Shown: positions 1 through 64,000 of the stretch, in pieces
Layout: every line of letters begins with the position of its first letter
Position numbering within the stretch: position 1 is the stretch's first letter
Source: Limisphaerales bacterium
GTDB lineage: Bacteria > Verrucomicrobiota > Verrucomicrobiia > Limisphaerales > AAA164-E04
Direction of reading: 5' to 3'
Length of the DNA stretch: 64,000 bases
Assembly (NCBI GenBank): GCA_024761205.1
Contig: JAMASS010000004.1
Coordinates: forward strand, 434,001 to 498,000
Made by a program: the position numbers and the translations under genes
The notes under the pieces: model-generated
What the model saw: the letters and a program-made list of their open reading frames with translations, nothing else
The model's database searches: none
Told to the model about the DNA's origin: nothing

Positions 1-414
1 ATAAGCGTCGCCCTCCTCGGGCGGCAAATCGAGAATCAACAATCCATCTACCCCCGCCGCTGCGGCATCCGCGACAAACAGATCAAGCCCACGTTGGTGA
101 ATCAAGTTGTAGTAGACATAGAGAAGAATGGGAATCTCACTGCTTTCCCGGATCTGGCTCACCGCCTGCATCACTCCCCCCGGAGTCGTTCCCGATTCCA
201 AACCCCGCTGCGCTGCGAGTTGATTGACGATCCCATCAGCCAAAGGATCGCTAAATGGAACCCCCAGTTCCAAGATATCGACACCCGAATCGGCAAAACC
301 GATAGCCAGCTCCTGGGTAGCCTTTAGATTCGGATCTCCTGCTCCTATATAAACCACTAATCCCTTCTTCCCTTGTTCTTTAAGCTCCGAGAAGCGAGCC
401 TCAATCCGATTCAT
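1..414 (-). CDS. trpA: Tryptophan synthase alpha chain, N-terminal half (cut by window edge)
   Basis: Catalyses retro-aldol cleavage of indole-3-glycerol phosphate to indole and glyceraldehyde 3-phosphate, the first half of the last step of tryptophan synthesis; works as an alpha-beta complex in the cytoplasm. The 138 visible codons start at the ATG complementary to 412-414 and begin MNRIEARFSEL. The alpha-chain signature ELGVPFSDPLADG is at residues 49-61, so the catalytic Glu49 and Asp60 fall at the same numbers as in the E. coli enzyme. The reading frame is open to base 1 and the remaining half lies outside the window. Diverges from dapB with about 150 bases between them. Family is certain from the motif; completeness cannot be judged. 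Confidence 0.95.
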   Translation of the reverse strand, partial: MNRIEARFSELKEQGKKGLVVYIGAGDPNLKATQELAIGFADSGVDILELGVPFSDPLADGIVNQLAAQRGLESGTTPGGVMQAVSQIRESSEIPILLYVYYNLIHQRGLDLFVADAAAAGVDGLLILDLPPEEGDAY

Positions 415-565
415 GTAGAGAAATGTTCATCGCTCCAATTGGAAGCTTCAAGACTTAATCCCTCCCAGACACCGTGGGGTACTTTCAATCCCCACCACGG
501 CACGCCGCCACCCAGACGCACCTTGCATCGAAGACGCTTCTGGCCTATAACCGGAACAAAAGGGC

Positions 566-1303
566 ATGCCAAAAATTGCAATTACCGGATCGAAAGGCAG
601 AATGGGGCAAGCACTCGTTCGCTGTGCGGAAAATGATCCCGAACTAGAGGTTGCCGGCACTGTCGATTTAGGTGATGACCTTGCCCCAGCGATCGAAGCT
701 TCCGAAGTAATCATCGATTTTAGCTTCCACGACGCCACTCGGGAAATCGCGGAGCTCGCAGCAGCGCAGTCGAAACCGATCGTCATTGGCACCACTGGAC
801 ACTCCGATGAAGATCGCGGTGCGATTGAGGCCCTAGCCCAGACGATTCCGATGGTTTGGGCATCCAATTACTCGACCGGTGTCAACACCCTCTTTTGGCT
901 CACTCGCAAGACGGCAGAGGTCTTGGGGTCGGACTTCGATCTCGAGGTGATTGAGATGCATCATCATCACAAACAGGACGCGCCCAGCGGTACGGCGGCA
1001 ACACTTGGCAAAATCTTGGCCGAAGTCCGCGGTTTGCAAGTCAAGGAGGCCTTTCGCCACGGACGTGAAGGGATCGTCGGAGCACGCACGCGAGATGAAA
1101 TCGGGATGCATTCGCTGCGCGGCGGAGATGTCGTCGGCGATCATACCGTGGTTTACGCGACGAATGGGGAACGACTGGAATTGACGCATCGAGCAGCGAG
1201 TCGGGACACCTTTGCCAACGGAGCGCTTCGGGCCTCGAAGTGGGTGTTGGGGCGGAGTCCGGGGCTTTACTCGATGCAGGATGTCTTGTGGCTTAAGGAT
1301 TGA
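566..1303 (+). CDS. dapB: 4-hydroxy-tetrahydrodipicolinate reductase
   Basis: NAD(P)H-dependent reduction of hydroxy-tetrahydrodipicolinate in the lysine/diaminopimelate pathway, supplying peptidoglycan precursors. The 245-residue protein has the usual family length. The N-terminal Rossmann loop GSKGRMG is at residues 8-14, and the catalytic/substrate-binding segment EMHHHHKQDAPSGTA at 130-144, with the conserved Lys136 and the SGT phosphate-like loop. The C-terminal domain ends SMQDVLWLKD, typical of the tetramerisation region. The ATG lies just after a long leader with no competing start. folK begins three bases after its stop, so the two are probably one transcript although they serve different pathways. 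Confidence 0.96.
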   Translation: MPKIAITGSKGRMGQALVRCAENDPELEVAGTVDLGDDLAPAIEASEVIIDFSFHDATREIAELAAAQSKPIVIGTTGHSDEDRGAIEALAQTIPMVWASNYSTGVNTLFWLTRKTAEVLGSDFDLEVIEMHHHHKQDAPSGTAATLGKILAEVRGLQVKEAFRHGREGIVGARTRDEIGMHSLRGGDVVGDHTVVYATNGERLELTHRAASRDTFANGALRASKWVLGRSPGLYSMQDVLWLKD

Positions 1304-1306
1304 GAA

Positions 1307-1840
1307 ATGGGGAGGACTAGAGACTCCGCTTACACCGCTTACCTCGCCCTAGGCTCCAACCTAGGCAACCCGCTGGAAAACTTACGCGGCGGCGCGAAAC
1401 GACTGCAGTCTATCGGCATCACACCGCTGGTGCTCTCGGCTACATGGACCACCACACCGATCGATTGCCCACCTGACGCCTCACCGTTTGCCAACGCCAC
1501 ACTCGCCATTACCGTTCTCACCAGTACCACACCTCGGACTCTCCTCGCTCATTGCCAAGCGATCGAACGAGACCTCGGGCGCAAGCCAAAAAAATTAAGG
1601 AACGAATCCCGGCCACTCGATATCGACATCATCACCTACGCTGACCGCGTCGAGTCCTCACCGGAACTCGTCTTGCCACACCCTCGCGCCCGCCACCGTT
1701 TTTTCGTCCTCGCCCCGCTGAATGAGATCGCCCCAAACCTCGTGCTTCCGGGCCACGAACATTCCGTGAAAGAATACCTAGCTGATTGCCCGGAAGACAC
1801 CGCGGCCAAACGACTTGATGATTTTGTATGGGACTTGTAG
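1307..1840 (+). CDS. folK: 6-hydroxymethyl-dihydropterin pyrophosphokinase (HPPK)
   Basis: Transfers pyrophosphate from ATP to 6-hydroxymethyl-7,8-dihydropterin in folate synthesis. At 177 residues it is of normal length for a single-domain HPPK, so no FolB or FolP fusion. Visible family marks are LGSNLGN near the N-terminus (pterin/ATP loop), RPLDIDII in the middle (the paired Asp that hold the two magnesium ions) and LPHPRARHRFFVLAPLNEI towards the C-terminus. It follows dapB by three bases and probably shares its message. The short Arg-rich lead MGRTRDSAYT is not conserved in the family as I know it, so a slightly later start is possible but no better codon is visible. Confidence 0.93.
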   Translation: MGRTRDSAYTAYLALGSNLGNPLENLRGGAKRLQSIGITPLVLSATWTTTPIDCPPDASPFANATLAITVLTSTTPRTLLAHCQAIERDLGRKPKKLRNESRPLDIDIITYADRVESSPELVLPHPRARHRFFVLAPLNEIAPNLVLPGHEHSVKEYLADCPEDTAAKRLDDFVWDL

Positions 1841-1977
1841 CCGAACAATAACCTGCCCACTTCAAAATCAGAAAACAGAACTCGTCACTCGCTATTCATC
1901 CCTCACGACGCACTTGTTCCCTTGATTCGACCCACACGCGCCGTCTAAACTCCGTGCCCGGCTCTCGGGAAACCACT

Positions 1978-3036
1978 ATGACATCAGAAACGATCAAAGA
2001 AGCACTGAAGCAAGTTAAATACCCCGGATACTCACGAGACATCATGTCGTTCGGGTTAGTCAAAGACATCTCGGCCGAAAACGACGCTGTGGCCGTCGTC
2101 ATCGAATTGACTGGCGGAAGTGCGGAAGTCGCCCAAGAAATTAAGGCCCAAGCCGAGGCACAAATCCGGAGTCTTCCCGACGTCAAGCATGTCTATGTCG
2201 ACGTCAAAGACCTGTCGGCAAATCGCCCGGCTCAAGCATCCCAAGCAAGCAGAGCCGTCGGCTCCAGTCCGAATCGCGTTCAAGGCATCAAACAAGTCAT
2301 CGCCGTAGCGAGCGGCAAAGGTGGCGTGGGTAAATCTACCGTATCCGCCAATCTCGCCTGCGCCTTAACGCATCTCGGATTGAAGATCGGTCTGCTGGAT
2401 TGCGATATCTACGGCCCGAGCATTCCCTTGATGATGGGTGTGAAAGAACGCCCCAGTCTCAGCCCCAACGAAAAGCTCCTGCCACTCAAGAATCACGATG
2501 TCAAACTCATGAGCATGGGATTCCTCCTTGAAGACGATCAGCCAGTCATTTGGCGCGGCCCCATGATCATGAAAACGATTCAGCAATTTATCACAAGTGT
2601 TGAATGGGGCGAACTTGATATCCTCCTCGTCGACTTGCCTCCTGGAACCGGCGACGCCCAGCTTTCACTCTGCCAAACGGTTCCGCTTGACGGTGGAGTG
2701 GTCGTCACGACCCCCCAAGAAGCCTCCCTAGGCGTGGTTCGTAAGGGCATCGCCATGTTCCGCAAAGTTAATGTCCCGATTTTGGGCATCGTCGAGAACA
2801 TGAGTTACTTCACTACTCCCCAAGGCGAACGTATCGAAATCTTCGGCAGCGGTGGCGGCCAAAGTGAATCGCAACGCCAGGACACCACGTTCTTGGGCAA
2901 AGTACCTATTTTTCAAGAGATTCGGGAAGGCGGTGATGCGGGGGTTCCGGTCGTCGCTAAGGCCCCCGAAAGCGCCCCCGGCGAGGCGTTCCTTTCGATT
3001 GCAAAGTCCGTTCAAGCTGAACTAGCAAAGTTATAG
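1978..3036 (+). CDS. mrp: Mrp/ApbC-type iron-sulfur cluster carrier ATPase
   Basis: P-loop ATPase of the Mrp/NBP35 family that carries and delivers Fe-S clusters to apoproteins. Residues 1-90 form a MIP18/DUF59-like domain (segment beginning MTSETIKEAL); the rest is the SIMIBI ATPase with Walker A ASGKGGVGKST, a switch region LLDCDIYGPS and PPGTGDAQL. I chose ATG 1978 over an upstream ATG at 1954 because MTSETIKEAL is where homologues begin and the extra eight residues are not family-like. The C-terminus has the usual FGSGGG loop; I do not see the CxxC pair that some members use to bridge a cluster at a dimer interface. It stands alone; a weak hairpin about 155 bases downstream could end the message. 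Confidence 0.92.
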   Translation: MTSETIKEALKQVKYPGYSRDIMSFGLVKDISAENDAVAVVIELTGGSAEVAQEIKAQAEAQIRSLPDVKHVYVDVKDLSANRPAQASQASRAVGSSPNRVQGIKQVIAVASGKGGVGKSTVSANLACALTHLGLKIGLLDCDIYGPSIPLMMGVKERPSLSPNEKLLPLKNHDVKLMSMGFLLEDDQPVIWRGPMIMKTIQQFITSVEWGELDILLVDLPPGTGDAQLSLCQTVPLDGGVVVTTPQEASLGVVRKGIAMFRKVNVPILGIVENMSYFTTPQGERIEIFGSGGGQSESQRQDTTFLGKVPIFQEIREGGDAGVPVVAKAPESAPGEAFLSIAKSVQAELAKL

Positions 3037-3393
3037 TGACATAATCCTTCCCGGACGTGATTCACGCAAGACGCAAACCCGATACAAAACGTCCATCACA
3101 GAGAATTCAAAGTGTCGAAAAATCGTCGCACTCTCCAAAACCTGGTGGCAATTAGTAAGATGGTCTTCAGGGTGATGGGCGTCCTGGAATCCGGTGAGGC
3201 TTCACCGCTTTTCCCTTTCGCCTCTGCCAGTGCTCAGGACACAGCCGGCACCGGACCTGAGCCTCCGCAAGTTCTCCGAGCTACCCCCCTTTGAATCAAA
3301 CCCACCCTTACCAATCGCACCAATATTCACTTGCCATTCCCTCCCGACGTGGTAAATTAACGTGGTTTCAGGAATGGAAGACGTAAGCCCACT
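3037..3393. other. Intergenic stretch after mrp with a weak terminator-like hairpin
   Basis: No convincing gene. A 60-codon open frame from 3112 has no recognisable content. A hairpin with arms CGGTGA (3192-3197) and TCACCG (3202-3207) is followed by the pyrimidine run CTTTTCCCTTT and may terminate mrp transcription. The rest should hold the promoter of the next gene, but I see no clear -35/-10 pair. Confidence 0.35.
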
Positions 3394-3612
3394 ATGCCGA
3401 CCCCAGACAAAGTGCCACCGCAACACGAGGACGCTGTCAAGCATCTGTCCCTCTACCGAGAGTTTCAAGCTGAGCGTGAGGAAATCCTCCGACATAAGTG
3501 GTTGGAGTCCGAAAAGGAGGGTCGTGACATCGGCTTTGAGCACGCTCTCATTGATTGGATCATCAATCATCGTTCCGATTGGCGAAAGAGCCGTCAGGCC
3601 GGTAGAGCCTAG
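3394..3612 (+). CDS. Small conserved hypothetical protein
   Basis: A 72-residue charged, probably all-helical cytoplasmic protein. The core reads RHKWLESEKEGRDIGFEHA followed by DWIINHRSDW; I have a memory of this HKW-SE-G-DIG pattern in small verrucomicrobial and planctomycete proteins and at the end of some larger ones, but cannot name a function. No signal peptide or membrane segment. It sits about 90 bases upstream of pyrR and on the same strand, so co-transcription with the pyrimidine genes is possible. A different frame (3362-3706) overlaps it, but has no family features. Confidence 0.7.
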   Translation: MPTPDKVPPQHEDAVKHLSLYREFQAEREEILRHKWLESEKEGRDIGFEHALIDWIINHRSDWRKSRQAGRA

Positions 3613-3702
3613 TACGCAATTGAATGGCGCCTCTTGGTCTCAAGGCCGGATATTGCCTCCTCTGACCATTTTTCACAGATCGTTTTCGGTGATTCCTTTC
3701 CC

Positions 3703-4242
3703 GTGACTGAGACCCCAAAAAAACTCCTCGCCGGCTCTGATTCAATCCATGCCGATCTCGACCGGATCACGCAAGCAATCGCAAAGGATATTCAGAGCCC
3801 CAAGAACGTCTTGATCGTCGGCATTCACGGCAAAGGGGTCTGGATCGCCGAATATCTGAATCAGCTGTTGAACGGGGTCTGGCAAACCGAGATTCCGAGC
3901 GGCACCTTAGATGTCAGCATGCATCGCGATGACCTGGACCAAAATCCGATTCCCAATCTCCAACCCACCTCCCTCCCCGTCACGATCAAAGACAAAACAG
4001 TCATTCTGGTGGACGATGTCATCCATTCGGGGCGCACCATTCGTGCCGCGCTAGATTCCCTTCATGATTTTGGCCGTCCCGATCGAGTCCTCCTCGTCGC
4101 ACTCATCGATCGCGGCCACCGTTGCCTTCCCATAGCGCCCAACTACGTGGGCCGAACTGTAGACATCACGAGCGAAGAGCGGGTGCAAGTCATGGCGCTC
4201 GACGATCCCAAAGGCTTTGAAGTCTACATCAATGCCGCATGA
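3703..4242 (+). CDS. pyrR: PyrR-type pyrimidine operon regulator / uracil phosphoribosyltransferase
   Basis: Phosphoribosyltransferase-fold protein; in bacteria PyrR binds UMP-loaded leader RNA to attenuate pyr operons and has uracil phosphoribosyltransferase activity. The PRPP loop VILVDDVIHSGRT is intact, and VLIVGIHGKGVWIAEYL and the C-terminal DRGHRCLPIAPNYVGR are typical of PyrR. I prefer the GTG at 3703, which gives 179 residues, the family norm; the frame also opens at an earlier codon, 3634, adding 23 residues with no family match. Its stop overlaps the pyrB start (ATGA at 4239), so the pair is translationally coupled, which supports control of pyrimidine synthesis. Confidence 0.88.
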   Translation: MTETPKKLLAGSDSIHADLDRITQAIAKDIQSPKNVLIVGIHGKGVWIAEYLNQLLNGVWQTEIPSGTLDVSMHRDDLDQNPIPNLQPTSLPVTIKDKTVILVDDVIHSGRTIRAALDSLHDFGRPDRVLLVALIDRGHRCLPIAPNYVGRTVDITSEERVQVMALDDPKGFEVYINAA

Positions 4243-5192
4243 GTTGGAATCGGCAACATCTTTTGGACATCCAAAGTCTCAGGGCTGATGAGCTGACAGC
4301 CGTATTGGATACAGCGGAAACCTTCAAGGGAGTCGGTCAAAGAGATGTCAAAAAAGTTCCGGCCTTACGAGGCAAGACGATCATTAATTTATTCATCGAA
4401 CCTTCCACCCGGACCCGCATTAGTTTCGAATTGGCCGCTCAGCGACTCTCTGCGGACGTCATCAACTTTTCCATGGAAGCCTCCTCCTTCCGCAAAGGCG
4501 AAACGCTCAAAGACACCGCTAAAAATCTTGAAGCCCTCAACGCGGATATCCTCATCATTCGACACCGATCCGCCGGGGCGCCCCATTTCCTCTCGCGCGT
4601 TCTCGATGTCTCGGTCATTAATGCCGGAGACGGTGCTCACGAACACCCCACTCAAGCCCTCCTAGATATTTTCACCATGCGAGAGAAACTAGGACGCATC
4701 GAAGGTCTCAAGGTGACGATTCTCGGCGACATCCTCTTCAGCCGCGTAGCGCGTTCCCTGATTTGGGCATTAACCAAACTCAATGCCGAAGTGACGCTTT
4801 GTGGGCCGCCAACTTTGGTTCCGCAGCGCCTAGAAGCCCTCGGCTGTCGCGTGACGCATGATCTCGAAGCGGCCCTTGCGGAAGCTGATATCGTCAACCT
4901 CCTCAGGATCCAGCACGAACGCCAACAGCAGACCATGTTTCCGAGCCTAGGCGAGTATTCGAAACTATTCGGCGTCTCGATCGATCGACTCAACCAAATG
5001 AAGCCATCCGCCATCATCATGCATCCCGGCCCGATGAATCGCGGCGTTGAAATCGATACCGAGGTCGCGGAAAGCGAGCGGTCCGTCATCCTCGATCAAG
5101 TCACCAACGGACTCGCCGTTCGTATGGCCGTTCTCTACCTCATCAACGGGGGCCAAGTTCCCACCCAACCCGAAACGACAAGCTCGAACTAA
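4239..5192 (+). CDS. pyrB: Aspartate carbamoyltransferase, catalytic chain
   Basis: Joins carbamoyl phosphate and aspartate in the committed step of pyrimidine synthesis. Residues 56-60 are the STRTR carbamoyl-phosphate loop inside EPSTRTRISFELAA; HPTQALLD follows in the second half of the N-terminal domain; the C-terminal aspartate-binding domain has IMHPGPMNRGVE. The length of 317 residues is normal. No pyrI-type regulatory chain is adjacent, and pyrC is not in the window. It overlaps pyrR by four bases (ATGA), so the two are made together. Confidence 0.96.
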   Translation: MSWNRQHLLDIQSLRADELTAVLDTAETFKGVGQRDVKKVPALRGKTIINLFIEPSTRTRISFELAAQRLSADVINFSMEASSFRKGETLKDTAKNLEALNADILIIRHRSAGAPHFLSRVLDVSVINAGDGAHEHPTQALLDIFTMREKLGRIEGLKVTILGDILFSRVARSLIWALTKLNAEVTLCGPPTLVPQRLEALGCRVTHDLEAALAEADIVNLLRIQHERQQQTMFPSLGEYSKLFGVSIDRLNQMKPSAIIMHPGPMNRGVEIDTEVAESERSVILDQVTNGLAVRMAVLYLINGGQVPTQPETTSSN

Positions 5193-5208
5193 AACCGATA
5201 CCTCCTCA

Positions 5209-5802
5209 ATGAAGCTAGCTCAGTCTCTCCTGCTCCTCTTTGCCATCACTCTCTTCCCCGGGTGTCACGCCATTCGGATTACCGAACCCCAGCGAACCGC
5301 CACTGAGCAACTCTTAATGAGCACTGCCACCGATCATGCTGTTCGAAACATTGATTTGTCGTTGCTCAAAGAGAGAAAAGTATTTTTCGATCAAAGCTAC
5401 TTCGACAGCTATGATGACGGCTACGCAGTCGGAAGCCTTCGCGAATTGATTAGCAAAAGCGGAGGATGCCTAGTTAAGGATCGCGATTCGGCTGAGGTGG
5501 TGGTGGAAGCGAGAAGCGGAACGCTTGGCATTGATAGCCGAGACGCCCTAGCAGGTCTTCCCGAACTAGCCATTCCACTCTCCTTTGCCGGACAGGTCCA
5601 ATCGCCCGAAATATCACTTTACAAGGCGCAGAAGGCGGATTCAGTGGCCAAGTTTGCGCTCCTCGTCTATGAGACACCATCGGGAGAATTTCTCCATGCC
5701 ACCGGTCCGCTAGTGGGCAAGGCCAAGTTCTATCACTACAAGATTCTCGGCTTCCTGAATTGGCGCCGCACGGATATCCCAGAACAGAAACCAGGATACT
5801 GA
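5209..5802 (+). CDS. Lipoprotein, probably DUF6655-like
   Basis: Predicted periplasmic-side lipoprotein of 197 residues. I start at ATG 5209 because it gives a clean signal: MKLAQS, a hydrophobic core, then the lipobox LFPGC with Cys19. The open frame extends back to 5047 inside pyrB but that part is not secretory. The mature part (ITEPQRTATEQLL, then FFDQSYFDSYDDGYAVGSLRE) resembles planctomycete and verrucomicrobial lipoproteins that I recall as DUF6655; I cannot verify the number. Function unknown. Only 16 bases separate it from pyrB, so it may ride on the pyr message, but no functional link is evident. Confidence 0.8.
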   Translation: MKLAQSLLLLFAITLFPGCHAIRITEPQRTATEQLLMSTATDHAVRNIDLSLLKERKVFFDQSYFDSYDDGYAVGSLRELISKSGGCLVKDRDSAEVVVEARSGTLGIDSRDALAGLPELAIPLSFAGQVQSPEISLYKAQKADSVAKFALLVYETPSGEFLHATGPLVGKAKFYHYKILGFLNWRRTDIPEQKPGY

Positions 5803-6021
5803 GCTTCATCCGCTAGCCGGACCGACGCCGAGCATGCGAAGACAAGTGCCCCCGAAGCCGAGAGCTTCAACCTCAACCAACGCCGGAACTAGGGAAGCAG
5901 AGGTCTCTGTTGCCGGCACAAAGCGACATTCGGCTGGAGTCGATGGAAGTTTCGCAATGGGCCGTGATTTAGCCTCCCCATCACTATCGGTCTCATTTGC
6001 CGGAATGCGGCGGATCGCCTA

Positions 6022-6302
6022 CTATAGCGCGTCCCACTTGATCGGCTTCGATACATAATCATCCATGCCCGCGCCATCAATCAGTGCCAGCCCAACCATC
6101 GTCCATTCGAATACAGACTGAAAGAGTTCTCGGTATCCTCGCGTTGGATTCGTTCCTCCCACTAAAGTGCACGCCACTGATCGACCCCACAAGGCCTACC
6201 AGTCCCCCCTGTTTTCGACGGCAAACAAAGCGCCGCCAAACGGAACCAACGATACTGCCGATCCTTCAAACGAAAGCGAACTTCGGTCTGGACCCGTCTC
6301 TT
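6022..6302 (-). pseudogene. Relic of a PAS / receiver-domain signalling gene
   Basis: Two recognisable scraps survive in different frames on the minus strand. Bases 6204-6302 translate to a PAS/PAC-like piece containing EVRFRLKDRQYRWFRLAAL, the usual strand pattern before a 'GRP' turn. Bases 6022-6069 translate to GMDDYVSKPIKWDAL and a stop; GMDDYxSKP is the lysine loop at the end of response-regulator receiver domains. Together they suggest a hybrid sensor kinase from which almost everything has been deleted. There is no intact frame. Moderate confidence in the two motifs, low in the single-gene reading. Confidence 0.45.
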
Positions 6303-6953
6303 CGAGACACATTACCTCAAACCCTCCTCCACACCTAACCGATCAGATGAATGCAATAGTGTGAAGAACTAATCACGCCCCCGGACCTAACTCACCGATC
6401 TGGTCAATCCCAAAACTCACCGTCGCTGGACTCAAGAAAGAACCTCCTAATGAAACAAATCCAATTCCACCCATTCTGAATGTCGACAATAGGTAACGAA
6501 CGATCCCGAGTAAGTTCCATTCCCGGAACGACAGACGCAATGCGTAGACTTCCAGCCTCTCCCCTCGTAACACTGAGGGCTCGCCTTGCCTTCACCGATT
6601 CCCACACCAACGCAAACCAAAAGAACCGCCGAACATGCAAGGGATAGCGAATCGCCGGATTCATTTGAAAGCAGGTGCGCCCCAATGCGTAATCGGGAGC
6701 CACAGATAAAACTTTAGAAAGAAAAAGAATGAGAAGAATCTTGGCATAGGGAAGGGGTGTCTTAGGGATTCCGATCAATAGGGCTATGTGCGCTGCAGAG
6801 TCGTCTGTCTCAGTCGATTGGGCTACCACACCAACTGACAACAATTTATTGCGCTGAGACAGCGCACGTTACAACGAGGCAAGCACGAGTAGACCACACC
6901 GTAGTCGTAGTTCACCTAAAAACACGAGACAAAATCACCATCCCAAAAATCAA
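6303..6953. other. Non-coding remainder between the signalling relic and the rhodanese gene
   Basis: A 146-codon minus-strand frame (6404-6844) is open here, but its product has no family features or ribosome-binding site that I can see and the composition is not protein-like. A 7-bp hairpin with arms TGCGCTG and CAGCGCA and a three-base loop lies at 6850-6866 without a T-run on either side. With the relic to its left, this is probably decaying former coding sequence. Confidence 0.4.
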
Positions 6954-7277
6954 TCAGTAACGGGGCATAGTCGGGTCAACCAAACAAGCCCAACCATCAA
7001 TACCCCCTTGGAGGTTGAAGAGCAGGTCAAAACCCACACTGGCCAGGAACGAAATCGCATGTTGACTCCGAATCCCGTGATGGCAGTAGATGATAATCTC
7101 TTCGTTCTGCCACGCCTTGATTTCACCATACCGGAGTGGCAATTCACCCAGAGGAATCAGATAAGAATCAGGAAAAGCCACGAACTCGTACTCGTAGCGC
7201 TCGCGAACATCCAGCAAATAGACGGTAGAAACAGCATTAAACCGCTGCTGGAGATCAGTCGGTGAAATTTGGTTCAC
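6954..7277 (-). CDS. Single-domain rhodanese-like sulfurtransferase
   Basis: Small cytoplasmic rhodanese of 107 residues. LLDVRERYEYE near the N-terminus and the active-site loop YCHHGIRSQ with the persulfide-forming Cys65 are intact; NLQGGIDGW near the end is the usual rhodanese C-terminal strand-turn. Such proteins pass sulfane sulfur between partners. The gene lies 21 bases after trxB on the same strand and thiH lies upstream, so a role in sulfur handling is plausible but is inferred from position only. Confidence 0.9.
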   Translation of the reverse strand: MNQISPTDLQQRFNAVSTVYLLDVRERYEYEFVAFPDSYLIPLGELPLRYGEIKAWQNEEIIIYCHHGIRSQHAISFLASVGFDLLFNLQGGIDGWACLVDPTMPRY

Positions 7278-7298
7278 AGCACCCCGCCGACCTCCCGC

Positions 7299-8228
7299 CT
7301 ACTGAGACAGCGAAGCCAAATAACGCTCGGCATCAATCGCCGCAGCACAACCCAGCCCAGCCGCCGTGACGGCTTGGCGGTAGACGTGATCAGAACAATC
7401 CCCGGCAACGAACACGCCCTCGGCACTAGTCTGTGTTCCCTTCTTCGGCAGCACATAACCGGCATCATCCATATCGATCTGACCCTGAAACAATTGGGTG
7501 TTGGGAACATGCCCGATCGCCACAAACAGACCCGTGCAATTCAACACTGTCTCCTCGCCGTCTCTCAAATTCTTCAACCGTACTCCGGTTACTTCACCGA
7601 CGTCGACATCCATGACTTCCATGACAGCCGAATCCCAAATCGGCTTGATCTTCGGATTGGACAAGGCCCGTTCAGCCATGATTTTCGAGGCTCGCAATTC
7701 ATCGCGACGATGCACCAGGTAAACGATGGATCCAAAACGGGTCAAATAAGTCGCTTCTTCACAAGCGGAATCGCCGCCGCCAACCACCACTAAGGGCTGA
7801 TCCCGGAACATCGGCAGTGCGCCATCGCAGGTCGCGCAATAGGTCACACCCTTGTTCTCCAATTTCGTCTCGCTCTCCAGGCCGAGATGCCGATGTCCAG
7901 CACCGCTAGCGATGATCAAAGTCTGGGTTTCCACCGATTTTCCATCGACAGTCAGCTTGATCGGCACTCCCAGAACCTCCGCTGCCTCAACCGCGCCAAA
8001 CTCCACGCGAGCCCCAAAACGCTCTGCCTGCTTCTGCATCCGCTGCATCAACTCAAAGCCATCAATCCCGTCCGGAAATCCCGGATAGTTCTCGACAATA
8101 GACGTAGTCGTAAGCAAGCCCCCTGGCATCGTCCCAGTCAGAACCAACGGTTTTAGATTCGCCCGAGCGGTATAAACCGCCGCGGTCAACCCAGCACAAC
8201 CGGAACCAATGATGACTACCTTTTCCAT
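7299..8228 (-). CDS. trxB: Thioredoxin-disulfide reductase
   Basis: FAD/NADPH flavoenzyme that keeps thioredoxin reduced. I start at the ATG complementary to 8226-8228 because the dinucleotide-binding loop IIGSGCAGLTAAVY then begins at residue 6, as in homologues, giving 309 residues; the open frame continues 71 codons upstream with no family similarity. The redox-active CATC is at residues 131-134 (TYCATCDGALPMF), the NADPH loop VVVGGGDSACEEA follows, and the C-terminal FAD segment GVFVAGDCSDHVYRQAVTAAG is intact. The base run just before the ATG is not a good Shine-Dalgarno. It is followed at 21 bases by the rhodanese gene. Confidence 0.96.
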   Translation of the reverse strand: MEKVVIIGSGCAGLTAAVYTARANLKPLVLTGTMPGGLLTTTSIVENYPGFPDGIDGFELMQRMQKQAERFGARVEFGAVEAAEVLGVPIKLTVDGKSVETQTLIIASGAGHRHLGLESETKLENKGVTYCATCDGALPMFRDQPLVVVGGGDSACEEATYLTRFGSIVYLVHRRDELRASKIMAERALSNPKIKPIWDSAVMEVMDVDVGEVTGVRLKNLRDGEETVLNCTGLFVAIGHVPNTQLFQGQIDMDDAGYVLPKKGTQTSAEGVFVAGDCSDHVYRQAVTAAGLGCAAAIDAERYLASLSQ

Positions 8229-8477
8229 AAAGGAGCGAAAACCTAAGCCTTGGACAATCAGTTTGCAAGCTCCAGCCTTTCGGCTGCGAGGTGTCAATCT
8301 CGCCCAGAGACAAAGCGCTGAAGAGCTGCAACCAAAGATTCCATTTTCAGATTTCAAGTTTCGAACTCGCGCCCTTCGCAGGAAAACTAGATCATCCAGG
8401 AGCGCACTGCTGCGCAGCGAAAAGAAGGAATGCAAAACCACCCTGCGCCACAGCGGCTCGGCGCGAGACTAATTCCC

Positions 8478-9674
8478 TCAAGCAGACAACACAGTGTCCC
8501 AATCCTTCCAAACAGGATCATATCCCAACCGCCGAATCAACGCCGCGATCTCAGCCGGATCCCGCTCATCGGCAATGTCAAATTGCCCCGTCGCCTTGAA
8601 CTCGGTTCCATTCGTTCCGCCCGAACAGGCCTTTTGCAACGACTTGATCCGCCCCCGCTCCGTGACATGCAGATTGTCTTGGCCCGCTCCCGTATAGCCC
8701 CCGGGCTCCGTGTGGCTCCCAGCACTCATGAGCGTCACACCTACCGGAATCAGCCCGTCGCGCAGCCAAGCCGGTTCGCGAGTCGACAAAACCAACCCCA
8801 CGTCCGGAAACGCAATCCGGAACGCCACCAACAACTGCACCAACGCCTTATCTCCCAACGGCAACAACGGTTGAAACTCTCCGGCACAAGGACGCAAGCG
8901 AGGACAGGCAATCGTCAGCCGCGCCTTCCAACAGCTTCGCAGCAAGTACTCCGCGTGAGCGGCCACTGCCAGAGCCTCTTGCCGCCAATCCGCTAAACCA
9001 AACAACGCACCAATTCCTATGCGCCGAAAGCCCGCCTCATAAGCCCGCTCCGGTGTTTTCAACCGCCAATCAAAATCCTTCTTCGGACCAGCGGTGTGCA
9101 TTTCTCGGTAGACCTCCCGATCATAGGTCTCCTGATAAACCACCAACCCTTCAGCACCGGCGCCGACTATTGACCGATACGCCGCTGTCTCCATCGGTCC
9201 CACCTCCAGCGAAAGGCCCGGAACCTCTGCGCGCAACGCCGTTAAACAATCTTCGAGGTAACCATTCGAGACGAACTTAGGATGCTCCCCAGCAACCAAC
9301 AGCACATTTCGAAATCCCTGCTGCCCCAATGCCCGAGCCTCCGCCGCCACCTCATCCACAGAAAGCGTGACGCGGAGGATGGGATTATCCCGAGAAAAAC
9401 CACAATAGCTGCAGTTGTTGATGCACTCGTTCGACAAATACAAGGGAGCGAACAGGCGGATGACTTTCCCAAAACGCCGTTGTGTGATCTGCTGCGACCG
9501 CTGACACATGGCCTCCAACCGGCGTGCAGCCGCAGGTGAGATCAATGTGGCAAACGCAGCCAAACCGACGTCGCCTCGCCCGAGCACACCATTCACCCCC
9601 GCCACCGACGTGGTCATCACCGCACCAGCCCAATCCTCCAGATCGAGCCGATCGAACACCTCAACAAAACTCAC
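8478..9674 (-). CDS. thiH: 2-iminoacetate synthase (ThiH)
   Basis: Radical SAM enzyme that splits tyrosine to dehydroglycine for the thiazole ring of thiamine. The 398-residue protein carries the CX3CX2C cluster motif ECINNCSYCGF with Cys84, Cys88 and Cys91, and the ThiH-type C-terminal BATS-like domain (SAGSHTEPGGYTGAG). No thiG, thiS or thiF is adjacent, so the thiazole genes are scattered in this genome. I looked for a TPP riboswitch between 9675 and 9903 and saw none. The start ATG at 9672-9674 (complement) gives the usual N-terminus. Confidence 0.93.
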   Translation of the reverse strand: MSFVEVFDRLDLEDWAGAVMTTSVAGVNGVLGRGDVGLAAFATLISPAAARRLEAMCQRSQQITQRRFGKVIRLFAPLYLSNECINNCSYCGFSRDNPILRVTLSVDEVAAEARALGQQGFRNVLLVAGEHPKFVSNGYLEDCLTALRAEVPGLSLEVGPMETAAYRSIVGAGAEGLVVYQETYDREVYREMHTAGPKKDFDWRLKTPERAYEAGFRRIGIGALFGLADWRQEALAVAAHAEYLLRSCWKARLTIACPRLRPCAGEFQPLLPLGDKALVQLLVAFRIAFPDVGLVLSTREPAWLRDGLIPVGVTLMSAGSHTEPGGYTGAGQDNLHVTERGRIKSLQKACSGGTNGTEFKATGQFDIADERDPAEIAALIRRLGYDPVWKDWDTVLSA

Positions 9675-9903
9675 GCCACCAAGCTACCAGAGCCCATCGA
9701 ATGCGCAAGGACGCCCACGAAAAGAGGCAAAACCTCACGCAAAGACGGGAATCGGGGATCCAAACTGTGGAATCTACCGAGGTTCTCACAGGCGATCTCA
9801 AACACCGACTTTGCCACCCCACTACTCCCCAAAAAACTCTGCGTCTCTGCATGAGATGCTGCTTCCCCCCCTTTCTCTTTGACCTCCCCCCCTCTGCAAT
9901 GCC

Positions 9904-10128
9904 ATGTTAAAACCGTTGCACGACCTCGGCAAAATCCTCATGCTCATCGGCCTAGCCATCGCGGCACTTGGCCTCCTCATTAACTCGGCCTCCGGAAGAG
10001 GTTGGTTCGGCCGTTTACCCGGTGATATTCATTGGAGTCAAGGAGACTTCAGCCTCCACTTCCCGATCGTCACCTGCATCCTCGTCAGCCTGCTGCTCAC
10101 TTTCCTCATGTGGTTCTTCCGCCGCTGA
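9904..10128 (+). CDS. DUF2905 family small membrane protein
   Basis: A 74-residue inner-membrane protein with two hydrophobic helices: residues 8-28 and about 50-70, separated by the signature WFGRLPGDIHW. This G-RLPGDI turn between two helices is the mark of DUF2905, whose role is unknown. It has its own start at ATG 9904 and stands between thiH (opposite strand) and the DUF6600 lipoprotein. Confidence 0.88.
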   Translation: MLKPLHDLGKILMLIGLAIAALGLLINSASGRGWFGRLPGDIHWSQGDFSLHFPIVTCILVSLLLTFLMWFFRR

Positions 10129-10320
10129 AGACCCATTTCTTCTGAAAAGGTTGTCCGGTTTCCACTAGTGCTTCCGTGAATAAGAAAGAACGATCACGTG
10201 TCAAATGATTGGTGATAATCGAAAACCCCAGATTTTCTCAGAAATCATAGATTAGTGAACACGAAAGACCTTTTGACTAAAAACAAACTTGCTCCTAACC
10301 TGAAACTAAAAGCCCACGCT

Positions 10321-12453
10321 ATGAAACCCAGCACCTCTGCACTCCTCACCCTGACCACCTGCCTAGCTAGCGCAACGTTTGCAACCGGTTGCAGCCACTC
10401 CAACCCGCCACCCAGAATAACTAGAACCATTATCACACCACCGCCAGTGATCGTCGGAGTGCCGGCCGAAAAACCTGCGCCAGTGGTCGTCGAAACGACA
10501 CCGGCAGCCCCCGCGCCAACCACACCGCCACCGATACCCGCACCCACCCCGCAAAGCGCGTCCGAGGTCGCCGCCACACCGCCCGCCTACGCTCAACGCC
10601 CGCCACAATCGCAAGCTGCCGCAACGGCTCTCGCGACACAAACAGTCATCGTCGAGGAGCGTCCCGCAGTCACCACTCAAGTCTTCTACAACGAACTTTC
10701 ACCCTATGGCACCTGGATCCACATGAATAACTACGGCTGGGTTTGGCAACCTACCGCAGCGACCGTGAATGTAAATTGGCGCCCTTACTATGATCGTGGC
10801 CACTGGATCTACACAGACGCCGGATGGTACTGGCACTCCGACTACCCCTGGGGCTGGGCACCATTTCACTATGGACGCTGGAGTCTTGAGGCAGAACATG
10901 GCTGGGTCTGGGTTCCGGGAATAGTCTGGGCCCCTTCCTGGGTCTCGTTTCGTTATACAGATGCCCACTGCGGTTGGGCACCGCTGCCGCCCTATGTCGA
11001 TTACTCAGTAGGTGTGGGATTCACCTACCATGGATCTCGCGTGAGCGTCGGCTTCGGCTTCGGCCTCAGCCACCACCACTATGCCTTCGTAGACCGACAC
11101 TACTTCGGCCACCGTCACCACCGTCACCACGGGGTTGATCACACTCAGGCCAAACAGGTGTTTAACAACTCAACGGTGATTAATAACTACATCGTCGGTG
11201 ACAACAACACGATCATCAACGAAGGCATTAGCTGCGACCGCCTGGCAAGCGGTAACACATCCGAAGTCCGACGCGTTCCCTTGCGAGATGTCGCCGATGC
11301 CAGACACGCCACTGAGAATCCGCGAACAGGTAATCAGGGTGAAGCCATTCCAGTCTACCGCCCCAAAGTGACCAGCGACAAATCTGAGCCGACCGATCGA
11401 CAACTCGCTCGCCAAGAAATCCGCGCCACGCGGAACAAGATTCAAGAACACGCCAAACGAAGAAACAAACCCGAGCCAAGCGTCCGCCGGAACGCCGTGG
11501 GAGCAAGTTCGAGGGCGTCGCTCGCCGCTCAGACCAAGAGCACCAGCGGGCTTATCACACCCAGGCGTACCGGCCGCACGGCAACCAGCCACGGCCAGAA
11601 ACAGAGCGTCGCCAAGCCCACCAGCCGAGGGCGAATCGAAAGCCGCCCCAGCCGAGAGACCGCCACCACTCAACGATCGCAAGCTACCCGAGCACCGCAA
11701 CGACCCACCAGCACCAGCCCGTCGTCCCGCACGACGGCAAGCAAGAACAGCGGACTCACTAAACAATCCGTTCACCAACACAACACCCATGTGACCACTC
11801 GCTCTGAAGTCAGCAGCAACCGATCCAACGCCCGCACGACCCCGCAAGGTCGCATCGAGACTCGCAAACGAGCCGCCACGGCGAACACGAACCGAGCTCG
11901 GGCGAGCATCCGTCCCAACCGGACGACGATAACGCCCAATCGAAGCTACACCGCTACCTCTCGCTCGGAGATCAGCGCCAACCGTTCTAACACCCGAACG
12001 GTGAACAACGGGTTCACCCGCATGCCCCAACAACCCTCGCAATCGCAGACCACGATTACCTCGCAACCAACGCAGTGGCCAAACACCTATGCACCAAATC
12101 GAAGCACGACCCCGCAGCATCGCACAAGCCGCCCCATCGTCCAGCAGACGCCTCGAACCACGGTTCAAGCGTCGCCACGGCGCTCGCCGAGTTCGCCGCG
12201 CCAAACGATGTCGCCGAGCCACCGCCGCAGCCCTCCGATCCAAAACCGGTCTTACGCACCGCCCAGAGTGCAACGTCCGACCGCATCCAGCAGCGTTAAT
12301 CGAGCACCAGTGATCAGCCGTCCCCCAACCTCACGCAGCCAGTCCTCGGTTCGTTCTTATTCGCGACCGGCCGCCTCTCGGAGTAGTGCACTGAGCCGGT
12401 CCGATCCCAGTCGTTCGACGCCGCAACGGTCTCGAAGTGTCCCGTCCCGATAG
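10321..12453 (+). CDS. DUF6600-type lipoprotein with a long Arg/Ser/Thr-rich tail
   Basis: Predicted surface or periplasmic lipoprotein of 710 residues. Start at ATG 10321 gives a signal peptide with lipobox FATGC; an earlier GTG at 10255 gives a poorer one. After a Pro/Thr-rich linker, residues about 120-230 carry tandem Trp/Tyr/Gly-rich repeats such as YGTWIHMNNYGWVWQP, GHWIYTDAGWYWHSD and HYGRWSLEAEHGWVWVPG, the pattern of DUF6600. Next is a His-rich patch near HYFGHRHHRHH. The last 400 residues are basic, low-complexity and rich in SR, TR and NRS repeats with no fold I can name; they could bind polyanions at the envelope. Function unknown. The antisense frames over this gene are composition artefacts. 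Confidence 0.85.
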   Translation: MKPSTSALLTLTTCLASATFATGCSHSNPPPRITRTIITPPPVIVGVPAEKPAPVVVETTPAAPAPTTPPPIPAPTPQSASEVAATPPAYAQRPPQSQAAATALATQTVIVEERPAVTTQVFYNELSPYGTWIHMNNYGWVWQPTAATVNVNWRPYYDRGHWIYTDAGWYWHSDYPWGWAPFHYGRWSLEAEHGWVWVPGIVWAPSWVSFRYTDAHCGWAPLPPYVDYSVGVGFTYHGSRVSVGFGFGLSHHHYAFVDRHYFGHRHHRHHGVDHTQAKQVFNNSTVINNYIVGDNNTIINEGISCDRLASGNTSEVRRVPLRDVADARHATENPRTGNQGEAIPVYRPKVTSDKSEPTDRQLARQEIRATRNKIQEHAKRRNKPEPSVRRNAVGASSRASLAAQTKSTSGLITPRRTGRTATSHGQKQSVAKPTSRGRIESRPSRETATTQRSQATRAPQRPTSTSPSSRTTASKNSGLTKQSVHQHNTHVTTRSEVSSNRSNARTTPQGRIETRKRAATANTNRARASIRPNRTTITPNRSYTATSRSEISANRSNTRTVNNGFTRMPQQPSQSQTTITSQPTQWPNTYAPNRSTTPQHRTSRPIVQQTPRTTVQASPRRSPSSPRQTMSPSHRRSPPIQNRSYAPPRVQRPTASSSVNRAPVISRPPTSRSQSSVRSYSRPAASRSSALSRSDPSRSTPQRSRSVPSR

Positions 12454-13603
12454 TCTGGCACCGAAACAAAACACTGTGCTAAACATCCTCCACACTTCGA
12501 GTCGAGCCATTAGGGGAAGAACTCCAGCCAAATCTCCTGAGATCAACGAACCACGACCTAGAATTCGGAGGATCAAGACGAATCACTTACTGCGAAAACA
12601 CCGCTCGCTCCTCCTGTGCACACTTGCTGCACTCGTCCCATCCACGCTCAACGCAGCTGACGGAAGAACCGAAACCCGGGAGACCATCTATGCCACCGGC
12701 TTCGAAAAAGACGAGGGATTCGATCTGGAATTCAGCCTCATCGATCAGGACGATTGGCAGGCCCTTGGCGGCCTTATCAGTCAGGACGATTGGCGGGCCT
12801 TTTTTGGCGACGGGGGGAACGGTCTCGTCGACAACTTCTTCAACGGTGAAGGCCAGCAAGCCTTCATCGGCTACACTCCGCCCGAATCCGAAGAAACCGT
12901 CGAGTTTTTCAATCTGCTCCGAGCCGTCAATGTCGCGGACTTCCCAGACGAGGCCCCGGCCATCAATTTTAGCGTGACGATGCAGATAGTCAGATCCACC
13001 AACAACGAACACGATAACTTTCGCTGGAGTGTCTATAACCTCAAAGATGATCGGCTCTTCTCGGTTGACTTCGACAATGAAACCAAGAACATCTCTTACA
13101 TCCTTGATGATGACGGGGGCTTAATACACAGCAATGTCACCTTCGATAACTTAGGGGTCTACGACCTAGAGATCTCCATGAACTTCCATCGTAACATCTG
13201 GTGCGCCGCGCTAAACGGAACCGTCATCGCCAACGCCTTGCCAATCACCACAAAAAACGCGGAGCTTACTCTCAGCACTATCGACGCCGTATGGAACATC
13301 TTCAAACCCGGCAGCCCGGGAGACAACTACATGCTCTTCGACAACTACTCGATCACGCGCGCAAGCGTGCCATCGATTCCCCCGAGAGTGGGCACCCAAG
13401 GAATCCTCCCGGGAGGAAAATTCGTCCTCCGAGTCTTCGGCGAACCCAACACAGAGTACCAAGTGGAAACCTCCTCCGATTTCAAGACCTGGACGCCGAT
13501 CAAGACCGGAAAAACCTCCGCGGACGACGCTACCTTCGACATTGTGGATGAAGACGCGCCCGATTTTAAGACCCGATTCTACCGTGCGACGACGATTAAC
13601 TAG
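12437..13603 (+). CDS. Secreted protein of unknown function with C-terminal sheet domain
   Basis: The frame gives up to 388 residues. The export signal lies at LLRKHRSLLLCTLAALVPSTLNA followed by a mature part that begins near ADGRTETRETIYATG; a lectin/LamG-like sheet is suggested by the F-W-Y spacing, and the C-terminus (PNTEYQVETSSDFKTWTPI) is a short domain common at the ends of verrucomicrobial secreted proteins. The start is unclear: the frame opens with GTG 12437 inside the previous gene, another GTG is at 12476, and no ATG, GTG or TTG lies directly before the signal, although a GGAGG is at 12567-12571. A 36-base tandem duplication at 12737-12808 repeats LIDQDDWQALGG as LISQDDWRAFFG. 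Confidence 0.7.
   Translation: MSRPDSLAPKQNTVLNILHTSSRAIRGRTPAKSPEINEPRPRIRRIKTNHLLRKHRSLLLCTLAALVPSTLNAADGRTETRETIYATGFEKDEGFDLEFSLIDQDDWQALGGLISQDDWRAFFGDGGNGLVDNFFNGEGQQAFIGYTPPESEETVEFFNLLRAVNVADFPDEAPAINFSVTMQIVRSTNNEHDNFRWSVYNLKDDRLFSVDFDNETKNISYILDDDGGLIHSNVTFDNLGVYDLEISMNFHRNIWCAALNGTVIANALPITTKNAELTLSTIDAVWNIFKPGSPGDNYMLFDNYSITRASVPSIPPRVGTQGILPGGKFVLRVFGEPNTEYQVETSSDFKTWTPIKTGKTSADDATFDIVDEDAPDFKTRFYRATTIN
12737..12808 (+). repeat. 36-bp in-frame tandem duplication inside the secreted-protein gene
   Basis: Bases 12737-12772 and 12773-12808 encode LIDQDDWQALGG and LISQDDWRAFFG. The shared core TCAGGACGATTGGC is exact in both copies. The duplication keeps the frame and has diverged, so it is not a recent slip. 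Confidence 0.8.
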
Positions 13604-13687
13604 CGCCAAAGCGGCATCTGCTTGAACAATGAAATTTCTTGTGAAAAGTGCTTGCCAGTTGGATCGGTCACCGTTATTTCATTAGGC

Positions 13688-13764
<77 letters not shown>

Positions 13765-13995
13765 CCGCAAGCCCCTGAAAACACTGGCATTTTTAGTGGT
13801 TTTTGACTCAAGGTTCATCGACATTCAACCGTTGAGTCAACACACGATACACGCGACAGGAATCTGTGCTGGAGTTGAATTCATCGTGAGCGCAGTGGAC
13901 ACTTGTTAGAAGGATCAGAAAAACTGCAGGGTCGAGCGGCTGTCCTGTGAGGGCAATGCGAATGATCAGCGATGAGGTCTTGAAGGCGTATACGA

Positions 13996-15330
13996 ATGGT
14001 TGAGCGCGGAACCGATTGGACGAATGCGTCGGTAGTCGAGTTCGCGGCTGGGGAGGATCCGGTCACGAAGATGGAGCAGAAGGCCCGCCAGGTGGTCTTG
14101 GATGCAGTGAGCCAAGGATGGCAAGGTCCTCCGTTCGACCCGATCGAGCTGGCGAACATCATGAATATTTCGGTGCGACCGAATGCGGCGCTAGCCGATG
14201 CGCGGGTGTTCTGGACTAACGACGGCTACGAGATCGAATACAACCCACACAGGCCTCGAGGCCGAGTGAACTTCTCGATCGCACACGAAATAGCGCACAC
14301 GTTTTTTCCGGATTGTGCGGAAGAGGTGAGGAACCGAAGCCGCGAGAAGAGGGACGAACCTAACTGGCAGATCGAAGTGCTCTGCAACGTAGGCGCGGCC
14401 GAACTCACAATGCCGGCCGGATCGTTCCCGTCGGAGGACGATGCGGTCGTGACGATCGAGGAGTTGATGCGCCTGCGAAAGAAGTTCCAGGTATCGGCAG
14501 AAGCTGTGCTGATCAGGTTGGTAAAGCTGGCGTCGTCGAGGATTGCCTGCTTTTCGGCGACGAGGTTCCCTAGGCAAGACAATACGACCGAGTACCGTAT
14601 CGATTACCGGATCGGGTCGTCACATTGGTCGGAATGGGCAATGCATCGTGCGCAGCGACGGGTCCGATCGGAAGTGCTGGACGAATGCGTGGCGATCGGG
14701 ACGACATCGAGGGGGAGCGAGACGTGGGAGCCCAACGACCTGGAAGTGCACGTGGAGGCGGTAGCTCTACCACCGCTCCCCGGCACGCCAAATCTGCGGA
14801 TTGCGGGGTTCATGCGACCGGCCTCGGAAGCGCCTGACCTTGGGGGGATTGACTACCGGCAAGGTAACGCGGCGGTGTTCGTGGCAGATGCGAACGCGGC
14901 CATCATGCACATTGTCAACGATAAGGCGCGGCGTTGGGGACCCCAAGGATTCGCGCAGGCGCTGCGGCTTGAGCATCGGAGCGCCTACAATGACTACGCA
15001 TTGTGGAAGAAGAGTGAGAGCCCGGAAGCAACGTCCCTAGGTGCGGTTCACATGGTTGATGTGGGAAACGACAACAAGTTTATAGTGAGCTTGGTTGCGC
15101 AGAAGGGCTACGGGAGGTCACTTAGGCCGCGTATTCAGTACGGGGCGCTGGACATGGCGCTGCAGGACGCGCGCAGCAGGCTCGAGAAAGCGGATGTGCA
15201 AATGGTGCAGATGCCGAGAATCGGTACGGGCCAGGCAGGAGGGAACTGGCGGGTCATTGAGGGGCTGATCCGGGAGCGGTTGGCTTCAACGGGAATTGAT
15301 GTACGGGTGATTGAGTCGCCACCGCGATGA
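13996..15330 (+). CDS. ImmA/IrrE metalloprotease fused to a macro domain
   Basis: A 444-residue two-domain protein. The N-terminal half is an ImmA/IrrE (COG2856) zinc peptidase: NFSIAHEIAHTFFPD holds HEIAH at 97-101 and the third ligand is probably Glu136 in CNVGAAELTMP. ImmA proteases cleave phage repressors or antitoxin-like regulators. The C-terminal half, from about residue 285, is a macro domain of the ADP-ribose phosphatase/DarG type: HIVNDKARRWG at 305-315 is the adenine/ribose loop and MPRIGTGQAGGNW at 406-418 the diphosphate loop. Its stop overlaps the next gene's leader and the third gene encodes an ART-like protein, so a removal or sensing role for ADP-ribose is likely. No XRE partner is seen upstream. 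G-rich codon use differs from the host genes. Domain calls are firm, function is inference. Confidence 0.85.
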   Translation: MVERGTDWTNASVVEFAAGEDPVTKMEQKARQVVLDAVSQGWQGPPFDPIELANIMNISVRPNAALADARVFWTNDGYEIEYNPHRPRGRVNFSIAHEIAHTFFPDCAEEVRNRSREKRDEPNWQIEVLCNVGAAELTMPAGSFPSEDDAVVTIEELMRLRKKFQVSAEAVLIRLVKLASSRIACFSATRFPRQDNTTEYRIDYRIGSSHWSEWAMHRAQRRVRSEVLDECVAIGTTSRGSETWEPNDLEVHVEAVALPPLPGTPNLRIAGFMRPASEAPDLGGIDYRQGNAAVFVADANAAIMHIVNDKARRWGPQGFAQALRLEHRSAYNDYALWKKSESPEATSLGAVHMVDVGNDNKFIVSLVAQKGYGRSLRPRIQYGALDMALQDARSRLEKADVQMVQMPRIGTGQAGGNWRVIEGLIRERLASTGIDVRVIESPPR

Positions 15331-15346
15331 GCGCTGGAATGATCGA

Positions 15347-16957
15347 GTGACTGTTAAGCTAATCGTGATTAGCGGTGGGATGGCAAGCGGCAAGAGCGTT
15401 CTGGCGCAACGACTCAAGTCGGACTCCGACTGTCAAGTGATTAAGACGAGTGAAATTATCCAGCGTCACCAGTCACGGCGGGCCAAAGGAAATCGACGAT
15501 CGCTGCAGCGCAAGGGCAACGAGTTGGATCGCAATACGAACCATGGTTGGATAGCGGACGAAGTTGCAAAGAGTATCCGGCCCGGAAACGGCGATTCGCC
15601 AGTGGTGCTAGAAGGAGTTCGGAAGCCACAGCAAGTCGACATGATCCTGAACCGAATCGGCCATCGTTACGTCAGGCACGTGCATCTTTCGGTGGATCCG
15701 GCGACCCAGAAACAACGCTTCCAAGCGTCGAATCGAGCAATCAACGACGGTCTAGACTTCGAAGCCGCAGTCAAAGACCCGTCGGAGCGCGAAGTGGCGA
15801 AACTGGCGGAGAAGGCCGATATGGTCATCCAGACCGAGCGTCACACTGAGGCGGACGTGTTCTGCCGGGTCAGTGCAAGACTCAACCTGCAATCGCGATC
15901 TTCGGACCGGATCGTGGACATCCTCGTAGGTGGTCAGTACGGGAGTGAGGGTAAAGGAAATATCGCCGATTACTTGTCACCGGAGTACAAGATATTGATG
16001 AGAGTCGGCGGCCCCAATGCGGGACACAAGGTATATGAGGAACCGCCGTACACGCACATCTCCCTGCCCTGCGGGGCGCGCAGGGGAACGGAAGGACAGG
16101 AGCTCTTGATCGGGCCGGGCGCGGTGATTGAGCCTGTAAAGCTGCTGCAGGAGATACGGGATTGCGAGATAGAGCCGGAGCGGTTGACCTTGGACGAACA
16201 GGTCGTCGTGATAACTCCGGAGGATCGGGAGTGGGAGGAGAAGAATCTCAGGTCGGAGATTGGATCGACGGCGCAGGGAGTCGGGAAAGCGACGGCGCGC
16301 CGGGTGACAAACCGGTTCCGTGGCGACCGGGCGTGCAAGCTTGCAAGGGATCTGGGGCCGGAGTTTAGACCGTACTTGGGGTCGACGGCGGAACGTCTTG
16401 AGAAGGCGTATGCGCGTGGCGAGAAGATCCTGTTGGAGGGAACGCAAGGAACAGGTCTAAGCATGTTTCACGGCTTGTATCCGTCGGTGACCTCAAGGGA
16501 CACGACGGTGTCCGGATGTCTTTCGGAAGCAGGAATTGGACCGCGACGTGTGAATAGGATCGTACTGGTCTGCCGTACGTATCCGATTCGCGTCGGCGGA
16601 AATTCAGGCAATTTCTCGAAAAAGATCGACTGGAAGACGGTGGCGGAGCGGTCGGGGATTTCGTTGGAGGAACTCCATGGGCACGAAGTGGGCTCGGTAT
16701 CGGGGACACGGCGAAGAGTCGGCGAGTTCGACTGGGAGTTGCTCCGCCGTGCGTGCCACCTGAACTCTCCGACGGACATAGCGCTCACGTTCGTGGACTA
16801 TCTGCACCAAGGGAACCGAGAAGCTATCCGGTTTGATCAGCTAACTCCAAAGACGATCAAGTTCGTCGAGGATATCGAGATTGTCGCGGGGGTACCGTGT
16901 TCGCTGATTGGCAACCGTTTCGACTACAAATGCGTCATCGACCGGCGGAGGTGGTAA
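15347..16957 (+). CDS. P-loop kinase fused to a PurZ-like adenylosuccinate synthetase domain
   Basis: From GTG 15347 the protein has 536 residues (an earlier TTG at 15311 would add 12). Residues 1-180 are a P-loop kinase domain, Walker A GGMASGKS at 10-17, reminiscent of nucleoside-phosphate or dephospho-CoA kinases. From about 189 on it is an adenylosuccinate synthetase homologue of only about 350 residues, shorter than PurA (about 430) and close to phage PurZ. The signature reads GGQYGSEGKGN where PurA has QWGDEGKGK, so the catalytic Asp is Ser200 (codon 15944-15946), the substitution I recall for PurZ, which acts on dGMP to begin 2-aminoadenine synthesis. GGPNAGHK keeps the catalytic His227. 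The GTP-selecting TKLD of PurA is TFVD at 481-484, so the nucleotide cofactor may differ. Overlaps both neighbours closely; part of a three-gene cassette. Confidence 0.82.
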   Translation: MTVKLIVISGGMASGKSVLAQRLKSDSDCQVIKTSEIIQRHQSRRAKGNRRSLQRKGNELDRNTNHGWIADEVAKSIRPGNGDSPVVLEGVRKPQQVDMILNRIGHRYVRHVHLSVDPATQKQRFQASNRAINDGLDFEAAVKDPSEREVAKLAEKADMVIQTERHTEADVFCRVSARLNLQSRSSDRIVDILVGGQYGSEGKGNIADYLSPEYKILMRVGGPNAGHKVYEEPPYTHISLPCGARRGTEGQELLIGPGAVIEPVKLLQEIRDCEIEPERLTLDEQVVVITPEDREWEEKNLRSEIGSTAQGVGKATARRVTNRFRGDRACKLARDLGPEFRPYLGSTAERLEKAYARGEKILLEGTQGTGLSMFHGLYPSVTSRDTTVSGCLSEAGIGPRRVNRIVLVCRTYPIRVGGNSGNFSKKIDWKTVAERSGISLEELHGHEVGSVSGTRRRVGEFDWELLRRACHLNSPTDIALTFVDYLHQGNREAIRFDQLTPKTIKFVEDIEIVAGVPCSLIGNRFDYKCVIDRRRW

Positions 16958-17619
16958 TGCAGCCCGATGATCTCTGGCGCTGCTACCCGATATTGTATCA
17001 CATAGCTTGGGGCGGCAGTTGGTCGAGCATCAAGAAGCATGGGTTGCTGTCAACCAAGATGTTGCTGCGGTCGTACGGCAAAAACGAAGAAGAAATCGCA
17101 GAGCTAACTCAGGCCCGGCGAGGGCACTGGATCGAGATCGGCTGTCCGGGATGCCCGCGGGCAGTGCTACGAGACCAGAAGCCTTTGACCGATGAGGGGC
17201 TCAGAAGAGCGCTTCCAGACTCCGTTAAGCCGTGGCAGTGGTACGACCTCATCAACTCAATGGTGTTCTTCTGGCCGACGAAGGAGCGACTCAAGACGAT
17301 GCTCTCGGCATCGGCATACGGGAATGTAAGACATGATGTGCTGATCGTTTGCACCGAAACTTTGGTGAAATTGGAAGAACCCAATATTCGGCTCTCGCGA
17401 ATGAATAGTGGGTGCACGAGGCCCTTCGCCCATTCAAGAGATTTGGGTCTGTTCAAGAGTTTCGAGGACTACCCGTTCGAGACCAGGCTGCAACGATATG
17501 GAAGAGAACGAGCAGTAGCCGAAGTTTGCGTAGTAGGACAGGTCGATCCAATTCGAGAGGCCGTCATTGACGTGAAGCGTGGGCGGGCGGATGAGATCTT
17601 GAAGAAGTTGGGGTGTTGA
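16957..17619 (+). CDS. DUF7002-type, ADP-ribosyltransferase-like protein
   Basis: A 220-residue protein starting at ATG 16957, which overlaps the stop of the kinase/PurZ-like gene (TAATG) and follows GGAGG. The N-terminus YPILYHIAWGGSW, then SIKKHGLLST, matches proteins I recall as DUF7002 and has the 'YH...G-W-SI-HGL' beginning of DarT/PARP-like ADP-ribosyltransferases. Later marks are RAVLRDQKPLTDEGL, NSMVFFWPTKERL, HDVLIVCTETL and the turn RMNSGCTRPF. No signal peptide or membrane segment. Placed with a macro-domain protein, it may be the modifying toxin or effector of the cassette; the ART link is from motif memory and needs a profile search. Confidence 0.75.
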   Translation: MQPDDLWRCYPILYHIAWGGSWSSIKKHGLLSTKMLLRSYGKNEEEIAELTQARRGHWIEIGCPGCPRAVLRDQKPLTDEGLRRALPDSVKPWQWYDLINSMVFFWPTKERLKTMLSASAYGNVRHDVLIVCTETLVKLEEPNIRLSRMNSGCTRPFAHSRDLGLFKSFEDYPFETRLQRYGRERAVAEVCVVGQVDPIREAVIDVKRGRADEILKKLGC

Positions 17620-17639
17620 AGGGAACAGCCGAAGGTCCG

Positions 17640-18040
17640 CAAGGCGATAAGTCAACCTGCAAGGATCGTTGGAGACAGGTTCCAAGTGTCGGCATGATGC
17701 TGTACCAGAACGGCTTGTGCCATGAGTGGCTGGCCAGCTAGGCGCCGCTCGACCTGATCGTCACCCTGGACGGTGCTACCAGCGATATCTACTCGGCTTT
17801 CTTGGTCGAGGATGAAGGCACCACATCCACCTTCTGCGGACTCAAGCAGGTGTTCGCGGAGCATGACCTGCCCGGTGCGCTCTACACCGATCGTGGCAGC
17901 CACTACTTCCACACATCCGAAGCTGGCGGCAAGGTGGACAAGGGCGAACGTACGCAGGTGGGTCGCACCCTGCATCAGCTCAGCATCGAACACATCGCAG
18001 CCTACTCACCCGAAGCCCGTGGCCGCTTCGTCTGGAGCAC
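17640..18040 (+). pseudogene. ISNCY-type transposase/integrase-core relic
   Basis: Bases 17690-18035 translate to the middle of an ISNCY-family DDE transposase: a first catalytic Asp in DLIVTLDGATSDIYSAF, the second in LYTDRGSHYFHT, then GGKVDKGERTQVGR and IEHIAAYSPEARGRF. A TAG at 17739-17741 interrupts the frame just before the first motif, and the sequence ends before the catalytic Glu of the usual SERxFxTHQ segment. No N-terminal helix-turn-helix and no clear terminal inverted repeats remain. It is dead and probably marks an old insertion that helped build the island. Confidence 0.8.
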
Positions 18041-18047
18041 CGACTGC

Positions 18048-18114
18048 CATGTATGCTCATAGCATACATGTATCGAATGTCCTGGAAACCACCGTATGTC
18101 GACAGCATACGGTG
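18048..18114. repeat. Cluster of two near-perfect hairpins (GTATGC-type)
   Basis: First hairpin 18048-18070: arms CATGTATGCT and AGCATACATG, 10 bp, perfect, three-base loop. Second 18090-18114: arms CACCGTATG and CATACGGTG, 9 bp, loop TCGACAG. Both share the GTATG/CATAC core, and a further AGCATAC occurs near 18160. A third smaller hairpin (CCTTGG-GAT-CCAAGG) follows at 18126-18140. None has a T-run, so they are not simple terminators; they may be recombination or protein-binding sites left by a mobile element. Confidence 0.7.
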
Positions 18115-18140
18115 CGGCGCAAGTCCTTGGGATCCAAGGG

Positions 18141-18752
18141 ACCTGGCCGCGAGTCCGAGAGCATACACTCGGCCCAACACCTCTCAGGCAGTTTCTGGCG
18201 CTGCCTGCGCGGGAGACCGCACGACAAGCGCGCGCATGGCATTGAGACGTGGGGTGTGAGGGTAAAGCCGCTTTGCGGTCTGGAGGGCTAGCATCGTGCA
18301 GCGATTTTCGTGGATCAATCAGTGACGGCGACGTCGGCAGGCGGAAGCCGCCGCGGCGATTGAGCGGGCGGCAGTGCGGCGACGGGCGGCTGATGCAGTA
18401 TCGCCCGAGCCACTGCACCGGATCGTGACGCGCTGGAAGAAAACGGGCCGCGCTGTGTCTCGATTCCATTCATGCAGGAGTGTGTCATGGCCTATCGGGG
18501 CCCAGCGATCCCGTCTTCGAGACAGCGTTTACTGCTGCAATGAGACTGGTGCGCACTCAAGTGCCTGTGGCAACGACTGACAACTGGGCGACTGCAGGCC
18601 TATGAGATGTTCTTCCCCGGATTCCCAAGTTCCAAACGCATCATGCCGCATCATCCGTTATGTCCTTTGGAGATGGCGAACCTCAACGCATCAGAACCAT
18701 TTCTTACGAACTGCACTCCACAAGTGTCCATCCATTGGCTATACTGTCCGAC
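18141..18752. other. Non-coding stretch between hairpins and the first RM locus
   Basis: Several short open frames exist in all directions but none has a ribosome-binding site plus recognisable content. The segment 18290-18450 is Arg/Ala-rich in translation and may be decayed transposon sequence. A TATACT box at 18740-18745, eight bases before the RHH gene start, could be part of its promoter, although I cannot place a good -35. Confidence 0.35.
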
Positions 18753-18920
18753 ATGAAAGACACCGGGATACGCATCGGGGTCCAGCGTGATCTCCACGAG
18801 CGCTTCCAGCTTGTCTGTCAAGCTCAGGACAGGCCCGCAGATCAGGTGCTTCGAGAGTTCATGCAGACCTATGTCGACGAGCCTGAGGCGAGTTTCGTTC
18901 CCAAGGCGAAGGGCAGATGA
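18753..18920 (+). CDS. Small ribbon-helix-helix protein
   Basis: A 55-residue protein: MKDTGIRIGVQRDLHERF, then LVCQAQDRPADQVLREFMQTYV, the strand-helix-helix pattern of RHH/CopG-type regulators and antitoxins, and a basic C-terminus. I start at ATG 18753; the open frame runs back to 18660 without family similarity. Its stop is four bases before the hsdR1 start, so it may regulate the restriction locus. A similar small DNA-binding gene sits just before hsdS2 in the second locus. Confidence 0.72.
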   Translation: MKDTGIRIGVQRDLHERFQLVCQAQDRPADQVLREFMQTYVDEPEASFVPKAKGR

Positions 18921-18924
18921 ACCG

Positions 18925-21693
18925 ATGCCGAATGCCAATCGCACCCCCGAGCAAACAGCGAGGGAAATCATCGACGGCAAGCTGTCGGAAGCAGGCTGGC
19001 GGATTCAGGACACGGGAAAGATCAATTTCAGCGCCGGCCCTGGAATTGCCGTTCGTGAGTACCAGACGGCTATCGGCCCCGCGGACTATGTTCTCTTCAT
19101 CGGCAAAAAGCCCATGGGCGTTATTGAGGCCAAGCCGGAGAACTGGGGCCACAAGATCACGACGGTCGAGAAGCAATCCGGCGGTTACGCGACGGCCAAG
19201 CTGAAGTGGGTGCGGGATAACGATTCTCTGCCGTTCATCTACGAAAGCACGGGAGAACTCACCCGCTTCACCGACGAACGCGACCCCAGGCCCCGCTCAC
19301 GGGAGGTATTCAGCTTCCATCGGCCAGAGACGATGCAAGAGTGGCTCAGCAAGACGGTTACCCTTCGCACTCGGCTTCAGGATTTGCCAGCCCTGGATAC
19401 CACAGGGTTGCGAGCCTGCCAGATCAACGCTATCAGGAACCTGGAAGCGTCCTTCAAGGACGACCGCCCGCGCGCGCTCATTCAGATGGCAACCGGCTCG
19501 GGCAAGACCTACACTGCCATCACCGCGATCTACCGGCTGCTCAAACACGCCGGCGCCAAACGCATCCTGTTCCTGGTGGACACCAGGAATCTGGGCGAGC
19601 AGGCCGAGCAGGAGTTCATGGCCTATGTGCCCAGCGACGACAACCGCAAGTTCACGGAACTCTACAACGTCCAGCGCCTTCGATCGTCCTTTGTCGCCAA
19701 GGATAGCCAAGTCTGCATCAGCACCATCCAGCGGATGTATTCGCTCTTGAAGGATCAGGAGATGGACGAAGGCGCCGAGGAGATTCACCCGGCGGAGCAG
19801 GCGTTACGGAGGGAACCGATGCCCGTCGTCTACAGCGCCAAGGTTCCTCCCGAATTCTTCGACTTCATCATCATCGACGAATGCCACCGCTCCATCTACA
19901 ACCTCTGGCGCCAGGTTCTGGAGTATTTCGACGCCTGCCTGATCGGCCTGACCGCCACCCCGGACAACCGCACCTATGGGTTCTTCAAGAAGAATGTGGT
20001 CAGCGAGTACGTCCATGAGCAGGCCGTCGCCGACGGCGTCAACGTCGGCAACGAAATCTACGTCATCGACACGGAGAAGACCCACCATGGCGGCCAACTG
20101 AAAGCAGGCCAGCAGGTGGAAAAGCGCGAGCGTTTGACGCGCCGAAAACGCTGGGAAATCCAGGAAGAGCACGCTGACTACGCCGCCAGCCAACTCGACC
20201 GCTCCGTCGTCAACCCCGACCAGATTCGCACTGTCCTGCGCGCTTTCCGCGACAAGCTACCGGAGATATTTCCGGGCCGGGGCGAAGTGCCGAAAACGCT
20301 GATTTTCGCCAAGACCGACAGCCATGCCGACGACATCATCCAGACCGTGCGCGAGGAATTCGCCGAAGGCAACGAATTCTGCAAGAAGGTCACCTACAGG
20401 ATTCAGGAAGACCCCAAGTCCGTCCTCGCCCAGTTTCGCAACGACTACAATCCGCGCATCGCCGTGACCGTGGACATGATCGCCACCGGCACCGACGTCA
20501 AGCCGCTTGAGTGCCTGCTTTTCATGCGCGACGTGAAGAGCCGCAATTACTTTGAGCAGATGAAGGGCCGCGGCACGCGCACCCTCGACTATGACGACCT
20601 GAAGAAGGTCTCGCCGTCCGCCGCGACCGCCAAGACGCACTATGTGATCGTCGATGCCATCGGCGTCACCAAGTCGATCAAGACGGACACTCAACCGCTT
20701 ATCACCAAACCTTCGGCGTCGCTCAAGGATCTCGCCATGAGCGTGATGATGGGCGTTTGCGACGAGGACACGGTCAGTTCCCTGGCGGGCCGTCTCGCCC
20801 GGCTGAACCGGCAACTCGGCGACCGGGACCAGGAACGCATCAAGAAACAGGCCGGCGGCGTTGAACTCACCGACATCGTCGGCGATCTGTTGTCCGCCAT
20901 CGACCCGGACCGCATTGAGGCGAAAGCGCGGGAAATCGAGCCGGTACCCGACAACGATACCGAACCGTCCCCAGGCGCTCGCGGGAAAGCCCAGGAGCAG
21001 TTGGTCAACAGCGCCGCCGCCGTCTTCAACGGGGAACTGGTTGAACTGATCGATTCGATTCGCCGGGACAAGGAACAGACCATCGACCACGACGGCCTGG
21101 ACACCGTGCTTCGTGCCGAGTGGGCGGACGACGCGCAGGAAAACGCCCAGGCCACGGCGCAGTTATTCGAGCAATACCTGGAAGCCAACCGCGACGAGAT
21201 TGAGGCCCTGGCCATCTTCTACGATCAGCCGCACCGCCGCCGCGAACTGACCTTCGCCATGATCCAGGAGGTCTGCGACAGATTGAAGGGCGACCAGCCA
21301 AGCCTCGCCCCCTTACGAGTCTGGCAGGCCTACACCCTGCTTGACGGCTACAAGGGGCGGCAACCTGTATCTGAATTGACCGCGCTGATGGCGTTGGTCC
21401 GTCGCGTTTGCGGCCTTGATGCGACGATTGCGCCCTATGCGGAAACCGTGCGACGCAACTTCCAGAACTGGATCATGGCCCGCCACAGCGGCGCGGGGGA
21501 GAAGTTCAACCAAGAGCAGATGGACTGGCTGCACATGATCCGCGACCACATCATCACTTCCTTCCATCTGGAGCGAGACGATCTGGACATGGCCCCGTTC
21601 GACGGCAAAGGCGGCATGGGGCGGATGTATCAGCTATTCGGCGAACAGATGGATATGGTGATCGATGAGTTGAACGAGGCGTTGGCGGCGTAA
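18925..21693 (+). CDS. hsdR: Type I restriction enzyme, R (motor/nuclease) subunit
   Basis: A 922-residue HsdR of the EcoEI/EcoKI-like kind. The N-terminal PD-(D/E)xK nuclease is seen as GPADYVLFIGKKPMGVIEAK (Asp54, Glu68, Lys70). The SF2 motor follows: Walker A ATGSGKT at 189-195, DECH in FIIIDECHRSIYNLW, motif III GLTATPD, and motif VI near GRGTRT. The C-terminus carries the EcoEI-type helical domain. I start at ATG 18925; the frame is open upstream to 18787 through the RHH gene. HsdR translocates DNA and cuts far from the site when HsdM/HsdS meet unmethylated DNA. It appears intact, though its partner genes are separated from it by a toxin-antitoxin insert. Confidence 0.95.
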   Translation: MPNANRTPEQTAREIIDGKLSEAGWRIQDTGKINFSAGPGIAVREYQTAIGPADYVLFIGKKPMGVIEAKPENWGHKITTVEKQSGGYATAKLKWVRDNDSLPFIYESTGELTRFTDERDPRPRSREVFSFHRPETMQEWLSKTVTLRTRLQDLPALDTTGLRACQINAIRNLEASFKDDRPRALIQMATGSGKTYTAITAIYRLLKHAGAKRILFLVDTRNLGEQAEQEFMAYVPSDDNRKFTELYNVQRLRSSFVAKDSQVCISTIQRMYSLLKDQEMDEGAEEIHPAEQALRREPMPVVYSAKVPPEFFDFIIIDECHRSIYNLWRQVLEYFDACLIGLTATPDNRTYGFFKKNVVSEYVHEQAVADGVNVGNEIYVIDTEKTHHGGQLKAGQQVEKRERLTRRKRWEIQEEHADYAASQLDRSVVNPDQIRTVLRAFRDKLPEIFPGRGEVPKTLIFAKTDSHADDIIQTVREEFAEGNEFCKKVTYRIQEDPKSVLAQFRNDYNPRIAVTVDMIATGTDVKPLECLLFMRDVKSRNYFEQMKGRGTRTLDYDDLKKVSPSAATAKTHYVIVDAIGVTKSIKTDTQPLITKPSASLKDLAMSVMMGVCDEDTVSSLAGRLARLNRQLGDRDQERIKKQAGGVELTDIVGDLLSAIDPDRIEAKAREIEPVPDNDTEPSPGARGKAQEQLVNSAAAVFNGELVELIDSIRRDKEQTIDHDGLDTVLRAEWADDAQENAQATAQLFEQYLEANRDEIEALAIFYDQPHRRRELTFAMIQEVCDRLKGDQPSLAPLRVWQAYTLLDGYKGRQPVSELTALMALVRRVCGLDATIAPYAETVRRNFQNWIMARHSGAGEKFNQEQMDWLHMIRDHIITSFHLERDDLDMAPFDGKGGMGRMYQLFGEQMDMVIDELNEALAA

Positions 21694-21789
21694 CGCCGGC
21701 CATGGCGGGGAGGCAGCCGAAACGCCGTTACTGGTCTAGATTTGTAGACCAGTCTTATACTCAGGTCAGGGAATCGGGCCAGGAAAAGC

Positions 21790-22047
21790 ATGAAAGTCAC
21801 CAGAGTCACAGCATACGAAAGCAAAACCAGGCAGGCGGAAATTTTCCGGCGCGCGGCGGCCGGTGAAACGATCATCGTCACCAACAACGGCGTGCCCCAG
21901 GTGGAAATCCGCAGGGCAACGACGAGCGATGCAAGCATAGCCGGCGCCATCAAGGAGTTGGCCGCCTTGCAGAAAACGCAATTGGCCGCTGCCGTGGGCG
22001 GTGGCCAGGGGGAATTGCGTCGGCTATTGGAGGAAGAGCGCGACTGA
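21790..22047 (+). CDS. Phd/YefM-like antitoxin (orphan)
   Basis: An 85-residue protein beginning MKVTRVTAYESKTR and containing AAAGETIIVTNNGVPQVEI, the usual Phd/YefM N-terminal fold that binds the operator; the C-terminal part (IAGAIKELAALQK and the acidic end) would clasp a toxin. Its stop overlaps an ATG (22047) whose product looks like the first codons of a PIN toxin that is then lost, so the antitoxin is probably left without a partner. Spacing of about 97 bases from hsdR leaves room for a promoter. Confidence 0.78.
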   Translation: MKVTRVTAYESKTRQAEIFRRAAAGETIIVTNNGVPQVEIRRATTSDASIAGAIKELAALQKTQLAAAVGGGQGELRRLLEEERD

Positions 22048-22106
22048 TGGCCAGGGAGAACATTGTTCTGGACAACAGAATCGCCATTGCGCTTGGCGTA
22101 AATTGT
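22047..22106 (+). pseudogene. N-terminal stub of a PIN-domain toxin
   Basis: The ATG at 22047 overlaps the stop of the first antitoxin, as toxin genes do, and the product starts MARENIVLDNRIAIALG. This fits the first strand and helix of a PIN nuclease (…IVLDTNxxIAL), with Asn where Thr-Asn usually follows the Asp. After about 16 codons the similarity ends and the second toxin-antitoxin pair begins. Low-length evidence, so only moderate confidence. Confidence 0.45.
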
Positions 22107-22170
22107 GGTCAGAATGGTCAGATAAGCTGCGAGGACGAAAAGCCCCGGAACGGCAGTCGCGGGAGGAAAA

Positions 22171-22419
22171 TTGAAGAACTGGCAGGTGCAACAGGCAAAA
22201 GCGCGTTTCAGCGCCTTGGTGCGCAGCGCCGAGGTGGACGGGCCACAAACGATTACCATCCACGGGCGGCGAGCGGCGGTCGTCCTTTCCGCGAACGACT
22301 ATGACCGCCTGCAACGCCGGCAATCTTCGACGGCGGAGTTTCTGCAAGCCTCTTCCCAAGTGGGCGTGGACCTTGATATCCAGCGCGACCAGGCGCCGCC
22401 ACGCAGCCTCGACCTGTGA
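22171..22419 (+). CDS. Phd/YefM-family antitoxin
   Basis: An 82-residue antitoxin: MKNWQVQQAKARFSALVRSA is the classic Phd N-terminus and TITIHGRRAAVVLSANDYDRL the following strands and helix. The C-terminal part (TAEFLQASSQVGVDLDIQRD) should neutralise the PIN toxin. Its stop TGA overlaps the toxin start in GTGA (22416-22419), so the two are translationally coupled. Complexes of this type repress their own promoter. Confidence 0.88.
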   Translation: MKNWQVQQAKARFSALVRSAEVDGPQTITIHGRRAAVVLSANDYDRLQRRQSSTAEFLQASSQVGVDLDIQRDQAPPRSLDL

Positions 22420-22832
22420 GCTTTCTGGTCGACACATGCGCGTTATCGGAATTGCTCAGGCCGCGGCCCTCCCCCCGCGTTACCGAATGGTTCCTCGCGA
22501 CGCCGCAAACCACCCTGTTCGTCAGCGTCCTGACCCTGGGCGAGATCCGAAAAGGGGTGGCCATGCTCGGCAAGGGCCGCAGCTGGGCGCAACTCACCGC
22601 ATGGCTGGAAACAGAATTGTCCGCCTGGGCCGAAGATCGCATCCTCCCGATTGACGCCGGCGTAGCGGACACCTGGGGCCGCCTCGTAGCCCAGACGCCG
22701 AGCATCCCGGCCATCGACAGCCTGATTGCCGCCACCGCGCTGCACCACCGCCTCGCGGTCGTTACCCGCAACGAGACGGACTTCGCGGATACGGGCGTGG
22801 AGGTGGTGAATCCGTGGGAGGGTTGGGGGTGA
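22416..22832 (+). CDS. PIN-domain toxin, FitB/VapC type
   Basis: A 138-residue PIN ribonuclease. The first acidic residue is Asp6 in FLVDTCALSELLRP, the second Glu43 in VLTLGEIRKGV, and IPAIDSLIAATALHHRLAVVTRNETDF supplies the remaining acidic/Asn residues near the C-terminus. PIN toxins cleave RNA when not held by the antitoxin. It starts at GTG 22416 within the antitoxin stop. The final PWEGWG is typical of the FitB subgroup. Immediately after its stop lies a relic of an hsdR 3' end, showing that this pair was inserted into the restriction operon. Confidence 0.9.
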   Translation: MSFLVDTCALSELLRPRPSPRVTEWFLATPQTTLFVSVLTLGEIRKGVAMLGKGRSWAQLTAWLETELSAWAEDRILPIDAGVADTWGRLVAQTPSIPAIDSLIAATALHHRLAVVTRNETDFADTGVEVVNPWEGWG

Positions 22833-22835
22833 TTC

Positions 22836-22892
22836 AGCTTTTGGGGAACGGACAGTATGTTTGATGAATTGCATGAGGTGTTGGCAGCGTGA
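22836..22892 (+). pseudogene. Relic of an hsdR 3' end between the toxin and hsdS
   Basis: The sequence from CAGCTTTTGGGGAACGG onward matches the last 50 or so bases of hsdR at 21633-21693. The final frame translates to MFDELHEVLAA and a stop, against MVIDELNEALAA at the end of HsdR; about 25 of the last 33 bases are identical. Its TGA overlaps the GTG start of hsdS (GTGA at 22889-22892), so this is probably the original coupled hsdR-hsdS junction. Confidence 0.75.
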
Positions 22893-24442
22893 GCATGCAA
22901 GCCGAGGAGAAGCGACTTCCCAAAGGATGGCTTCATGCTCCGCTCGGGCAAACCATCCAGCCTCGCGGCGAAAAAGTATCCCCCTCTGAGCACCCTGATG
23001 ACAGGTTTATTGGCATGGACCATGTCGAGAGTCACTCGACAAAAATCTTGGGGTCTCTTCCAGCATCCTCCATGAAAAGCAGTGCAGCCCGTTTCCGCAG
23101 CGGGGATGTTCTTTACGGTAGGTTGCGGCCCTATCTAAACAAGGTAGCGCAACCGAATTTTGATGGTCTTGCTTCTGCCGAATTCATCGTGTTTCCAGAT
23201 ACGAAACTGATCTATAGCTGCTTCCTTAAACACCGATTGAACGCAGCCGATTTCGTCAGTTTCGCCAGCCACCTCAATGAAGGGGACCGCCCTCGTGTGA
23301 ACTTTGACCAGATCGGCGAGTTCATGATGCTAATCCCGCCTCTGCAAGAACAACACCGCATCGTCACCAAGATTGAGGAACTGTTTGCCGAGCTGGACAA
23401 GGGCGTGGAGAGCCTGAAGAAGGCCCGCGAACAACTCAAGGTCTACCGCCAAGCCGTGCTCAAACACGCTTTCGAAGGCAAACTCACCGCGCAATGGCGC
23501 GAAGAAAACAAGGACAAACTCGAAACGCCCGAGCAACTACTCGCCCGCATCAAGCAAGAGCGGGAGGCGCGCTACGAACAGCAGCTTGAGGAATGGAACG
23601 CCGAGGTTCGGGCCTGGGAGAAAAACGCGAAAATTGGCAGGAAGGCTACCAAACCATCCGGGTTCAAAATGCCAGTTCCAATTGCGCAGAGCGAATTGGC
23701 CAAACTCCCGGACATTCCATCGTCGTGGCAGTACGTCCGACTATCAGAAATCGCTCGAGTTGGCTCAGGAAAGTCAGTAAGCAGGTCACGCAAATTAGCC
23801 GATCCCATTGAGGTTCCCTATCTGAGGGTAGCCAATGTTCAGCGTGGCAAGCTTGATCTTTCGATGACCAAGTCCATGAAAATCGAGCGTTCTCAACTGG
23901 TCGGACTTGCGCTTCGACGTTGGGACGTTCTGTTTAACGAGGGAGGAGACCGTGACAAGCTTGGCAGAGGCTGGGTGTGGGAGTCGCAGATCGAGCCGTG
24001 CGTTACGCAAAACCACGTATTTCGTGCAAGCCCGTTTCTTGAGTCTTTCCAACACTCCAAGTGGATTTCGCACTGGGGCAACACCTTGGGCCAACTGTAC
24101 TTTGAAGCGCAGGGGAAACAGACGACAAACCTCGCATCAATCAATAAGACAGTACTCAGCAAGTTTCCTATCCCCTTGGCGCCGATTGCGGAACAAGAGG
24201 AGATTCTCCGAAGAGTCGAAAGCCAAACGGCGACTATCGATCACCTAGAACACAAGGTTGCGAAATCTCTTGAACAGATGAACGCCTTGCGACAATCAAT
24301 TTTAAAAAAAGCCTTCTCCGGCCAACTCGTCCCCCAAGACCCCAACGACGAACCAGCCTCCAAACTGCTTGAATGCATCAAGGCCGAAAAGGCCAACGAT
24401 AAGTCGCCACAAAGGAGCCGACGAGGCAAAACACCCGCATGA
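22889..24442 (+). CDS. hsdS: Type I restriction-modification, S (specificity) subunit
   Basis: A 517-residue HsdS with two target-recognition domains. TRD1 covers about residues 10-170; the central conserved coil is marked by PPLQEQHRIVTKIEELF and the helix from 170 to 250; TRD2 begins near LPDIPSSWQYVRLSEIARVGSG and the distal conserved region PIAEQEEILRRVESQ closes it. HsdS binds the two half-sites and positions two HsdM. Start is GTG 22889, coupled to an hsdR-like stop, or ATG 22895 two codons on. The stop overlaps the next gene (ATGA at 24439). Frame is intact, so the locus can be active with hsdM and hsdR. Confidence 0.94.
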   Translation: MSMQAEEKRLPKGWLHAPLGQTIQPRGEKVSPSEHPDDRFIGMDHVESHSTKILGSLPASSMKSSAARFRSGDVLYGRLRPYLNKVAQPNFDGLASAEFIVFPDTKLIYSCFLKHRLNAADFVSFASHLNEGDRPRVNFDQIGEFMMLIPPLQEQHRIVTKIEELFAELDKGVESLKKAREQLKVYRQAVLKHAFEGKLTAQWREENKDKLETPEQLLARIKQEREARYEQQLEEWNAEVRAWEKNAKIGRKATKPSGFKMPVPIAQSELAKLPDIPSSWQYVRLSEIARVGSGKSVSRSRKLADPIEVPYLRVANVQRGKLDLSMTKSMKIERSQLVGLALRRWDVLFNEGGDRDKLGRGWVWESQIEPCVTQNHVFRASPFLESFQHSKWISHWGNTLGQLYFEAQGKQTTNLASINKTVLSKFPIPLAPIAEQEEILRRVESQTATIDHLEHKVAKSLEQMNALRQSILKKAFSGQLVPQDPNDEPASKLLECIKAEKANDKSPQRSRRGKTPA

Positions 24443-25101
24443 CCATTAAACTCTCCATCGCTTTTGACAGCCTGTTCCGCCAACGTGCCGCTGAGATCGA
24501 GCGCACCGGGTATCCTGAGGTTCAAATCAATGTCGTTTGGTCTGCGCCCGGCGCTGAAAGCGAGCGGGTGATGGAGAACGAGTTCAAGGGGTTGCTGCCC
24601 TTCGTTCTTCACGATGCCATCAACCACATCGGAAGGATCTATCTCACGCAAACGGTCATCAAGACTGGGGGTACTCCCCGGGTGAGGCGATTCTGGAACT
24701 TTTCCATCGACGCGATCAAGGAAGCCCTGATTAACGCGATCTTTCATCAATCATATGAGGAGCCGACGCCGGTCGAGGTACAGGTCACTCGACGGGAAAT
24801 ATCGATCTTGAGCTTTCCCGGCCCCGACCCGTCCATCCGCATGGAAGACGTGCAGGCGGGACGCGCCGTCAGCCTCCCCCACCGAAACCACCGTATCGGG
24901 GAAATTCTCAAGGAACTCGACCTGGCCGAGGGCCGCTCAACAGGAATCCCGAAGATGCTGGAGGCTGTGCGAAAGAATGGTTCTCCCGTTCCGATCTTCG
25001 AAAGCGATGAACGCCGGACATGGTTTCTGGTCCGTCTCCCGGTGCATGAACAAACATGTCCCGGGCCGGGCGAGTCTGAAACTGTGGAAATCTCTACATG
25101 A
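24439..25101 (+). CDS. C-terminal fragment of a Schlafen/AlbA-type ATP-binding protein
   Basis: A 220-residue protein matching only the second half of the 'RecG-like / divergent AAA_4' proteins. It has a GHKL-type (HATPase_c_4) fold: the N-box in IKEALINAIFHQSYEE, SFPGPDPSI, and the G-box in LAEGRSTGIPKMLEA, ending YFLVRLPVHE-like. The N-terminal AlbA/Schlafen nuclease-like domain of full-length members is missing. Overlapping ATGA junctions on both sides (24439, 25098) tie it into the hsdS-hsdM message, which suggests it is translated and perhaps kept as an operon member, but it may equally be a remnant. Function unknown. Confidence 0.75.
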   Translation: MTIKLSIAFDSLFRQRAAEIERTGYPEVQINVVWSAPGAESERVMENEFKGLLPFVLHDAINHIGRIYLTQTVIKTGGTPRVRRFWNFSIDAIKEALINAIFHQSYEEPTPVEVQVTRREISILSFPGPDPSIRMEDVQAGRAVSLPHRNHRIGEILKELDLAEGRSTGIPKMLEAVRKNGSPVPIFESDERRTWFLVRLPVHEQTCPGPGESETVEIST

Positions 25102-26588
25102 ACACCGCCCCCATTGTTTCCAAAGTCTGGAGCTTCTGCACCACCCTGCGCGATGACGGGGTGAGCTATGGCGACTATCTGGAGCAGCTCACCTATCTGA
25201 TCTTCCTCAAGATGGCGGACGAATACGCCAAGCCGCCCTACAAGCGCGATGTCGGCATCCCCGCCGAATACGACTGGCAGAGCCTCAAGTCGAAGACCGG
25301 CGCGGACCTTGAAGCTCACTATGTCGCCCTGCTGCGCGAACTCGGCGGCAAGCGCGGCATGCTGGGCCAGATATTCACCAAGGCGCAGAACAAGATTCAG
25401 GATCCCGCGAAGTTGTACCGCCTCATCGACATGGTGGACGACACCGAATGGGTCACGATGGGCGCGGACATCAAGGGCGATATCTACGAGGGCCTGCTGG
25501 AAAAAAACGCCGAGGACACCAAATCCGGCGCCGGCCAGTACTTCACGCCACGCGCCCTCATCCGCGCCATGGTCGAATGTATCCGGCCCGAACCGGGCAA
25601 GCGCATCGCCGACCCGGCCTGTGGCACAGGCGGGTTCTTTCTGGCCGCCTACGACTTCATCACCAACCCGGACAACTTCAAGCTCGACAGAACCCAGAAG
25701 GCGTTCCTGAAGCACGAGGCGTTTCACGGCAACGAGATCGTCGCCAACACCCGGCGGCTGTGCCTGATGAACATGTTCCTGCACAACATCGGCGAGATCG
25801 ACGGCGGTGCGCCCATATCGCCGAATGATTCGCTCGTGGCCGATGCCGGCGAGCGCTTCGACTATGTGCTGGCGAACCCGCCCTTCGGCAAGAAAAGCTC
25901 CATGAGCTTCACCAATGAGGAGGGCGAACAGGAACGGGACGATCTGACCTACAACCGGCAGGACTTCTGGGCGACGACATCGAACAAGCAACTCAATTTC
26001 GTGCAGCACATCCGCACGATGCTCAAGACCACCGGCCGCGCCGCCGTGGTGGTGCCGGACAACGTGCTGTTCGAAGGCGGCGCCGGGGAGACCATCCGCA
26101 AAAAACTGCTCGACAACACGGACCTGCACACCATCCTGCGCCTGCCTACCGGCGTGTTCTACGCCCAGGGGGTCAAGGCCAACGTGATCTTCTTCGACAA
26201 CCACGAAGCCAGCCCGAACCCCTGGACGAAGCGGGTCTGGTACTACGACTATCGCACCAACATTCACCACACGCTGAAGAAGAAACCGATGCGCTTCGAG
26301 GACCTGGCGGATTTCGTCAAGTGCTACAACCCGCACAACCGCCACCAGCGCAAGCCCACCTGGGATGAGCAGGACGCGCCCGACGGCCGCTGGCGCAGCT
26401 ACAGCTACGAGGAACTTTGCGCCCGCGACAAAACCAGCCTCGACATCTTCTGGCTCAAGGACAAAAGCTTGACAGACCTGGATAACCTGCCAGAACCGGA
26501 TGAGCTGGCCGAGGAAATCATTGAAAATCTTGAAGCGGGTTTGAACAGCTTCCGCGAGGTGCTGGCGGGCTTGCGGCAGTCGGGGTAG
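25098..26588 (+). CDS. hsdM: Type I restriction-modification, M (adenine methyltransferase) subunit
   Basis: A 496-residue N6-adenine DNA methyltransferase. An N-terminal helical domain (about 1-140) is followed by the SAM motif I DPACGTGGF at 172-180 and catalytic motif IV NPPF at 260-263, with QYFTPRALIRAM just before motif I as in other HsdM. It modifies host sites and, with HsdS, forms the core of the restriction complex. Its position as the last gene, after hsdR and hsdS, is unusual; the common order is R-M-S or M-S-R. The start ATG overlaps the previous stop (ATGA). Intact. Confidence 0.95.
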   Translation: MNTAPIVSKVWSFCTTLRDDGVSYGDYLEQLTYLIFLKMADEYAKPPYKRDVGIPAEYDWQSLKSKTGADLEAHYVALLRELGGKRGMLGQIFTKAQNKIQDPAKLYRLIDMVDDTEWVTMGADIKGDIYEGLLEKNAEDTKSGAGQYFTPRALIRAMVECIRPEPGKRIADPACGTGGFFLAAYDFITNPDNFKLDRTQKAFLKHEAFHGNEIVANTRRLCLMNMFLHNIGEIDGGAPISPNDSLVADAGERFDYVLANPPFGKKSSMSFTNEEGEQERDDLTYNRQDFWATTSNKQLNFVQHIRTMLKTTGRAAVVVPDNVLFEGGAGETIRKKLLDNTDLHTILRLPTGVFYAQGVKANVIFFDNHEASPNPWTKRVWYYDYRTNIHHTLKKKPMRFEDLADFVKCYNPHNRHQRKPTWDEQDAPDGRWRSYSYEELCARDKTSLDIFWLKDKSLTDLDNLPEPDELAEEIIENLEAGLNSFREVLAGLRQSG

Positions 26589-26602
26589 TTAAGAGAACTA
26601 AC

Positions 26603-29107
26603 CTACGTATCCGTGAGGCGTTTAAACGCGATAGAGCCCATTAGATCTGGAAACAACAGGTTGCGCTCGGAAAGTATATTTGTGAGCTCTGTGTGAACTG
26701 TTAGTGGAAGTGCTGACGAGTTAACGTCCTCTACAGCAGAAATCAATCTTTCGCTCAACTTTTTTAACTCTGACAAGTCGGCCAAAACCATCTCTGGTCC
26801 AGGGTTCGCCTGACTGGCAACAGGGAGATACGGCCCAACGAATACGGGCAAAATTTCCGTCGCGGTCGTGTTTTCCTTAACCCATTGGATATGATTTAGA
26901 AGTTGGCTAATATCTTTCTTCTTGTATTGCGATGTTTCTAACTTATCGGTCTTCAACTCCATGCAAACTGCAGTGACCGCCGTGTCTTTGCTAATCTCCC
27001 ACAATACGTCTGGCCCCGTACCAAGGTCATTATCAGGGCGGCTGGCGCGAAGTCCAAGATACTGGCCTAACGCCCTTACAGCTTCTTCCGTTTCTCGGGG
27101 CGTTCCACTGCCGTCAAGTGGAGCTAAATCTTTATATATACGGCTAGGTATATTCAAAGAACTATCTGGGGCTTCTGTCATCAACGTAGCGATCTCGTTC
27201 ACTTGATCCGAAACGACGTTGTTTGACTGGCCAACCTGTCTTGGTAATGGTGGGATATTATTCTGATTGGCATGAGCACATATGTACTGCCGATGCGCGG
27301 ACTTGTCGTCCCCAATCAGCGAATATGCTAGACCCAGCCATAGACTGTGCCATGCCCCGATGGAGGGGCTTAGTTTATAGGCTTTGTCTAAAGTACCCTC
27401 AAATGCTCGAATAGCGCCCTTATAGTCACGCTTCCAAATGCGCAGACCGAATTCTGACTCCGATTGCGCTAGCTCTGTGAGAACCTCGGAGTTCTTCGAC
27501 TCCAGTTCCGGTTCCGCTTCACGCATAAAGTTGCTATAGGTCTGAATCCAATTCTCGTCCCGATTAAGGCAAGCGTTGCAAGCATCGAGAACATCATCTA
27601 TGGTTTCTGAATTCTCCGCCACCTTTTGCCCAAGCTGAATCTGCTTCTGGAGGAAGGCTGGTAACGTCGAAAGATTTCTGGGAATAGTTAACCAATCGAT
27701 CAAACGTTTTCCAGTCAGTACTATCACCCCGTGATCGCTAAGACCCCGAGATATCCGTCCGAAACTCTGGACGATGCGAGAGGCAACCAGAGTCCGCAAT
27801 GTGTTGGAGAGATTCAACTTTTCCCATAAGAATCGCTCAAGCGGGCCGGTGCCTGTAGGTAAATCATCAATGATCATTATGCGACAAGTATCACCTGGCA
27901 AATCGATGCCGTCATATCTTGCGGCAAGGATAAGCTTTGACTTCTCTAAGTCTGTTCGAAATTCTTGAACAGCTTCGGTAACTTTGTCGGTGTCGGGTGG
28001 AGAAACAATACTGCCCCAGCGTTTTGCTCGCTCGTATCCTGGAACGAGGATCAGGGCCTTTTTGTCTTGGACAAGCTGAACAGCCGAATCAATACCTTCC
28101 AAATCTTTATCTAACCTTTTAGGAATAAGGATTAGACGTTCGCACTCACCTGCGGAGGTCGCAGGCGCGATCATATGACCTGGACTCCGACCAAACGTGC
28201 GCGCAAAGGCGTCCGGTGCAGCTAACGTTGCTGACAGGTAGATTCTGCGGACGTTTTGCTCGAAGTAATACAAGTAAGGTGTCGGAAGAAAGGCTGGGGT
28301 GATGGTCATCTCTGTGGCGGATATCAATACACAGCTAATGTCCACTCGATCTCGAAGGTACTCCCATGCAAACATCGTGTCGCGATGTTCGCCGAATTGC
28401 CCTGCGTGGAGGACACGCTGGAGTTCCCCCATATTTTTGCTAACTTCGAAAGGAGGCACTAGAAAAAATTTCCGGGAACTTCCGGACTCCAATTCACCGT
28501 AGCTCATCGCTTGCCCAATGCTCTGGTGATAAGGCCGAAACAACGCAATGATGCGCGAGTAAAGATCTGGAAACTGGTTTTTTGTAACATGAAGCGAGAA
28601 ATGATCTCGAAGAAGGTGCTCGGCAGCATGCGCATCATCAAAGATAACCGCTTTAGGTTCGGGTTCTCTACTTAGGAACCGACTCTTTCCATTGAACAAC
28701 GCTTGGTACGTGGTTACGCAGGCAGCTTCCCCGCGGTGAAATTTTTCGTTTGAAAAATCCCGCTGGAAGTACGTCGTCACATCTAGGCCATATCCCCGAG
28801 CCTTGTCCTCCGTCTGCTTGATGAGTTGTATCGAACTGCATGCATATAGAACTTGCGCTCTGGTCTCGTTCACAAGTGCCTGTGCGATCAGGAGCCCCAC
28901 GAGTGTCTTTCCGGCACCGGTGTTTAGTACTATTCCGATATCCTGCAATTTGCGGTTCGCATGCCATTCGCGCAAAGCATCGCCCTGAGCAAGCCACAGA
29001 TCGTTGATGTTTTTATCGGCAACGCTGAGCCCTCGAAATATCTCAAGCGGGTCTGTAGGTCTGCTGACTCGCTTTGCTGCTTGGATTTTTGTCAAATCGA
29101 GAGGCAT
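26603..29107 (-). CDS. Superfamily 2 helicase with C-terminal nuclease-like domain
   Basis: An 834-residue protein. Residues 40-500 hold an SF2 helicase: Q-region, Walker A NTGAGKT at 62-68, DDAH in AVIFDDAHAAEHLL, motif III IYLSATL, and a motif VI-like VQSFGRISRG. A helical middle part with TPR-like spacing (about 540-620) follows. Near the C-terminus, GPDVLWEISKDTAVTAVCMELK gives the D...ExK spacing of PD-(D/E)xK nucleases. It fits the style of stand-alone anti-phage helicase-nucleases, but I do not recognise a named system. The gene is convergent with hsdM (15 bases apart) and has lower GC and more A/T-ending codons than its neighbours, suggesting separate acquisition. Start is the ATG at 29105-29107 (complement). 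Confidence 0.75.
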   Translation of the reverse strand: MPLDLTKIQAAKRVSRPTDPLEIFRGLSVADKNINDLWLAQGDALREWHANRKLQDIGIVLNTGAGKTLVGLLIAQALVNETRAQVLYACSSIQLIKQTEDKARGYGLDVTTYFQRDFSNEKFHRGEAACVTTYQALFNGKSRFLSREPEPKAVIFDDAHAAEHLLRDHFSLHVTKNQFPDLYSRIIALFRPYHQSIGQAMSYGELESGSSRKFFLVPPFEVSKNMGELQRVLHAGQFGEHRDTMFAWEYLRDRVDISCVLISATEMTITPAFLPTPYLYYFEQNVRRIYLSATLAAPDAFARTFGRSPGHMIAPATSAGECERLILIPKRLDKDLEGIDSAVQLVQDKKALILVPGYERAKRWGSIVSPPDTDKVTEAVQEFRTDLEKSKLILAARYDGIDLPGDTCRIMIIDDLPTGTGPLERFLWEKLNLSNTLRTLVASRIVQSFGRISRGLSDHGVIVLTGKRLIDWLTIPRNLSTLPAFLQKQIQLGQKVAENSETIDDVLDACNACLNRDENWIQTYSNFMREAEPELESKNSEVLTELAQSESEFGLRIWKRDYKGAIRAFEGTLDKAYKLSPSIGAWHSLWLGLAYSLIGDDKSAHRQYICAHANQNNIPPLPRQVGQSNNVVSDQVNEIATLMTEAPDSSLNIPSRIYKDLAPLDGSGTPRETEEAVRALGQYLGLRASRPDNDLGTGPDVLWEISKDTAVTAVCMELKTDKLETSQYKKKDISQLLNHIQWVKENTTATEILPVFVGPYLPVASQANPGPEMVLADLSELKKLSERLISAVEDVNSSALPLTVHTELTNILSERNLLFPDLMGSIAFKRLTDT

Positions 29108-29283
29108 GATTTCACCATTACTTCTTGGACCATCTTTACTGGCTCTGCTACCAAGACGAACGTCTCACAATTTACCAAGGAGGAAAGCGCAATACGGATG
29201 TCACGTTTAGGTTAATACAAGTAGTTTAGCTGCAACTTCGGTTTTTGGATGCCGCCGTGAATTTAGCCACTACAGCATTGTTA

Positions 29284-29622
29284 TCAAGGTTCTTGCGGTC
29301 GGTACTGCCAATCACGCGTCTCAGCAAACTTCTTCAGGTATTTTGCTTTTTTCGTGATTTGGGTGTTGGAGTTGCCGTCGAATTTGATTACCGCGTGTTC
29401 GGGGAATCGATTAGGGTCGGGCTCAACGGGAAGGGCTTGGCTGCCACACTCGGCAACAGTCACGGCTAGGACTCCATGGGATGCCAGATTTAACCCGTTG
29501 ACATAATGCGTCCATGCATCTTGGGCTGTAATTTTGTCCCCATCATAGACAGACAGCCTCTTCTCGTCTTTTTTGGTGGGAGTGAACGCCTGGGATGTGA
29601 CGCGCCCCGCACGAATCCAGCT
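29284..29622 (-). pseudogene. Truncated paralogue of the 35,178-35,600 gene, fused into the hsdR2 3' end
   Basis: In the frame shifted by one from hsdR2 the minus strand reads SWIRAGRVTSQAFTPTKKDE, then LSVYDGDKITAQDAWTHY, VLAVTVAECGSQ, DPNRFPEHAVIKF and ends near TRDWQYRPQEP. Each block lines up with the third gene of the unknown operon (WIQDDVITSQAFTPTPKDS, LSVYDGDQITPEQSWNHY, VVAVAVSECKGAG, DPEPFPQHAVIDF, ERGWQYQSGEP). The N-terminal part is missing and replaced by hsdR2. The identity is moderate, so this came from a second, divergent copy of that operon. Confidence 0.85.
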
Positions 29623-32302
29623 CGGGCTCGGCGCGGTGGCCGCCGACGCCAGCCGGCACCGGCTCGATCTCGGCGTTCTCGTCGGGGAGCATGATCTTCT
29701 GCACCGCCTGCTTCTCGACGCGGTAGCTGTCCATGTCGATGGCGTCGAGAATCCCTTTCGACAGATCGTCCTCCTGAGGGGACGGCAGCTTGGGGATCAG
29801 GAAGTTGAGGAAGATCGAACGCATCTCCCAGGCGGCATTGGTCCAGGGCAGGACGCAGGAGAGGAAACTGTAGGTCCGCACGAATCCCTTGGCCTTGCCC
29901 TTGAAGTCAACCTGCTCGTCTTCATTCAGGTTGTCCCGGTAGGCAGCCACGCACATGTCGAGAATGGGGTCCAACTGGTCGCGCTCGTCGCCGTCGAGGT
30001 AGCGCCGCGCGAAGTCCTCGACCTGGCCGGGCGCATACACCTCGGCGCCGTCCAGGTCTGCTTGCAGATCGTGCAGCTTGTCGGGGTCGGTCTCGTCGGA
30101 GAGGATCGTCGCACGGTAGAAATCCGCGAACGCGTTGCGGATCGTCTCGGCGTCGTTCAGGAAGTCCAGCACGAAGACATCGTGCTTCTTCGGGTGCGCC
30201 CGATTGAGACGTGAGAGCGTCTGCACCGCCCGGATGCCGGACAGCGTCTTGTCCACGTACATCGTATGCAGCAGGGGTTCGTCGTAGCCGGTCTGGAACT
30301 TGTCGGCGCATACGAGGAACCGATAGGGGTGCTCCCGAATTTTCTCGGTGATCTGGTTGGCGGGGAACCCGTTGAGCGACGCCTCGCTGACCCTTGCACC
30401 GCCGTATTCGGGCTCGCCGGAGAAAGCGGCGATGGCCCGCCAAGGGCTCTTTCGGTCATCCAGGTAGTCCCGGATGGCGTGGAAATACTGAATCGCGCGA
30501 GCGACTCCGTTGGTGACCACCATCGCCCGCGCTTCGCCGCCGATCTTCTTCCGGGCGATGACCTGCTCGTGGAAGTGGTCCATCATGATCTCGGCCTTGA
30601 GGCGGATCGCGTGGTGGTGGCCCTCGACGAAGCGCCGCAGCTTCTTCCGCGCCTTGTTCGCATCGAACTCCGGGTCGTCCTCGATCGTCTTGGCGAGCTT
30701 GTAGTAGCTCGTCACCGGCGTGTAATGCGACAGCACGTCCAGAATGAAACCTTCCTGAATCGCCTGCTTCATGGTGTAGCTGTGGAACGCGCGATGCCTG
30801 ACAGCGCCGTCCGGCTGCGGGTCCGGTTCGCCGAATATCTCCAGCGTCCTGTTCTTGGGCGTGGCGGTGAACGCGAAGTAGCTGGCGTTGGGGAGCAGCT
30901 TGCGCGATTCCATCAGGTGGTTGATCTGGTCCTCGAAAGTCTCCTCTTCCTCTGCCGCACCAGCCTCGGAGAGCGCCTGCGCCATCGCCGCGCTGGTGCG
31001 CCCGCCCTGGCTGGAATGGGCCTCGTCGATGATGATGGCGAAGCGGCGCCCGCGCTGCTCATTGCCGATCTCGTCGAGGATGAAGGGGAACTTCTGCACC
31101 GTCGAGATGATGATCTTCTTGCCGGTCTCGATGAAGCGGCGCAGGTCGCCGGAACGTTCGGCATGACCCACGGTGGCCCCGATCCGGGCGTATTGCCTGA
31201 TGGTGTCGTTGATTTGGCGATCGAGGATGCGCCGGTCGGTGACCACGATGATGGAATCGAAGATCGGAGCGCCATCCCGGGCGAGCCCGATCAACTGGTG
31301 CGCCAGCCAGGCAATGGAGTTGCTCTTGCCGCTGCCGGCCGAGTGCTGAATCAGGTAGCGCCGTCCCGCACCATGCGCGGCAACGTCCGCCAGCGCCCGG
31401 CGCACCACGTCGAGCTGGTGATAGCGCGGCCAGATCTGTGTGCGATTCTTCCTGCCCGTTTTCTCGTCCTTCTCCTTCACCACCTGGACGTAGTTCTCAA
31501 GAATGTGGGTGAGGTTCTCTCGGGTCAGCACCTCGCGCCATAGATAGTCGGTCTTGATTCCGTCCGGGTTGGGCGGGTTGCCGGCGCCGTCATTCCAGCC
31601 GCGGTTGAAGGGCAGGAACCACGACTCCTTGCCCTTGAGGTTCGTGCAAAAGCGCGTTTCGGCCTCATCCACCGCGAAATGCGCAACGCAGCGGCCGAGT
31701 TCGAACAGCTTCTCGCGCGGATTGCGGTCCTTCCTGTATTGCTCGACCGCGTCGCCCACCGTCTGTTTGGTGAGATTGTTCTTGAGTTCGAAGGTGATGA
31801 CCGGCAGACCATTGATGAAAAGCGCGATGTCCAGCGCCCGCTGCGTCTCGTCGCGGCTGTAGCGAAGCTGCCGGGTAACGGTGAATCGGTTCTGGACGAA
31901 CCGTTCCTGGGCCTGAACATTTCCGGGCGACGGTGTGCCGTAGAACAGCTCCAGGCGATGGGCGCCGTGCTGGATGCCGTTCCGCAAGACGTCGACGGTG
32001 CCGCGCTTCGCGATCTGGCCCTGCAGCCGCGCCAGAAACTTGCGCCGGGTCGGACCGTCTTCGTTCAGCGCCAGCGACTCGGCCGCCTCGGGCTGGGTTG
32101 CGTGGAGGAAGGCGGCAAGCTGGCCGAGATCAACGCAGTACTCGCGGTCGTAATCGTATGGACTGCCGCCGTTCCAGCCGACGCCGCCATAAGCGGTGCG
32201 CGCCTCCGCCGTTCTCCCTTCCTCCAGAGGATCGCAGGGATGTCCGGCCAGCGCCGTGCAGATCAGCGCCTCAAGGCCCTTCTCGCTGGTGTCGGTGGTC
32301 AC
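29543..32302 (-). CDS. hsdR: Type I restriction enzyme R subunit, 3'-truncated
   Basis: A 919-residue HsdR of a different subtype from the first (EcoR124-like). Nuclease core: residues near FELKNNLTKQTVGDAVEQY with the Glu-Leu-Lys; SF2 motor: Walker A SAGSGKS around residue 325, DEAH in FAIIIDEAHSSQ, SATPKNRT-like motif III (AFTATPKNRT), and motif VI QTLSRLNR. The native C-terminal helical domain is missing: after EIEPVPAGVGGHRAEPELD, where other HsdR continue for about 100 residues, the frame runs into the relic of another gene for 23 residues and stops. Since the C-terminal domain docks HsdR on the methylase, and hsdS2 and hsdM2 are broken, this locus is probably dead. Lies last in a leftward operon. 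Confidence 0.88.
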   Translation of the reverse strand: MTTDTSEKGLEALICTALAGHPCDPLEEGRTAEARTAYGGVGWNGGSPYDYDREYCVDLGQLAAFLHATQPEAAESLALNEDGPTRRKFLARLQGQIAKRGTVDVLRNGIQHGAHRLELFYGTPSPGNVQAQERFVQNRFTVTRQLRYSRDETQRALDIALFINGLPVITFELKNNLTKQTVGDAVEQYRKDRNPREKLFELGRCVAHFAVDEAETRFCTNLKGKESWFLPFNRGWNDGAGNPPNPDGIKTDYLWREVLTRENLTHILENYVQVVKEKDEKTGRKNRTQIWPRYHQLDVVRRALADVAAHGAGRRYLIQHSAGSGKSNSIAWLAHQLIGLARDGAPIFDSIIVVTDRRILDRQINDTIRQYARIGATVGHAERSGDLRRFIETGKKIIISTVQKFPFILDEIGNEQRGRRFAIIIDEAHSSQGGRTSAAMAQALSEAGAAEEEETFEDQINHLMESRKLLPNASYFAFTATPKNRTLEIFGEPDPQPDGAVRHRAFHSYTMKQAIQEGFILDVLSHYTPVTSYYKLAKTIEDDPEFDANKARKKLRRFVEGHHHAIRLKAEIMMDHFHEQVIARKKIGGEARAMVVTNGVARAIQYFHAIRDYLDDRKSPWRAIAAFSGEPEYGGARVSEASLNGFPANQITEKIREHPYRFLVCADKFQTGYDEPLLHTMYVDKTLSGIRAVQTLSRLNRAHPKKHDVFVLDFLNDAETIRNAFADFYRATILSDETDPDKLHDLQADLDGAEVYAPGQVEDFARRYLDGDERDQLDPILDMCVAAYRDNLNEDEQVDFKGKAKGFVRTYSFLSCVLPWTNAAWEMRSIFLNFLIPKLPSPQEDDLSKGILDAIDMDSYRVEKQAVQKIMLPDENAEIEPVPAGVGGHRAEPELDSCGARHIPGVHSHQKRREEAVCL

Positions 32303-32358
32303 GCTATCTTTCGCCGTTCATCAAAGGAACTTCCCGGTTACGCGCCATCAGCCTATCG

Positions 32359-32396
32359 CTCGGTAGTACTGTTCCAGCTCGGTAGTACTGTTCCAG
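32359..32396. repeat. 19-bp perfect tandem repeat upstream of hsdR2
   Basis: The unit CTCGGTAGTACTGTTCCAG occurs twice in a row (32359-32377 and 32378-32396), between the DUF1828 gene and hsdR2. Both copies are identical, so it is either recent or selected. Confidence 0.9.
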
Positions 32397-32449
32397 CTTC
32401 AGTTCGACAGCGGGCCGGTGGTGGCCGTCTGCATCGCGGCGTGTGGGCG

Positions 32450-33235
32450 TCATGCGGCTTCGTGGAGGGAGGCGCCGAATTCATCCGGCCGAGACCAGTG
32501 CGATACCGTGGACAGCGGCTCGACCAACCGGTAATCCTCGTCCGCCCAGACATCGTGGGTGTCGTCAAACAGGGAAACGAACGCCAGTGCTTCCGGTTCC
32601 GCAGTAAGGTGATTCAGGTCGTACCAGGCGGCGAGCACGCGCTCCGAGACTCTGTGTGCCGCAGCGCGATTCCCCGTACTCAGTACCTGGACCAGAGAGC
32701 TGCGTCGCTCGGTTCGCACGCGGAAATGGACCGTTCGGCGACGTTTTGATTTACCGACCAGTTTTTCGTCGCGTCTGAATGCGAATTTGCACTTAGTCAG
32801 AAATTTGGCGACATCGTCGATAATGGACTGGGCGCCCTGCGTCCGGAAGGTGAACCACAGGTCGGATACTCGCAGTGCTGCCTGCGCCACTCGGGTGACA
32901 ACCTGCGCCAACTCATCCTCGGACTCACAGCGCGCCTGGAGCATCCCGCGGTAGAACTCGACTCCGTGCGTCAAGCAGGTGTCCTGAATGAGCGCGGTCT
33001 GCTTGGGGGATCGGCGCTGGGTCGACGACTGCATGCGAAGCCAGCCGGTCGTTTCAGCAAGATCGCTCACTATCAACGTGCCACCGTCGACCTTGCAGAA
33101 CAGGTCGATGTTGTCGCCGTCCGGATATAGATATGGTGTGCGGATTCGCTCGTAGTCACCGTGCTTTGAACATGTGAACAAGGCTCCGATCGTGCGCTGT
33201 AGGTTCTGACACATGTCGCTGGCGTACATCACCAT
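32450..33235 (-). CDS. DUF1828/DUF1829-type protein
   Basis: A 261-residue protein starting at the ATG complementary to 33233-33235. The N-terminal part with PYLYPDGDNIDLFCKVDGG, then LIVSDLAETTGWLRM, matches what I recall as DUF1828, and the rest fits DUF1829. No catalytic motif is obvious. Its start overlaps the stop of the DUF6978-like gene by one base (TAATG), so the pair is made together. I recall these two families side by side in other genomes, often in defence islands, which makes them a candidate two-gene system; here they lie inside the decayed type I locus between hsdS2 and hsdR2. Confidence 0.75.
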   Translation of the reverse strand: MVMYASDMCQNLQRTIGALFTCSKHGDYERIRTPYLYPDGDNIDLFCKVDGGTLIVSDLAETTGWLRMQSSTQRRSPKQTALIQDTCLTHGVEFYRGMLQARCESEDELAQVVTRVAQAALRVSDLWFTFRTQGAQSIIDDVAKFLTKCKFAFRRDEKLVGKSKRRRTVHFRVRTERRSSLVQVLSTGNRAAAHRVSERVLAAWYDLNHLTAEPEALAFVSLFDDTHDVWADEDYRLVEPLSTVSHWSRPDEFGASLHEAA

Positions 33236-33705
33236 TACTCCCTCCACGCTGGCGGTGGCAGTTCTTGCATCAAGCCATCATGCCGAATACGTGCCGAGGC
33301 ACAGAATTCTGTCCAGACCGTCGCAGGATCCGTAACCGGCGCGTTCAAATCATTCGGAACATAGGCTTCCTTGTCTCCGTATTGTTCCGACCAGCGATGC
33401 ATGTGCTTCTCCCCAACTTGATTGCACTGCGGGTTGTGGTGGTCCCTACCCAGATCAAGAGCGTAGATGCGCCCAGCCCCCGGCCTCCTCAGAATAAGCG
33501 CGTAGAACAACTTTCTGGGTTCCATGTTGTAACTTCCGTAGTTGTAACTTCCGTGGACGAACAGCGGCCAGCCGCTCTCCGATTCGATACCCACCCGGAA
33601 CTCCACTGCCGGGGATCGGTCCTCGTCCTCCTTCCAGGTGACGTCTTCCAGGATACGTTTCGTCTTGTCCTCTAGGATAGCCTCAAATTCAGCATCCGTC
33701 AGCAC
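33235..33705 (-). CDS. DUF6978-like protein
   Basis: A 156-residue protein beginning MLTDAEFEAILEDKTKRI. The core has EFRVGIESESGWPLFVHGSYN, then YALILRRPGAGRIYALDLG, DHHNPQC and HMHRWSEQYGDKEAYVP; the conserved His-His-Asn, Cys and His residues in the second half could form a metal site or active site. I recall this as DUF6978 but cannot check. It is translationally coupled to the DUF1828 gene. A 15-base duplication inside it gives GSYNYGSYN. No homology to known restriction proteins. Confidence 0.7.
   Translation of the reverse strand: MLTDAEFEAILEDKTKRILEDVTWKEDEDRSPAVEFRVGIESESGWPLFVHGSYNYGSYNMEPRKLFYALILRRPGAGRIYALDLGRDHHNPQCNQVGEKHMHRWSEQYGDKEAYVPNDLNAPVTDPATVWTEFCASARIRHDGLMQELPPPAWRE
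33526..33555. repeat. 15-bp tandem duplication inside the DUF6978-like gene
   Basis: GTTGTAACTTCCGTA at 33526-33540 is followed directly by GTTGTAACTTCCGTG at 33541-33555, 14 of 15 bases identical. It repeats the peptide GSYN-Y on the minus strand and keeps the frame. Confidence 0.85.
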
Positions 33706-33931
33706 TATCTGCCTCCTTCCTCACGTGCGTCACGGTGCCTGTTGCGTCCCCGCCGTGCGAGCCCCGGGGCCAGCACGCTCCCCAGACATCCCGACAGCAC
33801 CCCACATCCAGAGGCAACTCGAGGAAATGGTCGACGCTGATGCTGTGCCGAACGTGTTGCGTCGCCGAACACCCAAGCTCCGCTGAGCTTGCCGGGGCGG
33901 CGTTCCACCGCCGAACATGTTTCCCAGTTCG

Positions 33932-34767
33932 TCATGCGGTTGCCTCGCCTTGCATTGTTGGTTTCGCTGCTGTTTCGGCAGCGCTGTAGTGATTTTGGTT
34001 CATATAATCCGCCGTTGCGCCGCCCGCTTCCAGCAGTTCCTCGTCGGCACCCTCGTCGGGCAATTGTCCCGCTGCTTCGCGCACATCAAGCTTGCCGGTC
34101 ACGGCATCGGCGATGAGACGGGTGCGGTATTCGCGGAGCAGTTCGATTTGGCGACGGCAGCGGGCGACACCACGATCTATGCTGGCGGTGGTCTCATTGA
34201 GGAAGCGGGCGATGGCGGCTTGTTCGGGGAGGGGTGGCATAGCCAAGCCCATGCGCTTGAGTTGAGTGGCGTAGATGTGGATTACGGTGAAGCCACGGCG
34301 CCCATAGCTGCTTTCTGGGTCATTGCTGACTGGCAATTGGTCGCGTAGCCCAAATACCCTGCTTCGATCTTCCCGTGTGGTCGAAACAGGATCACATCTC
34401 CACCGCAGCAGGCTTCGGAGCGAAGCAAGTTCACCGCTGATTTACCTATTTCGTCAATTGTTTCTCCAGAAGCAGCAAAGAGGACATCTCCGAACTTGAT
34501 CGGTGTGTATGCCTTGGCTCGTTCTCTGGAGATGAAGGAACGACTATTTTGAATGAAATTTCGGTGTGTCGTGTACAAATCTCCATATCTAATACAAGGA
34601 ATCCCCGAGTCCTATTCGTCTTCTTTGTTGCCTCCTCCACCCTTGGAGAAGGTTCCGATCTGACCTAGCCGTCGCACCTCCCAATGCGTCGGCACATTCC
34701 CCAGCCACTCAACGCCCGAGTCCTTATAGGCGGGATAGGGGTGAAGGGTGCTTGGCGGGTCCGTCAT
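33932..34767 (-). pseudogene. hsdS: hsdS2, broken specificity-subunit gene
   Basis: From the ATG complementary to 34765-34767 the frame reads HPYPAYKDSGVEWLGNVP, then THWEVRRLGQIGTFSKGGGG, a typical HsdS start. A TAG (about 34613-34615) interrupts the frame right after GNKEDE. The frame goes on with DSGIPCIRYGDLYTTHRN and DVLFAASGE, then shifts by one base near 34300 (…TQKAAMG / GFTVIHIYATQLK) and ends with the distal conserved region PPLPEQAAIARFLNETTASI. The total is only about 278 codons, so one TRD and the central spacer are also missing. It cannot make a normal HsdS. It starts 11 bases after the antitoxin-like gene. Confidence 0.85.
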
Positions 34768-34777
34768 TTCGCACCGC

Positions 34778-35077
34778 TTATTCCGGCTTCCGAGCCAACT
34801 CCAGGCACCCGCTGGTTACGGACTGGCGCAGCGTCTGGAGGTGCTCCTCCCAGTCTGGTTCCACGCCGTAGCCTCGGCGGGCGTCGCACTCGGCGAAGAA
34901 CCTCTCCAGATTTTCCGGGGAATCAACCCGGGCCCGCCGTTGCCGCTCCTCCAAGCGCTCCCGGGCAGCGACCCTCAGCCAGGCGCTGAACGTCATGCCC
35001 TCCCGACGCGCCTGCTGAGAGAACCTGTCTCGGTCCTCATCAGGGATAATCAACTGTATCCTGGCCATCCTGCGCAT
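34778..35077 (-). CDS. VapB/RHH-like antitoxin without a visible toxin
   Basis: Starts at the ATG complementary to 35075-35077: MRRMARIQLIIPDEDRDRF, then QARREGMTFSAWLRVAARERL, an RHH DNA-binding fold, followed by an acidic toxin-binding tail (SPENLERFFAECDARRGYGVEPDWEEH). About 99 residues. Such antitoxins normally precede a PIN toxin; here hsdS2 follows after 11 bases and no toxin frame is present, so it may serve as a regulator of the locus or be left over. Confidence 0.75.
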   Translation of the reverse strand: MRRMARIQLIIPDEDRDRFSQQARREGMTFSAWLRVAARERLEERQRRARVDSPENLERFFAECDARRGYGVEPDWEEHLQTLRQSVTSGCLELARKPE

Positions 35078-35177
35078 CTTCTGTATTGGGGGTATGTGTA
35101 TGTCGCATATCACGAAACCACTGGGCAAGCCCCTTCCGAGCCACTCGACGTCAGAAGGTTTCTAGGCGGGGTAGGGG

Positions 35178-35600
35178 TCATGCGGGTTCTCCGCTCTGGT
35201 ATTGCCAGCCCCGCTCCCGCGCATGCTTCGCCAAAATTTTCCCGATCTTTTTTGTTTTTGAGCGGGACAGAGAGCCGAAGTCAATCACTGCGTGTTGCGG
35301 AAACGGTTCAGGGTCAGGTCTTGCTGTAGTGCCAGCGCCTTTGCACTCTGAAACCGCTACGGCCACTACTCCAGCCGACACATTTTTCAACGTGTCAGTG
35401 TAGTGATTCCAAGACTGCTCAGGAGTGATTTGGTCTCCGTCATATACGGAAAGTTCTTGGCTGTCTTTTGGGGTGGGAGTAAATGCTTGGGAGGTGATTA
35501 CGTCGTCTTGTATCCAGTTGGGATGGATTTGACGCAAAAGAAGGGTATTGTCGTTCACTCCACCACAGACTCCAATCGCCTTATTTCCCGCACAAGCCAT
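35178..35600 (-). CDS. Third gene of an unrecognised three-gene operon
   Basis: A 140-residue protein from the ATG complementary to 35598-35600, overlapping the previous gene by 46 bases. N-terminus ACAGNKAIGVCGGVNDNTLL suggests a glycine-rich strand-turn; the conserved blocks VITSQAFTPTPKDSQELS, YDGDQITPEQSWNHY, DPEPFPQHAVIDF and ERGWQY are shared with the relic at 29284-29622. I remember this pattern as a hypothetical protein that travels with a TIGR04255-like partner, but no function. No signal or membrane segment. Conservation of the blocks between two divergent copies shows that the gene was under selection. Confidence 0.7.
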   Translation of the reverse strand: MACAGNKAIGVCGGVNDNTLLLRQIHPNWIQDDVITSQAFTPTPKDSQELSVYDGDQITPEQSWNHYTDTLKNVSAGVVAVAVSECKGAGTTARPDPEPFPQHAVIDFGSLSRSKTKKIGKILAKHARERGWQYQSGEPA

Positions 35601-36370
35601 TCCCACGAACTCGGACAATTTAAGTCCAAATGTCGTTCGCTGATTTCGCGGGTAGCGAGGTTAAGACAGTGCCAATCCGCCTCCTGGGCGCCCAAGTCAA
35701 TTTCCAAGCTTGCATCGTTTTGCCCCAAGAGCCACTCAGCCTGAACGCCCCCCTCTGGTGTTGGATACAGGCGCGGTTGCGGAAGGCTTGACGTGTAGTG
35801 CAGGGCAAACTGGTCGGTCAGCCAGTCCAACTCAGAAGCGTTGGGGGCCTTACCGTAGCCATCACCCCATTGGCTAGCAGGCTGCATGCCGTCTGCCCAA
35901 CCATGCTCCACGTTCTTGAAACTGGCCAATCTACGAGCGATGTTTGGTAGCGCGTTTAGTGGCGCGTTGGGCCAGACTCTTGTTGCCCTAGATAGGGCAT
36001 CAATCGAATATGCCGTCCCCATCACCGATGGCGCTGCTACTGTTACATCCTGCATGGCTAAGTCTTGCGAATTAGTGCTAGTTCTTAGGGTGAACACATT
36101 TCGTGTTTCAGTAGACAAACCGGATATGTTCCTAGAGAACGTCCTAGGCAGGTACTCGACGCAATAATGTGGCAGCAGGTCAACGATATTTTCTAAAAAA
36201 GCGAAGAATGTTGGGGCAGATGTCTCTTCTTCGACATAGCTCGGATGGTATCGAGCAATGGGTAGTGACGGCCTTGTCGAACGATTATTGCCCTGATTGC
36301 CGAAAGATAGCGAGCCTCCCTGCCCCGGGAAGATTTCATTTGGCTTTTCTGCTACAGCGGTGCTAGTCAT
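35555..36370 (-). CDS. Second gene of an unrecognised three-gene operon
   Basis: A 271-residue protein starting at the ATG complementary to 36368-36370, eight bases inside the previous gene (ATGACTAG). Two parts are visible: an N-terminal region with ARYHPSYVEEETSAPTFFAF, and a C-terminal domain with DGMQPASQWGDGYGKAP, RLYPTPEGGVQAEWLLG and SLEIDLGAQEADWHCL. The latter is a compact domain I have seen in several hypothetical proteins with the pattern 'W-DGYGA-AP ... P-P-GG-Q-EW ... LEI'. No catalytic residues can be named. Coupled to both neighbours, so the three probably form one complex or pathway. Confidence 0.7.
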   Translation of the reverse strand: MTSTAVAEKPNEIFPGQGGSLSFGNQGNNRSTRPSLPIARYHPSYVEEETSAPTFFAFLENIVDLLPHYCVEYLPRTFSRNISGLSTETRNVFTLRTSTNSQDLAMQDVTVAAPSVMGTAYSIDALSRATRVWPNAPLNALPNIARRLASFKNVEHGWADGMQPASQWGDGYGKAPNASELDWLTDQFALHYTSSLPQPRLYPTPEGGVQAEWLLGQNDASLEIDLGAQEADWHCLNLATREISERHLDLNCPSSWEWLVREIRRLESVVE

Positions 36371-37022
36371 CACGCCCCTGATTGTCCAAGTTCTTAATGA
36401 ATATATGGGCTTGTTCCCACACTTCCTGAAAGGTTTGCTCAATTTCCGCCCTATCGGGTATCCGTCGCTCTGCTTTGTGCAGGTTAAGGTTCAAGAATAC
36501 ACGCGGGTCTTCTTCACTGTTAAACCGTGGCTCAACTTGAACGCTCCAGCGGCCAGCTTTTGAATCAAAGACCAACTTCCCCGCTCCCCCAATGAGACTC
36601 CAGCCGTCAGCGCCAAATTCCCTCTCTGCGAATAGACGGGCACCGAGGTAGTTGAGCGCCGGAGATTTTGTATCTTGATTGTAGACCAATTCCATGTTGT
36701 AACCAAAAGCAGTTGGCACCTGCTCCTGCAAGTCTGTCTTGCTCACAGCGTAGTCAACGACTTCGGCTAGGCGGCCTAAATCCTTTTCCGCAGGGTATTC
36801 TCGCTCAATTGTTGTCCGGTGGTTTGGGACAACCTCTAAGGCAATCCTGTCTCGCTGCAACGAAACCCTCTTTCCGATGCCTGGAGGAACTAATGGCATT
36901 TCGGTTACCACTTCAGCACCAACTGCCTGCGAGAACGCGTTGATTTCATCAGGGTTATCGAGGAGCCCGATGCCAGCGAAGACAATGTTGACCTTCAGTA
37001 CATCCTTTACTTCAGTTGGCAT
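36363..37022 (-). CDS. First gene of an unrecognised three-gene operon (TIGR04255-like?)
   Basis: A 219-residue cytoplasmic protein from the ATG complementary to 37020-37022. It starts MPTEVKDVLKVNIVFAGIGLL and has GYNMELVYNQDTKSPALNYLG, then a beta-rich stretch with GGAGKLVFDSKAGRWSVQVEP and NLHKAERRIPDRAE. It might be a distant TIGR04255-type protein (those are sporadic, island-borne and often next to a hypothetical gene), but I cannot support that beyond length and context. The coupling to the next two genes is clear from overlaps. A promoter must lie in the 60 bases between it and the hsdM2 relic. Confidence 0.65.
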   Translation of the reverse strand: MPTEVKDVLKVNIVFAGIGLLDNPDEINAFSQAVGAEVVTEMPLVPPGIGKRVSLQRDRIALEVVPNHRTTIEREYPAEKDLGRLAEVVDYAVSKTDLQEQVPTAFGYNMELVYNQDTKSPALNYLGARLFAEREFGADGWSLIGGAGKLVFDSKAGRWSVQVEPRFNSEEDPRVFLNLNLHKAERRIPDRAEIEQTFQEVWEQAHIFIKNLDNQGRDD

Positions 37023-37082
37023 GGCTATTCTCCCAATTACAGGAACACGATCAATACAGTGTGCCCCAAGCTCGTATGACTG

Positions 37083-37446
37083 TCAACGACGCACGGACAC
37101 GCCTGAAACCACGCCTCCCATAATCTCCTCTAGCAGGCCCTCAGTCTCCCGTTCCACCGCCAGGATTGTCCGCCCGTATCTCTACCAAGCGCCCGCATCG
37201 GCTGCGGTTTGTAGAAGTGGCGGGTGAAGCTGATCTCGTAGCCGATCTTCACGCTGTTGAGCCGATACCAGGCGTCTGGGGCGTAGGGCAGAACCTCACG
37301 CCGCAGGAAAGCTTCGATCCCGCCTTTCTCCTGCAACGGGATCTGCTCCGTGTCGCGCAGGTCGGTGTCCGGTTTCTATTCCACCACGGCGGGCTCTCTT
37401 TCAGTGCCTTGATTTCTGCGGTCTTGTAGGCGCGGTTCGGGTCAGT
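37083..37446 (-). pseudogene. hsdM: hsdM2, 3' relic of a second type I methyltransferase
   Basis: The minus strand reads EPAVVE-stop-KPDTDLRDTEQIPLQEK, GGIEAFLRREVLPYAPDAW, KIGYEISFTRHFYKPQP and, after a frameshift near 37185, TILAVERETEGLLEEIMGG and a stop at 37083-37085. These are the last 100 or so residues of an EcoR124-type HsdM, with a stop, a deletion upstream (DPNRAYKTAEIKALKE joined to the AVVE segment) and a frameshift. The methylase core with DPACGTG and NPPF is gone. It shows that the second locus once had the order hsdM2-(passengers)-hsdS2-(passengers)-hsdR2. Confidence 0.85.
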
Positions 37447-37810
37447 GTAAACACAAGGCGATCTGCAAGATCTTAGTCGAGCACGGTGCCGTGGATGATC
37501 TTTGTGATTCTGAGAATCCGGATATTCGAAACTTGCTTAGAGCCGTATACAACTATGACTCAACCACTGTTGAAACACTCCTTTCGAGTTGCCCATAATC
37601 TAGCGCGCACGAGAGACCAACGACGGCCGAAGTCTTCTCCACGAAATTCGTACTAACGGCGACACTAGAACAGCCCGAGTTCTGCTACGTTATGGTGGCG
37701 AAGTGAATATTGAAGACGAGCATGGCGAGCGGCCAATAGACCGAGCAATAGCTCACAGACAGCACGCCATGGTGAAGCTGCTTACGAAACAGGGGCAAAG
37801 AGCAGGTTAA
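37446..37810 (+). pseudogene. Ankyrin-repeat gene relic
   Basis: The first frame reads KHKAICKILVEHGAVDDL and stops at 37599-37601; the second, from about 37604 to the TAA at 37808-37810, reads NDGRSLLHEIRTNGDTR, ARVLLRYGGEVNIEDEHGE, RPIDRAIAHRQHAMVKLL. The spacing DGRSLLHE…TARVLL-GG-VN is that of ankyrin repeats. A stop and a frame change separate the halves and no start codon is present, so it is a decayed piece of a longer protein. Confidence 0.65.
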
Positions 37811-38997
37811 TGCAGATCATCGCATAAGGTTCGTCGAGCGATTCGATCTGAAAACCATTCACCCTGCCGAGAGTAGACCAACCAACGAGCCCAATAACTC
37901 AGCGTCGAAGTGCGGGACACCATCAGCACAAATTTAAGGCTTCTTAGACTGTTGCCGGGACTCTCCGCTGCGGCCTGAGAAGCGGCGGTGTTCAGGACAT
38001 CCCAAGTTGGCCCGCAGTAAGCAAGGCCCTGCAGGGGCTGGGCGCAAAGCCATGGCCTACGAATCGAATGGGGAGCGGGTGCCTTCATCTTTGCCGGCGG
38101 GCTCTATTGCTTCCTTATGCTCAATCCGTTGAAGCACCTCGCCGTTGTTTCCTGGTTTGGGGCGTTAATGTTGATGGAAGGAAGCATCCTGCTGATGCAC
38201 GGACTTCGACTGGCACCCCCATTTCCTTTCTATATCAGCACCGCGGCGTGTTTGGCAAGCGGCACAGGCATCCTGTGGTTCTGATAACAGATCAAGAGAG
38301 AATCAACCGTTCAAAAGAGGAAACGAAGCTAGGCAGAGTGCGGGAGCAATCCGATTATGGTCCGACCTGAAGCCAACCACTTCGACAATCCGGCTCTTCC
38401 AATGAACACGTAATTTCCTCCGCCATGAACGCATAGTCAGTTAACCACTTGATACATGATTCGAACCCTCTCATTTTCGGCATTGTACGTTGGGGTTGAT
38501 CTATTGTTGCTGCTAGTGAATGACATGGCACTGCCCCCCCGATCGCAGCGGTTGGGTCTCGCCACCTGGAGATTACAGCCAGAATCCTGGACTACCATAG
38601 AAAGAAAAAAGGCCATGAAGCTAATTAAACTAAAACCCTGCTCATCCCGGTGAGGTTCTCCTTGAAGATTTCATGAAGCCTCTCAACTTGAGTCAGCACT
38701 GCGTGGCGACTGACATTGGCACGCCTCCGCTCTGAATCAGCGAGATAGTCCAAGCGAAACGGAGCATCACCGCAGACACGGGCATACGGCTCGCACGCTA
38801 CTTCAGTAGGTATCTAGATGCGGTTACAGGCACAATATAATCTAGAAGTCACAGAGAGGGCTTACAGTAAAAAGGTCGCGGTAACCGTTCCTGAACTCGC
38901 GGCTATCATCCATCGTCCGCTTGCGTTCGCAGAAACACAGACTTTATACGCTGATCGAAAAAGAATGCATACCCGCAAAAATGTCCGCAGAGACGAA
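37811..38997. other. Island right border, mostly non-coding
   Basis: No intact gene in almost 1.2 kb. A membrane-protein relic occupies 38042-38284. I looked here for a copy of the tRNA-fMet 3' end or of the sequence after it and found none. Short frames at 38068-38370 and 38456-38653 have no ribosome-binding site or known content. The strand bias returns to host-like near 39,000. Confidence 0.4.
38042..38284 (+). pseudogene. C-terminal relic of a small membrane protein
   Basis: In the frame that ends at TGA 38282-38284 the product reads GAGAFIFAGGLYCFLMLN, LKHLAVVSWFGALMLMEGS, LLMHGLRLAPPFPFYISTA, CLASGTGILWF: three hydrophobic helices joined by short turns. There is no start codon or ribosome-binding site in this frame, and the upstream part is not protein-like. 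I read it as the tail of a host membrane protein cut by the island border; family not recognised. Confidence 0.4.
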
Positions 38998-41900
38998 CTA
39001 ATTCACCAAAAAAATCCCCTCATCACATTCCACGCGAATTGATTCCGGCAGCTTTCTTGGGTTGAGTTTCAGCACCACGTCATGGACGCCAACATCGAGT
39101 TCCACTTGACGTTGCCGGCCAAATTCGACCGGTTTACCGTCGACCCAAAGGAGCGTATCCTTCGGCGCAGAAAAGCTGAGTGTAACACTGCCTTTGCGGG
39201 CCACTTGAAGTTGCGCGGCGGTAAAGAGCCCAATCAGGCTGGTGACTTGGTTGATGTTCTTAAGTTGCAATGCTTCCCGCATCGTCTCCTGTTTTAAACG
39301 ACCGTCTACTAAGGTCATCACTGTTTGCCAACGCTTGCCCGCCGGATCCGCAATCATCTTGTCAATGCCAAACTGCTCGTCGGCATGTCGTCCGGCACGG
39401 AGCCGCCACTGCCGTGCCACATTACTTCGCGCTGCGTCAAAGCGCCCCGGCTTGCCCAAATGAGAAAGGAAATTGAACAGATCCAATTTTTCATTCTGTT
39501 GCAGACCATCAATCAATCCGGACGGCATGAGTGAGCCGCCAGTGATTCGGTTAGCCACATCTTGTTTTGCCACCGAGAATGTTTGGTTTGCCGCATTCCG
39601 CATCACGATCTCTGATTGATCCTCACGGACCAAAATCCCGCTGTACTCTTCACCCTTATTAGTTTCAACAATGAGGGAGTGATAGCCTTCTTTGACTTTT
39701 TCATTCGGAGACAGGAGAGACTCGACAAGATAATCAACGGGCGCGCTGGCACCTATTGAAGTGAGATCCGGTCCGACTTGTCCGCCGACCCCGCCAATGG
39801 CGTGACACATCACACAACCGAGATCCAAACGGCGGTAAACAGCCTCACCTCGATCGGGATCTCCCTGCGCCACAGTCTGCTGCGCGAGCTGGCTAATCCG
39901 TTCGCAATCCGCAGCGCTCCCCGATGGCGCCAAATTGCCAGCCCTCTCGAGCGCGAGTAATAATTCCGTCAGGTTTCGACCGCTCTCGCGAGCTATACGC
40001 ATGCCCATCATGGCGGTCTTCTGAGCAAGTTTCTTTCCGCGCAGGGCCTTCGTGACCGTCGCTGCTGCGTCCTTCTGCCGTAACACGGTCTGCCATGTGG
40101 CGCGCAGATCAGCTTCCTGGCTCAATTCATTCATCACCTCAAGGATCAAGACGATTGAGCCGCCAAGATCCAGAGCCGCAAGCGCCTGAGCCAGCTGAGG
40201 GTGAATAGAGACGGTATCGGGCCGACGCAACAAGTCCTCGAGTTTTTGATAGGCAGACAAGGACCCTAAACTCCGCAAGGCATTGATGGCAGCATCTCGT
40301 GCCGCCCGAGGTGATTGCGAATCACCGGCCTTGTCTTGAAAGCGCCCCTCGAATTGGTGAAGCTTCCAGGATCCGGCCAATCGCAAGGCGCCCGCTTGAA
40401 TCTCTGGATCCGCAGCGTCGAACAGTTCAGCTACCGCAGTGGACGCGCTTCCCGGAATCACATCACGGAGACGTTTGGCTTCGCTCAAGGCTTGAATCAC
40501 GCGCAGACTCATCGCCGTATCGAAGTCATTCGCCACCAGGCGATTCAACAAATTGGCCAACTCAGCGGAATTACCCACCTTCCCAATCAGCTCAATCCAA
40601 GGACCAGCACCGCCAAGATTGATTTTCTGGGTTTCGAGCAACTGGCTGAGGACCTTGCCCGCCTGCTCCGCTGGAATGGACTTGAGTCCAAATGCTAATT
40701 GCTTCTCGCGACCCTCCATCGACCACAAACCTACTCTGAGGGCGTTCACCCAAGGTTCGGACAGAGCGTTAATGCTCAGCCACAAGGCATAGTCCAGAAA
40801 TCGATCGACGGGGTGGTTCAGTCCTTCCAAGACGGCGGCGGCGGATTGAGCATTCGGATCATGCACGAGCGCTCGCATCGCTTCGAGTCGCACACGGGGG
40901 TGCTCGTCGTTAACTCGCGCTGCCAATAGTTTCTGGCTCCCGCCGATCCGGTCCTGCCAGAATCGCAGCACCCGGGCAGCCGCTGCCCGAACCCGGCCAT
41001 CTTTTGCCGCCAACAAACGAAATACCAATTCCGGATTAAGTTCATCAATCGACTGATACATCCAAAGCGCTTGCAGCAGCGCAAACTCCGATTCTTGATC
41101 ATCGACCCACCGAGCCAAAGCCTTGCGAATTGTTTGGCCCCGCTCCGTCAACACTCGACGAGCCTGCTGTTTCAAGTAGCCGTTCTTGGACAGCAGCAAA
41201 TCCAACAACTCCCGATCCGAACTTTCGATTAAGTTGGGTGGCTCGACCAGCGGCCGACCCTTATAGGTAATGCGCCAGATACGCCCGTGAATCTTGTCGC
41301 GGCGGGGATCGCGGAAATCGACCTCGCCATGCTGAATAATGGGGTTCGACCAGTCCGCCACATACAAAGCCCCGTCCGGTCCCACTTTGACGTCGATCGG
41401 CCGGAACGTATTGCTCAGCCCGCGAACCAGCTCGGGCTGCTCCTGCGCCGCGTAACCGGCCCCCTGTTCGTCAATCGTGAATTGCACAATCCGATGGGAC
41501 CGAAAGTCACACGTGATCGCCGTGCCCTGCCAATCATCCGGGAAGTGTTCGCTGTAGAGCAGTTCAAGTCCGCAAAACTTCGGGTAGCTCCCCGGGCTTA
41601 TGCTATCCAAAACGCGGGGCGCGCGAGCATACGTGAAATACATCGCCCCCGGTAGTCCGTAGCTGATGCCCTGAAATCCCGCTCCATCGGTGACAAACGA
41701 TTGACCATAGTCATCAAAGTGGTGCCCCCATGGGTTGCAGAATCCCTTGAGAAAAACGCCCAGTTCCAAAGTCTTCGGCCGAAGATGCCAGATACCGCCA
41801 CTGTTTAACCGCTCCACACCATGCGGCGTCTCGATGTGGCTATGAATGTAAATGGATTGGTTCATGTACAACTGACCATCGTGTCCCCACCGTAGAGTGT

Positions 41901-43806
41901 GCAGAATGTGGTGCGTATCTTCCGTACCAAACCCGGATAAGACCACCCGCCGCTTGTCCGCTTTGCCATCGCCGTCAGTGTCCTCAAAGTGCAGGAGTTC
42001 TGTGCTTTGCCCCACATAAGCCCCACCATCGCCAGGCTCAACACCGGTAGGGATCAACAGCCCTTCGGCAAACACCGTCGAGCTCTCCGCAACCCCGTCC
42101 TTGTCCCGATCTTCCAAAACAACGATCGCGTCATCTGCACTCTGACCCGGTTTGATCTGGGGATAAACCGACGAACTTGCGACCCACAAACGCCCCTGCG
42201 AGTCGAAGTTCATTTGAATCGGCTTATGCAATAAGGGATTATGTGCGTAGAGTGAAATTTCGAGTCCATCGGCCAGCTCAAACTCCGGCAACAATTGATC
42301 GATGATGGGATTGTCTCGCCGGGAGTCGCCCTGCTTTCGCGCTACGAATCGGGCAACTTCAAATGATTCCGCAGGATCGGGTTCGTCATCAGCGAGTTTG
42401 ATCAGTTCATAAAAGTGCTGGCGTGGTTTCGCCAAACGGAAAATCTGCTCCTCCATTTCCGCAATTAGCGGATCGAACTTGGGAATCTCCACGGCGTTAT
42501 TGCCCTGCTCGTGCTTTCGAAACCCAAAGAGATAGGTGTGGTTCTGCGGCCGGAACCGATGGAAAAAGAGCTCGTTCTTTTTGACGATCAACTGTCGGAG
42601 CGCCTCAGCCTGATCAAACATCGGTCCTCGGGTCAAGTACATGCCATCACCCCAATTGCCCTCATTGTAAGTCATGATCGGTTGGCCATCGATCTTCAGG
42701 AGATACCGGCCCCGAGGCCATTGCATAAATCCGATGCGACGCAGCACCATGGTGGTCGGGTAGGCCTTCCCCTCCAAATCCCGATTCGGGAAGGGTAATT
42801 GTTCGTCTTTGGCTCGAAAAACCATCCTCTCTGGAGTCAAGGACACCACCGTGACTTGGTTCCCAGAAATACGTCCGTTCTGAACCCCTTGCGAACTCAA
42901 ACCCAGAGTCCATTGCCTCGGCTCCGCTTTCATCACCGTCGAGTAAACATCCGCAAGTCTTGAGTAGCCATATTCGTTCAAGTGAATCCCGTTGTCGGTA
43001 TGCAGTCGCTTGATGCGAGCATCATTGCCGTCTCCCAGCCAATGATACAAATCGACAAAGGGGTAGCCACGGCTCTCGGCAATTTCCTTGATCGCCGTGG
43101 AATACTCCAGCAACTGAGCATTGTGGTCATCAGGGTCGGGCAAATCGCCGCCGAGCCGTTCGTGCTTGATCGGTCCGAGCAGCACGAAGCGGGGTGGCGC
43201 TTCCGGAAGCGATTCTATGATTCGATCGATGAGCCGATTGATATCCTTGCCGAACTTGCTCAAACCCGCAGGGCCATCAAAAGAGCTCGACATGCCATAG
43301 CCCAACACGACAACGGTCGGCTTGAAAGCCACCAAGGGTTGCTGAATCCGCTCGAACCATACCGACTCATCTTTATGCCAATCAAAACTGGCCCGAGAAC
43401 GTCCGGTCGGAGTGTCACCGCTCCAAGAAAGATTTCGAAAACGGACATTCTTTCTCGGATAACGAACCGTTAAGCGAGTCTCCAAATGTCCATACCATTG
43501 CTCCCTCTCGAGGAGGGCATCGCCCAGGAACACCACGAGGTCTCCTTCAGTCAAATGAAAGGCATGCTTGGAGGGACGAGGGCGGCTTCGTCGTCTTGCC
43601 TCACGTTCCCTCTCAATATCACCCCTGCCAATGACCACGGCTCCGGCGGGAATATCCTGATTCAATTGATCCAGTTCCTTGTCATAGTCTCGCAACAGGA
43701 ATTCGGGACTCAAACTACCGCCCAGTTTCGATTGGCTTGACTGGGCCATGGCAACCGTCGTTCCCAGGATCGTTAGGCAAATCGCAAAAACGTTTCTCTT
43801 AAACAT
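38998..43806 (-). CDS. Giant secreted PVC-type cytochrome c / beta-propeller protein with SGNH-like domain
   Basis: A 1,602-residue exported protein. I start at the ATG complementary to 43804-43806 for the signal MFKRNVFAICLTILGT…AMAQ; the frame opens earlier at 43983 without a signal. Order: an SGNH-hydrolase-like domain (about 80-330) with TDNGIHLNEYGY as block V but LGDALLE instead of GDS at the nucleophile; an alpha/beta linker; a six-bladed PVC propeller (QMNFDSQGRLWVASSSVYPQ, DGALYVADWSNPIIQHGE); HEAT-type helices; a cytochrome c domain with CVMCHAIGG near residue 1,333; and a C-terminal sheet. Such proteins are linked to oxidation of sugars or polysaccharide parts in the planctomycete-verrucomicrobial group. 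Stand-alone. First host gene right of the island. Confidence 0.88.
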   Translation of the reverse strand: MFKRNVFAICLTILGTTVAMAQSSQSKLGGSLSPEFLLRDYDKELDQLNQDIPAGAVVIGRGDIEREREARRRSRPRPSKHAFHLTEGDLVVFLGDALLEREQWYGHLETRLTVRYPRKNVRFRNLSWSGDTPTGRSRASFDWHKDESVWFERIQQPLVAFKPTVVVLGYGMSSSFDGPAGLSKFGKDINRLIDRIIESLPEAPPRFVLLGPIKHERLGGDLPDPDDHNAQLLEYSTAIKEIAESRGYPFVDLYHWLGDGNDARIKRLHTDNGIHLNEYGYSRLADVYSTVMKAEPRQWTLGLSSQGVQNGRISGNQVTVVSLTPERMVFRAKDEQLPFPNRDLEGKAYPTTMVLRRIGFMQWPRGRYLLKIDGQPIMTYNEGNWGDGMYLTRGPMFDQAEALRQLIVKKNELFFHRFRPQNHTYLFGFRKHEQGNNAVEIPKFDPLIAEMEEQIFRLAKPRQHFYELIKLADDEPDPAESFEVARFVARKQGDSRRDNPIIDQLLPEFELADGLEISLYAHNPLLHKPIQMNFDSQGRLWVASSSVYPQIKPGQSADDAIVVLEDRDKDGVAESSTVFAEGLLIPTGVEPGDGGAYVGQSTELLHFEDTDGDGKADKRRVVLSGFGTEDTHHILHTLRWGHDGQLYMNQSIYIHSHIETPHGVERLNSGGIWHLRPKTLELGVFLKGFCNPWGHHFDDYGQSFVTDGAGFQGISYGLPGAMYFTYARAPRVLDSISPGSYPKFCGLELLYSEHFPDDWQGTAITCDFRSHRIVQFTIDEQGAGYAAQEQPELVRGLSNTFRPIDVKVGPDGALYVADWSNPIIQHGEVDFRDPRRDKIHGRIWRITYKGRPLVEPPNLIESSDRELLDLLLSKNGYLKQQARRVLTERGQTIRKALARWVDDQESEFALLQALWMYQSIDELNPELVFRLLAAKDGRVRAAAARVLRFWQDRIGGSQKLLAARVNDEHPRVRLEAMRALVHDPNAQSAAAVLEGLNHPVDRFLDYALWLSINALSEPWVNALRVGLWSMEGREKQLAFGLKSIPAEQAGKVLSQLLETQKINLGGAGPWIELIGKVGNSAELANLLNRLVANDFDTAMSLRVIQALSEAKRLRDVIPGSASTAVAELFDAADPEIQAGALRLAGSWKLHQFEGRFQDKAGDSQSPRAARDAAINALRSLGSLSAYQKLEDLLRRPDTVSIHPQLAQALAALDLGGSIVLILEVMNELSQEADLRATWQTVLRQKDAAATVTKALRGKKLAQKTAMMGMRIARESGRNLTELLLALERAGNLAPSGSAADCERISQLAQQTVAQGDPDRGEAVYRRLDLGCVMCHAIGGVGGQVGPDLTSIGASAPVDYLVESLLSPNEKVKEGYHSLIVETNKGEEYSGILVREDQSEIVMRNAANQTFSVAKQDVANRITGGSLMPSGLIDGLQQNEKLDLFNFLSHLGKPGRFDAARSNVARQWRLRAGRHADEQFGIDKMIADPAGKRWQTVMTLVDGRLKQETMREALQLKNINQVTSLIGLFTAAQLQVARKGSVTLSFSAPKDTLLWVDGKPVEFGRQRQVELDVGVHDVVLKLNPRKLPESIRVECDEGIFLVN

Positions 43807-44248
43807 CACACCAACTGCCATCTCGCTCCGGCCTCCGAGAACATCCGGCAGACCCAGCATTTTTTTCGTTACGATAGACCATGCCGTTGACCAACAAAAC
43901 ACCTTAATCCAAACGGTCATGCGGGGAGACCACCAATAGCGCAGCCCTTTCGTTTCGTAAAGGCAAATTCCCGAGCCCGTCAAGCGGTGGAGAGGAGCGG
44001 CAATCGGGCGCTCAACCGGGAAACTAATTTCGTCACGAAGAATCCAAATTAGCGAAAGATCGCCATACTCCAGAACCTAGCGATATCTGGCTGACTCCTT
44101 GGCACCGCTTTCCCCTTAGGCTGTTGCCACCTCTAGCTCGACAACTCACCAAGAGTCGCACCGGTTTAGGCTCGCCGGTTCCCTCATTACCCAACATGCT
44201 GGCTTTTTATCTCTGCAAGCCAGAGCAAGAACGACACAAAACGCTCAC

Positions 44249-45940
44249 ATGCCGAAGCCCAGAATTCCCAAAAAGGATATCACGCTAAGGCCACCCGAAG
44301 AGGCAGCCCGGCTTGAACTGTCGGCTCGAATTGAAACGATCCTCGGTCACGCCAAGCACCGTTTCACACTTCTTGGCGCCTTCGCGTTTCTGTTACTCGG
44401 ACTTCTGGTCACGGGCGCACAAAACCTTCATCAACTCAATACACAGGGCATCGCCTACATACTCCTCGCCAAACATTGCGCTAGCGGTGATTTCGGCTTA
44501 GCCGTTTCAAGCTACTGGAGTCCCATGCTAAGCTGGTGCATAGCCGTCGGACTCAAGATCGGTTGGAACGATCCCACCGCCGCTCGCGTCGCCATGGGAA
44601 TCTCCGGACTCCTGTTTTGGATCGCCGCTGTGGTCCTCCTTTTTCTCACGCAGATTCCGGCTCGCTCGCTTCTCATCGGGGCCTGGCTGACAGCATTCGC
44701 GGCTCTCCCATGGTCGATCGAGTACATCAGCCCCGATCTGCTGGGTGCCGCCCTTCTGCTATTGGCGATTGCCACGACCTTCTACACGGTTCGCTTTAAA
44801 AGTAGGGAAGCGGCAATTGCCGCCGGGCTGTTTTGGGGACTCACGTATTATGCCCAAGCAATGTTGTTGCCCGTCATTTTCATTTCGCTTCTTGGATTTG
44901 GACTGATTGGGAAGCTCGGTTCCTCTGATAAAACCCGAACCTGGCTCAAGTCGATCGGACTCCAAACCGCAGTCGCTGTGATCATCATGGTTCCGTGGTG
45001 GACGGTATTGTCGCTTGAATACGGACGCCCCACCATTGGAACTGTTTGGAAGATCGATCATGCCGTTGCGGGACCTCCTGACGTGGATCGCTATCATCCT
45101 TGTTTCGGGTCATTTAATCCGCCCAGTGAAGGGCGACTGACGAACTGGGAAGATCCGGCACGGCTCAAGTATTCGTACTGGTCTCCATTGAAAACCCGAG
45201 CAAATCGAGAACACCAAGCCAGCTTAATCAAATCCAATATCAAGGCCGCTCTTAGCATCTTCAGCGGCTACGGCACCTTCGGGATCGGTATCCTCGCCTT
45301 GCTATCCTGTTTGGTCTTCCGTCCACCGTTGGAACGCCAAGTTCTTTCCCAGACCTGGCGTTGGGTCATCGTCCCAGCTCCCAGCGTCGTGCTCGCCTTT
45401 CTGCCCGTCTCCGTGACTGGTTTCGATTCCCGTTTTTTCTACGTCGTCTACCCGCTGATGTTGGTCGCCGCATTGAATTTCATCGAGTGGCTACCGAGGC
45501 AATTCGACTGGGAACGATTTCCGGGAGGATTCGTCGCTGCGATCTTAGCAATTCTGTTTGCCATCCCCATCATCCCTCGATTGACTGCTTCCCTGGAGGG
45601 CATGCACAACCCTGGTGGCTATGCCACGCTCGAGCTAGCCGCGCGGATGAAAACCGCCAACATCAGCGGTACGATCGCCGGCGATGCAATGCTCCTGGGC
45701 AGCCGTACGGGCCTCTATGTTGCCTGCCTGCTCAATGAATCCTGGATTGGAGACTCACCGGCAGTTGTCGGCACAGATTATCTTTCGTGCGGCGCAGACC
45801 TCATCATCGTCCATCGCCAACATCGCGTGAACTCGGATATGGAATTCAACCCGGCGTTTCGTGATCTCGACACTGTCTTGTTTCCCGACAAAATGCAGGC
45901 GGAGCAGTTTCCATTACGTGTCTATCAAATCAATCGATAG
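44249..45940 (+). CDS. GT39/ArnT-like multi-pass membrane glycosyltransferase
   Basis: A 563-residue inner-membrane protein with about ten helices, the first near residues 38-58. The N-terminal luminal loop NTQGIAYILLAKHCASGDF stands where PMT/ArnT-type enzymes have an acidic catalytic loop; here the Asp-Glu pair is not evident. YWSPMLSWCIAVGLKI and PWSIEYISPDLLGAALLL are family-like. Enzymes of this fold transfer sugars or sugar-like groups from polyprenyl phosphate to lipids or proteins. Substrate unknown. It ends at the glcD relic. Confidence 0.7.
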   Translation: MPKPRIPKKDITLRPPEEAARLELSARIETILGHAKHRFTLLGAFAFLLLGLLVTGAQNLHQLNTQGIAYILLAKHCASGDFGLAVSSYWSPMLSWCIAVGLKIGWNDPTAARVAMGISGLLFWIAAVVLLFLTQIPARSLLIGAWLTAFAALPWSIEYISPDLLGAALLLLAIATTFYTVRFKSREAAIAAGLFWGLTYYAQAMLLPVIFISLLGFGLIGKLGSSDKTRTWLKSIGLQTAVAVIIMVPWWTVLSLEYGRPTIGTVWKIDHAVAGPPDVDRYHPCFGSFNPPSEGRLTNWEDPARLKYSYWSPLKTRANREHQASLIKSNIKAALSIFSGYGTFGIGILALLSCLVFRPPLERQVLSQTWRWVIVPAPSVVLAFLPVSVTGFDSRFFYVVYPLMLVAALNFIEWLPRQFDWERFPGGFVAAILAILFAIPIIPRLTASLEGMHNPGGYATLELAARMKTANISGTIAGDAMLLGSRTGLYVACLLNESWIGDSPAVVGTDYLSCGADLIIVHRQHRVNSDMEFNPAFRDLDTVLFPDKMQAEQFPLRVYQINR

Positions 45941-45980
45941 CCACCATGTCCGCACCGTACAACAACCGCAACTGAAGTCT

Positions 45981-46770
45981 GACCTCATCGCCATCACTGG
46001 CGACCGCGTTTGGCTCGGCATGGAACCCGATGGTGGTGAAGAAATGGATGGCTATAATCTTCGCAGCATCATGATCAGCTGCAAAGGCATGGATTGTGAT
46101 TCGGCTACTCGTTCAGCTGCTCCCGTCTCCTGAATAAAGCGCTCTTATAGTCACCTTCGAAACCGTTGAAGACGCGTCACAAACGGCCTCAGACATCATC
46201 CCCGCCGGTATCATTCCCAGTGTGATAGAAATGATGGACCAACTGATCACGCAAGCCATCGAGTCCACCTATCAGTTTGGTTTTCCTTTGGACGCACGAT
46301 GGTTTTCATTATAGAAGATTGAAATTCGGGATCAAGGTGGCAAACCGATCGGGTGCCCAAAATCTGCGGCGCCAACAAAGCGCGTGAAATTCGCTTGGCC
46401 CAATCTAAATCCCAATGGGCCGCCCTATGGAAACGCCGCAAACGAGCGTTTGGCGCCATTGGTCGCCTCAGCCCAAATTTTCTCACTTAGGACGGGGTTG
46501 TTCCCCGCTCCCGTCATCACGGAATTCATTGCTGTGACCAGTCGAAAGTATAGCCTGCAGATTTCAAATGTTTTTCATGCCGGTGATGGCAACATCCATC
46601 CGTTAATCCTCTATGACAAGCGTGATTCCGATCAAGTCAACCGTGATCTCGCAAACCCCTGGACAAGCCGTATCGAACTGGGCGGCAGTGTTTCTGACGA
46701 GCACAGCATCGGCGTCGAGAAAGTGCATTTTATGGGCAAGCAGTTCTCGGAGGCAGACCTGAAAGCTCCG
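45981..46770 (+). pseudogene. glcD: glcD-type FAD-linked oxidase pseudogene
   Basis: Three pieces in different frames follow the order of glycolate oxidase subunit GlcD. First TGDRVWLGMEPDGG and DGYNLRSIMI (FAD-binding domain, where intact enzymes have GYDLTGLLVGSEGTLG). Next, near 46150-46300, VTFETVEDASQTASDIIPAGIIPSVIEMMDQL. Last, from about 46500, FHAGDGNIHPLILYDKRD and GGSVSDEHSIGVEK…FSEADL (C-terminal cap; intact proteins have GEHGIG). Stops and frameshifts separate them. Its tail lies under the 3' end of the opposite gene. Confidence 0.8.
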
Positions 46771-48220
46771 GAAGGAATTCTCTCAACGCCGGGCCCAGCC
46801 GAGTTCGCAATTGGTCCGCCAAAACCGGAGCCAACCCTTCTTTGGGATCAAGCATGCGCAGAAGCACCTCGCGCTTGAGCTCGGGAATCGGCGGCAGGCC
46901 CACCCGAACATCCTGCCCCTTGCCGATCTCCCCGTGGAAGCGATCCCACATCTTGCGCACCAATAATTCCATACCGATTGCTCGATCTTGCTCGCCAATG
47001 GCAAGATAAAAGAAGGACTTACCCAAAATGCCCAGCATCATGGCCTTCATGCGATCCTGCGAGGTGCTGCCAAATTCCTCCTCCAGGCGCTGGAAGGCGT
47101 ATTCCTCAAGACTGACCTCGTCAGGGATGCTGCCCGGGTAGAGTTCACGAACATAGTCGTAATACTTCGTCGCCTCCGCGACCCGGTTATGGGTGTAAAG
47201 AAAATAGATCGCCGTTCTGAGAAAATTCTTGTGAGCTGTGGAGATATGCTCCCGCTGAGCCTCGTCTTCCTCCATCATCTGCTCGTAAACGCCGTTCACC
47301 GTTTCGGTGATAGCGATATTGGGACCGAACTCATAGCCCATCACATAGCCGTCCGATTCGCGTTCCTTGGCGATGGGGAATTCAAAGAGGCGGCCGCGGT
47401 GAAACGCCGTCTGCATACTCTGAAAAAGCATGCGGCGGAGATTGATGTAATCCTTCTGCCGAATCGATCTCTGCAATCCCAAGTAAGCCCAGTAGATCGC
47501 ATGGGTCTCAGGCAAGCGCCATTCCAAAGGCCCATACTCTTCTTCGACCTGCTTGATGGCATTGATATCCATCTTGAACTCCTCCCGTAGTCGACGGGCC
47601 CGTTCTTGATCTTCGGGCGTTTGCGGATCGATGAACTTGTCAAAATTGGGTGCCCGTCCATCAAAGAGTCCGTCCATCCACTTGGCCCACTCGTTTTTGT
47701 ACAACATATGGGCGTCATCCATGCTAGCGCCCATCTTGTGCTGGAAGTGCCAGGCCAACTCTCGATAAAGCATCGTCTCTTGGGGGTTCCACGGAATCCC
47801 CTGGTCGCGCAGCAGCTCAATGCCCCGCTGCACCCATTGCCAGCGGTCGGCATGATCCGGGAACTTAACCGAGATATTGTAGGAAAGGTTCCACGCCTGA
47901 TGAATCCAGACCGTCACAAAATGCGGCTGCAGTTTGGTGATCCAGTCGGCTAACTGAACCATCTCGAAGTATTTGCCATCGTCCTGCAACTGCGTCGCTC
48001 GGATCCAAAGAAGATTCGCGATCAATCCGCGAAAGCCCCCCAACGCGACGGTGGTGAACGCCAATACGGGAGGTGCATTTTCCAGGGGCTCAAGACGAGT
48101 CAAGCCCATATCCGACCGTGCCCTGTTGAGCGACTTCTGAACAAAGGAAACCCCGCTCAAGAAGATCACAATCAAACAGCACATCAAGGGCTTAAAGAAC
48201 CTGGCACGTAGGGGACTCAT
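46730..48220 (-). CDS. Hypothetical membrane-anchored protein of an ABC-export operon
   Basis: A 496-residue protein from the ATG at 48218-48220 (complement), which overlaps the permease stop (ATGA). One N-terminal membrane helix (CCLIVIFLSGVSFVQKSL) and a long soluble helical part with TPR-like spacing: LAFTTVALGGFRGLIANLLW, KYFEMVQLADWITKLQPHF, NPQETMLYRELAWHFQHKM. I have no function for it; its coupling to an ABC exporter suggests a role with that system. The last 14 or so residues (LPELSGLPPRTACP) are read antisense from the glcD relic, so the native end may have been lost or extended. Confidence 0.75.
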   Translation of the reverse strand: MSPLRARFFKPLMCCLIVIFLSGVSFVQKSLNRARSDMGLTRLEPLENAPPVLAFTTVALGGFRGLIANLLWIRATQLQDDGKYFEMVQLADWITKLQPHFVTVWIHQAWNLSYNISVKFPDHADRWQWVQRGIELLRDQGIPWNPQETMLYRELAWHFQHKMGASMDDAHMLYKNEWAKWMDGLFDGRAPNFDKFIDPQTPEDQERARRLREEFKMDINAIKQVEEEYGPLEWRLPETHAIYWAYLGLQRSIRQKDYINLRRMLFQSMQTAFHRGRLFEFPIAKERESDGYVMGYEFGPNIAITETVNGVYEQMMEEDEAQREHISTAHKNFLRTAIYFLYTHNRVAEATKYYDYVRELYPGSIPDEVSLEEYAFQRLEEEFGSTSQDRMKAMMLGILGKSFFYLAIGEQDRAIGMELLVRKMWDRFHGEIGKGQDVRVGLPPIPELKREVLLRMLDPKEGLAPVLADQLRTRLGPALREFLPELSGLPPRTACP

Positions 48221-49599
48221 CAGAAACTCTTTGCCGCAGCTAATTCCCGCTTGGTGAAAATGACGATTCCAAGAAGTGCAAAAACGCCCCCCATCAAAAC
48301 CACAATCTGAAAGACGCCCTGCGCCACTCGGGTCCACGTGATCAACCGTCCCGTGCTTAAGCTACCCACAGGAGAGAAATCCCGTATCAAATTGATCGCA
48401 CCCAACAACCCAGTCGCTGCCGTGACGGTGACTTTATCGATCACCGAGGGCGCCGCTATCTGGCCCGTATTGGAGTCAACTCCAGTGATGCCGCCCTCGG
48501 TAATGATCTGAGACAAGGTTCCGTTTGAAAAACCGATGAAAAGCGTCGAGAGAGTGAAAAACGCGGCAATCGGAAAGGATAGGAAGCTTGCGGCCATCAA
48601 GCCAAGCGCACACAAAAATCCCAACCAACAATAAATCAGGAGCATTCCCCGGAAAAAATTCGGCGCGAAGGTGCCAGTCTTATACAAGACTTCCACTCCA
48701 TCATCCAATGGGAACAACAAAGCCTTTTCGTTTAAGTTGATAAAGTCCACCGTCAAATTTTCGTCCATGCCAACCATGTTCGGGGGAATCTTGAACTGAA
48801 AGGGTGATTCCGGAGAGATACTGTTCTCAATTCGCACCCGCAGCCTCCCCTCCGGCGGCCCGATCTCCCAAAAACCGGCATACGTGCTCGTATCGTAAGC
48901 GCTGGCAGTAAAAAACTTCACGCGCAAATACATCGGGAGATCCCTGACCTTTTCCGGCGGTCCCACGGGAATGACCCATCGACGCTGATATCGCGGATGC
49001 ACCACCTGATGCTCCGCAATCACTTGCTGCTCGGTTTGATCCCGAACGAATTCCCGATCTCTCGAAGCGAGGCCGGGGTTCTCCTCCAAACGTGCCGCCA
49101 TCCGTTTGTCGACACCAGTCTGGATATCTGGCGCCTTCTCCTTGGCGGAAGCCCGCGCGACAAAAATCTCGTTCCGGAGGATCGCTTGCTGTTCCTCAGG
49201 TAACTGTGCAGCTCGCTTCTTCATTAAGAAAAAAACCGCGATTCCAGAAAGACTGAGCAAGATCCCGTTCAGCACCATAATGCCGACCCACTTACCCAAC
49301 CAAACCTGCCACCGGGCCACCGGCTTTGCGACAACTATCTGCATCTGATACTCCTCAATATCCCGCGCCAAGGTCCCGCAAGCGATCCACATGGTCGCCA
49401 GGCCCAATAGTCCGGTAATGAAGCTCAGGGTGTAAGTCAGGAGGATCTGCGTGAATCCCTGCGCTGTGCCGTCATCTTTGATGATCAGTGGCAAGCCAAT
49501 GACCGTCAACAGCAGCAAGACGCCGAGCACGATCAACAAACGGAATCGGACCGCAGCCTTCAGCGTCAGAAAGGCAATGGCAAGGAGCGCTTGCATCAA
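48220..49599 (-). CDS. ABC-2-type transporter permease
   Basis: A 459-residue inner-membrane permease. Two N-terminal helices (about 8-40 and 60-85), a third pair near 95-125, a large periplasmic loop (about 140-310) and a C-terminal group of three helices. The segment ARDIEEYQMQIVVAKPVARW, with a Gly-Lys turn after it, is typical of the coupling helix in ABC-2 permeases of the NosY/YhgE kind. Stop overlaps the next gene and the ATPase gene ends five bases before its start, so the three form a unit. Substrate unknown. Confidence 0.85.
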   Translation of the reverse strand: MMQALLAIAFLTLKAAVRFRLLIVLGVLLLLTVIGLPLIIKDDGTAQGFTQILLTYTLSFITGLLGLATMWIACGTLARDIEEYQMQIVVAKPVARWQVWLGKWVGIMVLNGILLSLSGIAVFFLMKKRAAQLPEEQQAILRNEIFVARASAKEKAPDIQTGVDKRMAARLEENPGLASRDREFVRDQTEQQVIAEHQVVHPRYQRRWVIPVGPPEKVRDLPMYLRVKFFTASAYDTSTYAGFWEIGPPEGRLRVRIENSISPESPFQFKIPPNMVGMDENLTVDFINLNEKALLFPLDDGVEVLYKTGTFAPNFFRGMLLIYCWLGFLCALGLMAASFLSFPIAAFFTLSTLFIGFSNGTLSQIITEGGITGVDSNTGQIAAPSVIDKVTVTAATGLLGAINLIRDFSPVGSLSTGRLITWTRVAQGVFQIVVLMGGVFALLGIVIFTKRELAAAKSF

Positions 49600-49604
49600 T
49601 CAGA

Positions 49605-50828
49605 TCACTTGTCCTTCGACTCGGCGTCGGAGTTCTCAAGTAACGAAGACAGCTTTTTGTTGGCCTTTTCCAGGTTAGCCGCCGGATTGGGGGCAACTTC
49701 TACCTTGGGCTCGGCAGCAAATTCAGCCTGCGAGAGCTGCTCCAACTTGGTTTCATCGACCTTAGGCTCGAGCTGAGCCGCGATTGATTCCGCGGAAGTA
49801 GCAGACTCCGAAGTCAGGGTCGTCAAGTGATCGAGCATTTGATCCGGCGAATCCTCCTCTTCCGTCTCGCCTTTGAGATAAGCGGCCACCCGGTTGCCGG
49901 ACACTGCGCCGGAGGTTGCGGCCTCGTCCTGGCGAGCCTTTTCCACCACACCCAAAAAGTAGCTCTCAAGATTCTGAGTCGGGTTGTCAATAGAGATCTT
50001 GGCCTCGTCCACATCCTGGCGAATGATCTGCAAAACCTTCTCCATGGTCTCTCGCGGGAGCAAAGGCATCGTGATCCGCGTTACATCCGGGGTGGTCAAG
50101 AGCTCCTGCAAGGTGCCCAGTGCCTGCACTCGGCCGCCGTAATAGATCACCACGCGATCGCAGACATCTTCCACATCGGAGAGGAGGTGACTACTCAGAA
50201 TGACCGTCTTGCCGCGTTTGGCCAAGGCCATGATCAAGTCCTTAATTTCTCGACAACCGATCGGATCCAAACCGGAAGTCGGTTCGTCCAGAATTACCAA
50301 ATCCGGATCGTTAATCAGTGCTTGCGCCAAGCCAATTCGGCGCTGCATGCCTTTGGAGAACTCTCCAACCTGTCGGCTAGTGGCGTTCTTCAGACCAACC
50401 ATATCGATCAGCTGTTCGGTTCGTTTCTTGCGCTCGAGCTTGTTGAGATTGAAAAGATTTCCGAAGAAATCCAACGTCTCAGCAGAGTCCAAGTATTTAT
50501 AGAGATAGGACTCCTCCGGAAGATAACCAATATGAGATTTGGTAGCCACGTGCCGCGGTGAACGCCCGAAGACTTCGATATGCCCCTTGGTAGGATACAA
50601 CAGGCCGAGCAACATTTTGATGGTCGTCGATTTCCCTGAGCCATTGGGTCCCAAGAGGCCGAAGACCTCGCCTCGCCGCACCTCAAAGTTGACATTGTTG
50701 ACGGCCTTCGCTTTGGGGCGCCCCCAAAAATCCTTGAACACTTTGGTTAGCCCCTTGACGGAGATGACATTCTCGCTTGCGCTTGTTGCGCTCTCAGTAT
50801 CCTGGGTAGATGTCACTGAGGTTACCAT
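49605..50828 (-). CDS. ABC transporter ATP-binding protein with long acidic tail
   Basis: A 407-residue ATPase. Walker A GPNGSGKST, ABC signature FSKGMQRRIG, Walker B LVILDEPTSGLDP, switch His in ILSSHLL. The last 130 residues after GRVQAL are Glu/Ala/Ser-rich with a region containing DVTRITMPLLPRE and a coiled-coil end (LEKANKKLSSLLEN). DrrA/CcmA-type exporters have similar extensions. It lies five bases from the permease, and forms with it an ABC-2 exporter. A distal part of an eight-gene leftward operon. Confidence 0.92.
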   Translation of the reverse strand: MVTSVTSTQDTESATSASENVISVKGLTKVFKDFWGRPKAKAVNNVNFEVRRGEVFGLLGPNGSGKSTTIKMLLGLLYPTKGHIEVFGRSPRHVATKSHIGYLPEESYLYKYLDSAETLDFFGNLFNLNKLERKKRTEQLIDMVGLKNATSRQVGEFSKGMQRRIGLAQALINDPDLVILDEPTSGLDPIGCREIKDLIMALAKRGKTVILSSHLLSDVEDVCDRVVIYYGGRVQALGTLQELLTTPDVTRITMPLLPRETMEKVLQIIRQDVDEAKISIDNPTQNLESYFLGVVEKARQDEAATSGAVSGNRVAAYLKGETEEEDSPDQMLDHLTTLTSESATSAESIAAQLEPKVDETKLEQLSQAEFAAEPKVEVAPNPAANLEKANKKLSSLLENSDAESKDK

Positions 50829-50858
50829 AGCATTCCTTCCGGTTTGGAATTGACCTGC

Positions 50859-52862
50859 CTAGACCGACTTCGGTTGCAGACTGGTTGTCGCTTTGGTGTT
50901 CTCTTCCTGTCCACCGGGAATCTCAAAAGGCTCGAGATCTTCGCCCTGGCGAACGAGTCTAAAGCTGTTGAAGACAACCAGCAGCGAACCCAAAACGTGT
51001 AACAGCGCAGCTAGTACGGGATTGATGATTTTCATCGCCGCCATGATGAGCCCGCCAATCACGAAAAGGATGCCGAAGAGAAAGTTCTGATTGATGATTG
51101 ACAGCGTCTGTCGAGAGAGTCGCACCAGGAACGGTAAGCGGCGCAGATCATTGTTCATCAGCGCAATCGTGGCACTGTGGATCGCTACCTCACTGCCGGC
51201 AGCGCCCATGGCGATTCCCAGGTCACCCGCAGCCAAAGCCGGCGCGTCATTGACACCGTCACCCACAACCGCGACGCGATACCCCTTGGCCTTCATCTTG
51301 CGGACAAAATCCACTTTGTTCTGCGGCAAGCATTCCGCAAGAACCTCCTCACAACCAATCTCCTTGGCAACCCGCATTGCAACCGGTCGGAGGTCACCCG
51401 ACACCATGGCGACCCGGCGAATCCCCGCATCCGACAACTCCACCAAAGACGCCTTTGCCTCGGAGCGCGTGCGGTCCTGCAGACCAATCCACCCGGCAAA
51501 CTCACCATTCCTTGCCACGTAGAGCAAGCTGTAGCCTTCTGTCTCAGACAAATCGACCTTATCAGCAAACCCTTCGGCAACACCATTATCCTTCAGCCAT
51601 TGAGCGCGCCCAACGATCACACTGGCATCATCCCCGACCTTGGCCTTGATGCCGCGTCCAGCCGTCTCCTCAAAATCCTCAGGTTCATGCAAATCCAATC
51701 CCGCTTCACTAGCCAGATCGGCCAACGCACGTGCGGTGGGGTGGTTGCTGTACTTTTCAGCCGACGCCGCCAGATGCAGCAACTCGGCCGGCTTCGTATC
51801 TCCGAGCGGCGAGAGCCGACTGACGGCCAATTGACCGGTCGTTAAGGTTCCAGTCTTGTCGAAGATAAATGCATTGATCTTTGCCGACAGCTCCAGATTG
51901 CCAACATTCTTGATCAAGATTCCCAGGCGCGCCGCCGCAGAAAGGGCGGCTACCATCGCCGTCGGGGTGGCGAGAATGAGGGCACATGGACAAGCGATAA
52001 TGAAAACCGTAATCACCCGGCTCAAATCCGCAGTGAAGGCCCAGACGAGCGCACCGATCAAAAGTACCAAAGGGGTGTAAAAGCCCATATACTGATCGAC
52101 AATTCTCATGATCGGCAACTTGGTCTTCTCCGCCGCTAAGATTAGATCGCGAACCCGTCCCAGAGTGGTGTCTTCTCCGGTCCGGCTCACTTTGATTTCC
52201 AACACACCGGTGAGATTCTGGGTGCCGGCAAAAGCCTCGTCGCCCGTTTTCTTGTCCACCGGTAAGGACTCACCCGTGATATTCGCTTGGTTGAATGATC
52301 CTTGGCCGGAAACGATCACGCCGTCCGCAGCTACGTTATCGCCCGGACGGACCCGAATGACATCACCCACTTCTAATGACGCGACTTCGACTTCCTCCTC
52401 ATCGCTGCCATTCACTCGCCGGGCTTTTGTTGGCGTCAATTTGATCAGCGACTCAATCGAGTTTCGCGCTCCCTCGGCGGTTCGGGTCTCAATGATCTCA
52501 CCAAGAAGCATGAAGAAGGCAACGAGTCCAGACTCCTGATAATTGCCACTAGCGAACGAAGCGAGGACTGCGATGGCAACCAATTCATTGGTGCTCAATC
52601 TCCCTTTTCGCAAATCCTTGATTGCGGTGAACACGATGGGATAGCCCAGAATGATAGCCCCAATCATGGCATTCACATCGCCAACAATCTTGCCATTCGT
52701 GAAAAGATAGGTGACGACAAACGAATTGATGATGAAGAGCAGACCGATCAGCGTTTGGTGTAGTCTGATGGGCGTGTGCTCGTGATCATGCTGATGATCG
52801 TGATGGTAATCCGAGTGCGGCTTGCCGCCTTCTTTTCGACTCAGTAACGATGTAACTTGCAT
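50859..52862 (-). CDS. Heavy-metal-transporting P1B-type ATPase
   Basis: A 667-residue metal pump. TGES in the actuator at 196-199, the CPC metal-site motif at 291-293 (ACPCALILATPTAM), phosphorylation site DKTGT at 335-339, and GDGVNDAPALAAGDLGIAMG near the end. It has no CxxC HMA domain; instead the N-terminus is His/Asp-rich (HSDYHHDHQHDHEH), which suggests Zn or Co/Ni rather than Cu, although CPC pumps also move Cu, Cd and Pb. The gene sits between SPFH genes and the ABC ATPase, 62 and 30 bases away. Operon context is unusual; it may supply or remove metal for a membrane protease complex. Confidence 0.93.
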   Translation of the reverse strand: MQVTSLLSRKEGGKPHSDYHHDHQHDHEHTPIRLHQTLIGLLFIINSFVVTYLFTNGKIVGDVNAMIGAIILGYPIVFTAIKDLRKGRLSTNELVAIAVLASFASGNYQESGLVAFFMLLGEIIETRTAEGARNSIESLIKLTPTKARRVNGSDEEEVEVASLEVGDVIRVRPGDNVAADGVIVSGQGSFNQANITGESLPVDKKTGDEAFAGTQNLTGVLEIKVSRTGEDTTLGRVRDLILAAEKTKLPIMRIVDQYMGFYTPLVLLIGALVWAFTADLSRVITVFIIACPCALILATPTAMVAALSAAARLGILIKNVGNLELSAKINAFIFDKTGTLTTGQLAVSRLSPLGDTKPAELLHLAASAEKYSNHPTARALADLASEAGLDLHEPEDFEETAGRGIKAKVGDDASVIVGRAQWLKDNGVAEGFADKVDLSETEGYSLLYVARNGEFAGWIGLQDRTRSEAKASLVELSDAGIRRVAMVSGDLRPVAMRVAKEIGCEEVLAECLPQNKVDFVRKMKAKGYRVAVVGDGVNDAPALAAGDLGIAMGAAGSEVAIHSATIALMNNDLRRLPFLVRLSRQTLSIINQNFLFGILFVIGGLIMAAMKIINPVLAALLHVLGSLLVVFNSFRLVRQGEDLEPFEIPGGQEENTKATTSLQPKSV

Positions 52863-52924
52863 ATCACTAATGGGGGTTCAAATCGCCAGACCAAATCTTT
52901 CTTTCAAATTCCGCCACCGCCGGC

Positions 52925-54064
52925 TTACTCGTCTTCCTCTGGATCATTGCCCGTATAGTTCACGGGCTCCCGATTCAATATCAATCGCAACTGCTGCGGC
53001 GATTTGCCGAGTGCATCCGGCAAGAACCACTTGTCACTCACGTTCGTAAGGACTTGGGACATGGTTTCCACCAACAGACGCTCTTTAAACAGTTTCGGAT
53101 CTCTCTTGTAATGAGCCAATTGATCGGCGAAAAACTTCGCATCCGCTTGCACAGACTGAACTAGCATGTTGCTTCGGGTGATCCCATCGCTGATTAGTGC
53201 CTGCCCCTCACCGACCGCCTTTCGGGTGATCTCCAAAGCCTCACCTTCAGCCTTGTTGCGTGTCTGACTGAGTGCTTGCTCCGCCTCCAGGACTTGGTCA
53301 AATGCTTGCTTAACATACATAGGAGGGAAGCTCTGGACTTCAATCGGTTCGAGCTCGACTCCCAAATCGGCCCGCTTGATCTTCTCGAGAAAACGAAGTC
53401 TTACGGCGTCACGAAATCCCACTTTGTCCTTGTACAATGCGGTTTCGGCGTTGAATCGAGCGGCAGCGTACAACACGGCATTGTTTAAGGCATTTTCCAG
53501 AATGTTGGTCACGTCCAAGTAATGAAAGCTGTACCGAAGGGGATCCTTGATGCGGTAATTGGCAGTCGCCCGTGCATGAATAATATTGCCGTCAGCAGTG
53601 AGCGCATAGCCGTCGACTCCGGGCTGCAAACTAGATGCCGCACCCGGCAACTCCCCAGAGACTTCCATCTCTGGAGTGACCCGATACCAACAGTTCGTCG
53701 CATCAATCGTCCGACTCTCCCTAGTCGGGATGCGGACGATCTCGTCAATGGGATAGGGAAAGGACCAGTGCAACCCTTGGGCGAGTATTTGATCCGACCC
53801 CGTACCGACCGGCTTGCCAAAGCGAAGCACGACAGCCACTTCGTTCGGGTTGACCGCAAATATCCCTGATCCCAAAAAAACCACTACGAGGATGATCATG
53901 AGTGCACGGACAAACTTGAAGCTGCTGGAAAGCGCATCCGCCAGAGCCTTCGCCCCGGCGTCCTCCATCGGCGCCTCAGGGATCAAATCATCGCTCGATT
54001 CGAGCGGCTTCTCGGGAAGCTTCTCTGGCAAGTCCGGCAAATTCTTTTCGTCGTTGTTGCTCAT
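52925..54064 (-). CDS. SPFH/band 7 membrane protein, HflK-like
   Basis: A 379-residue protein with a Pro/Glu-rich cytoplasmic start (1-45), one membrane helix (about 50-72), then a band-7 domain: NPNEVAVVLRFGKPV, GLHWSFPYPIDEIVRIPT. The helix after it (LEAEQALSQTRNKAEGEAL) is the flotillin-like coiled coil. In E. coli HflK/HflC form a ring around FtsH; here the next gene is HflC-like, so a similar membrane complex is likely. A third SPFH protein precedes them. The N-terminus is more acidic than in enterobacterial HflK. Confidence 0.88.
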   Translation of the reverse strand: MSNNDEKNLPDLPEKLPEKPLESSDDLIPEAPMEDAGAKALADALSSSFKFVRALMIILVVVFLGSGIFAVNPNEVAVVLRFGKPVGTGSDQILAQGLHWSFPYPIDEIVRIPTRESRTIDATNCWYRVTPEMEVSGELPGAASSLQPGVDGYALTADGNIIHARATANYRIKDPLRYSFHYLDVTNILENALNNAVLYAAARFNAETALYKDKVGFRDAVRLRFLEKIKRADLGVELEPIEVQSFPPMYVKQAFDQVLEAEQALSQTRNKAEGEALEITRKAVGEGQALISDGITRSNMLVQSVQADAKFFADQLAHYKRDPKLFKERLLVETMSQVLTNVSDKWFLPDALGKSPQQLRLILNREPVNYTGNDPEEDE

Positions 54065-54091
54065 AGAGCGTCAGTTCCTTACCAATTCTAC

Positions 54092-55279
54092 CTATTCCTG
54101 AACCACCGCTTCGCCCTCCGTTTCCGCCTCTACAAGGAGCCCTACAGCCACAGGCCCATCACCCGTCTCGGAAATAGCCGTAGCGCTAACCGCAGCCGCA
54201 CGCCTGTCAAGGTGAGCCGTCACTCGTGAAATAACCTCGTCCACCAAGGATTCCAGCTCGTCCAGCTCAGTCCCCTTCCCTTCACTTTGGGACTCGCTGG
54301 CATCTGCCAAACTGATCAGCTGCTTCCCCATCGCGTCATTTATATTTCCAAGGGTTATAGCCGCCTTAGAACCCTTGGCCTGGCTGTCATCATCATCCAA
54401 ACCACGGAGTAAGTTGAACGGTCGGGTATTGGGATCGAGAATCAGGGTGGTCTTGTCGGCCGTTGCGGCGGCCAGAGCTTTCAACTGCAACAGAAAGACC
54501 GCCAGCTCAGGCGCCTTCTCAAACTCCTGATAATACTTGTTCGCTTCGGCTTCGGCTTGCCCCATCATAATAGTGGCCCGGTTTTCCGCCTCCGCGAGGA
54601 TTTCTCGCCGTTGGCGGTCGGCTTCAGCACGAATCTCAATTGACCTGGCTTCGCCTTCGCCCTGATATTGCTTCACCAATCGCTGCCGTTCTTCGCGCAT
54701 CCGCTCAAAAACTTTGCCGGTAATTGCCTCAGGCAAGCCAAGTTGTTTGATGCCGACCAACGTCACGTCGATTCCGTAGTTATCCTTCGCTTTCGACTGG
54801 ATCGCCTCCAGCATCTCTCTCTCAATTTCATCGAACTTCAACTGATCTTCCTGAGTGGAAAACAGGTCGCCAAAAGGATGTTGACCGATTACACCGTTCT
54901 TGGCGTCACGGACCAGGTTTTCAAGATTCTGTTTCGCCTTGGTCACATCCCCGTCAAAGCGCTGGAGGAATATCTGCGGATTGGCAATCTGCCAACCAAT
55001 GTAAATCGTCACCAACAAGGTTCGGGCATCGGCCGTTGTAGTCTGTTCGAACTTGCGTTCGAAATTCTGAACTCGATTATCAAACTTGTAGACCTTCTGG
55101 ATCGGCCACGGCAGGCGGAAATAGAGTCCGGGATTATTCTTGGTCGAGGATTCGGAATAACGTCCAAAGGTGGTGACCACCGCCACTTCAGTTTGCCTAA
55201 CCTGAAAGGCAAACAGAATCATCACAAAGATGAAAAGCAGGATGCCGCCAGTGATGAGGGAAACAGGATGTTTGTTCAT
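54092..55279 (-). CDS. SPFH/band 7 membrane protein, HflC-like
   Basis: A 395-residue protein: N-terminal membrane helix (about 6-26) then RQTEVAVVTTFGRYSESS and PGLYFRLPWPIQKVYKFD, the HflC-like start of the band-7 fold; a middle Ala/Glu-rich helix (EIRAEADRQRREILAEAENRA, in parts) and a variable C-terminal tail ending VVQE. It is 27 bases before the HflK-like gene. The pair probably assembles into a hetero-oligomeric cage in the inner membrane. Confidence 0.88.
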   Translation of the reverse strand: MNKHPVSLITGGILLFIFVMILFAFQVRQTEVAVVTTFGRYSESSTKNNPGLYFRLPWPIQKVYKFDNRVQNFERKFEQTTTADARTLLVTIYIGWQIANPQIFLQRFDGDVTKAKQNLENLVRDAKNGVIGQHPFGDLFSTQEDQLKFDEIEREMLEAIQSKAKDNYGIDVTLVGIKQLGLPEAITGKVFERMREERQRLVKQYQGEGEARSIEIRAEADRQRREILAEAENRATIMMGQAEAEANKYYQEFEKAPELAVFLLQLKALAAATADKTTLILDPNTRPFNLLRGLDDDDSQAKGSKAAITLGNINDAMGKQLISLADASESQSEGKGTELDELESLVDEVISRVTAHLDRRAAAVSATAISETGDGPVAVGLLVEAETEGEAVVQE

Positions 55280-55314
55280 AAAGGGTGCTGTTTTCGAGTT
55301 CTAAAAATTCTCAA

Positions 55315-57183
55315 TTACTGTGACTCAGGCCGCGCGTTCAACAGATCATAAGCGACGTTATCCTCCAAATTTATGATGAAGGTTTCTTCAACATGCTCGG
55401 GCACGATGACGTACTTGCGGACATTCGTCAGCGAATTCCCCATAATCTCGAAATACTTTCGATTCTGGAAGACAAATGGCGACGCGTTCATGGTGGCGAT
55501 TTGATGTTTGAACTGCGCTGCGGCAGCCTTGGCGCGCGCCACGCGCTCCTTGCGATACGCCGCCGCTTCGCTCAATCGTTTCGCCGCCGTCGCCTTTGCC
55601 ACCGGCACCACCTCAGCCGCATATCCCTCCGCAGCCAGAATGGTTGCTTCCTTCTCTTGCACTGCACCAATGACCTCCTCAAACGAACCGGCGACCGCGA
55701 CCCGCTTGTCCCCCACAGGCGGATGAATATCTTGAAGCCCCACGAACAACACCTCCACGCCCAGCTTCGCCTTGTCGGCTGCCGCCTGAATGCGCTCCGT
55801 CAATGAGATCGCCGCCTCGAGGCGCCCTTTGGACATAATGTCCAAAACATCGACACTCACGAGATATCGCACCACCTCACGGTTGCCAATCTCCTCCATC
55901 AGCTCTTTAGGATTGCCATGATTGTAAATCCAGTCCCGCAAATTGGTGATTCGGTATTGAACAGGAATCGCAGCCGTCAACAAGTTGACCGGCACGGTCT
56001 GATCGCCTGCGGATCCCTCCTGTTCCTTACTGGCCACCAAAAAATTCACCTCTTCCTGGTAATGACTCACCGTCCACAGCAAGGTTCGCTCCTCGTGCCG
56101 TTCGTCATCAATGGTGTAACCGACGTGAAAACTTTGGATCTCATTGGCGGGATACCGGTAAACCTGTTCGATCGGCCAAGGGAGTTTAAAGTGGAGCCCC
56201 GGCTCCAAGACCTCTCGGCTTGCCACTAGCCGACCAAATCGTTCCACCAAGCCCAATTCATGCGGCTCCAAGATCACAAAGGTCGTGGACAGCATAAGAA
56301 TGCTCAACTGCAATAGAATCAACCACGCCAGAGCCTTCTCAAGGAACCTGTAAAACCAAGTTTCCGATATCTTAAACCCAAACTGGTAATCGAGCGCCTG
56401 CGTGGCCGTCGTCACCAGACCGGCCGGCTGACCGAGTAGTCCTACGAGTCGGCTTTCATAGAGCGGCCGGTACTCTTTGCCCTTGCTGCGCGGTCGATAG
56501 ATCTCCAGCACCAAATTAACGAACGACTCCGCCGCCACTAGTCCGAGGAAGACTACTAAAATACGGCCCACTAAAAGACCGATCTGTTCGAAACCGAACC
56601 AAGCACCCGCTTCAGTCAAAACGACCAGCATACAAATCACCGACCCCAACAACAGATAAGCGCCACCCGGCCGCAACAGCCGCTGGCCTTCCATCCGCGC
56701 TATACCGGACGAATATTTACCCAGCAAGAAGAGGATGAGAGAGAAGGTTGCAAACGCAACCATTGCAATGGCAGCATTGCCCAAGTCGGGCGCCTCGGCT
56801 TTGGGAAGCCATTGCCACAAGAAATAAACCGACATCACCTGCGCGAGGAAAAAGACGACCGTAAAGCCAGGAACAAAGAACCGCTCGAATTGCTCCCGAG
56901 CCCTTTTGGCAATGAAGGTATCATCCCCCGTATCAGCAAACAAAGCGGCGTTTTTCCGCTCGCGCATCATCTCGTCATACTCGAGCCGCTCCAGCTCTTC
57001 CCGGTTTTCCAAACGCATTTGGAAATAGCTGACGGCCGCGACGAGGAAACCGAGTCCGAGGTAAACCGCTCCCACCAAAGCCGTCACCGAACCCGCATAA
57101 TCCGCTATGACCACAGCCGTGGCACCGGCAACCAAAAGGATGACCAGATTGATAAATCCGTTCTGTTGGATATTTCTCTCCAT
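55315..57183 (-). CDS. Large SPFH protein with N-terminal multi-helix membrane domain
   Basis: A 622-residue fusion: about eight N-terminal helices in the first 330 residues (e.g. LVILLVAGATAVVIADYAGS, FTVVFFLAQVMSVYFLW), then a band-7 domain starting EPHELGLVERFGRLVASREV with GLHFKLPWPIEQVYRYP and DERHEERTLLWTVSHYQEE. The C-terminal helix (AAKRLSEAAAYRKERVARAK) is flotillin-like. This size and architecture is not the HflK/HflC norm; I know it as typical for verrucomicrobia-planctomycete operons where it is followed by two smaller SPFH proteins. It lies 11 bases after the ABC permease gene and 35 before the HflC-like one. Confidence 0.82.
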   Translation of the reverse strand: MERNIQQNGFINLVILLVAGATAVVIADYAGSVTALVGAVYLGLGFLVAAVSYFQMRLENREELERLEYDEMMRERKNAALFADTGDDTFIAKRAREQFERFFVPGFTVVFFLAQVMSVYFLWQWLPKAEAPDLGNAAIAMVAFATFSLILFLLGKYSSGIARMEGQRLLRPGGAYLLLGSVICMLVVLTEAGAWFGFEQIGLLVGRILVVFLGLVAAESFVNLVLEIYRPRSKGKEYRPLYESRLVGLLGQPAGLVTTATQALDYQFGFKISETWFYRFLEKALAWLILLQLSILMLSTTFVILEPHELGLVERFGRLVASREVLEPGLHFKLPWPIEQVYRYPANEIQSFHVGYTIDDERHEERTLLWTVSHYQEEVNFLVASKEQEGSAGDQTVPVNLLTAAIPVQYRITNLRDWIYNHGNPKELMEEIGNREVVRYLVSVDVLDIMSKGRLEAAISLTERIQAAADKAKLGVEVLFVGLQDIHPPVGDKRVAVAGSFEEVIGAVQEKEATILAAEGYAAEVVPVAKATAAKRLSEAAAYRKERVARAKAAAAQFKHQIATMNASPFVFQNRKYFEIMGNSLTNVRKYVIVPEHVEETFIINLEDNVAYDLLNARPESQ

Positions 57184-57194
57184 AGGCCCAAACC

Positions 57195-58154
57195 TTAACT
57201 CAATTCACGATCCTCAAATAACGCCAAGGCCAGGGCCAAGAGCGCACCAAGATACATCAACACATAAAGAAACGCCCGCCCCACATAGGACCAAGGAATC
57301 GTCTTCTCATTCTCAAGGGCATCCGCCAGCCAAAATAGCTGCCAATTGGGCACAGCCGTATGCAGCAACGACGCCCACCAAGCACCCGCCGCCGCCGACC
57401 GCCCAAACAAATAATCCGACATTAACCCAACCAAGAATAGCCCGGAACAAATGGATAAAGTCGCGATCAAATCAAATCGGGTCGAACAGGCAAGAGCCAA
57501 ACCGGCCAAAAGAAAAAAAGCAAACAAGATCAGGATCGCGGCCGGAACCAAACGCCAGTCAATTTTGATGTGCTCCTCGAACATCGTCACCGGCCGCGGT
57601 AACTGCGTAATAATGATAAACGCCATGGTCGACAGTACGGCCACAAAAAACGTCGCATCTGAAACAAAGGGCCGATGCAAGAAGTAATTAGTGAATCCCC
57701 CGGCTGCATAGGCCAAGAGGACCGCTCCCAAGTAGATAAACAAAGACCGCTTGTCTGCCTCGCCATAAGCCGTGAACGCCATGCGACTTGCGATCAAGGC
57801 ACTCACCAGATTGACATAGGTCAACACCGCCAAGGCGCCCGCCAATCCGGCGTATTTCGCCAGGAGAAACTGAATTCTGCCAACCGGCTTGGACAACACT
57901 GCGAGCGCCGTTCCCGTACGGACCTCATGCGCCAAGGAGGAGGACGCGCTGATGATTGAAGCGAACAGTCCGGCGATCAACATGGTGGCGAGAACACTGT
58001 CCTTCACCAACTTGTCGTCCTCACCGAAGCCAAAATAGGGAGTGCTCGCAAGAAATACGGCGAAAATCGCCGAAGCAGTCATCAACAAAAGAAAAACAGG
58101 CTGCCGGAGCAGCTCCATAAAAGCATTGTACGCTATCGTTACAGCTTGTCTCAT
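57195..58154 (-). CDS. ABC-2-type transporter permease
   Basis: A 319-residue permease starting at the ATG complementary to 58152-58154 (MRQAVTIAYNAFMELL). Six helices are evident, the first at about 20-40, with the coupling-loop segment SLAHEVRTGTALAVLSKPVGR between helices 2 and 3. First gene of the leftward eight-gene operon. Its ATPase partner may be the ATP-binding protein encoded five genes on (49605-50828), since no other is present here. Substrate unknown. Confidence 0.83.
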   Translation of the reverse strand: MRQAVTIAYNAFMELLRQPVFLLLMTASAIFAVFLASTPYFGFGEDDKLVKDSVLATMLIAGLFASIISASSSLAHEVRTGTALAVLSKPVGRIQFLLAKYAGLAGALAVLTYVNLVSALIASRMAFTAYGEADKRSLFIYLGAVLLAYAAGGFTNYFLHRPFVSDATFFVAVLSTMAFIIITQLPRPVTMFEEHIKIDWRLVPAAILILFAFFLLAGLALACSTRFDLIATLSICSGLFLVGLMSDYLFGRSAAAGAWWASLLHTAVPNWQLFWLADALENEKTIPWSYVGRAFLYVLMYLGALLALALALFEDRELS

Positions 58155-58229
58155 TGACGACTTAGGGCCGGTAATAACACACGACACCCGGCCCTATTCC
58201 AAGCCAAATTTTTATATTCCCAAAAAAAT

Positions 58230-58394
58230 AACAGGGTTGATTTAGGCAATCGGTAATACAAAACCATCTGTGCACCTCGCTGACCTGTCAATGTTACGAC
58301 CAATACCAGCAATTCTTTTGGCAAAACAGGCCCTCCTTGGACCCTGCCCTCGCGTTTTGATCGATAATTCCGATTCGCCTTAAATCAACCCTGT
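58230..58394. repeat. MITE-like unit with about 17-bp terminal inverted repeats
   Basis: ACAGGGTTGATTTAGGC (58231-58247) is answered by GCCTTAAATCAACCCTGT (58377-58394), which is its inverted complement with one extra T. The 130 bases between have no gene. The size and arrangement resemble a miniature inverted-repeat element or a large cruciform regulatory site. No target duplication is clear. Confidence 0.6.
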
Positions 58395-58573
58395 AGCGAC
58401 CTAAATAAGGGTTTAGAGGCATACCTTAGAGAAAAATTCCAGCTGTGAACTGAGCGTTTGACTGCACATCACCATACCCAAACTTCTCCCTCGAACGCTT
58501 AAAAGCCGGTCCTAGGTTTCAATCACGCACCTAAGCCCTTAATTCGATAATAAACTCACCGCCACCCAAAAAC

Positions 58574-58590
58574 GCCGAGGACGCCTCGGC
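58574..58590 (-). terminator. Terminator-like hairpin for leftward transcription
   Basis: Arms GCCGAGG (58574-58580) and CCTCGGC (58584-58590) with a three-base loop. On the minus strand the stem is followed by GTTTTTGGG, so it would stop a leftward transcript coming from the right, before the leftward operon begins. No minus-strand gene is seen upstream of it, so an antisense or small RNA is possible. Confidence 0.5.
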
Positions 58591-58850
58591 CAAAAATAAC
58601 AAAAAAAGGGTTGCCCCCTGTCGATGAAAAGGCGGTTGCTTAGCTTGAAAATCCACGCAGAAAAATGCGAGGAAGGAGGAATCTGAGTGCCGCATCCCAT
58701 TGAGAGGCAAGTGTGATGAGCTCCCTATGATTGTAACTCGAAGTGGCATGCCCTGAATGAATGGCTTGAGCGAAGCCGAGTACAGCATTTTAACGGGAAT
58801 TGAAAGCTGAACTCGAAAACTGCGACGATGAATGATAATGAAGGAGGCGA

Positions 58851-60020
58851 ATGATGACGACCATTCGTGAAACGAAAACGAATCGCTCCAGGCTGACTGC
58901 GGGGGCGGGACTGCTGACGATTCTGTTCCTCGGCTGACTCTTGCCGTCCGGGCAAAAACCGAAAGTGGTGAACGAGCCAGCGGCGGCGGCATCGGCGCCA
59001 AATGCGGATGCTGCGCCGGCGGCCTCCCCGTTTCTGGAACGAGTCAAGCAGGCCACCCGTCCGGATGCCAACGGAGAAGCGGAACGTGAACGGAGGATTC
59101 TTGATTCGGTGGCGGCAAGCGGTTATTGGCAACCTTCAGGTGCCCCTCTCCCTAGCGGCAATAGTCTGCACGACTTTCTGAAACGCGGGACACCGCTTGC
59201 CGCATCGGAGAGAGAAGCGCTTTGGCAGGATTACCATGAAGCGGCGGCGCCTAACTCCAGGCTAATCTTCAACATGGTTTCCTTGTATACACTGGGCGAC
59301 CGGGACACGTGGAACCGGGCCAGTGCCGAAGAGCGGAAGCTGCTTGATGAGGAGAAGGCGATTGATGACCTATTTTCGGAAGTCGGCAGTTCCATCGGCC
59401 GGCAATCGAATGCAAAACACCAGGCGCAAACGGTTGAGCTGAGCGGCGAAGAATTAGAGAAACGGGGCAGGGAGATGCTTACGCAATGGGAAGCGCTCGA
59501 ACAACGCCACGAAAGCGGGGAGATTGACGCGAAGAAATTCAGACGCCTTGAGGACACGCTCACACGGGGGATATCATTTGAGGAGCAGGATCTTCAAATA
59601 AATTACCCAATCTTGTCCGCGACCCCAACGCGGAAGATTTGCAGACGCTGGCAAGTTTATCTCAGCGAGCAGCAGGCGCAAGCGCAGGCATTTTTGGAGC
59701 AAACGGAGGTCCCGCAGCAATGGTGGCGGGAGAGAATCGCCAAGATTGATGAAACCGCTTCGGCTCTGCGGCTTTCCCTCGACCCGAACGACACACAATG
59801 GGCGGAAGCATCGGCGGCCCATCATCAAGCGTCGAACGATGAGGTGCGCGATTTGAAAAGGCGTTTGGCTCGGGTGACACCGCCACCCACCCTGGAAAAT
59901 TTGTTCGGCACCCGGGAGTTCCACGGACAATACATCCAAGGCGGCCAGAAATATACTCGGGAAGAGTTCGATCAAATCATCGACCAGCTCTTTCCTTCGC
60001 CCGCCGCCGGCGGTGTATAG
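58851..60020 (+). pseudogene. Exported coiled-coil protein gene with in-frame TGA at the lipobox cysteine position
   Basis: A strong AAGGAGG (58841-58847) precedes ATG 58851. The frame reads MMTTIRETKTNRSR, then the hydrophobic LTAGAGLLTILFLG, then TGA (58935-58937), then LLPSGQKPKVVNEP and 360 open codons to 60020. A Cys codon (TGC or TGT) there would make a good lipobox (LFLGC), so a one-base change has probably broken the gene, unless the reading is a sequencing error or a recoded codon. The body is a helical, charged protein (AEERKLLDEEKAIDDLFSEV, LSGEELEKRGREMLTQWEAL) with conserved WWRERIAKIDETAS near the end. No known family. Confidence 0.6.
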
Positions 60021-60044
60021 CCTTCGGCCTTGTTTTCCGCTTAC

Positions 60045-60077
60045 GCCCGCCTCGATTTGCCGGGGCGGGCTTTTTAT
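60045..60077 (+). terminator. Rho-independent terminator
   Basis: GCCCGCC (60045-60051) and GGCGGGC (60064-60070) form the stem and TTTTTATTT follows. It ends the rightward transcript of the coiled-coil gene, 25 bases after its stop. Confidence 0.85.
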
Positions 60078-60153
60078 TTCCACCGCCGGTAGCACTGCCA
60101 AGTGGGACGCCAAAAAATCAACCGCCCTTTCTCCCCGCCAAGCACAAAGGCAG

Positions 60154-60216
60154 CAGCAACTCCACCAAGGTCATCCCCGCACGATTCCTCCTTTCCTCCG
60201 GATAGCCGTTATCCAT
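60154..60216 (-). pseudogene. N-terminal stub of a third pseudopilin copy
   Basis: From the ATG complementary to 60214-60216 the product would start [21 protein letters not shown], identical to the intact neighbour at 60226-61008, and then leaves the homology. The DNA identity with 60946-61008 and beyond is almost complete for about 200 bases (60154-60370 against 60946-61162, an offset of 792), across the intergenic junction too. It is a recombination remnant of a tandem array. Confidence 0.85.
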
Positions 60217-60225
60217 CTTTCCTTC

Positions 60226-61008
60226 CTATCTCGGATAGAGGCGGGTGCGGTTGTTGTCCTGCGATAGTTCGTGGCTGTATACGTAGTCGGCACGGCTCAC
60301 CCAACGCACGGCGCCGTCGGCAAAGGCCACGTTGCCACCCGCTTGGCCGTGATTGTTCTCCGGGTCTGGGTAAAAAGGCCTCGGCCGTTTATCTCCATCG
60401 CAAAACAACCAGGTAGCGGACGGCCCCGGCGCCTTGTCTTGCAGGGAGAAGGCGTCGTAACGGTGGCGGAAACTGTTCAAGGTATTCAAGGTCTTAGGAA
60501 CTGCGTCGGAGTTGTTGCGGTAATCCGTGTTCCCGTTCCAGTAATTCTCCATATTGCGGTAGAAGGGAAGCATCTGGTAGCTGTTGCCGGCGTCACTCTT
60601 CCAGCGCCCAGTTGAGGCAGTGAAGGCAGGAATGTAAGGTTCGCCCGAAAAAGGACTGACTCGCGCCGAGTCCGGTTTGTAGCGTTGCCTCGTACTCGGG
60701 CAGAAGAACAGCTTGGGGTTGACGCCGGCCTTGAGCCAGAGCCAGTTGTGATGAAAGAACGGATGAATGGAAGCGTCATCATGCGGGCTGAGCCGGCCGG
60801 CGTCGTCTTCGTCCGCATAAATCAGGTTCGCCGTCACGATCTGTTTGAGATTATTCAAACAGGCCGCCCGTCGGCCGCGTTCCCGCGCCCGGCCCAGGCC
60901 GGGCAGCAGCAACGCCGCCAAAAGCCCCAGAACGGCGATCACCACCAGCAACTCCACCAAGGTCATCCCCGCACGATTCCTCCTTTCCTCCGGATAGCCG
61001 TTATCCAT
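60226..61008 (-). CDS. Type II secretion-like pseudopilin (copy 1)
   Basis: A 260-residue pseudopilin. The prepilin signal is [18 protein letters not shown]: the peptidase cuts after the Gly before MTLVELL, with the usual Glu at position 5. The rest of the N-terminal helix ([17 protein letters not shown]) and the Verrucomicrobia-type C-terminus [20 protein letters not shown] are clear. Disulfide-type Cys pairs ([19 protein letters not shown]) are seen. Such proteins form the thin pseudopilus or act as minor pilins; the ADG ending is common in PVC secreted proteins with an H-X9-DG motif, here with one extra residue. Its sister copy lies next to it. Confidence 0.9.
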
Positions 61009-61017
61009 CTTTCCTTC

Positions 61018-61869
61018 CTATCTCGGATAGGGGCGGGTGCGGTTGTTGTCCTGCGATAGTTCGTGGCTGTATACGTAGTCGGCACGGCTCACCCAACGCA
61101 CGCCGCCGTCGGCAAAGGCCACGTTGCCACCCGCTTGGCCGTGATTGTTCTCCGGGTCCGGGTAAAAGCATCTCCCGCTTGGTATGTGTCGATCGCCATC
61201 GCAAAACAACCAGGTAGCGGACGGCCCCGCCACTTGGCCTTGCAACGAGAAGGCATTGTGGCGGTGGCGATAACTGTTTAAGCCGTTCAACGTTTTGGGC
61301 ACCGGGTCGGAGTTGTCACGCCAATTCGTGTTCCCGTTCCAGTAATTCTCCATGTTGCGGTAGAAGGGAAGCGCCTGGTAGCTGTTGCCGGCGGTAGTGC
61401 TCGCATTCATACTCGGCCCGCTCAAGTCGGGAATATACGGTTTGCCCGTGAAAGGATCCATCAGAGCCGAGTCCCGCTCGTAGCGCTGATTCGTGCTGGG
61501 ACAATAGAACAGCTTTGGGCTAACGCCGGCATCAAGCCAAAGCCAATTGTGATGAAACAACGGATATACGGCACCACGCTCATGCGGGCTGAGCCGGCCG
61601 GCGTCGTCTTCGTCCGCATAAATCAGGTTCGCCGTCACGATCTGTTTGAGATTATTCAAACAGGCCGCCCGCCGGCCGCGTTCCCGCGTCCGGCCCAGGC
61701 CGGGCAGCAGCAACGCCGCCAAGAGCCCCAGAACGGCGATCACCACCAGCAACTCCACCAAGGTCATCCCCGCACGGTGCTTGCCGCCCGCTGTCACTTT
61801 ATGTGCTCCGATCATCACGTCACTCGCATCACTCCAAATGGTTTTCTCTTCCGTTCTGAACACATTCAA
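61018..61869 (-). CDS. Type II secretion-like pseudopilin (copy 2)
   Basis: Up to 283 residues from 61869; the ATG complementary to 61813-61815 is the more likely start ([16 protein letters not shown]). The prepilin helix is [19 protein letters not shown]. The body is about 75 percent identical to copy 1, with the same Cys residues, [20 protein letters not shown] against [20 protein letters not shown]. The end is [17 protein letters not shown]. It precedes copy 1 by nine bases on the minus strand, so the two were made by tandem duplication and then diverged in the middle part, which is probably the exposed face. Confidence 0.9.
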
Positions 61870-61878
61870 GAACGCGCC

Positions 61879-62226
61879 TTACCAGGCATCCCGCCAGTAT
61901 TTGGTTCTCTGCCGACCGGCAGGCTCATCCGACCGACAGGCGCTAGCAGCCTCCTGATTCTTCAGAATCAAATCAGTCTGAAGATCATGAGGGAGTCCGA
62001 AAATAATGGTTTCAATGGCAGTTTCAACACAGTTGCAAAAGGGCTCGCCGCCTGCCTTAGCGCAGCCCTTCGCAGCATCTGCCACTTTGCTGTAATAATC
62101 CAGATGACTGTCGTCGCCGCCGGAGCTGCATGCCGAGGACGCCAAGGTAGCCGTTATGATCGCACTCGCCATGGCAGTGCGCTGGAAATTGCTCGGCAGG
62201 ACGCCGCGAGTCTGTTTCTTCTTCAT
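61879..62226 (-). CDS. Small predicted lipoprotein
   Basis: A 115-residue protein with a twin-basic start MKKKQTRGVL, a short hydrophobic segment (ASAIITATLAS) and a lipobox-like SSAC with Cys33. The mature part is Ser/Gly/Asp-rich at first and has KGCAKAGGEPFCNCVETAI, three cysteines close together that could form a disulfide or metal site. Unknown family. It stands between the pseudopilins and the LolA/RseB-like gene on the same strand. Confidence 0.65.
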   Translation of the reverse strand: MKKKQTRGVLPSNFQRTAMASAIITATLASSACSSGGDDSHLDYYSKVADAAKGCAKAGGEPFCNCVETAIETIIFGLPHDLQTDLILKNQEAASACRSDEPAGRQRTKYWRDAW

Positions 62227-62257
62227 TTTGCTTGTAATCGGTTTTATAGGTTATCGG

Positions 62258-63148
62258 TCATTGGGGAAGGTTGTATTTCTTGGGATCGGGCCGGGGAAGG
62301 GAGTCGATGAATCGCGCCCAGCCTTTGATCATTTTTTGAAAATCTTCCAGCGATCTTGGGGGCTTTCCGGCGCGTCGGCGCTGTGCCAGGAAGTCGTTGT
62401 GCGCCGTGCGGGTAACCGCCACGAAATCAACCTCGGCGGGCGGGGCGAAGCGGCTAGCCGGCAGCGTGCCGCTGCGATAATTTGAAAACCCGGTCTCGAC
62501 CAGCAAATGGCCCGCTTCGTCCCGGAACAGCGTTTTGACCAAGCGCCCGCTTTTTTTGTCCAGCCAATAGAGGCGCCGGGCGGCGATGTCTTCCCTGAGT
62601 TGGGCCGCGCTGCGTTGCCGTCCGGATTTTCGGGCGGCGGTTTTTCTCTTCCGAACCAGCTCGTCGATCAAATCTGATGAGAGAAGGACTTCGATGCTGC
62701 GGCAGGTCCGGCCGCCCAGCTTCTGCGACCCTCCCAATCGAAAGGTCAGTTCATCTGCGTGATGTTCGAGAAGGGAAGGGAGCAATTCGAATTCGGCGTT
62801 CCGGGGCGCGGCGTATTCGATTTTGACCGTGCCCCATTCGGTTGTCTCCCAGCATCCGGCGCGGGTTTCCAGCAATTGCCGATGAATCCGCTGATTGAAG
62901 TCCTTGAAAAGGATCTTCCTCTCGACCGTTCCATCCGCGCCGCGGCGCTGCAAGTGCAGGCGGCTTTCTTTTCGAATCAAGTCACGGGCCTCATAGGCGG
63001 CGGTTTCGTCGGGAGCCATCCGGTCGATCATGCCCGAAAGCAGGTCGTGCGCGGTATCCGGATTTTCGGCGAAGGCCGGCAGCAGCAGGGAGAATGCGCA
63101 GCAGCTCCCGGCCAAAAACGGCACGACACAACTCGGGGAGTTTTTCAT
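62258..63148 (-). CDS. Periplasmic protein of the LolA/RseB-like fold
   Basis: A 296-residue exported protein. Signal peptide: MKNSPSCVVPFLAGSCCAF, then LLLPAFA. The mature protein has an unclosed beta-barrel pattern: ESRLHLQRRGADGTVERKILF, GTVKIEYAAPRNAEFELL, YWLDKKSGRLVKTLFRDEAG, VETGFSNYRSGTLPASRFAPP. These alternate strands and the W-D-K-SGR-V-K turn are typical of the outer-membrane lipoprotein-sorting fold that accompanies RND/MMPL transporters. The transporter gene follows at once, so I infer a lipid-carrier or sensor role with it. Confidence 0.78.
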   Translation of the reverse strand: MKNSPSCVVPFLAGSCCAFSLLLPAFAENPDTAHDLLSGMIDRMAPDETAAYEARDLIRKESRLHLQRRGADGTVERKILFKDFNQRIHRQLLETRAGCWETTEWGTVKIEYAAPRNAEFELLPSLLEHHADELTFRLGGSQKLGGRTCRSIEVLLSSDLIDELVRKRKTAARKSGRQRSAAQLREDIAARRLYWLDKKSGRLVKTLFRDEAGHLLVETGFSNYRSGTLPASRFAPPAEVDFVAVTRTAHNDFLAQRRRAGKPPRSLEDFQKMIKGWARFIDSLPRPDPKKYNLPQ

Positions 63149-63225
63149 AATTTAGTGAATTATTACGGGTGATGAGTTTGTCAACCCGAATTTTTTGTCG
63201 CCACCACCGGTCGCGACGCCTGAAA

Positions 63226-64000
63226 TCAAGCCGCCTTGCGGACGGACAAGCACAAGGGCAGCAGGACGAAGACCACCCCGAACGCCAGTCCGAACGCCAA
63301 GGCGCTCAGTCCGCCAAAGTGTTTCGCCGGCGGAAACGACGTCGCCGCCAGCAACGCAAAAATCCCACCGAGAACCAAACTGGTATAAACAATCGGGCGC
63401 GCCTTAACACGGATGGCGCTTTCCGTTGCCTGAAACCTATCCGAACCTGACCGGCGCGCATCCAGCCATTGAGTGACAAAGTGCACGGTATCATCAATGG
63501 CGATCCCAAAGGCAATGGCGGCAATCATGACGGTGATCGAATTCAGTGGAATGTCGATCAAGGCCGCCACAGCGATCACCACGCCAACGGGCAAGGCATT
63601 GATCATGATCGCTAGCGCAGCTAATCGCCACGACCGCCAAAGAACCACTAACAGCATAAACACTGACACCAAAGCGGTCACTGCGCTTCTCATCTGACTG
63701 CCAACTATCTGTCGATCGGCTTCCAAAATTGTGTGCAGACCCTGCTCGGCACTTAGGCTCACGCCCTCCGGCAACTTGGATTCCGCGTATTGAATGACGT
63801 CCGCAATAATTGCCAGATACTTGTCGGAACGAAGATCCGGTGTTCGAACCACCAGATTCGCCGTCCGATAATCCGGATCGCATAGCGCTTCAAAAAAGGG
63901 GAACTTCTGGGTCTTCAATACCAAAGAAAAAGTCCCCAATAGGAGCGGATTAGTGGGCAGTGCCAGGCTCCCCGGACGTTCCTGCTCCCAGATCTGATTC
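63226..64000 (-). CDS. RND/MMPL-family transporter, C-terminal part (cut by window edge)
   Basis: The final 257 residues of a multi-helix exporter. The last periplasmic loop (RTANLVVRTPDLRSDKYLA) is followed by five or so helices; FGIAIDDTVHFVTQWLDA carries the Asp pair of RND/MMPL proteins in the fourth helix of the repeat. In-frame sequence runs to base 64000 without a start. Substrate unknown; MMPL proteins of this sort move lipids or hopanoids. It precedes (upstream on minus) the LolA/RseB-like gene, with 77 bases between, probably the same operon. Confidence 0.88.
   Translation of the reverse strand, partial: NQIWEQERPGSLALPTNPLLLGTFSLVLKTQKFPFFEALCDPDYRTANLVVRTPDLRSDKYLAIIADVIQYAESKLPEGVSLSAEQGLHTILEADRQIVGSQMRSAVTALVSVFMLLVVLWRSWRLAALAIMINALPVGVVIAVAALIDIPLNSITVMIAAIAFGIAIDDTVHFVTQWLDARRSGSDRFQATESAIRVKARPIVYTSLVLGGIFALLAATSFPPAKHFGGLSALAFGLAFGVVFVLLPLCLSVRKAA

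Follow-up and report, generated by a model that had tools for sequence, protein, structure and literature searches.

The analysis of a 64,000-nt stretch of Limisphaerales DNA (hereafter, the window) revealed an operon of three tightly packed genes, all on the + strand, in which the ATG of gene 3 overlaps the stop codon of gene 2 (TAATG). The operon and its surroundings comprise the following features:

13688..13764, + strand: tRNA-Met (CAT); the operon starts 231 bp downstream
13996..15330, + strand: gene 1, ImmA/CapP-like metallopeptidase (HEIAH at residues 97-101, E127) with a C-terminal macro domain; 444 aa
14842..15321, + strand: macro domain of gene 1, with a predicted SCO6735-type active site (H305, N308, Q369)
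15347..16957, + strand: gene 2, P-loop nucleotide kinase (residues ~1-175) joined to a PurZ-like adenylosuccinate synthetase (residues ~190-536); GTG start
15914..16954, + strand: PurZ-like domain of gene 2, GGQYGSEGKG with Ser200 at the PurA aspartate position; PIRVGGxSG like phage PurZ
16957..17619, + strand: gene 3, DUF7002 (PF22531), a predicted DarT-fold ART; invariant H15, R55, R161 and E189
18787..21693, + strand: type I restriction subunit R (EcoEI_R_C, SWI2/SNF2)
22889..24442, + strand: type I specificity subunit S, neighbour of the operon
25098..26588, + strand: type I methyltransferase M, neighbour of the operon

Between the operon and the type I system (17700-18400) lie remnants in which ORF 17802-18062, without a Pfam match, looks on visual inspection like a piece of an integrase core. 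A RecG C-terminal-like ATPase is encoded between hsdS and hsdM (24439-25101), and a DEAD/ResIII helicase, a second HsdR-like protein and a DUF1828/DUF6978 pair (26603-33705) carry the defence island to ~33.7 kb.

The first-pass annotation had proposed that gene 1 fuses an ImmA-type protease to an ADP-ribose-binding macro fold, and both parts of this proposal were borne out. The N-terminal half matches Peptidase_M78/ImmA above the Pfam cut-off (PF06114, E 2.8e-11), and the best PADLOC match of the gene is capP (6e-19). Residues H97, E98, H101 and E127 are invariant in ten of ten ImmA-macro proteins, preserving the HExxH zinc site together with a third ligand, which is assigned to E127 from the family pattern. 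The macro-fold peptides named in the annotation, HIVNDKARRWG (residues 305-315) and MPRIGTGQAGGNW (406-418), are in place within the last 160 residues of the protein, for which the family profile retrieves the solved macro domains 2afc (E 8e-44), 2fg1 (2e-43) and 5e3b (7.6e-40). The macro signal is real and far from a chance motif. The whole protein gives a good structural model, with a pLDDT of 85.

TARG1 uses Lys84 and Asp125, and DarG uses Lys80, whereas SCO6735, which strips thymidine-linked ADP-ribose off DNA, is devoid of these residues and requires Gln85, Asn27 and His24 (PMC9411070). Equivalents of TARG1 Lys84/Asp125 and DarG Lys80 were not found in the gene 1 macro domain; the DarG Lys80 position is occupied by Gln369, and the NCBIfam DarG model gives 16.8 bits, under its cut-off of 250. 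Because Gln369 and Asn308 are invariant in the ImmA-macro alignment (10/10) and His305 is kept in 9/10, the domain is assigned by its residues to the SCO6735 type and is plausibly an active hydrolase. As for the peptidase, PprI, a relative of the CapP/IrrE-like enzymes, is reported to sense ssDNA (PMC10904395). No repressor cleavable by the ImmA domain was seen in the operon.

Gene 3, previously read as ART-like, encodes a DUF7002 protein (PF22531, E 2.7e-51). This was the only family found in a Pfam scan taken to E 5, in which the DarT family PF14487 gave no match; PF14487 was likewise unmatched in genome G000. The kinship with DarT lies at the level of fold and remote profile. In the structural ranking of the AlphaFold model (pLDDT 92.6), the top seven matches are all DarT (Z 10.7 to 8.4), with DarT1 8baq (10.7), DarTG 7omu (9.9) and DarT 7omw (9.2) as the best, and the Foldseek E-value against DarT is ~1e-3. 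The profile-profile comparison of 20 DUF7002 with 9 DarT proteins gave P 1.5e-5 and a probability of 80%, against 0.3% or less for KptA (one sequence) and for unrelated controls. The profile alignment places R55 on the catalytic arginine and E189 on the ART glutamate, which in DarT1 are R52 and E152 (PMC11543638). H15, R55, R161 and E189 are kept in all 21 operon copies of DUF7002, and the stand-alone copies retain R55, R161 and E189 in 12/12 and H15 in 11/12. The modelled fold and the remote profile identify DUF7002 as a predicted DarT-fold ART with the catalytic Arg/Glu pair.

Another ART-fold activity has also been considered for DUF7002, namely a Tpt1/KptA-like 2'-phosphotransferase or a DUF952-like enzyme, with the macro domain clearing a small ADP-ribose by-product. 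Tpt1 structures and CC0527 (2o0q) do come next in the structural ranking, with Z of 7 to 8, but DarT structures score better and align over more residues. KptA/Tpt1 was rejected as the identity of gene 3 after the profile comparison, in which the single KptA sequence used reached a probability of 0.2%, and this explanation appears very improbable indeed. Two further copies of the family were observed. A stand-alone DUF7002 with ~63% identity to the window copy (L090:5828-6487) lies in the same genome as the operon L004, and a divergent DUF7002 gene that immediately follows the gene of a 1061-aa SIR2-domain protein (L105:2791-6776) may form with it a separate NAD-linked defence pair.

Gene 2 was overlooked in the first-pass annotation, though it lies between the other two. 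The Pfam scan identifies an AAA_33-type P-loop in its kinase part (5e-6) and an adenylosuccinate synthetase in the remainder (2e-54). An ordinary PurA with GDEGKG is encoded by a separate gene of the host genome, whereas the fused enzyme carries GSEGKG, and serine occupies the PurA aspartate position in every kinase-PurZ; archaeal PurA 5k7x retains the aspartate (GDEGKG). In phage PurZ the serine is present in 147 of 147 sequences, against 99% aspartate in PurA (PMC12884076). PurZ combines dGMP and aspartate into N6-succino-2-amino-dAMP, the precursor of 2-aminoadenine, Z (PMC8342488). PHROG 1211 (PurZ) is the sole PHROG match of gene 2 (5.5e-62). The curated NCBIfam profile amino_Aden_PurZ was not passed (179.8 bits, below the cut-off of 300), and archaeal PurA outscores phage PurZ over the PurZ domain (252 vs 166 bits). 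For these two reasons the synthetase is labelled PurZ-like, and its substrate is uncertain.

In the phylogenetic tree, the kinase-PurZ fusions form one clade (support 98/97) apart from free phage PurZ. This clade mixes bacterial operons with fusions belonging to phage replication modules, which adjoin PolA, primase or MazG genes and are mostly without DUF7002. Viral contigs with kinase-PurZ in such modules (UDG-PolA, primase, MazG) include L022:5998-12654, L034, L024 and L020, which are candidate Z-genome phages. HD dNMP-phosphatase/DatZ-like genes stand beside bacterial PurZ in varied orientation (L015:8368-8916, L107:3573-4169 and L017:5296-5898), an arrangement resembling the phage PurZ-DatZ pairing. 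Another bacterial PurZ module is found on a Sinorhizobium medicae plasmid (L017:5995-8057), where a short PurZ (GSEGKG) is followed by a DCD/dUTPase-like protein that has a probable membrane tail, adjoining an HD phosphohydrolase and a ThiF-like gene. Moreover, a deoxynucleoside kinase (dNK) gene lies directly 3' of the operon in a Verrucomicrobiota MAG (L012:9122-9805).

The operon might also be read as a phage-type Z-nucleotide cassette kept by bacteria, which would supply modified DNA for the element or the host, or serve anti-restriction, with DUF7002 as a further enzyme that processes bases or nucleotides and is no weapon. The phage modules that carry kinase-PurZ with PolA or MazG and lack DUF7002, the joint clade of viral and bacterial fusions, and the HD genes beside PurZ in L015, L017 and L107 argue for such a cassette. 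However, the window operon contains no DatZ, MazZ or DpoZ-like polymerase, and the macro and ImmA domains, together with the defence-island setting, speak for conflict and not for genome chemistry. We consider the cassette unlikely, though it deserves to be kept in mind. The phage Z-cluster is toxic in E. coli, where Z replaces 12.1% of plasmid and 3.9% of chromosomal A (PMC8342488); since Z thus enters host DNA with toxic effect, Z synthesis alone would be a credible weapon.

The partnership of genes 2 and 3 is strikingly constant. DUF7002 lies directly 3' of kinase-PurZ in all 20 bacterial loci found via PurZ (11/11 genome loci, 8/8 plasmid loci and the window). Where the spacing of the two genes was measured, in 17 loci, it ranges from -11 to +13 bp. 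The 11 further loci from the genome collection belong to Alpha- and Gammaproteobacteria MAGs, Planctomycetota, Acidobacteriota, Chloroflexota, Myxococcota/Deltaproteobacteria and Verrucomicrobiota; ImmA-macro is upstream in 10 of them (one truncated at a contig end). DUF7002 is present in each of the eight plasmid loci, which are mostly rhizobial, and ImmA-macro is absent from all eight. The kinase-PurZ/DUF7002 pair also occurs on three viral or mobile contigs, on two of them together with ImmA-macro. A census detected DUF7002 in ~1% of 1,476 genomes sampled from four phyla and, combined with a search of near relatives, added four paired loci, among which L091 has ImmA-macro and L101 has PurZ without the kinase part. 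Over all 27 paired kinase-PurZ/DUF7002 loci, ImmA-macro is present in 14 and absent in 13.

The divergence of PurZ and DUF7002 is correlated (Mantel r 0.50 over 17 loci, 0.68 without L013; p 2e-4). The operon of L013 has a DUF7002 from a distant clade, and for this reason the activity of DUF7002 seems to be needed in the operon. No DUF7002 was found by tblastn in the INPHARED phage collection, and 2.9 million viral contigs, searched with two peptide patterns, gave three matches only, two of these contigs also carrying the operon. In alphaproteobacterial loci, a conserved protein of 450-480 aa with no Pfam match is encoded convergently to kinase-PurZ/DUF7002 (L015:9132-10490, L106:4492-5940 and L107:6557-7927).

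This distribution bears on the central proposal of the first-pass annotation, a self-contained ART/macro toxin-antitoxin pair. An ART and a macro domain do share the operon, with gene 2 between them, and a DarTG-like arrangement could be envisaged in which DUF7002 acts as a toxin that modifies DNA, the macro domain counters it as antitoxin, ImmA serves as a switch under stress and PurZ is an accessory. The DarT fold of DUF7002 fits such a pair, as does the SCO6735-type macro domain, a type that in the literature is able to reverse DarT marks (PMC9411070); furthermore, ImmA-macro codiverges with the operon over 10 loci (r 0.93 with PurZ, 0.80 with DUF7002). Nevertheless, ImmA-macro is missing from about half of the loci, all the plasmid ones included, and DUF7002 stands alone, with neither PurZ nor macro domain, in many genomes, its constant partner being kinase-PurZ and not the macro domain. 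Terriglobus roseus and genome G941 have kinase-PurZ and DUF7002 without ImmA-macro, and no SCO6735-type macro domain, Pfam Macro or NADAR gene was detected genome-wide in either; several genomes with stand-alone DUF7002 also have no SCO6735-type macro domain. The toxin-antitoxin claim is not supported by these observations, and we hold it to be distinctly unlikely.

Since two genomes with the pair manage without one, the macro domain is no obligatory antitoxin. The idea of ImmA-macro as the core of the system was dropped once the macro-less genomes were found, and these genomes disfavour a constitutive toxin restrained solely by a macro partner. The activity of DUF7002 may instead require a trigger, or a substrate supplied by PurZ, and other, unrecognised ADP-ribose hydrolases are possible in the macro-less genomes.

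Across at least seven phyla, the operon genes are encountered in defence islands. Defence genes within ~9 kb comprise type I restriction-modification in the window, L005 and L021 (the last also with a serine recombinase), Wadjet JetA/JetC in L006, DISARM DrmD/DrmMI in L008, type IIG in L007, and HKD-SNF2 with AbiU in L011. These neighbours are listed as occurrences, without a matched control, and the argument from them to a defence role is circumstantial. The operons of L010 and L014 lie among housekeeping genes, which, together with two enzyme activities drawn from purine metabolism, might indicate a cluster for ordinary metabolism, such as nucleotide salvage, or for a specialised metabolite, such as a nucleoside product, and no conflict system at all. 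Against such a cluster stand the patchy and mobile spread, with the rarity of DUF7002 among the sampled genomes and its presence on plasmids and mobile elements, the nearest relatives in other phyla and the recurrent defence neighbours, and we regard it as quite improbable.

The closest kin of the window copy are in MAGs filed as Pseudomonadota (65-74% identity), yet among 58 relatives of the genome from which the window comes just 2 have DUF7002, and this combination points to horizontal transfer of the operon, binning errors in the MAGs being an alternative. tRNA genes are a common kind of integration site. A copy of the tRNA-Met integration site was considered as the right border of an element and rejected, as no second att-like copy of the tRNA-Met 3' end was found in the 64-kb window, which leaves the right end undefined.

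The sequence itself shows the operon and how far it is conserved, the folds, the catalytic residues that are kept and the defence genes nearby. On this basis, the best explanation is a mobile, defence-associated module with kinase-PurZ and DUF7002 as its core and ImmA-macro as an optional part for reversal or regulation, the activities being predicted from fold and residues. We put this reading at about even odds (a probability of roughly 0.5). According to the proposed mechanism, the PurZ domain would join aspartate to dGMP to form N6-succino-2-amino-dAMP, and the fused kinase would phosphorylate this product, or its derivative after host PurB, so that altered purine deoxynucleotides of the dZ type would accumulate. 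DUF7002, with NAD+ as donor, would attach ADP-ribose to a nucleotide or to a base within nucleic acid, and both proteins together would keep the invader or the infected cell from replicating. In operons that have it, the SCO6735-type macro domain would clear ADP-ribose from host targets, and the CapP/IrrE-like peptidase of gene 1 would sense DNA damage (ssDNA) and switch the system. A more specific version would make the ADP-ribosylation Z-dependent: 2-aminoadenine made upon infection would enter new, mainly invader DNA, DUF7002 would ADP-ribosylate the exocyclic 2-amino group, which Z has in common with guanine, and the macro domain would clear stray marks from host DNA. This version is speculative and, in our estimate, a long shot.

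In earlier descriptions, PurZ is an enzyme of phages (basally of archaea) whose role is to build Z-genomes. The kinase-fused PurZ-like enzyme is now seen to recur in mobile and defence loci of bacteria, tied to an uncharacterised DarT-fold family. Should the proposal be true, DUF7002 would gain a predicted activity, altered-base synthesis would be linked with ADP-ribosylation in bacterial immunity, and the operon would bear on whether bacteria deploy Z nucleotides against phages. In the literature searched, which covered few subscription full texts and preprints, no mention of DUF7002 was found, nor any connection between PurZ (or adenylosuccinate synthetase) and an ART or defence operon. With due caution, the system type appears to be new: its enzymes are of known kinds, and their pairing is undescribed as far as the searched literature and PADLOC (2023) show.

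Among known proteins and systems, SCO6735 of Streptomyces is the best structurally and mechanistically characterised relative of the gene 1 macro domain, which has equivalents of its His24, Asn27 and Gln85 (E 7.6e-40). However, SCO6735 is a free-standing protein, whereas the gene 1 domain is fused to an ImmA protease within an ART operon. The DNA-damage-sensing CapP/IrrE (PprI) peptidases share the ImmA-type HExxH domain with gene 1, in line with its capP match, but the window operon is without a CapH/DdrO-type repressor and its peptidase is fused to a macro domain. The phage Z-clusters (PurZ, DatZ, MazZ; S-2L, phiVC8) resemble gene 2 in the Asp-to-Ser change and the PIRVGGxSG motif; gene 2, in contrast, is bacterial, fused to a kinase and coupled to an ART, in an operon without MazZ, DatZ or Z-polymerase. 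Finally, DarTG1 and DarTG2 also combine a DarT-fold ART carrying the Arg/Glu pair with a macro domain in a defence setting. DUF7002, however, is a separate family, outside PF14487, and the gene 1 macro domain has no DarG catalytic Lys and lies C-terminal, behind ImmA, with no DarG C-terminal DarT-binding domain. The system type is set apart because it departs from DarTG in sequence family, active site, architecture and macro dependence, and because it is not a phage Z-cluster; if the macro domain proves essential, it would be placed among the DarTG-like conflict modules instead. In the window the hydrolase does accompany the ART, as in DarTG, but over the 27 loci the macro domain is dispensable and kinase-PurZ is the constant partner.

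What the first reader, a model, noticed from the sequence alone, without database searches (positions are those of the whole stretch)
35178..37022. Unrecognised three-gene operon, present twice in the island
Three overlapping genes with no named function. The third has a divergent relic copy at 29284-29622, so two versions of the operon existed in the same island. Conserved blocks (SQAFTPT-KD, LSVYDGD-IT, PEHAVI-F, WQY) point to a real, selected domain. Its position within an RM locus makes it a candidate defence module.
Basis: partly seen in the sequence, partly recalled or inferred. Interest (0 to 1): 0.65.

Follow-up and report, generated by a model that had tools for sequence, protein, structure and literature searches.

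The report
RM-embedded two-protein defence cassette (PDC-M32)
A pair of overlapping bacterial genes that repeatedly sits inside type I restriction operons, here with an extra first gene; one protein is predicted to fold like ADP-ribose-transferring enzymes, so it may be a phage-triggered effector with its own keeper, but no activity has been shown.

Summary
In detail: three overlapping intact genes (minus strand, 35178-37022) and a 5'-truncated second copy of the third gene (about 29285-29628, 49% identical) fused to a truncated hsdR. "Unrecognised" is half right: genes 2 and 3 match PADLOC's phage defence candidate PDC-M32A/B; gene 1 and gene 2's N-terminus match nothing. "Operon present twice" is too strong: only the third gene has a second copy.

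New here: (1) M32A-M32B is a mobile pair found in many phyla; in 18 of 63 related loci it lies between hsdM and hsdS, as it does among the decayed hsd fragments of this window. (2) M32B's confident model resembles the ADP-ribosyltransferase fold; invariant R9, S37 and H89 fall on the strands that carry the three ART motifs, with His where Glu or Asp is usual. (3) M32A's C-terminal domain is constant while what precedes it changes; a distant version occurs downstream of TIGR04255 genes, often followed by a divergent M32B-like gene.

Best explanation: an ART-fold effector held by an M32A keeper/adaptor, carried by or guarding type I RM, comparable to PrrC and to RM-embedded DarTG. Catalysis, toxicity and phage defence are untested. 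New variant of a known candidate family.

The parts
35178..35558 (-). M32B (gene 3), 126 aa from GTG, ADP-ribosyltransferase-like fold predicted; R9, S37, H89 intact; near-invariant R27 is T and E88 is Q in this copy
   Evidence: PADLOC PDC-M32B E 2e-51; 57-row alignment; AlphaFold2 model pLDDT 94.5; VIA rows
35555..36370 (-). M32A' (gene 2), ~271 aa: ~145-aa N-terminus without relatives, then the M32A C-terminal domain
   Evidence: PDC-M32A E 1.9e-30 over aa 144-267 only, model positions 258-371 of 376; N-terminal 145 aa match no other ORF of 5057
35573..35944 (-). constant C-terminal domain of M32A' (GW.DG...P.LYPT.EGG.Q.EW)
   Evidence: PADLOC match range, alignment A1
36363..37022 (-). gene 1, 219 aa, orphan; occupies the place that TIGR04255 genes hold in distant operons
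   Evidence: no family hits; no relatives; TIGR04255 membership not shown
29285..29628 (-). 5'-truncated second M32B (112 aa from residue 14, open to its stop)
29543..32302 (-). hsdR missing its C-terminal ~100 aa, joined out of frame to the M32B remnant; 73% identical to HsdR of M32-bearing Cyanobium operons
37107..37396 (-). C-terminal hsdM fragment in two frames (decayed), 70-73% identical to M32-linked HsdM of Cyanobium/Synechococcus
33935..34737 (-). broken hsdS
34778..35128 (-). 116-aa ribbon-helix-helix-like ORF between M32B and the hsdS remains; no relative in the other M32 loci
   Evidence: weak RHH matches below Pfam cut-offs

Best explanation
A toxin/effector module of the PDC-M32 kind that travels in and out of type I RM operons. 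Shown: M32B is a highly constrained ~125-aa protein almost always encoded directly after, and overlapping, an M32A-type gene; M32A has a constant C-terminal domain and exchangeable front parts. Strongly indicated: M32B has an ADP-ribosyltransferase-like fold, with invariant R9 in strand 1, S37 in strand 2 and H89 at the front edge of strand 5. Inferred: the M32A C-terminal domain binds M32B and keeps it inactive or aims it. The front part (NTD plus OB fold in the usual form; gene 1 plus an unrelated N-terminus here) reads a signal such as foreign nucleic acid or loss of the RM complex. On the signal M32B performs NAD-type or nucleotidyl chemistry on a nucleic acid or protein and stops the infection. 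In this window the RM operon around it has decayed while the three genes stayed open, which fits a module kept for its own sake (defence or addiction).
For: Defence-candidate family match. hsdM upstream and hsdS downstream within 3 kb on the same strand in 18 of 63 genome loci, some RM gene in the held flanks in 26 of 63; independently, Pfam N6_Mtase in 17 of 45 upstream neighbours and Methylase_S in 13 of 54 downstream neighbours. Repeated gain/loss of the embedding: 12 changes on the tree of 40 informative rows; 200 label shuffles gave 9-17. M32A found next to M32B in 68 of 69 loci, called ORFs overlapping by exactly 4 nt in 35 of 68. Fold: model pLDDT 94.5; the 19 best VIA rows (Z 7.8-4.7) are all ART-fold entries by name or recall (15 Tpt1/KptA, AvrPphF ORF2, CC0527 twice, TreTu), next unrelated row Z 3.6. 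Invariant R/S/H positions against strands match the ART motif places (strands 1 and 2, front edge of strand 5) given in PMC7955679 passages. OB fold in the usual M32A (SilF/PriB/RPA, Z 8-10). AF2212-like domain in front of the CTD in L039 and L046. Third-gene homology in TIGR04255 operons. Precedents: DarTG2 between hsdS and hsdR (PMC12255303), PrrC embedded in a type IC operon (PMC3874165).
Against: Foldseek finds no match at E <= 0.001 for M32B and Z 7.8 is below the tool's own caution line of 8. Profile comparison with DUF952 gives probability 0.7%. The usual catalytic Glu is absent and E88 is only 50 of 57 (Q here), so the enzyme may be dead. 37 of 63 loci show no RM gene with my models, many on short contigs; 0 of 6 viral loci do. 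One of ten strong M32A hits (L102) has no M32B beside it. No toxicity, binding, NAD or phage data exist. This window's M32B departs at two near-invariant sites.
Confidence: 0.42

Rival explanations
1. RM accessory: M32A/M32B are subunits or regulators of the host type I enzyme (assembly, restriction control or target modification) rather than an independent effector.
For: Exact insertion between hsdM and hsdS with 4-nt overlaps on both sides, e.g. L021, L052, L055.
Against: 37 of 63 loci show no RM gene nearby; prophage and plasmid carriage without hsd; here the genes stay open while hsdM, hsdS and hsdR are broken.
Confidence: 0.22
2. Selfish addiction cassette (ordinary toxin-antitoxin pair) with no specific defence role, using RM operons and prophages as landing places.
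For: Overlapping two-gene layout, patchy distribution (6 of 387 phylum genomes; 13 of 398), frequent movement, AF2212-like domain in two loci.
Against: Large, changeable front parts (NTD plus OB, repeats in L103) look like sensors rather than operator-binding antitoxin domains; strong link with RM and other candidate systems.
Confidence: 0.2
3. M32B is a catalytically dead ART-fold or KH-like nucleotide/RNA-binding adaptor, and the complex acts by binding only.
For: No conserved acidic residue at motif III; lower VIA rows are KH domains, Z 3.6 and less.
Against: Seven strictly invariant residues including R, S and H on the motif strands in 57 of 57 rows, a pattern typical of an active site.
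Confidence: 0.13

Closest known systems
PDC-M32 (PADLOC phage defence candidate, PDC-M32A + PDC-M32B)
   Same: M32B full length and the M32A C-terminal domain; gene order and overlap
   Different: Window M32A' has a different N-terminus and an extra first gene; PADLOC gives no function, and the only paper found naming it lists it in Sinorhizobium prophages (PMC12429752, passages read)
DarTG2 embedded in a type I RM (RRDM island)
   Same: A two-gene module with an ART-fold enzyme (DarT; recalled) inside a type I RM operon (PMC12255303, abstract and one results section read)
   Different: DarTG lies between hsdS and hsdR, M32 between hsdM and hsdS; no DarT or DarG match in M32A/B
PrrC / EcoprrI
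   Same: Latent effector embedded in a type I hsd operon, proposed guard logic (PMC3874165, one passage read)
   Different: PrrC is an anticodon nuclease with its own ATPase part (recalled); no sequence relation seen
DUF952 and Tpt1/KptA (ART clan)
   Same: Fold by VIA; DUF952 proteins also show a basic residue in strand 1, Ser in strand 2 and a conserved FPH in the last part (read by eye sequences)
   Different: No sequence-profile support; KptA has an extra N-terminal lobe
TIGR04255-linked operons
   Same: A gene with the M32A-type C-terminal domain follows TIGR04255 in at least 5 of 18 loci, in several followed by an M32B-like gene
   Different: Very divergent; the window gene 1 is not a TIGR04255 member by HMM

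Membership tests
PDC-M32 | M32B protein matching PDC-M32B | tested here: met
   E 2e-51 over 120 of 123 positions
PDC-M32 | M32A protein matching the whole PDC-M32A model | tested here: not met
   Only model positions 258-371 of 376 match, so this is a variant with another N-terminus
PDC-M32 | A and B adjacent and co-directional | tested here: met
   GTGA overlap
ADP-ribosyltransferase superfamily | ART fold | tested here: inconclusive
   VIA Z 7.8, rmsd 2.8, 90 aligned to Tpt1, well above unrelated rows (3.6); Foldseek not significant. Leaning yes
ADP-ribosyltransferase superfamily | Conserved residues on strands 1, 2 and the front edge of strand 5 | tested here: met
   R9, S37, H89 in 57 of 57 rows on strands 6-11, 35-40, 89-93; motif places from PMC7955679
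ADP-ribosyltransferase superfamily | R-S-E or H-Y-[EDQ] triad | tested here: not met
   R-S-H; E88 is 50 of 57 and Q in the window
ADP-ribosyltransferase superfamily | NAD use and transferase activity | not testable with these tools
   needs biochemistry
TIGR04255 (for gene 1) | Score above curated cut-off 30 bits | tested here: not met
   no match; own genome 0 matches; hhalign 17.9 within control range up to 19.6
DarTG | DarT and DarG homology | tested here: not met
   no DarT/DarG hit for any of the three proteins
Toxin-antitoxin pair | Toxicity of one gene neutralised by the other | not testable with these tools
   layout is compatible; AF2212-like N-terminus in two relatives
PrrC-type RM-embedded effector | Located inside a type I hsd operon | tested here: met
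PrrC-type RM-embedded effector | Homology to PrrC | tested here: not met
   no Pfam family matched for the three proteins

The most novel reading that the evidence does not exclude
PDC-M32 and the TIGR04255 operons are branches of one large, undescribed modular immune family. Its constant core is a GW-motif adaptor domain plus a small ART-fold effector with an R-S-H active site, and its sensor is swapped freely (NTD plus OB fold, antitoxin-like domain, repeats, TIGR04255, or the orphan gene 1 here). The M32 branch specialised in guarding type I RM enzymes from between hsdM and hsdS.
Probability: 0.27. Interest if true: 0.82.

Novelty: new variant of a known kind. Interest (0 to 1): 0.57.

Why it matters
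It turns a nameless PADLOC candidate into a testable hypothesis with named catalytic residues and a natural partner system. It would add an NAD-type effector to the small set of 'fail-safe' modules inside type I restriction operons, and would give a first functional handle on the widespread, unexplained TIGR04255 family.

Tried and rejected
Gene 1: no relatives in 386 other genomes of the phylum sample, 398 genomes of a second phylum, 9 genomes holding M32 loci, plasmids, phages or viral contigs; hhalign to TIGR04255 (17.9) lies within the control range (60 random proteins, best 19.6), so I do not claim membership. gene1 against the first gene of L108: no signal.

M32B to DUF952 by profile: no support. 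Viral structure library: best hit E 6e-3, TM 0.48, no name. PDB sequence searches for M32B, gene 1 and M32A: nothing reliable. Third-gene relatives on plasmids: none. A single-sequence search for M32B in genome contigs failed; the alignment-based one worked.

First-look weak matches (tyrosinase, carbohydrate deacetylase, TMP-TENI) rejected as chance. Chain families absent from the VIA lists are not treated as excluded.

Control caveat: one of four shuffled-column control sets (L106 and L127 dropped) produced one outlier of 141.6 that I could not explain; the other three sets peaked at 16-19.

Rows dropped: the upstream-neighbour scan used 45 of 56 loci with a neighbour (8 opposite-strand and 3 long ORFs left out); the downstream scan 54 of 60. 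In two rows (L034 up, L030 down) I put the hsd ORF by hand in place of an overlapping opposite-strand ORF picked by the greedy rule. Alignment A5 holds 56 loci plus the window; truncated, frame-shifted or duplicate loci were left out.

Full report
What is there. On the minus strand of the window lie gene 1 (36363-37022), gene 2 (35555-36370) and gene 3 (35178-35558), translationally overlapping. PADLOC names genes 2 and 3: PDC-M32A (only its last third, E 1.9e-30) and PDC-M32B (E 2e-51). Pfam, NCBIfam and PHROGs give nothing informative beyond two phage families of unknown function. The second copy of gene 3 is a 5'-truncated M32B at about 29285-29628. It is nearer to M32B of an uncultured Thiocystis (59%) than to the window's own copy (49%), while the window's copy is nearest to a Phycisphaerae M32B (59%). 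That argues for two acquisitions rather than a recent duplication, though the tree does not settle it.

The setting. The three genes sit inside the wreck of a type I RM operon in the order hsdM fragment (37107-37396), gene 1, M32A', M32B, an RHH-like ORF, broken hsdS (33935-34737), PDC-M24A/B, and hsdR lacking its C-terminus. The hsdM fragment and hsdR are 70-73% identical to those of Cyanobium operons that themselves carry M32 between hsdM and hsdS, although the Cyanobium M32B belongs to another branch. So the RM frame and the M32 cassette have different histories.

Distribution. From a 7-row alignment, 63 loci in species genomes and 6 in viral contigs were found, spread over at least Planctomycetota, Verrucomicrobiota, Lentisphaerota, Pseudomonadota, Cyanobacteriota, Acidobacteriota, Actinomycetota, Chloroflexota and Myxococcota (titles). 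Frequency is low: 6 of 387 genomes of the window's phylum including itself, 0 of 14 controls; 13 of 398 genomes of a second phylum, one being the centre by construction and four of the 13 weak. The relatives that lie in the same phylum sample suggest Verrucomicrobiota (inference). An M32A-type gene precedes M32B in 68 of 69 loci. hsdM upstream and hsdS downstream within 3 kb, same strand: 18 of 63; any RM gene by my models: 26 of 63; 0 of 6 viral. The label 'embedded' changes 12 times on the tree, no fewer than in shuffles (9-17), so the pair moves often.

Architecture. The usual M32A (~375 aa) models well (pLDDT 93.6) as an N-terminal domain, an OB fold at 172-256 (SilF Z 10.2, PriB 8.0, RPA 8.0) and a C-terminal alpha/beta domain. 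Shorter forms keep only the C-terminal domain behind other fronts: an AF2212-like stretch in L039 and L046 (Pfam), a repeat-like front in L103 (read by eye), OB-like remnants in L040 and L072 (by eye), and the orphan N-terminus here. The constant unit is therefore the CTD plus M32B.

What M32B may be. The model is confident (pLDDT 94.5, pTM 0.87). Foldseek alone is not significant, but realignment puts 19 ART-fold chains on top, 15 of them Tpt1/KptA (best 8tfi: Z 7.8, rmsd 2.8, 90 aligned), then AvrPphF ORF2 (Z 6.2), CC0527 (5.8) and TreTu (4.7), before a drop to 3.6 for KH domains. PMC7955679 (passages read) places ART motifs I and II in strands 1 and 2 and motif III at the front edge of strand 5, and lists PTS_2-RNA, DUF952 and AvrPphF-ORF-2 among ART families. 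In M32B strands 1, 2 and 5 are residues 6-11, 35-40 and 89-93, and R9, S37 and H89 are invariant in 57 of 57 sequences. An R-S-H set is not the classical R-S-E, so activity is open.

A wider family. Searching M32A in the second phylum also hit small proteins by the CTD alone. In L106 this protein follows a TIGR04255 gene (E 8e-13) and precedes an M32B-like ORF (HMM E 0.003). A CTD HMM built only from usual M32A sequences then found a CTD gene in 5 of 18 TIGR04255 loci at E < 1e-3 (one of them the same locus as L106) and in three more at 0.003-0.01 (loci: 12 of 120 and 4 of 91 genomes). Third genes chosen by position align to the M32B profile with probability 94% and E 1.3e-7; without L106 the score falls to 29-34, still above shuffled columns (at most 19 in all but one odd control set) and above 120 random proteins (at most 21), with the R, S and H columns kept by eye. 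This is moderate evidence. The word TIGR04255 is in no paper of the library, and PDC-M32 is in one.

Function. The best reading is an effector (M32B) with a keeper/adaptor (M32A) whose front part reads the trigger, often housed in a type I RM operon. DarTG2 inside a type I RM island protects E. coli against several phages as part of that island (PMC12255303, abstract and section 20 read), and PrrC is a latent nuclease inside a type IC operon (PMC3874165, one passage). These are analogies, not membership. Neither toxicity, NAD use, nor defence is shown for M32. In this genome the persistence of three open genes amid broken hsd genes favours a function of their own, but two unusual substitutions in M32B (R27T, E88Q) leave its activity uncertain.

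Noticed in passing
13996-17619 (+), next to tRNA-Met 13688-13764: Three overlapping genes at the island edge: a protease-like protein with a DarG-type macrodomain stretch (PADLOC DarG E 5e-6, capP E 6e-19), a protein read by eye as kinase plus adenylosuccinate-synthetase-like, and a 240-aa protein that looks ART-like by eye; possibly an ADP-ribosylation cassette.
   Followed up: partly
32450-33705 (-): PDC-M24A and PDC-M24B (DUF6978, DUF1828), another PADLOC candidate pair, lying between the broken hsdS and hsdR.
   Followed up: partly
26603-29107 (-): PDC-S28, an 834-aa helicase-like candidate defence protein (E 2e-285).
   Followed up: no
18787-26588 (+): A second, open-looking type I RM system (hsdR, PIN-like ORF, hsdS, small ORF, hsdM) beside the decayed one.
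   Followed up: no
L039 and L046 (planctomycete contigs): M32 with an AF2212-like front sits at the same place between two genes of one planctomycete cluster in both contigs.
   Followed up: no
L102 and L107: L102: M32A without M32B beside it; L107: a protein with only the M32A N-terminal domain, next to a nucleotidyltransferase-like ORF (by eye).
   Followed up: no
Rhodococcus plasmid pN9T4-2 (L124): An M32B homologue on a mobilizable plasmid near a DNA methyltransferase, annotated hypothetical.
   Followed up: no
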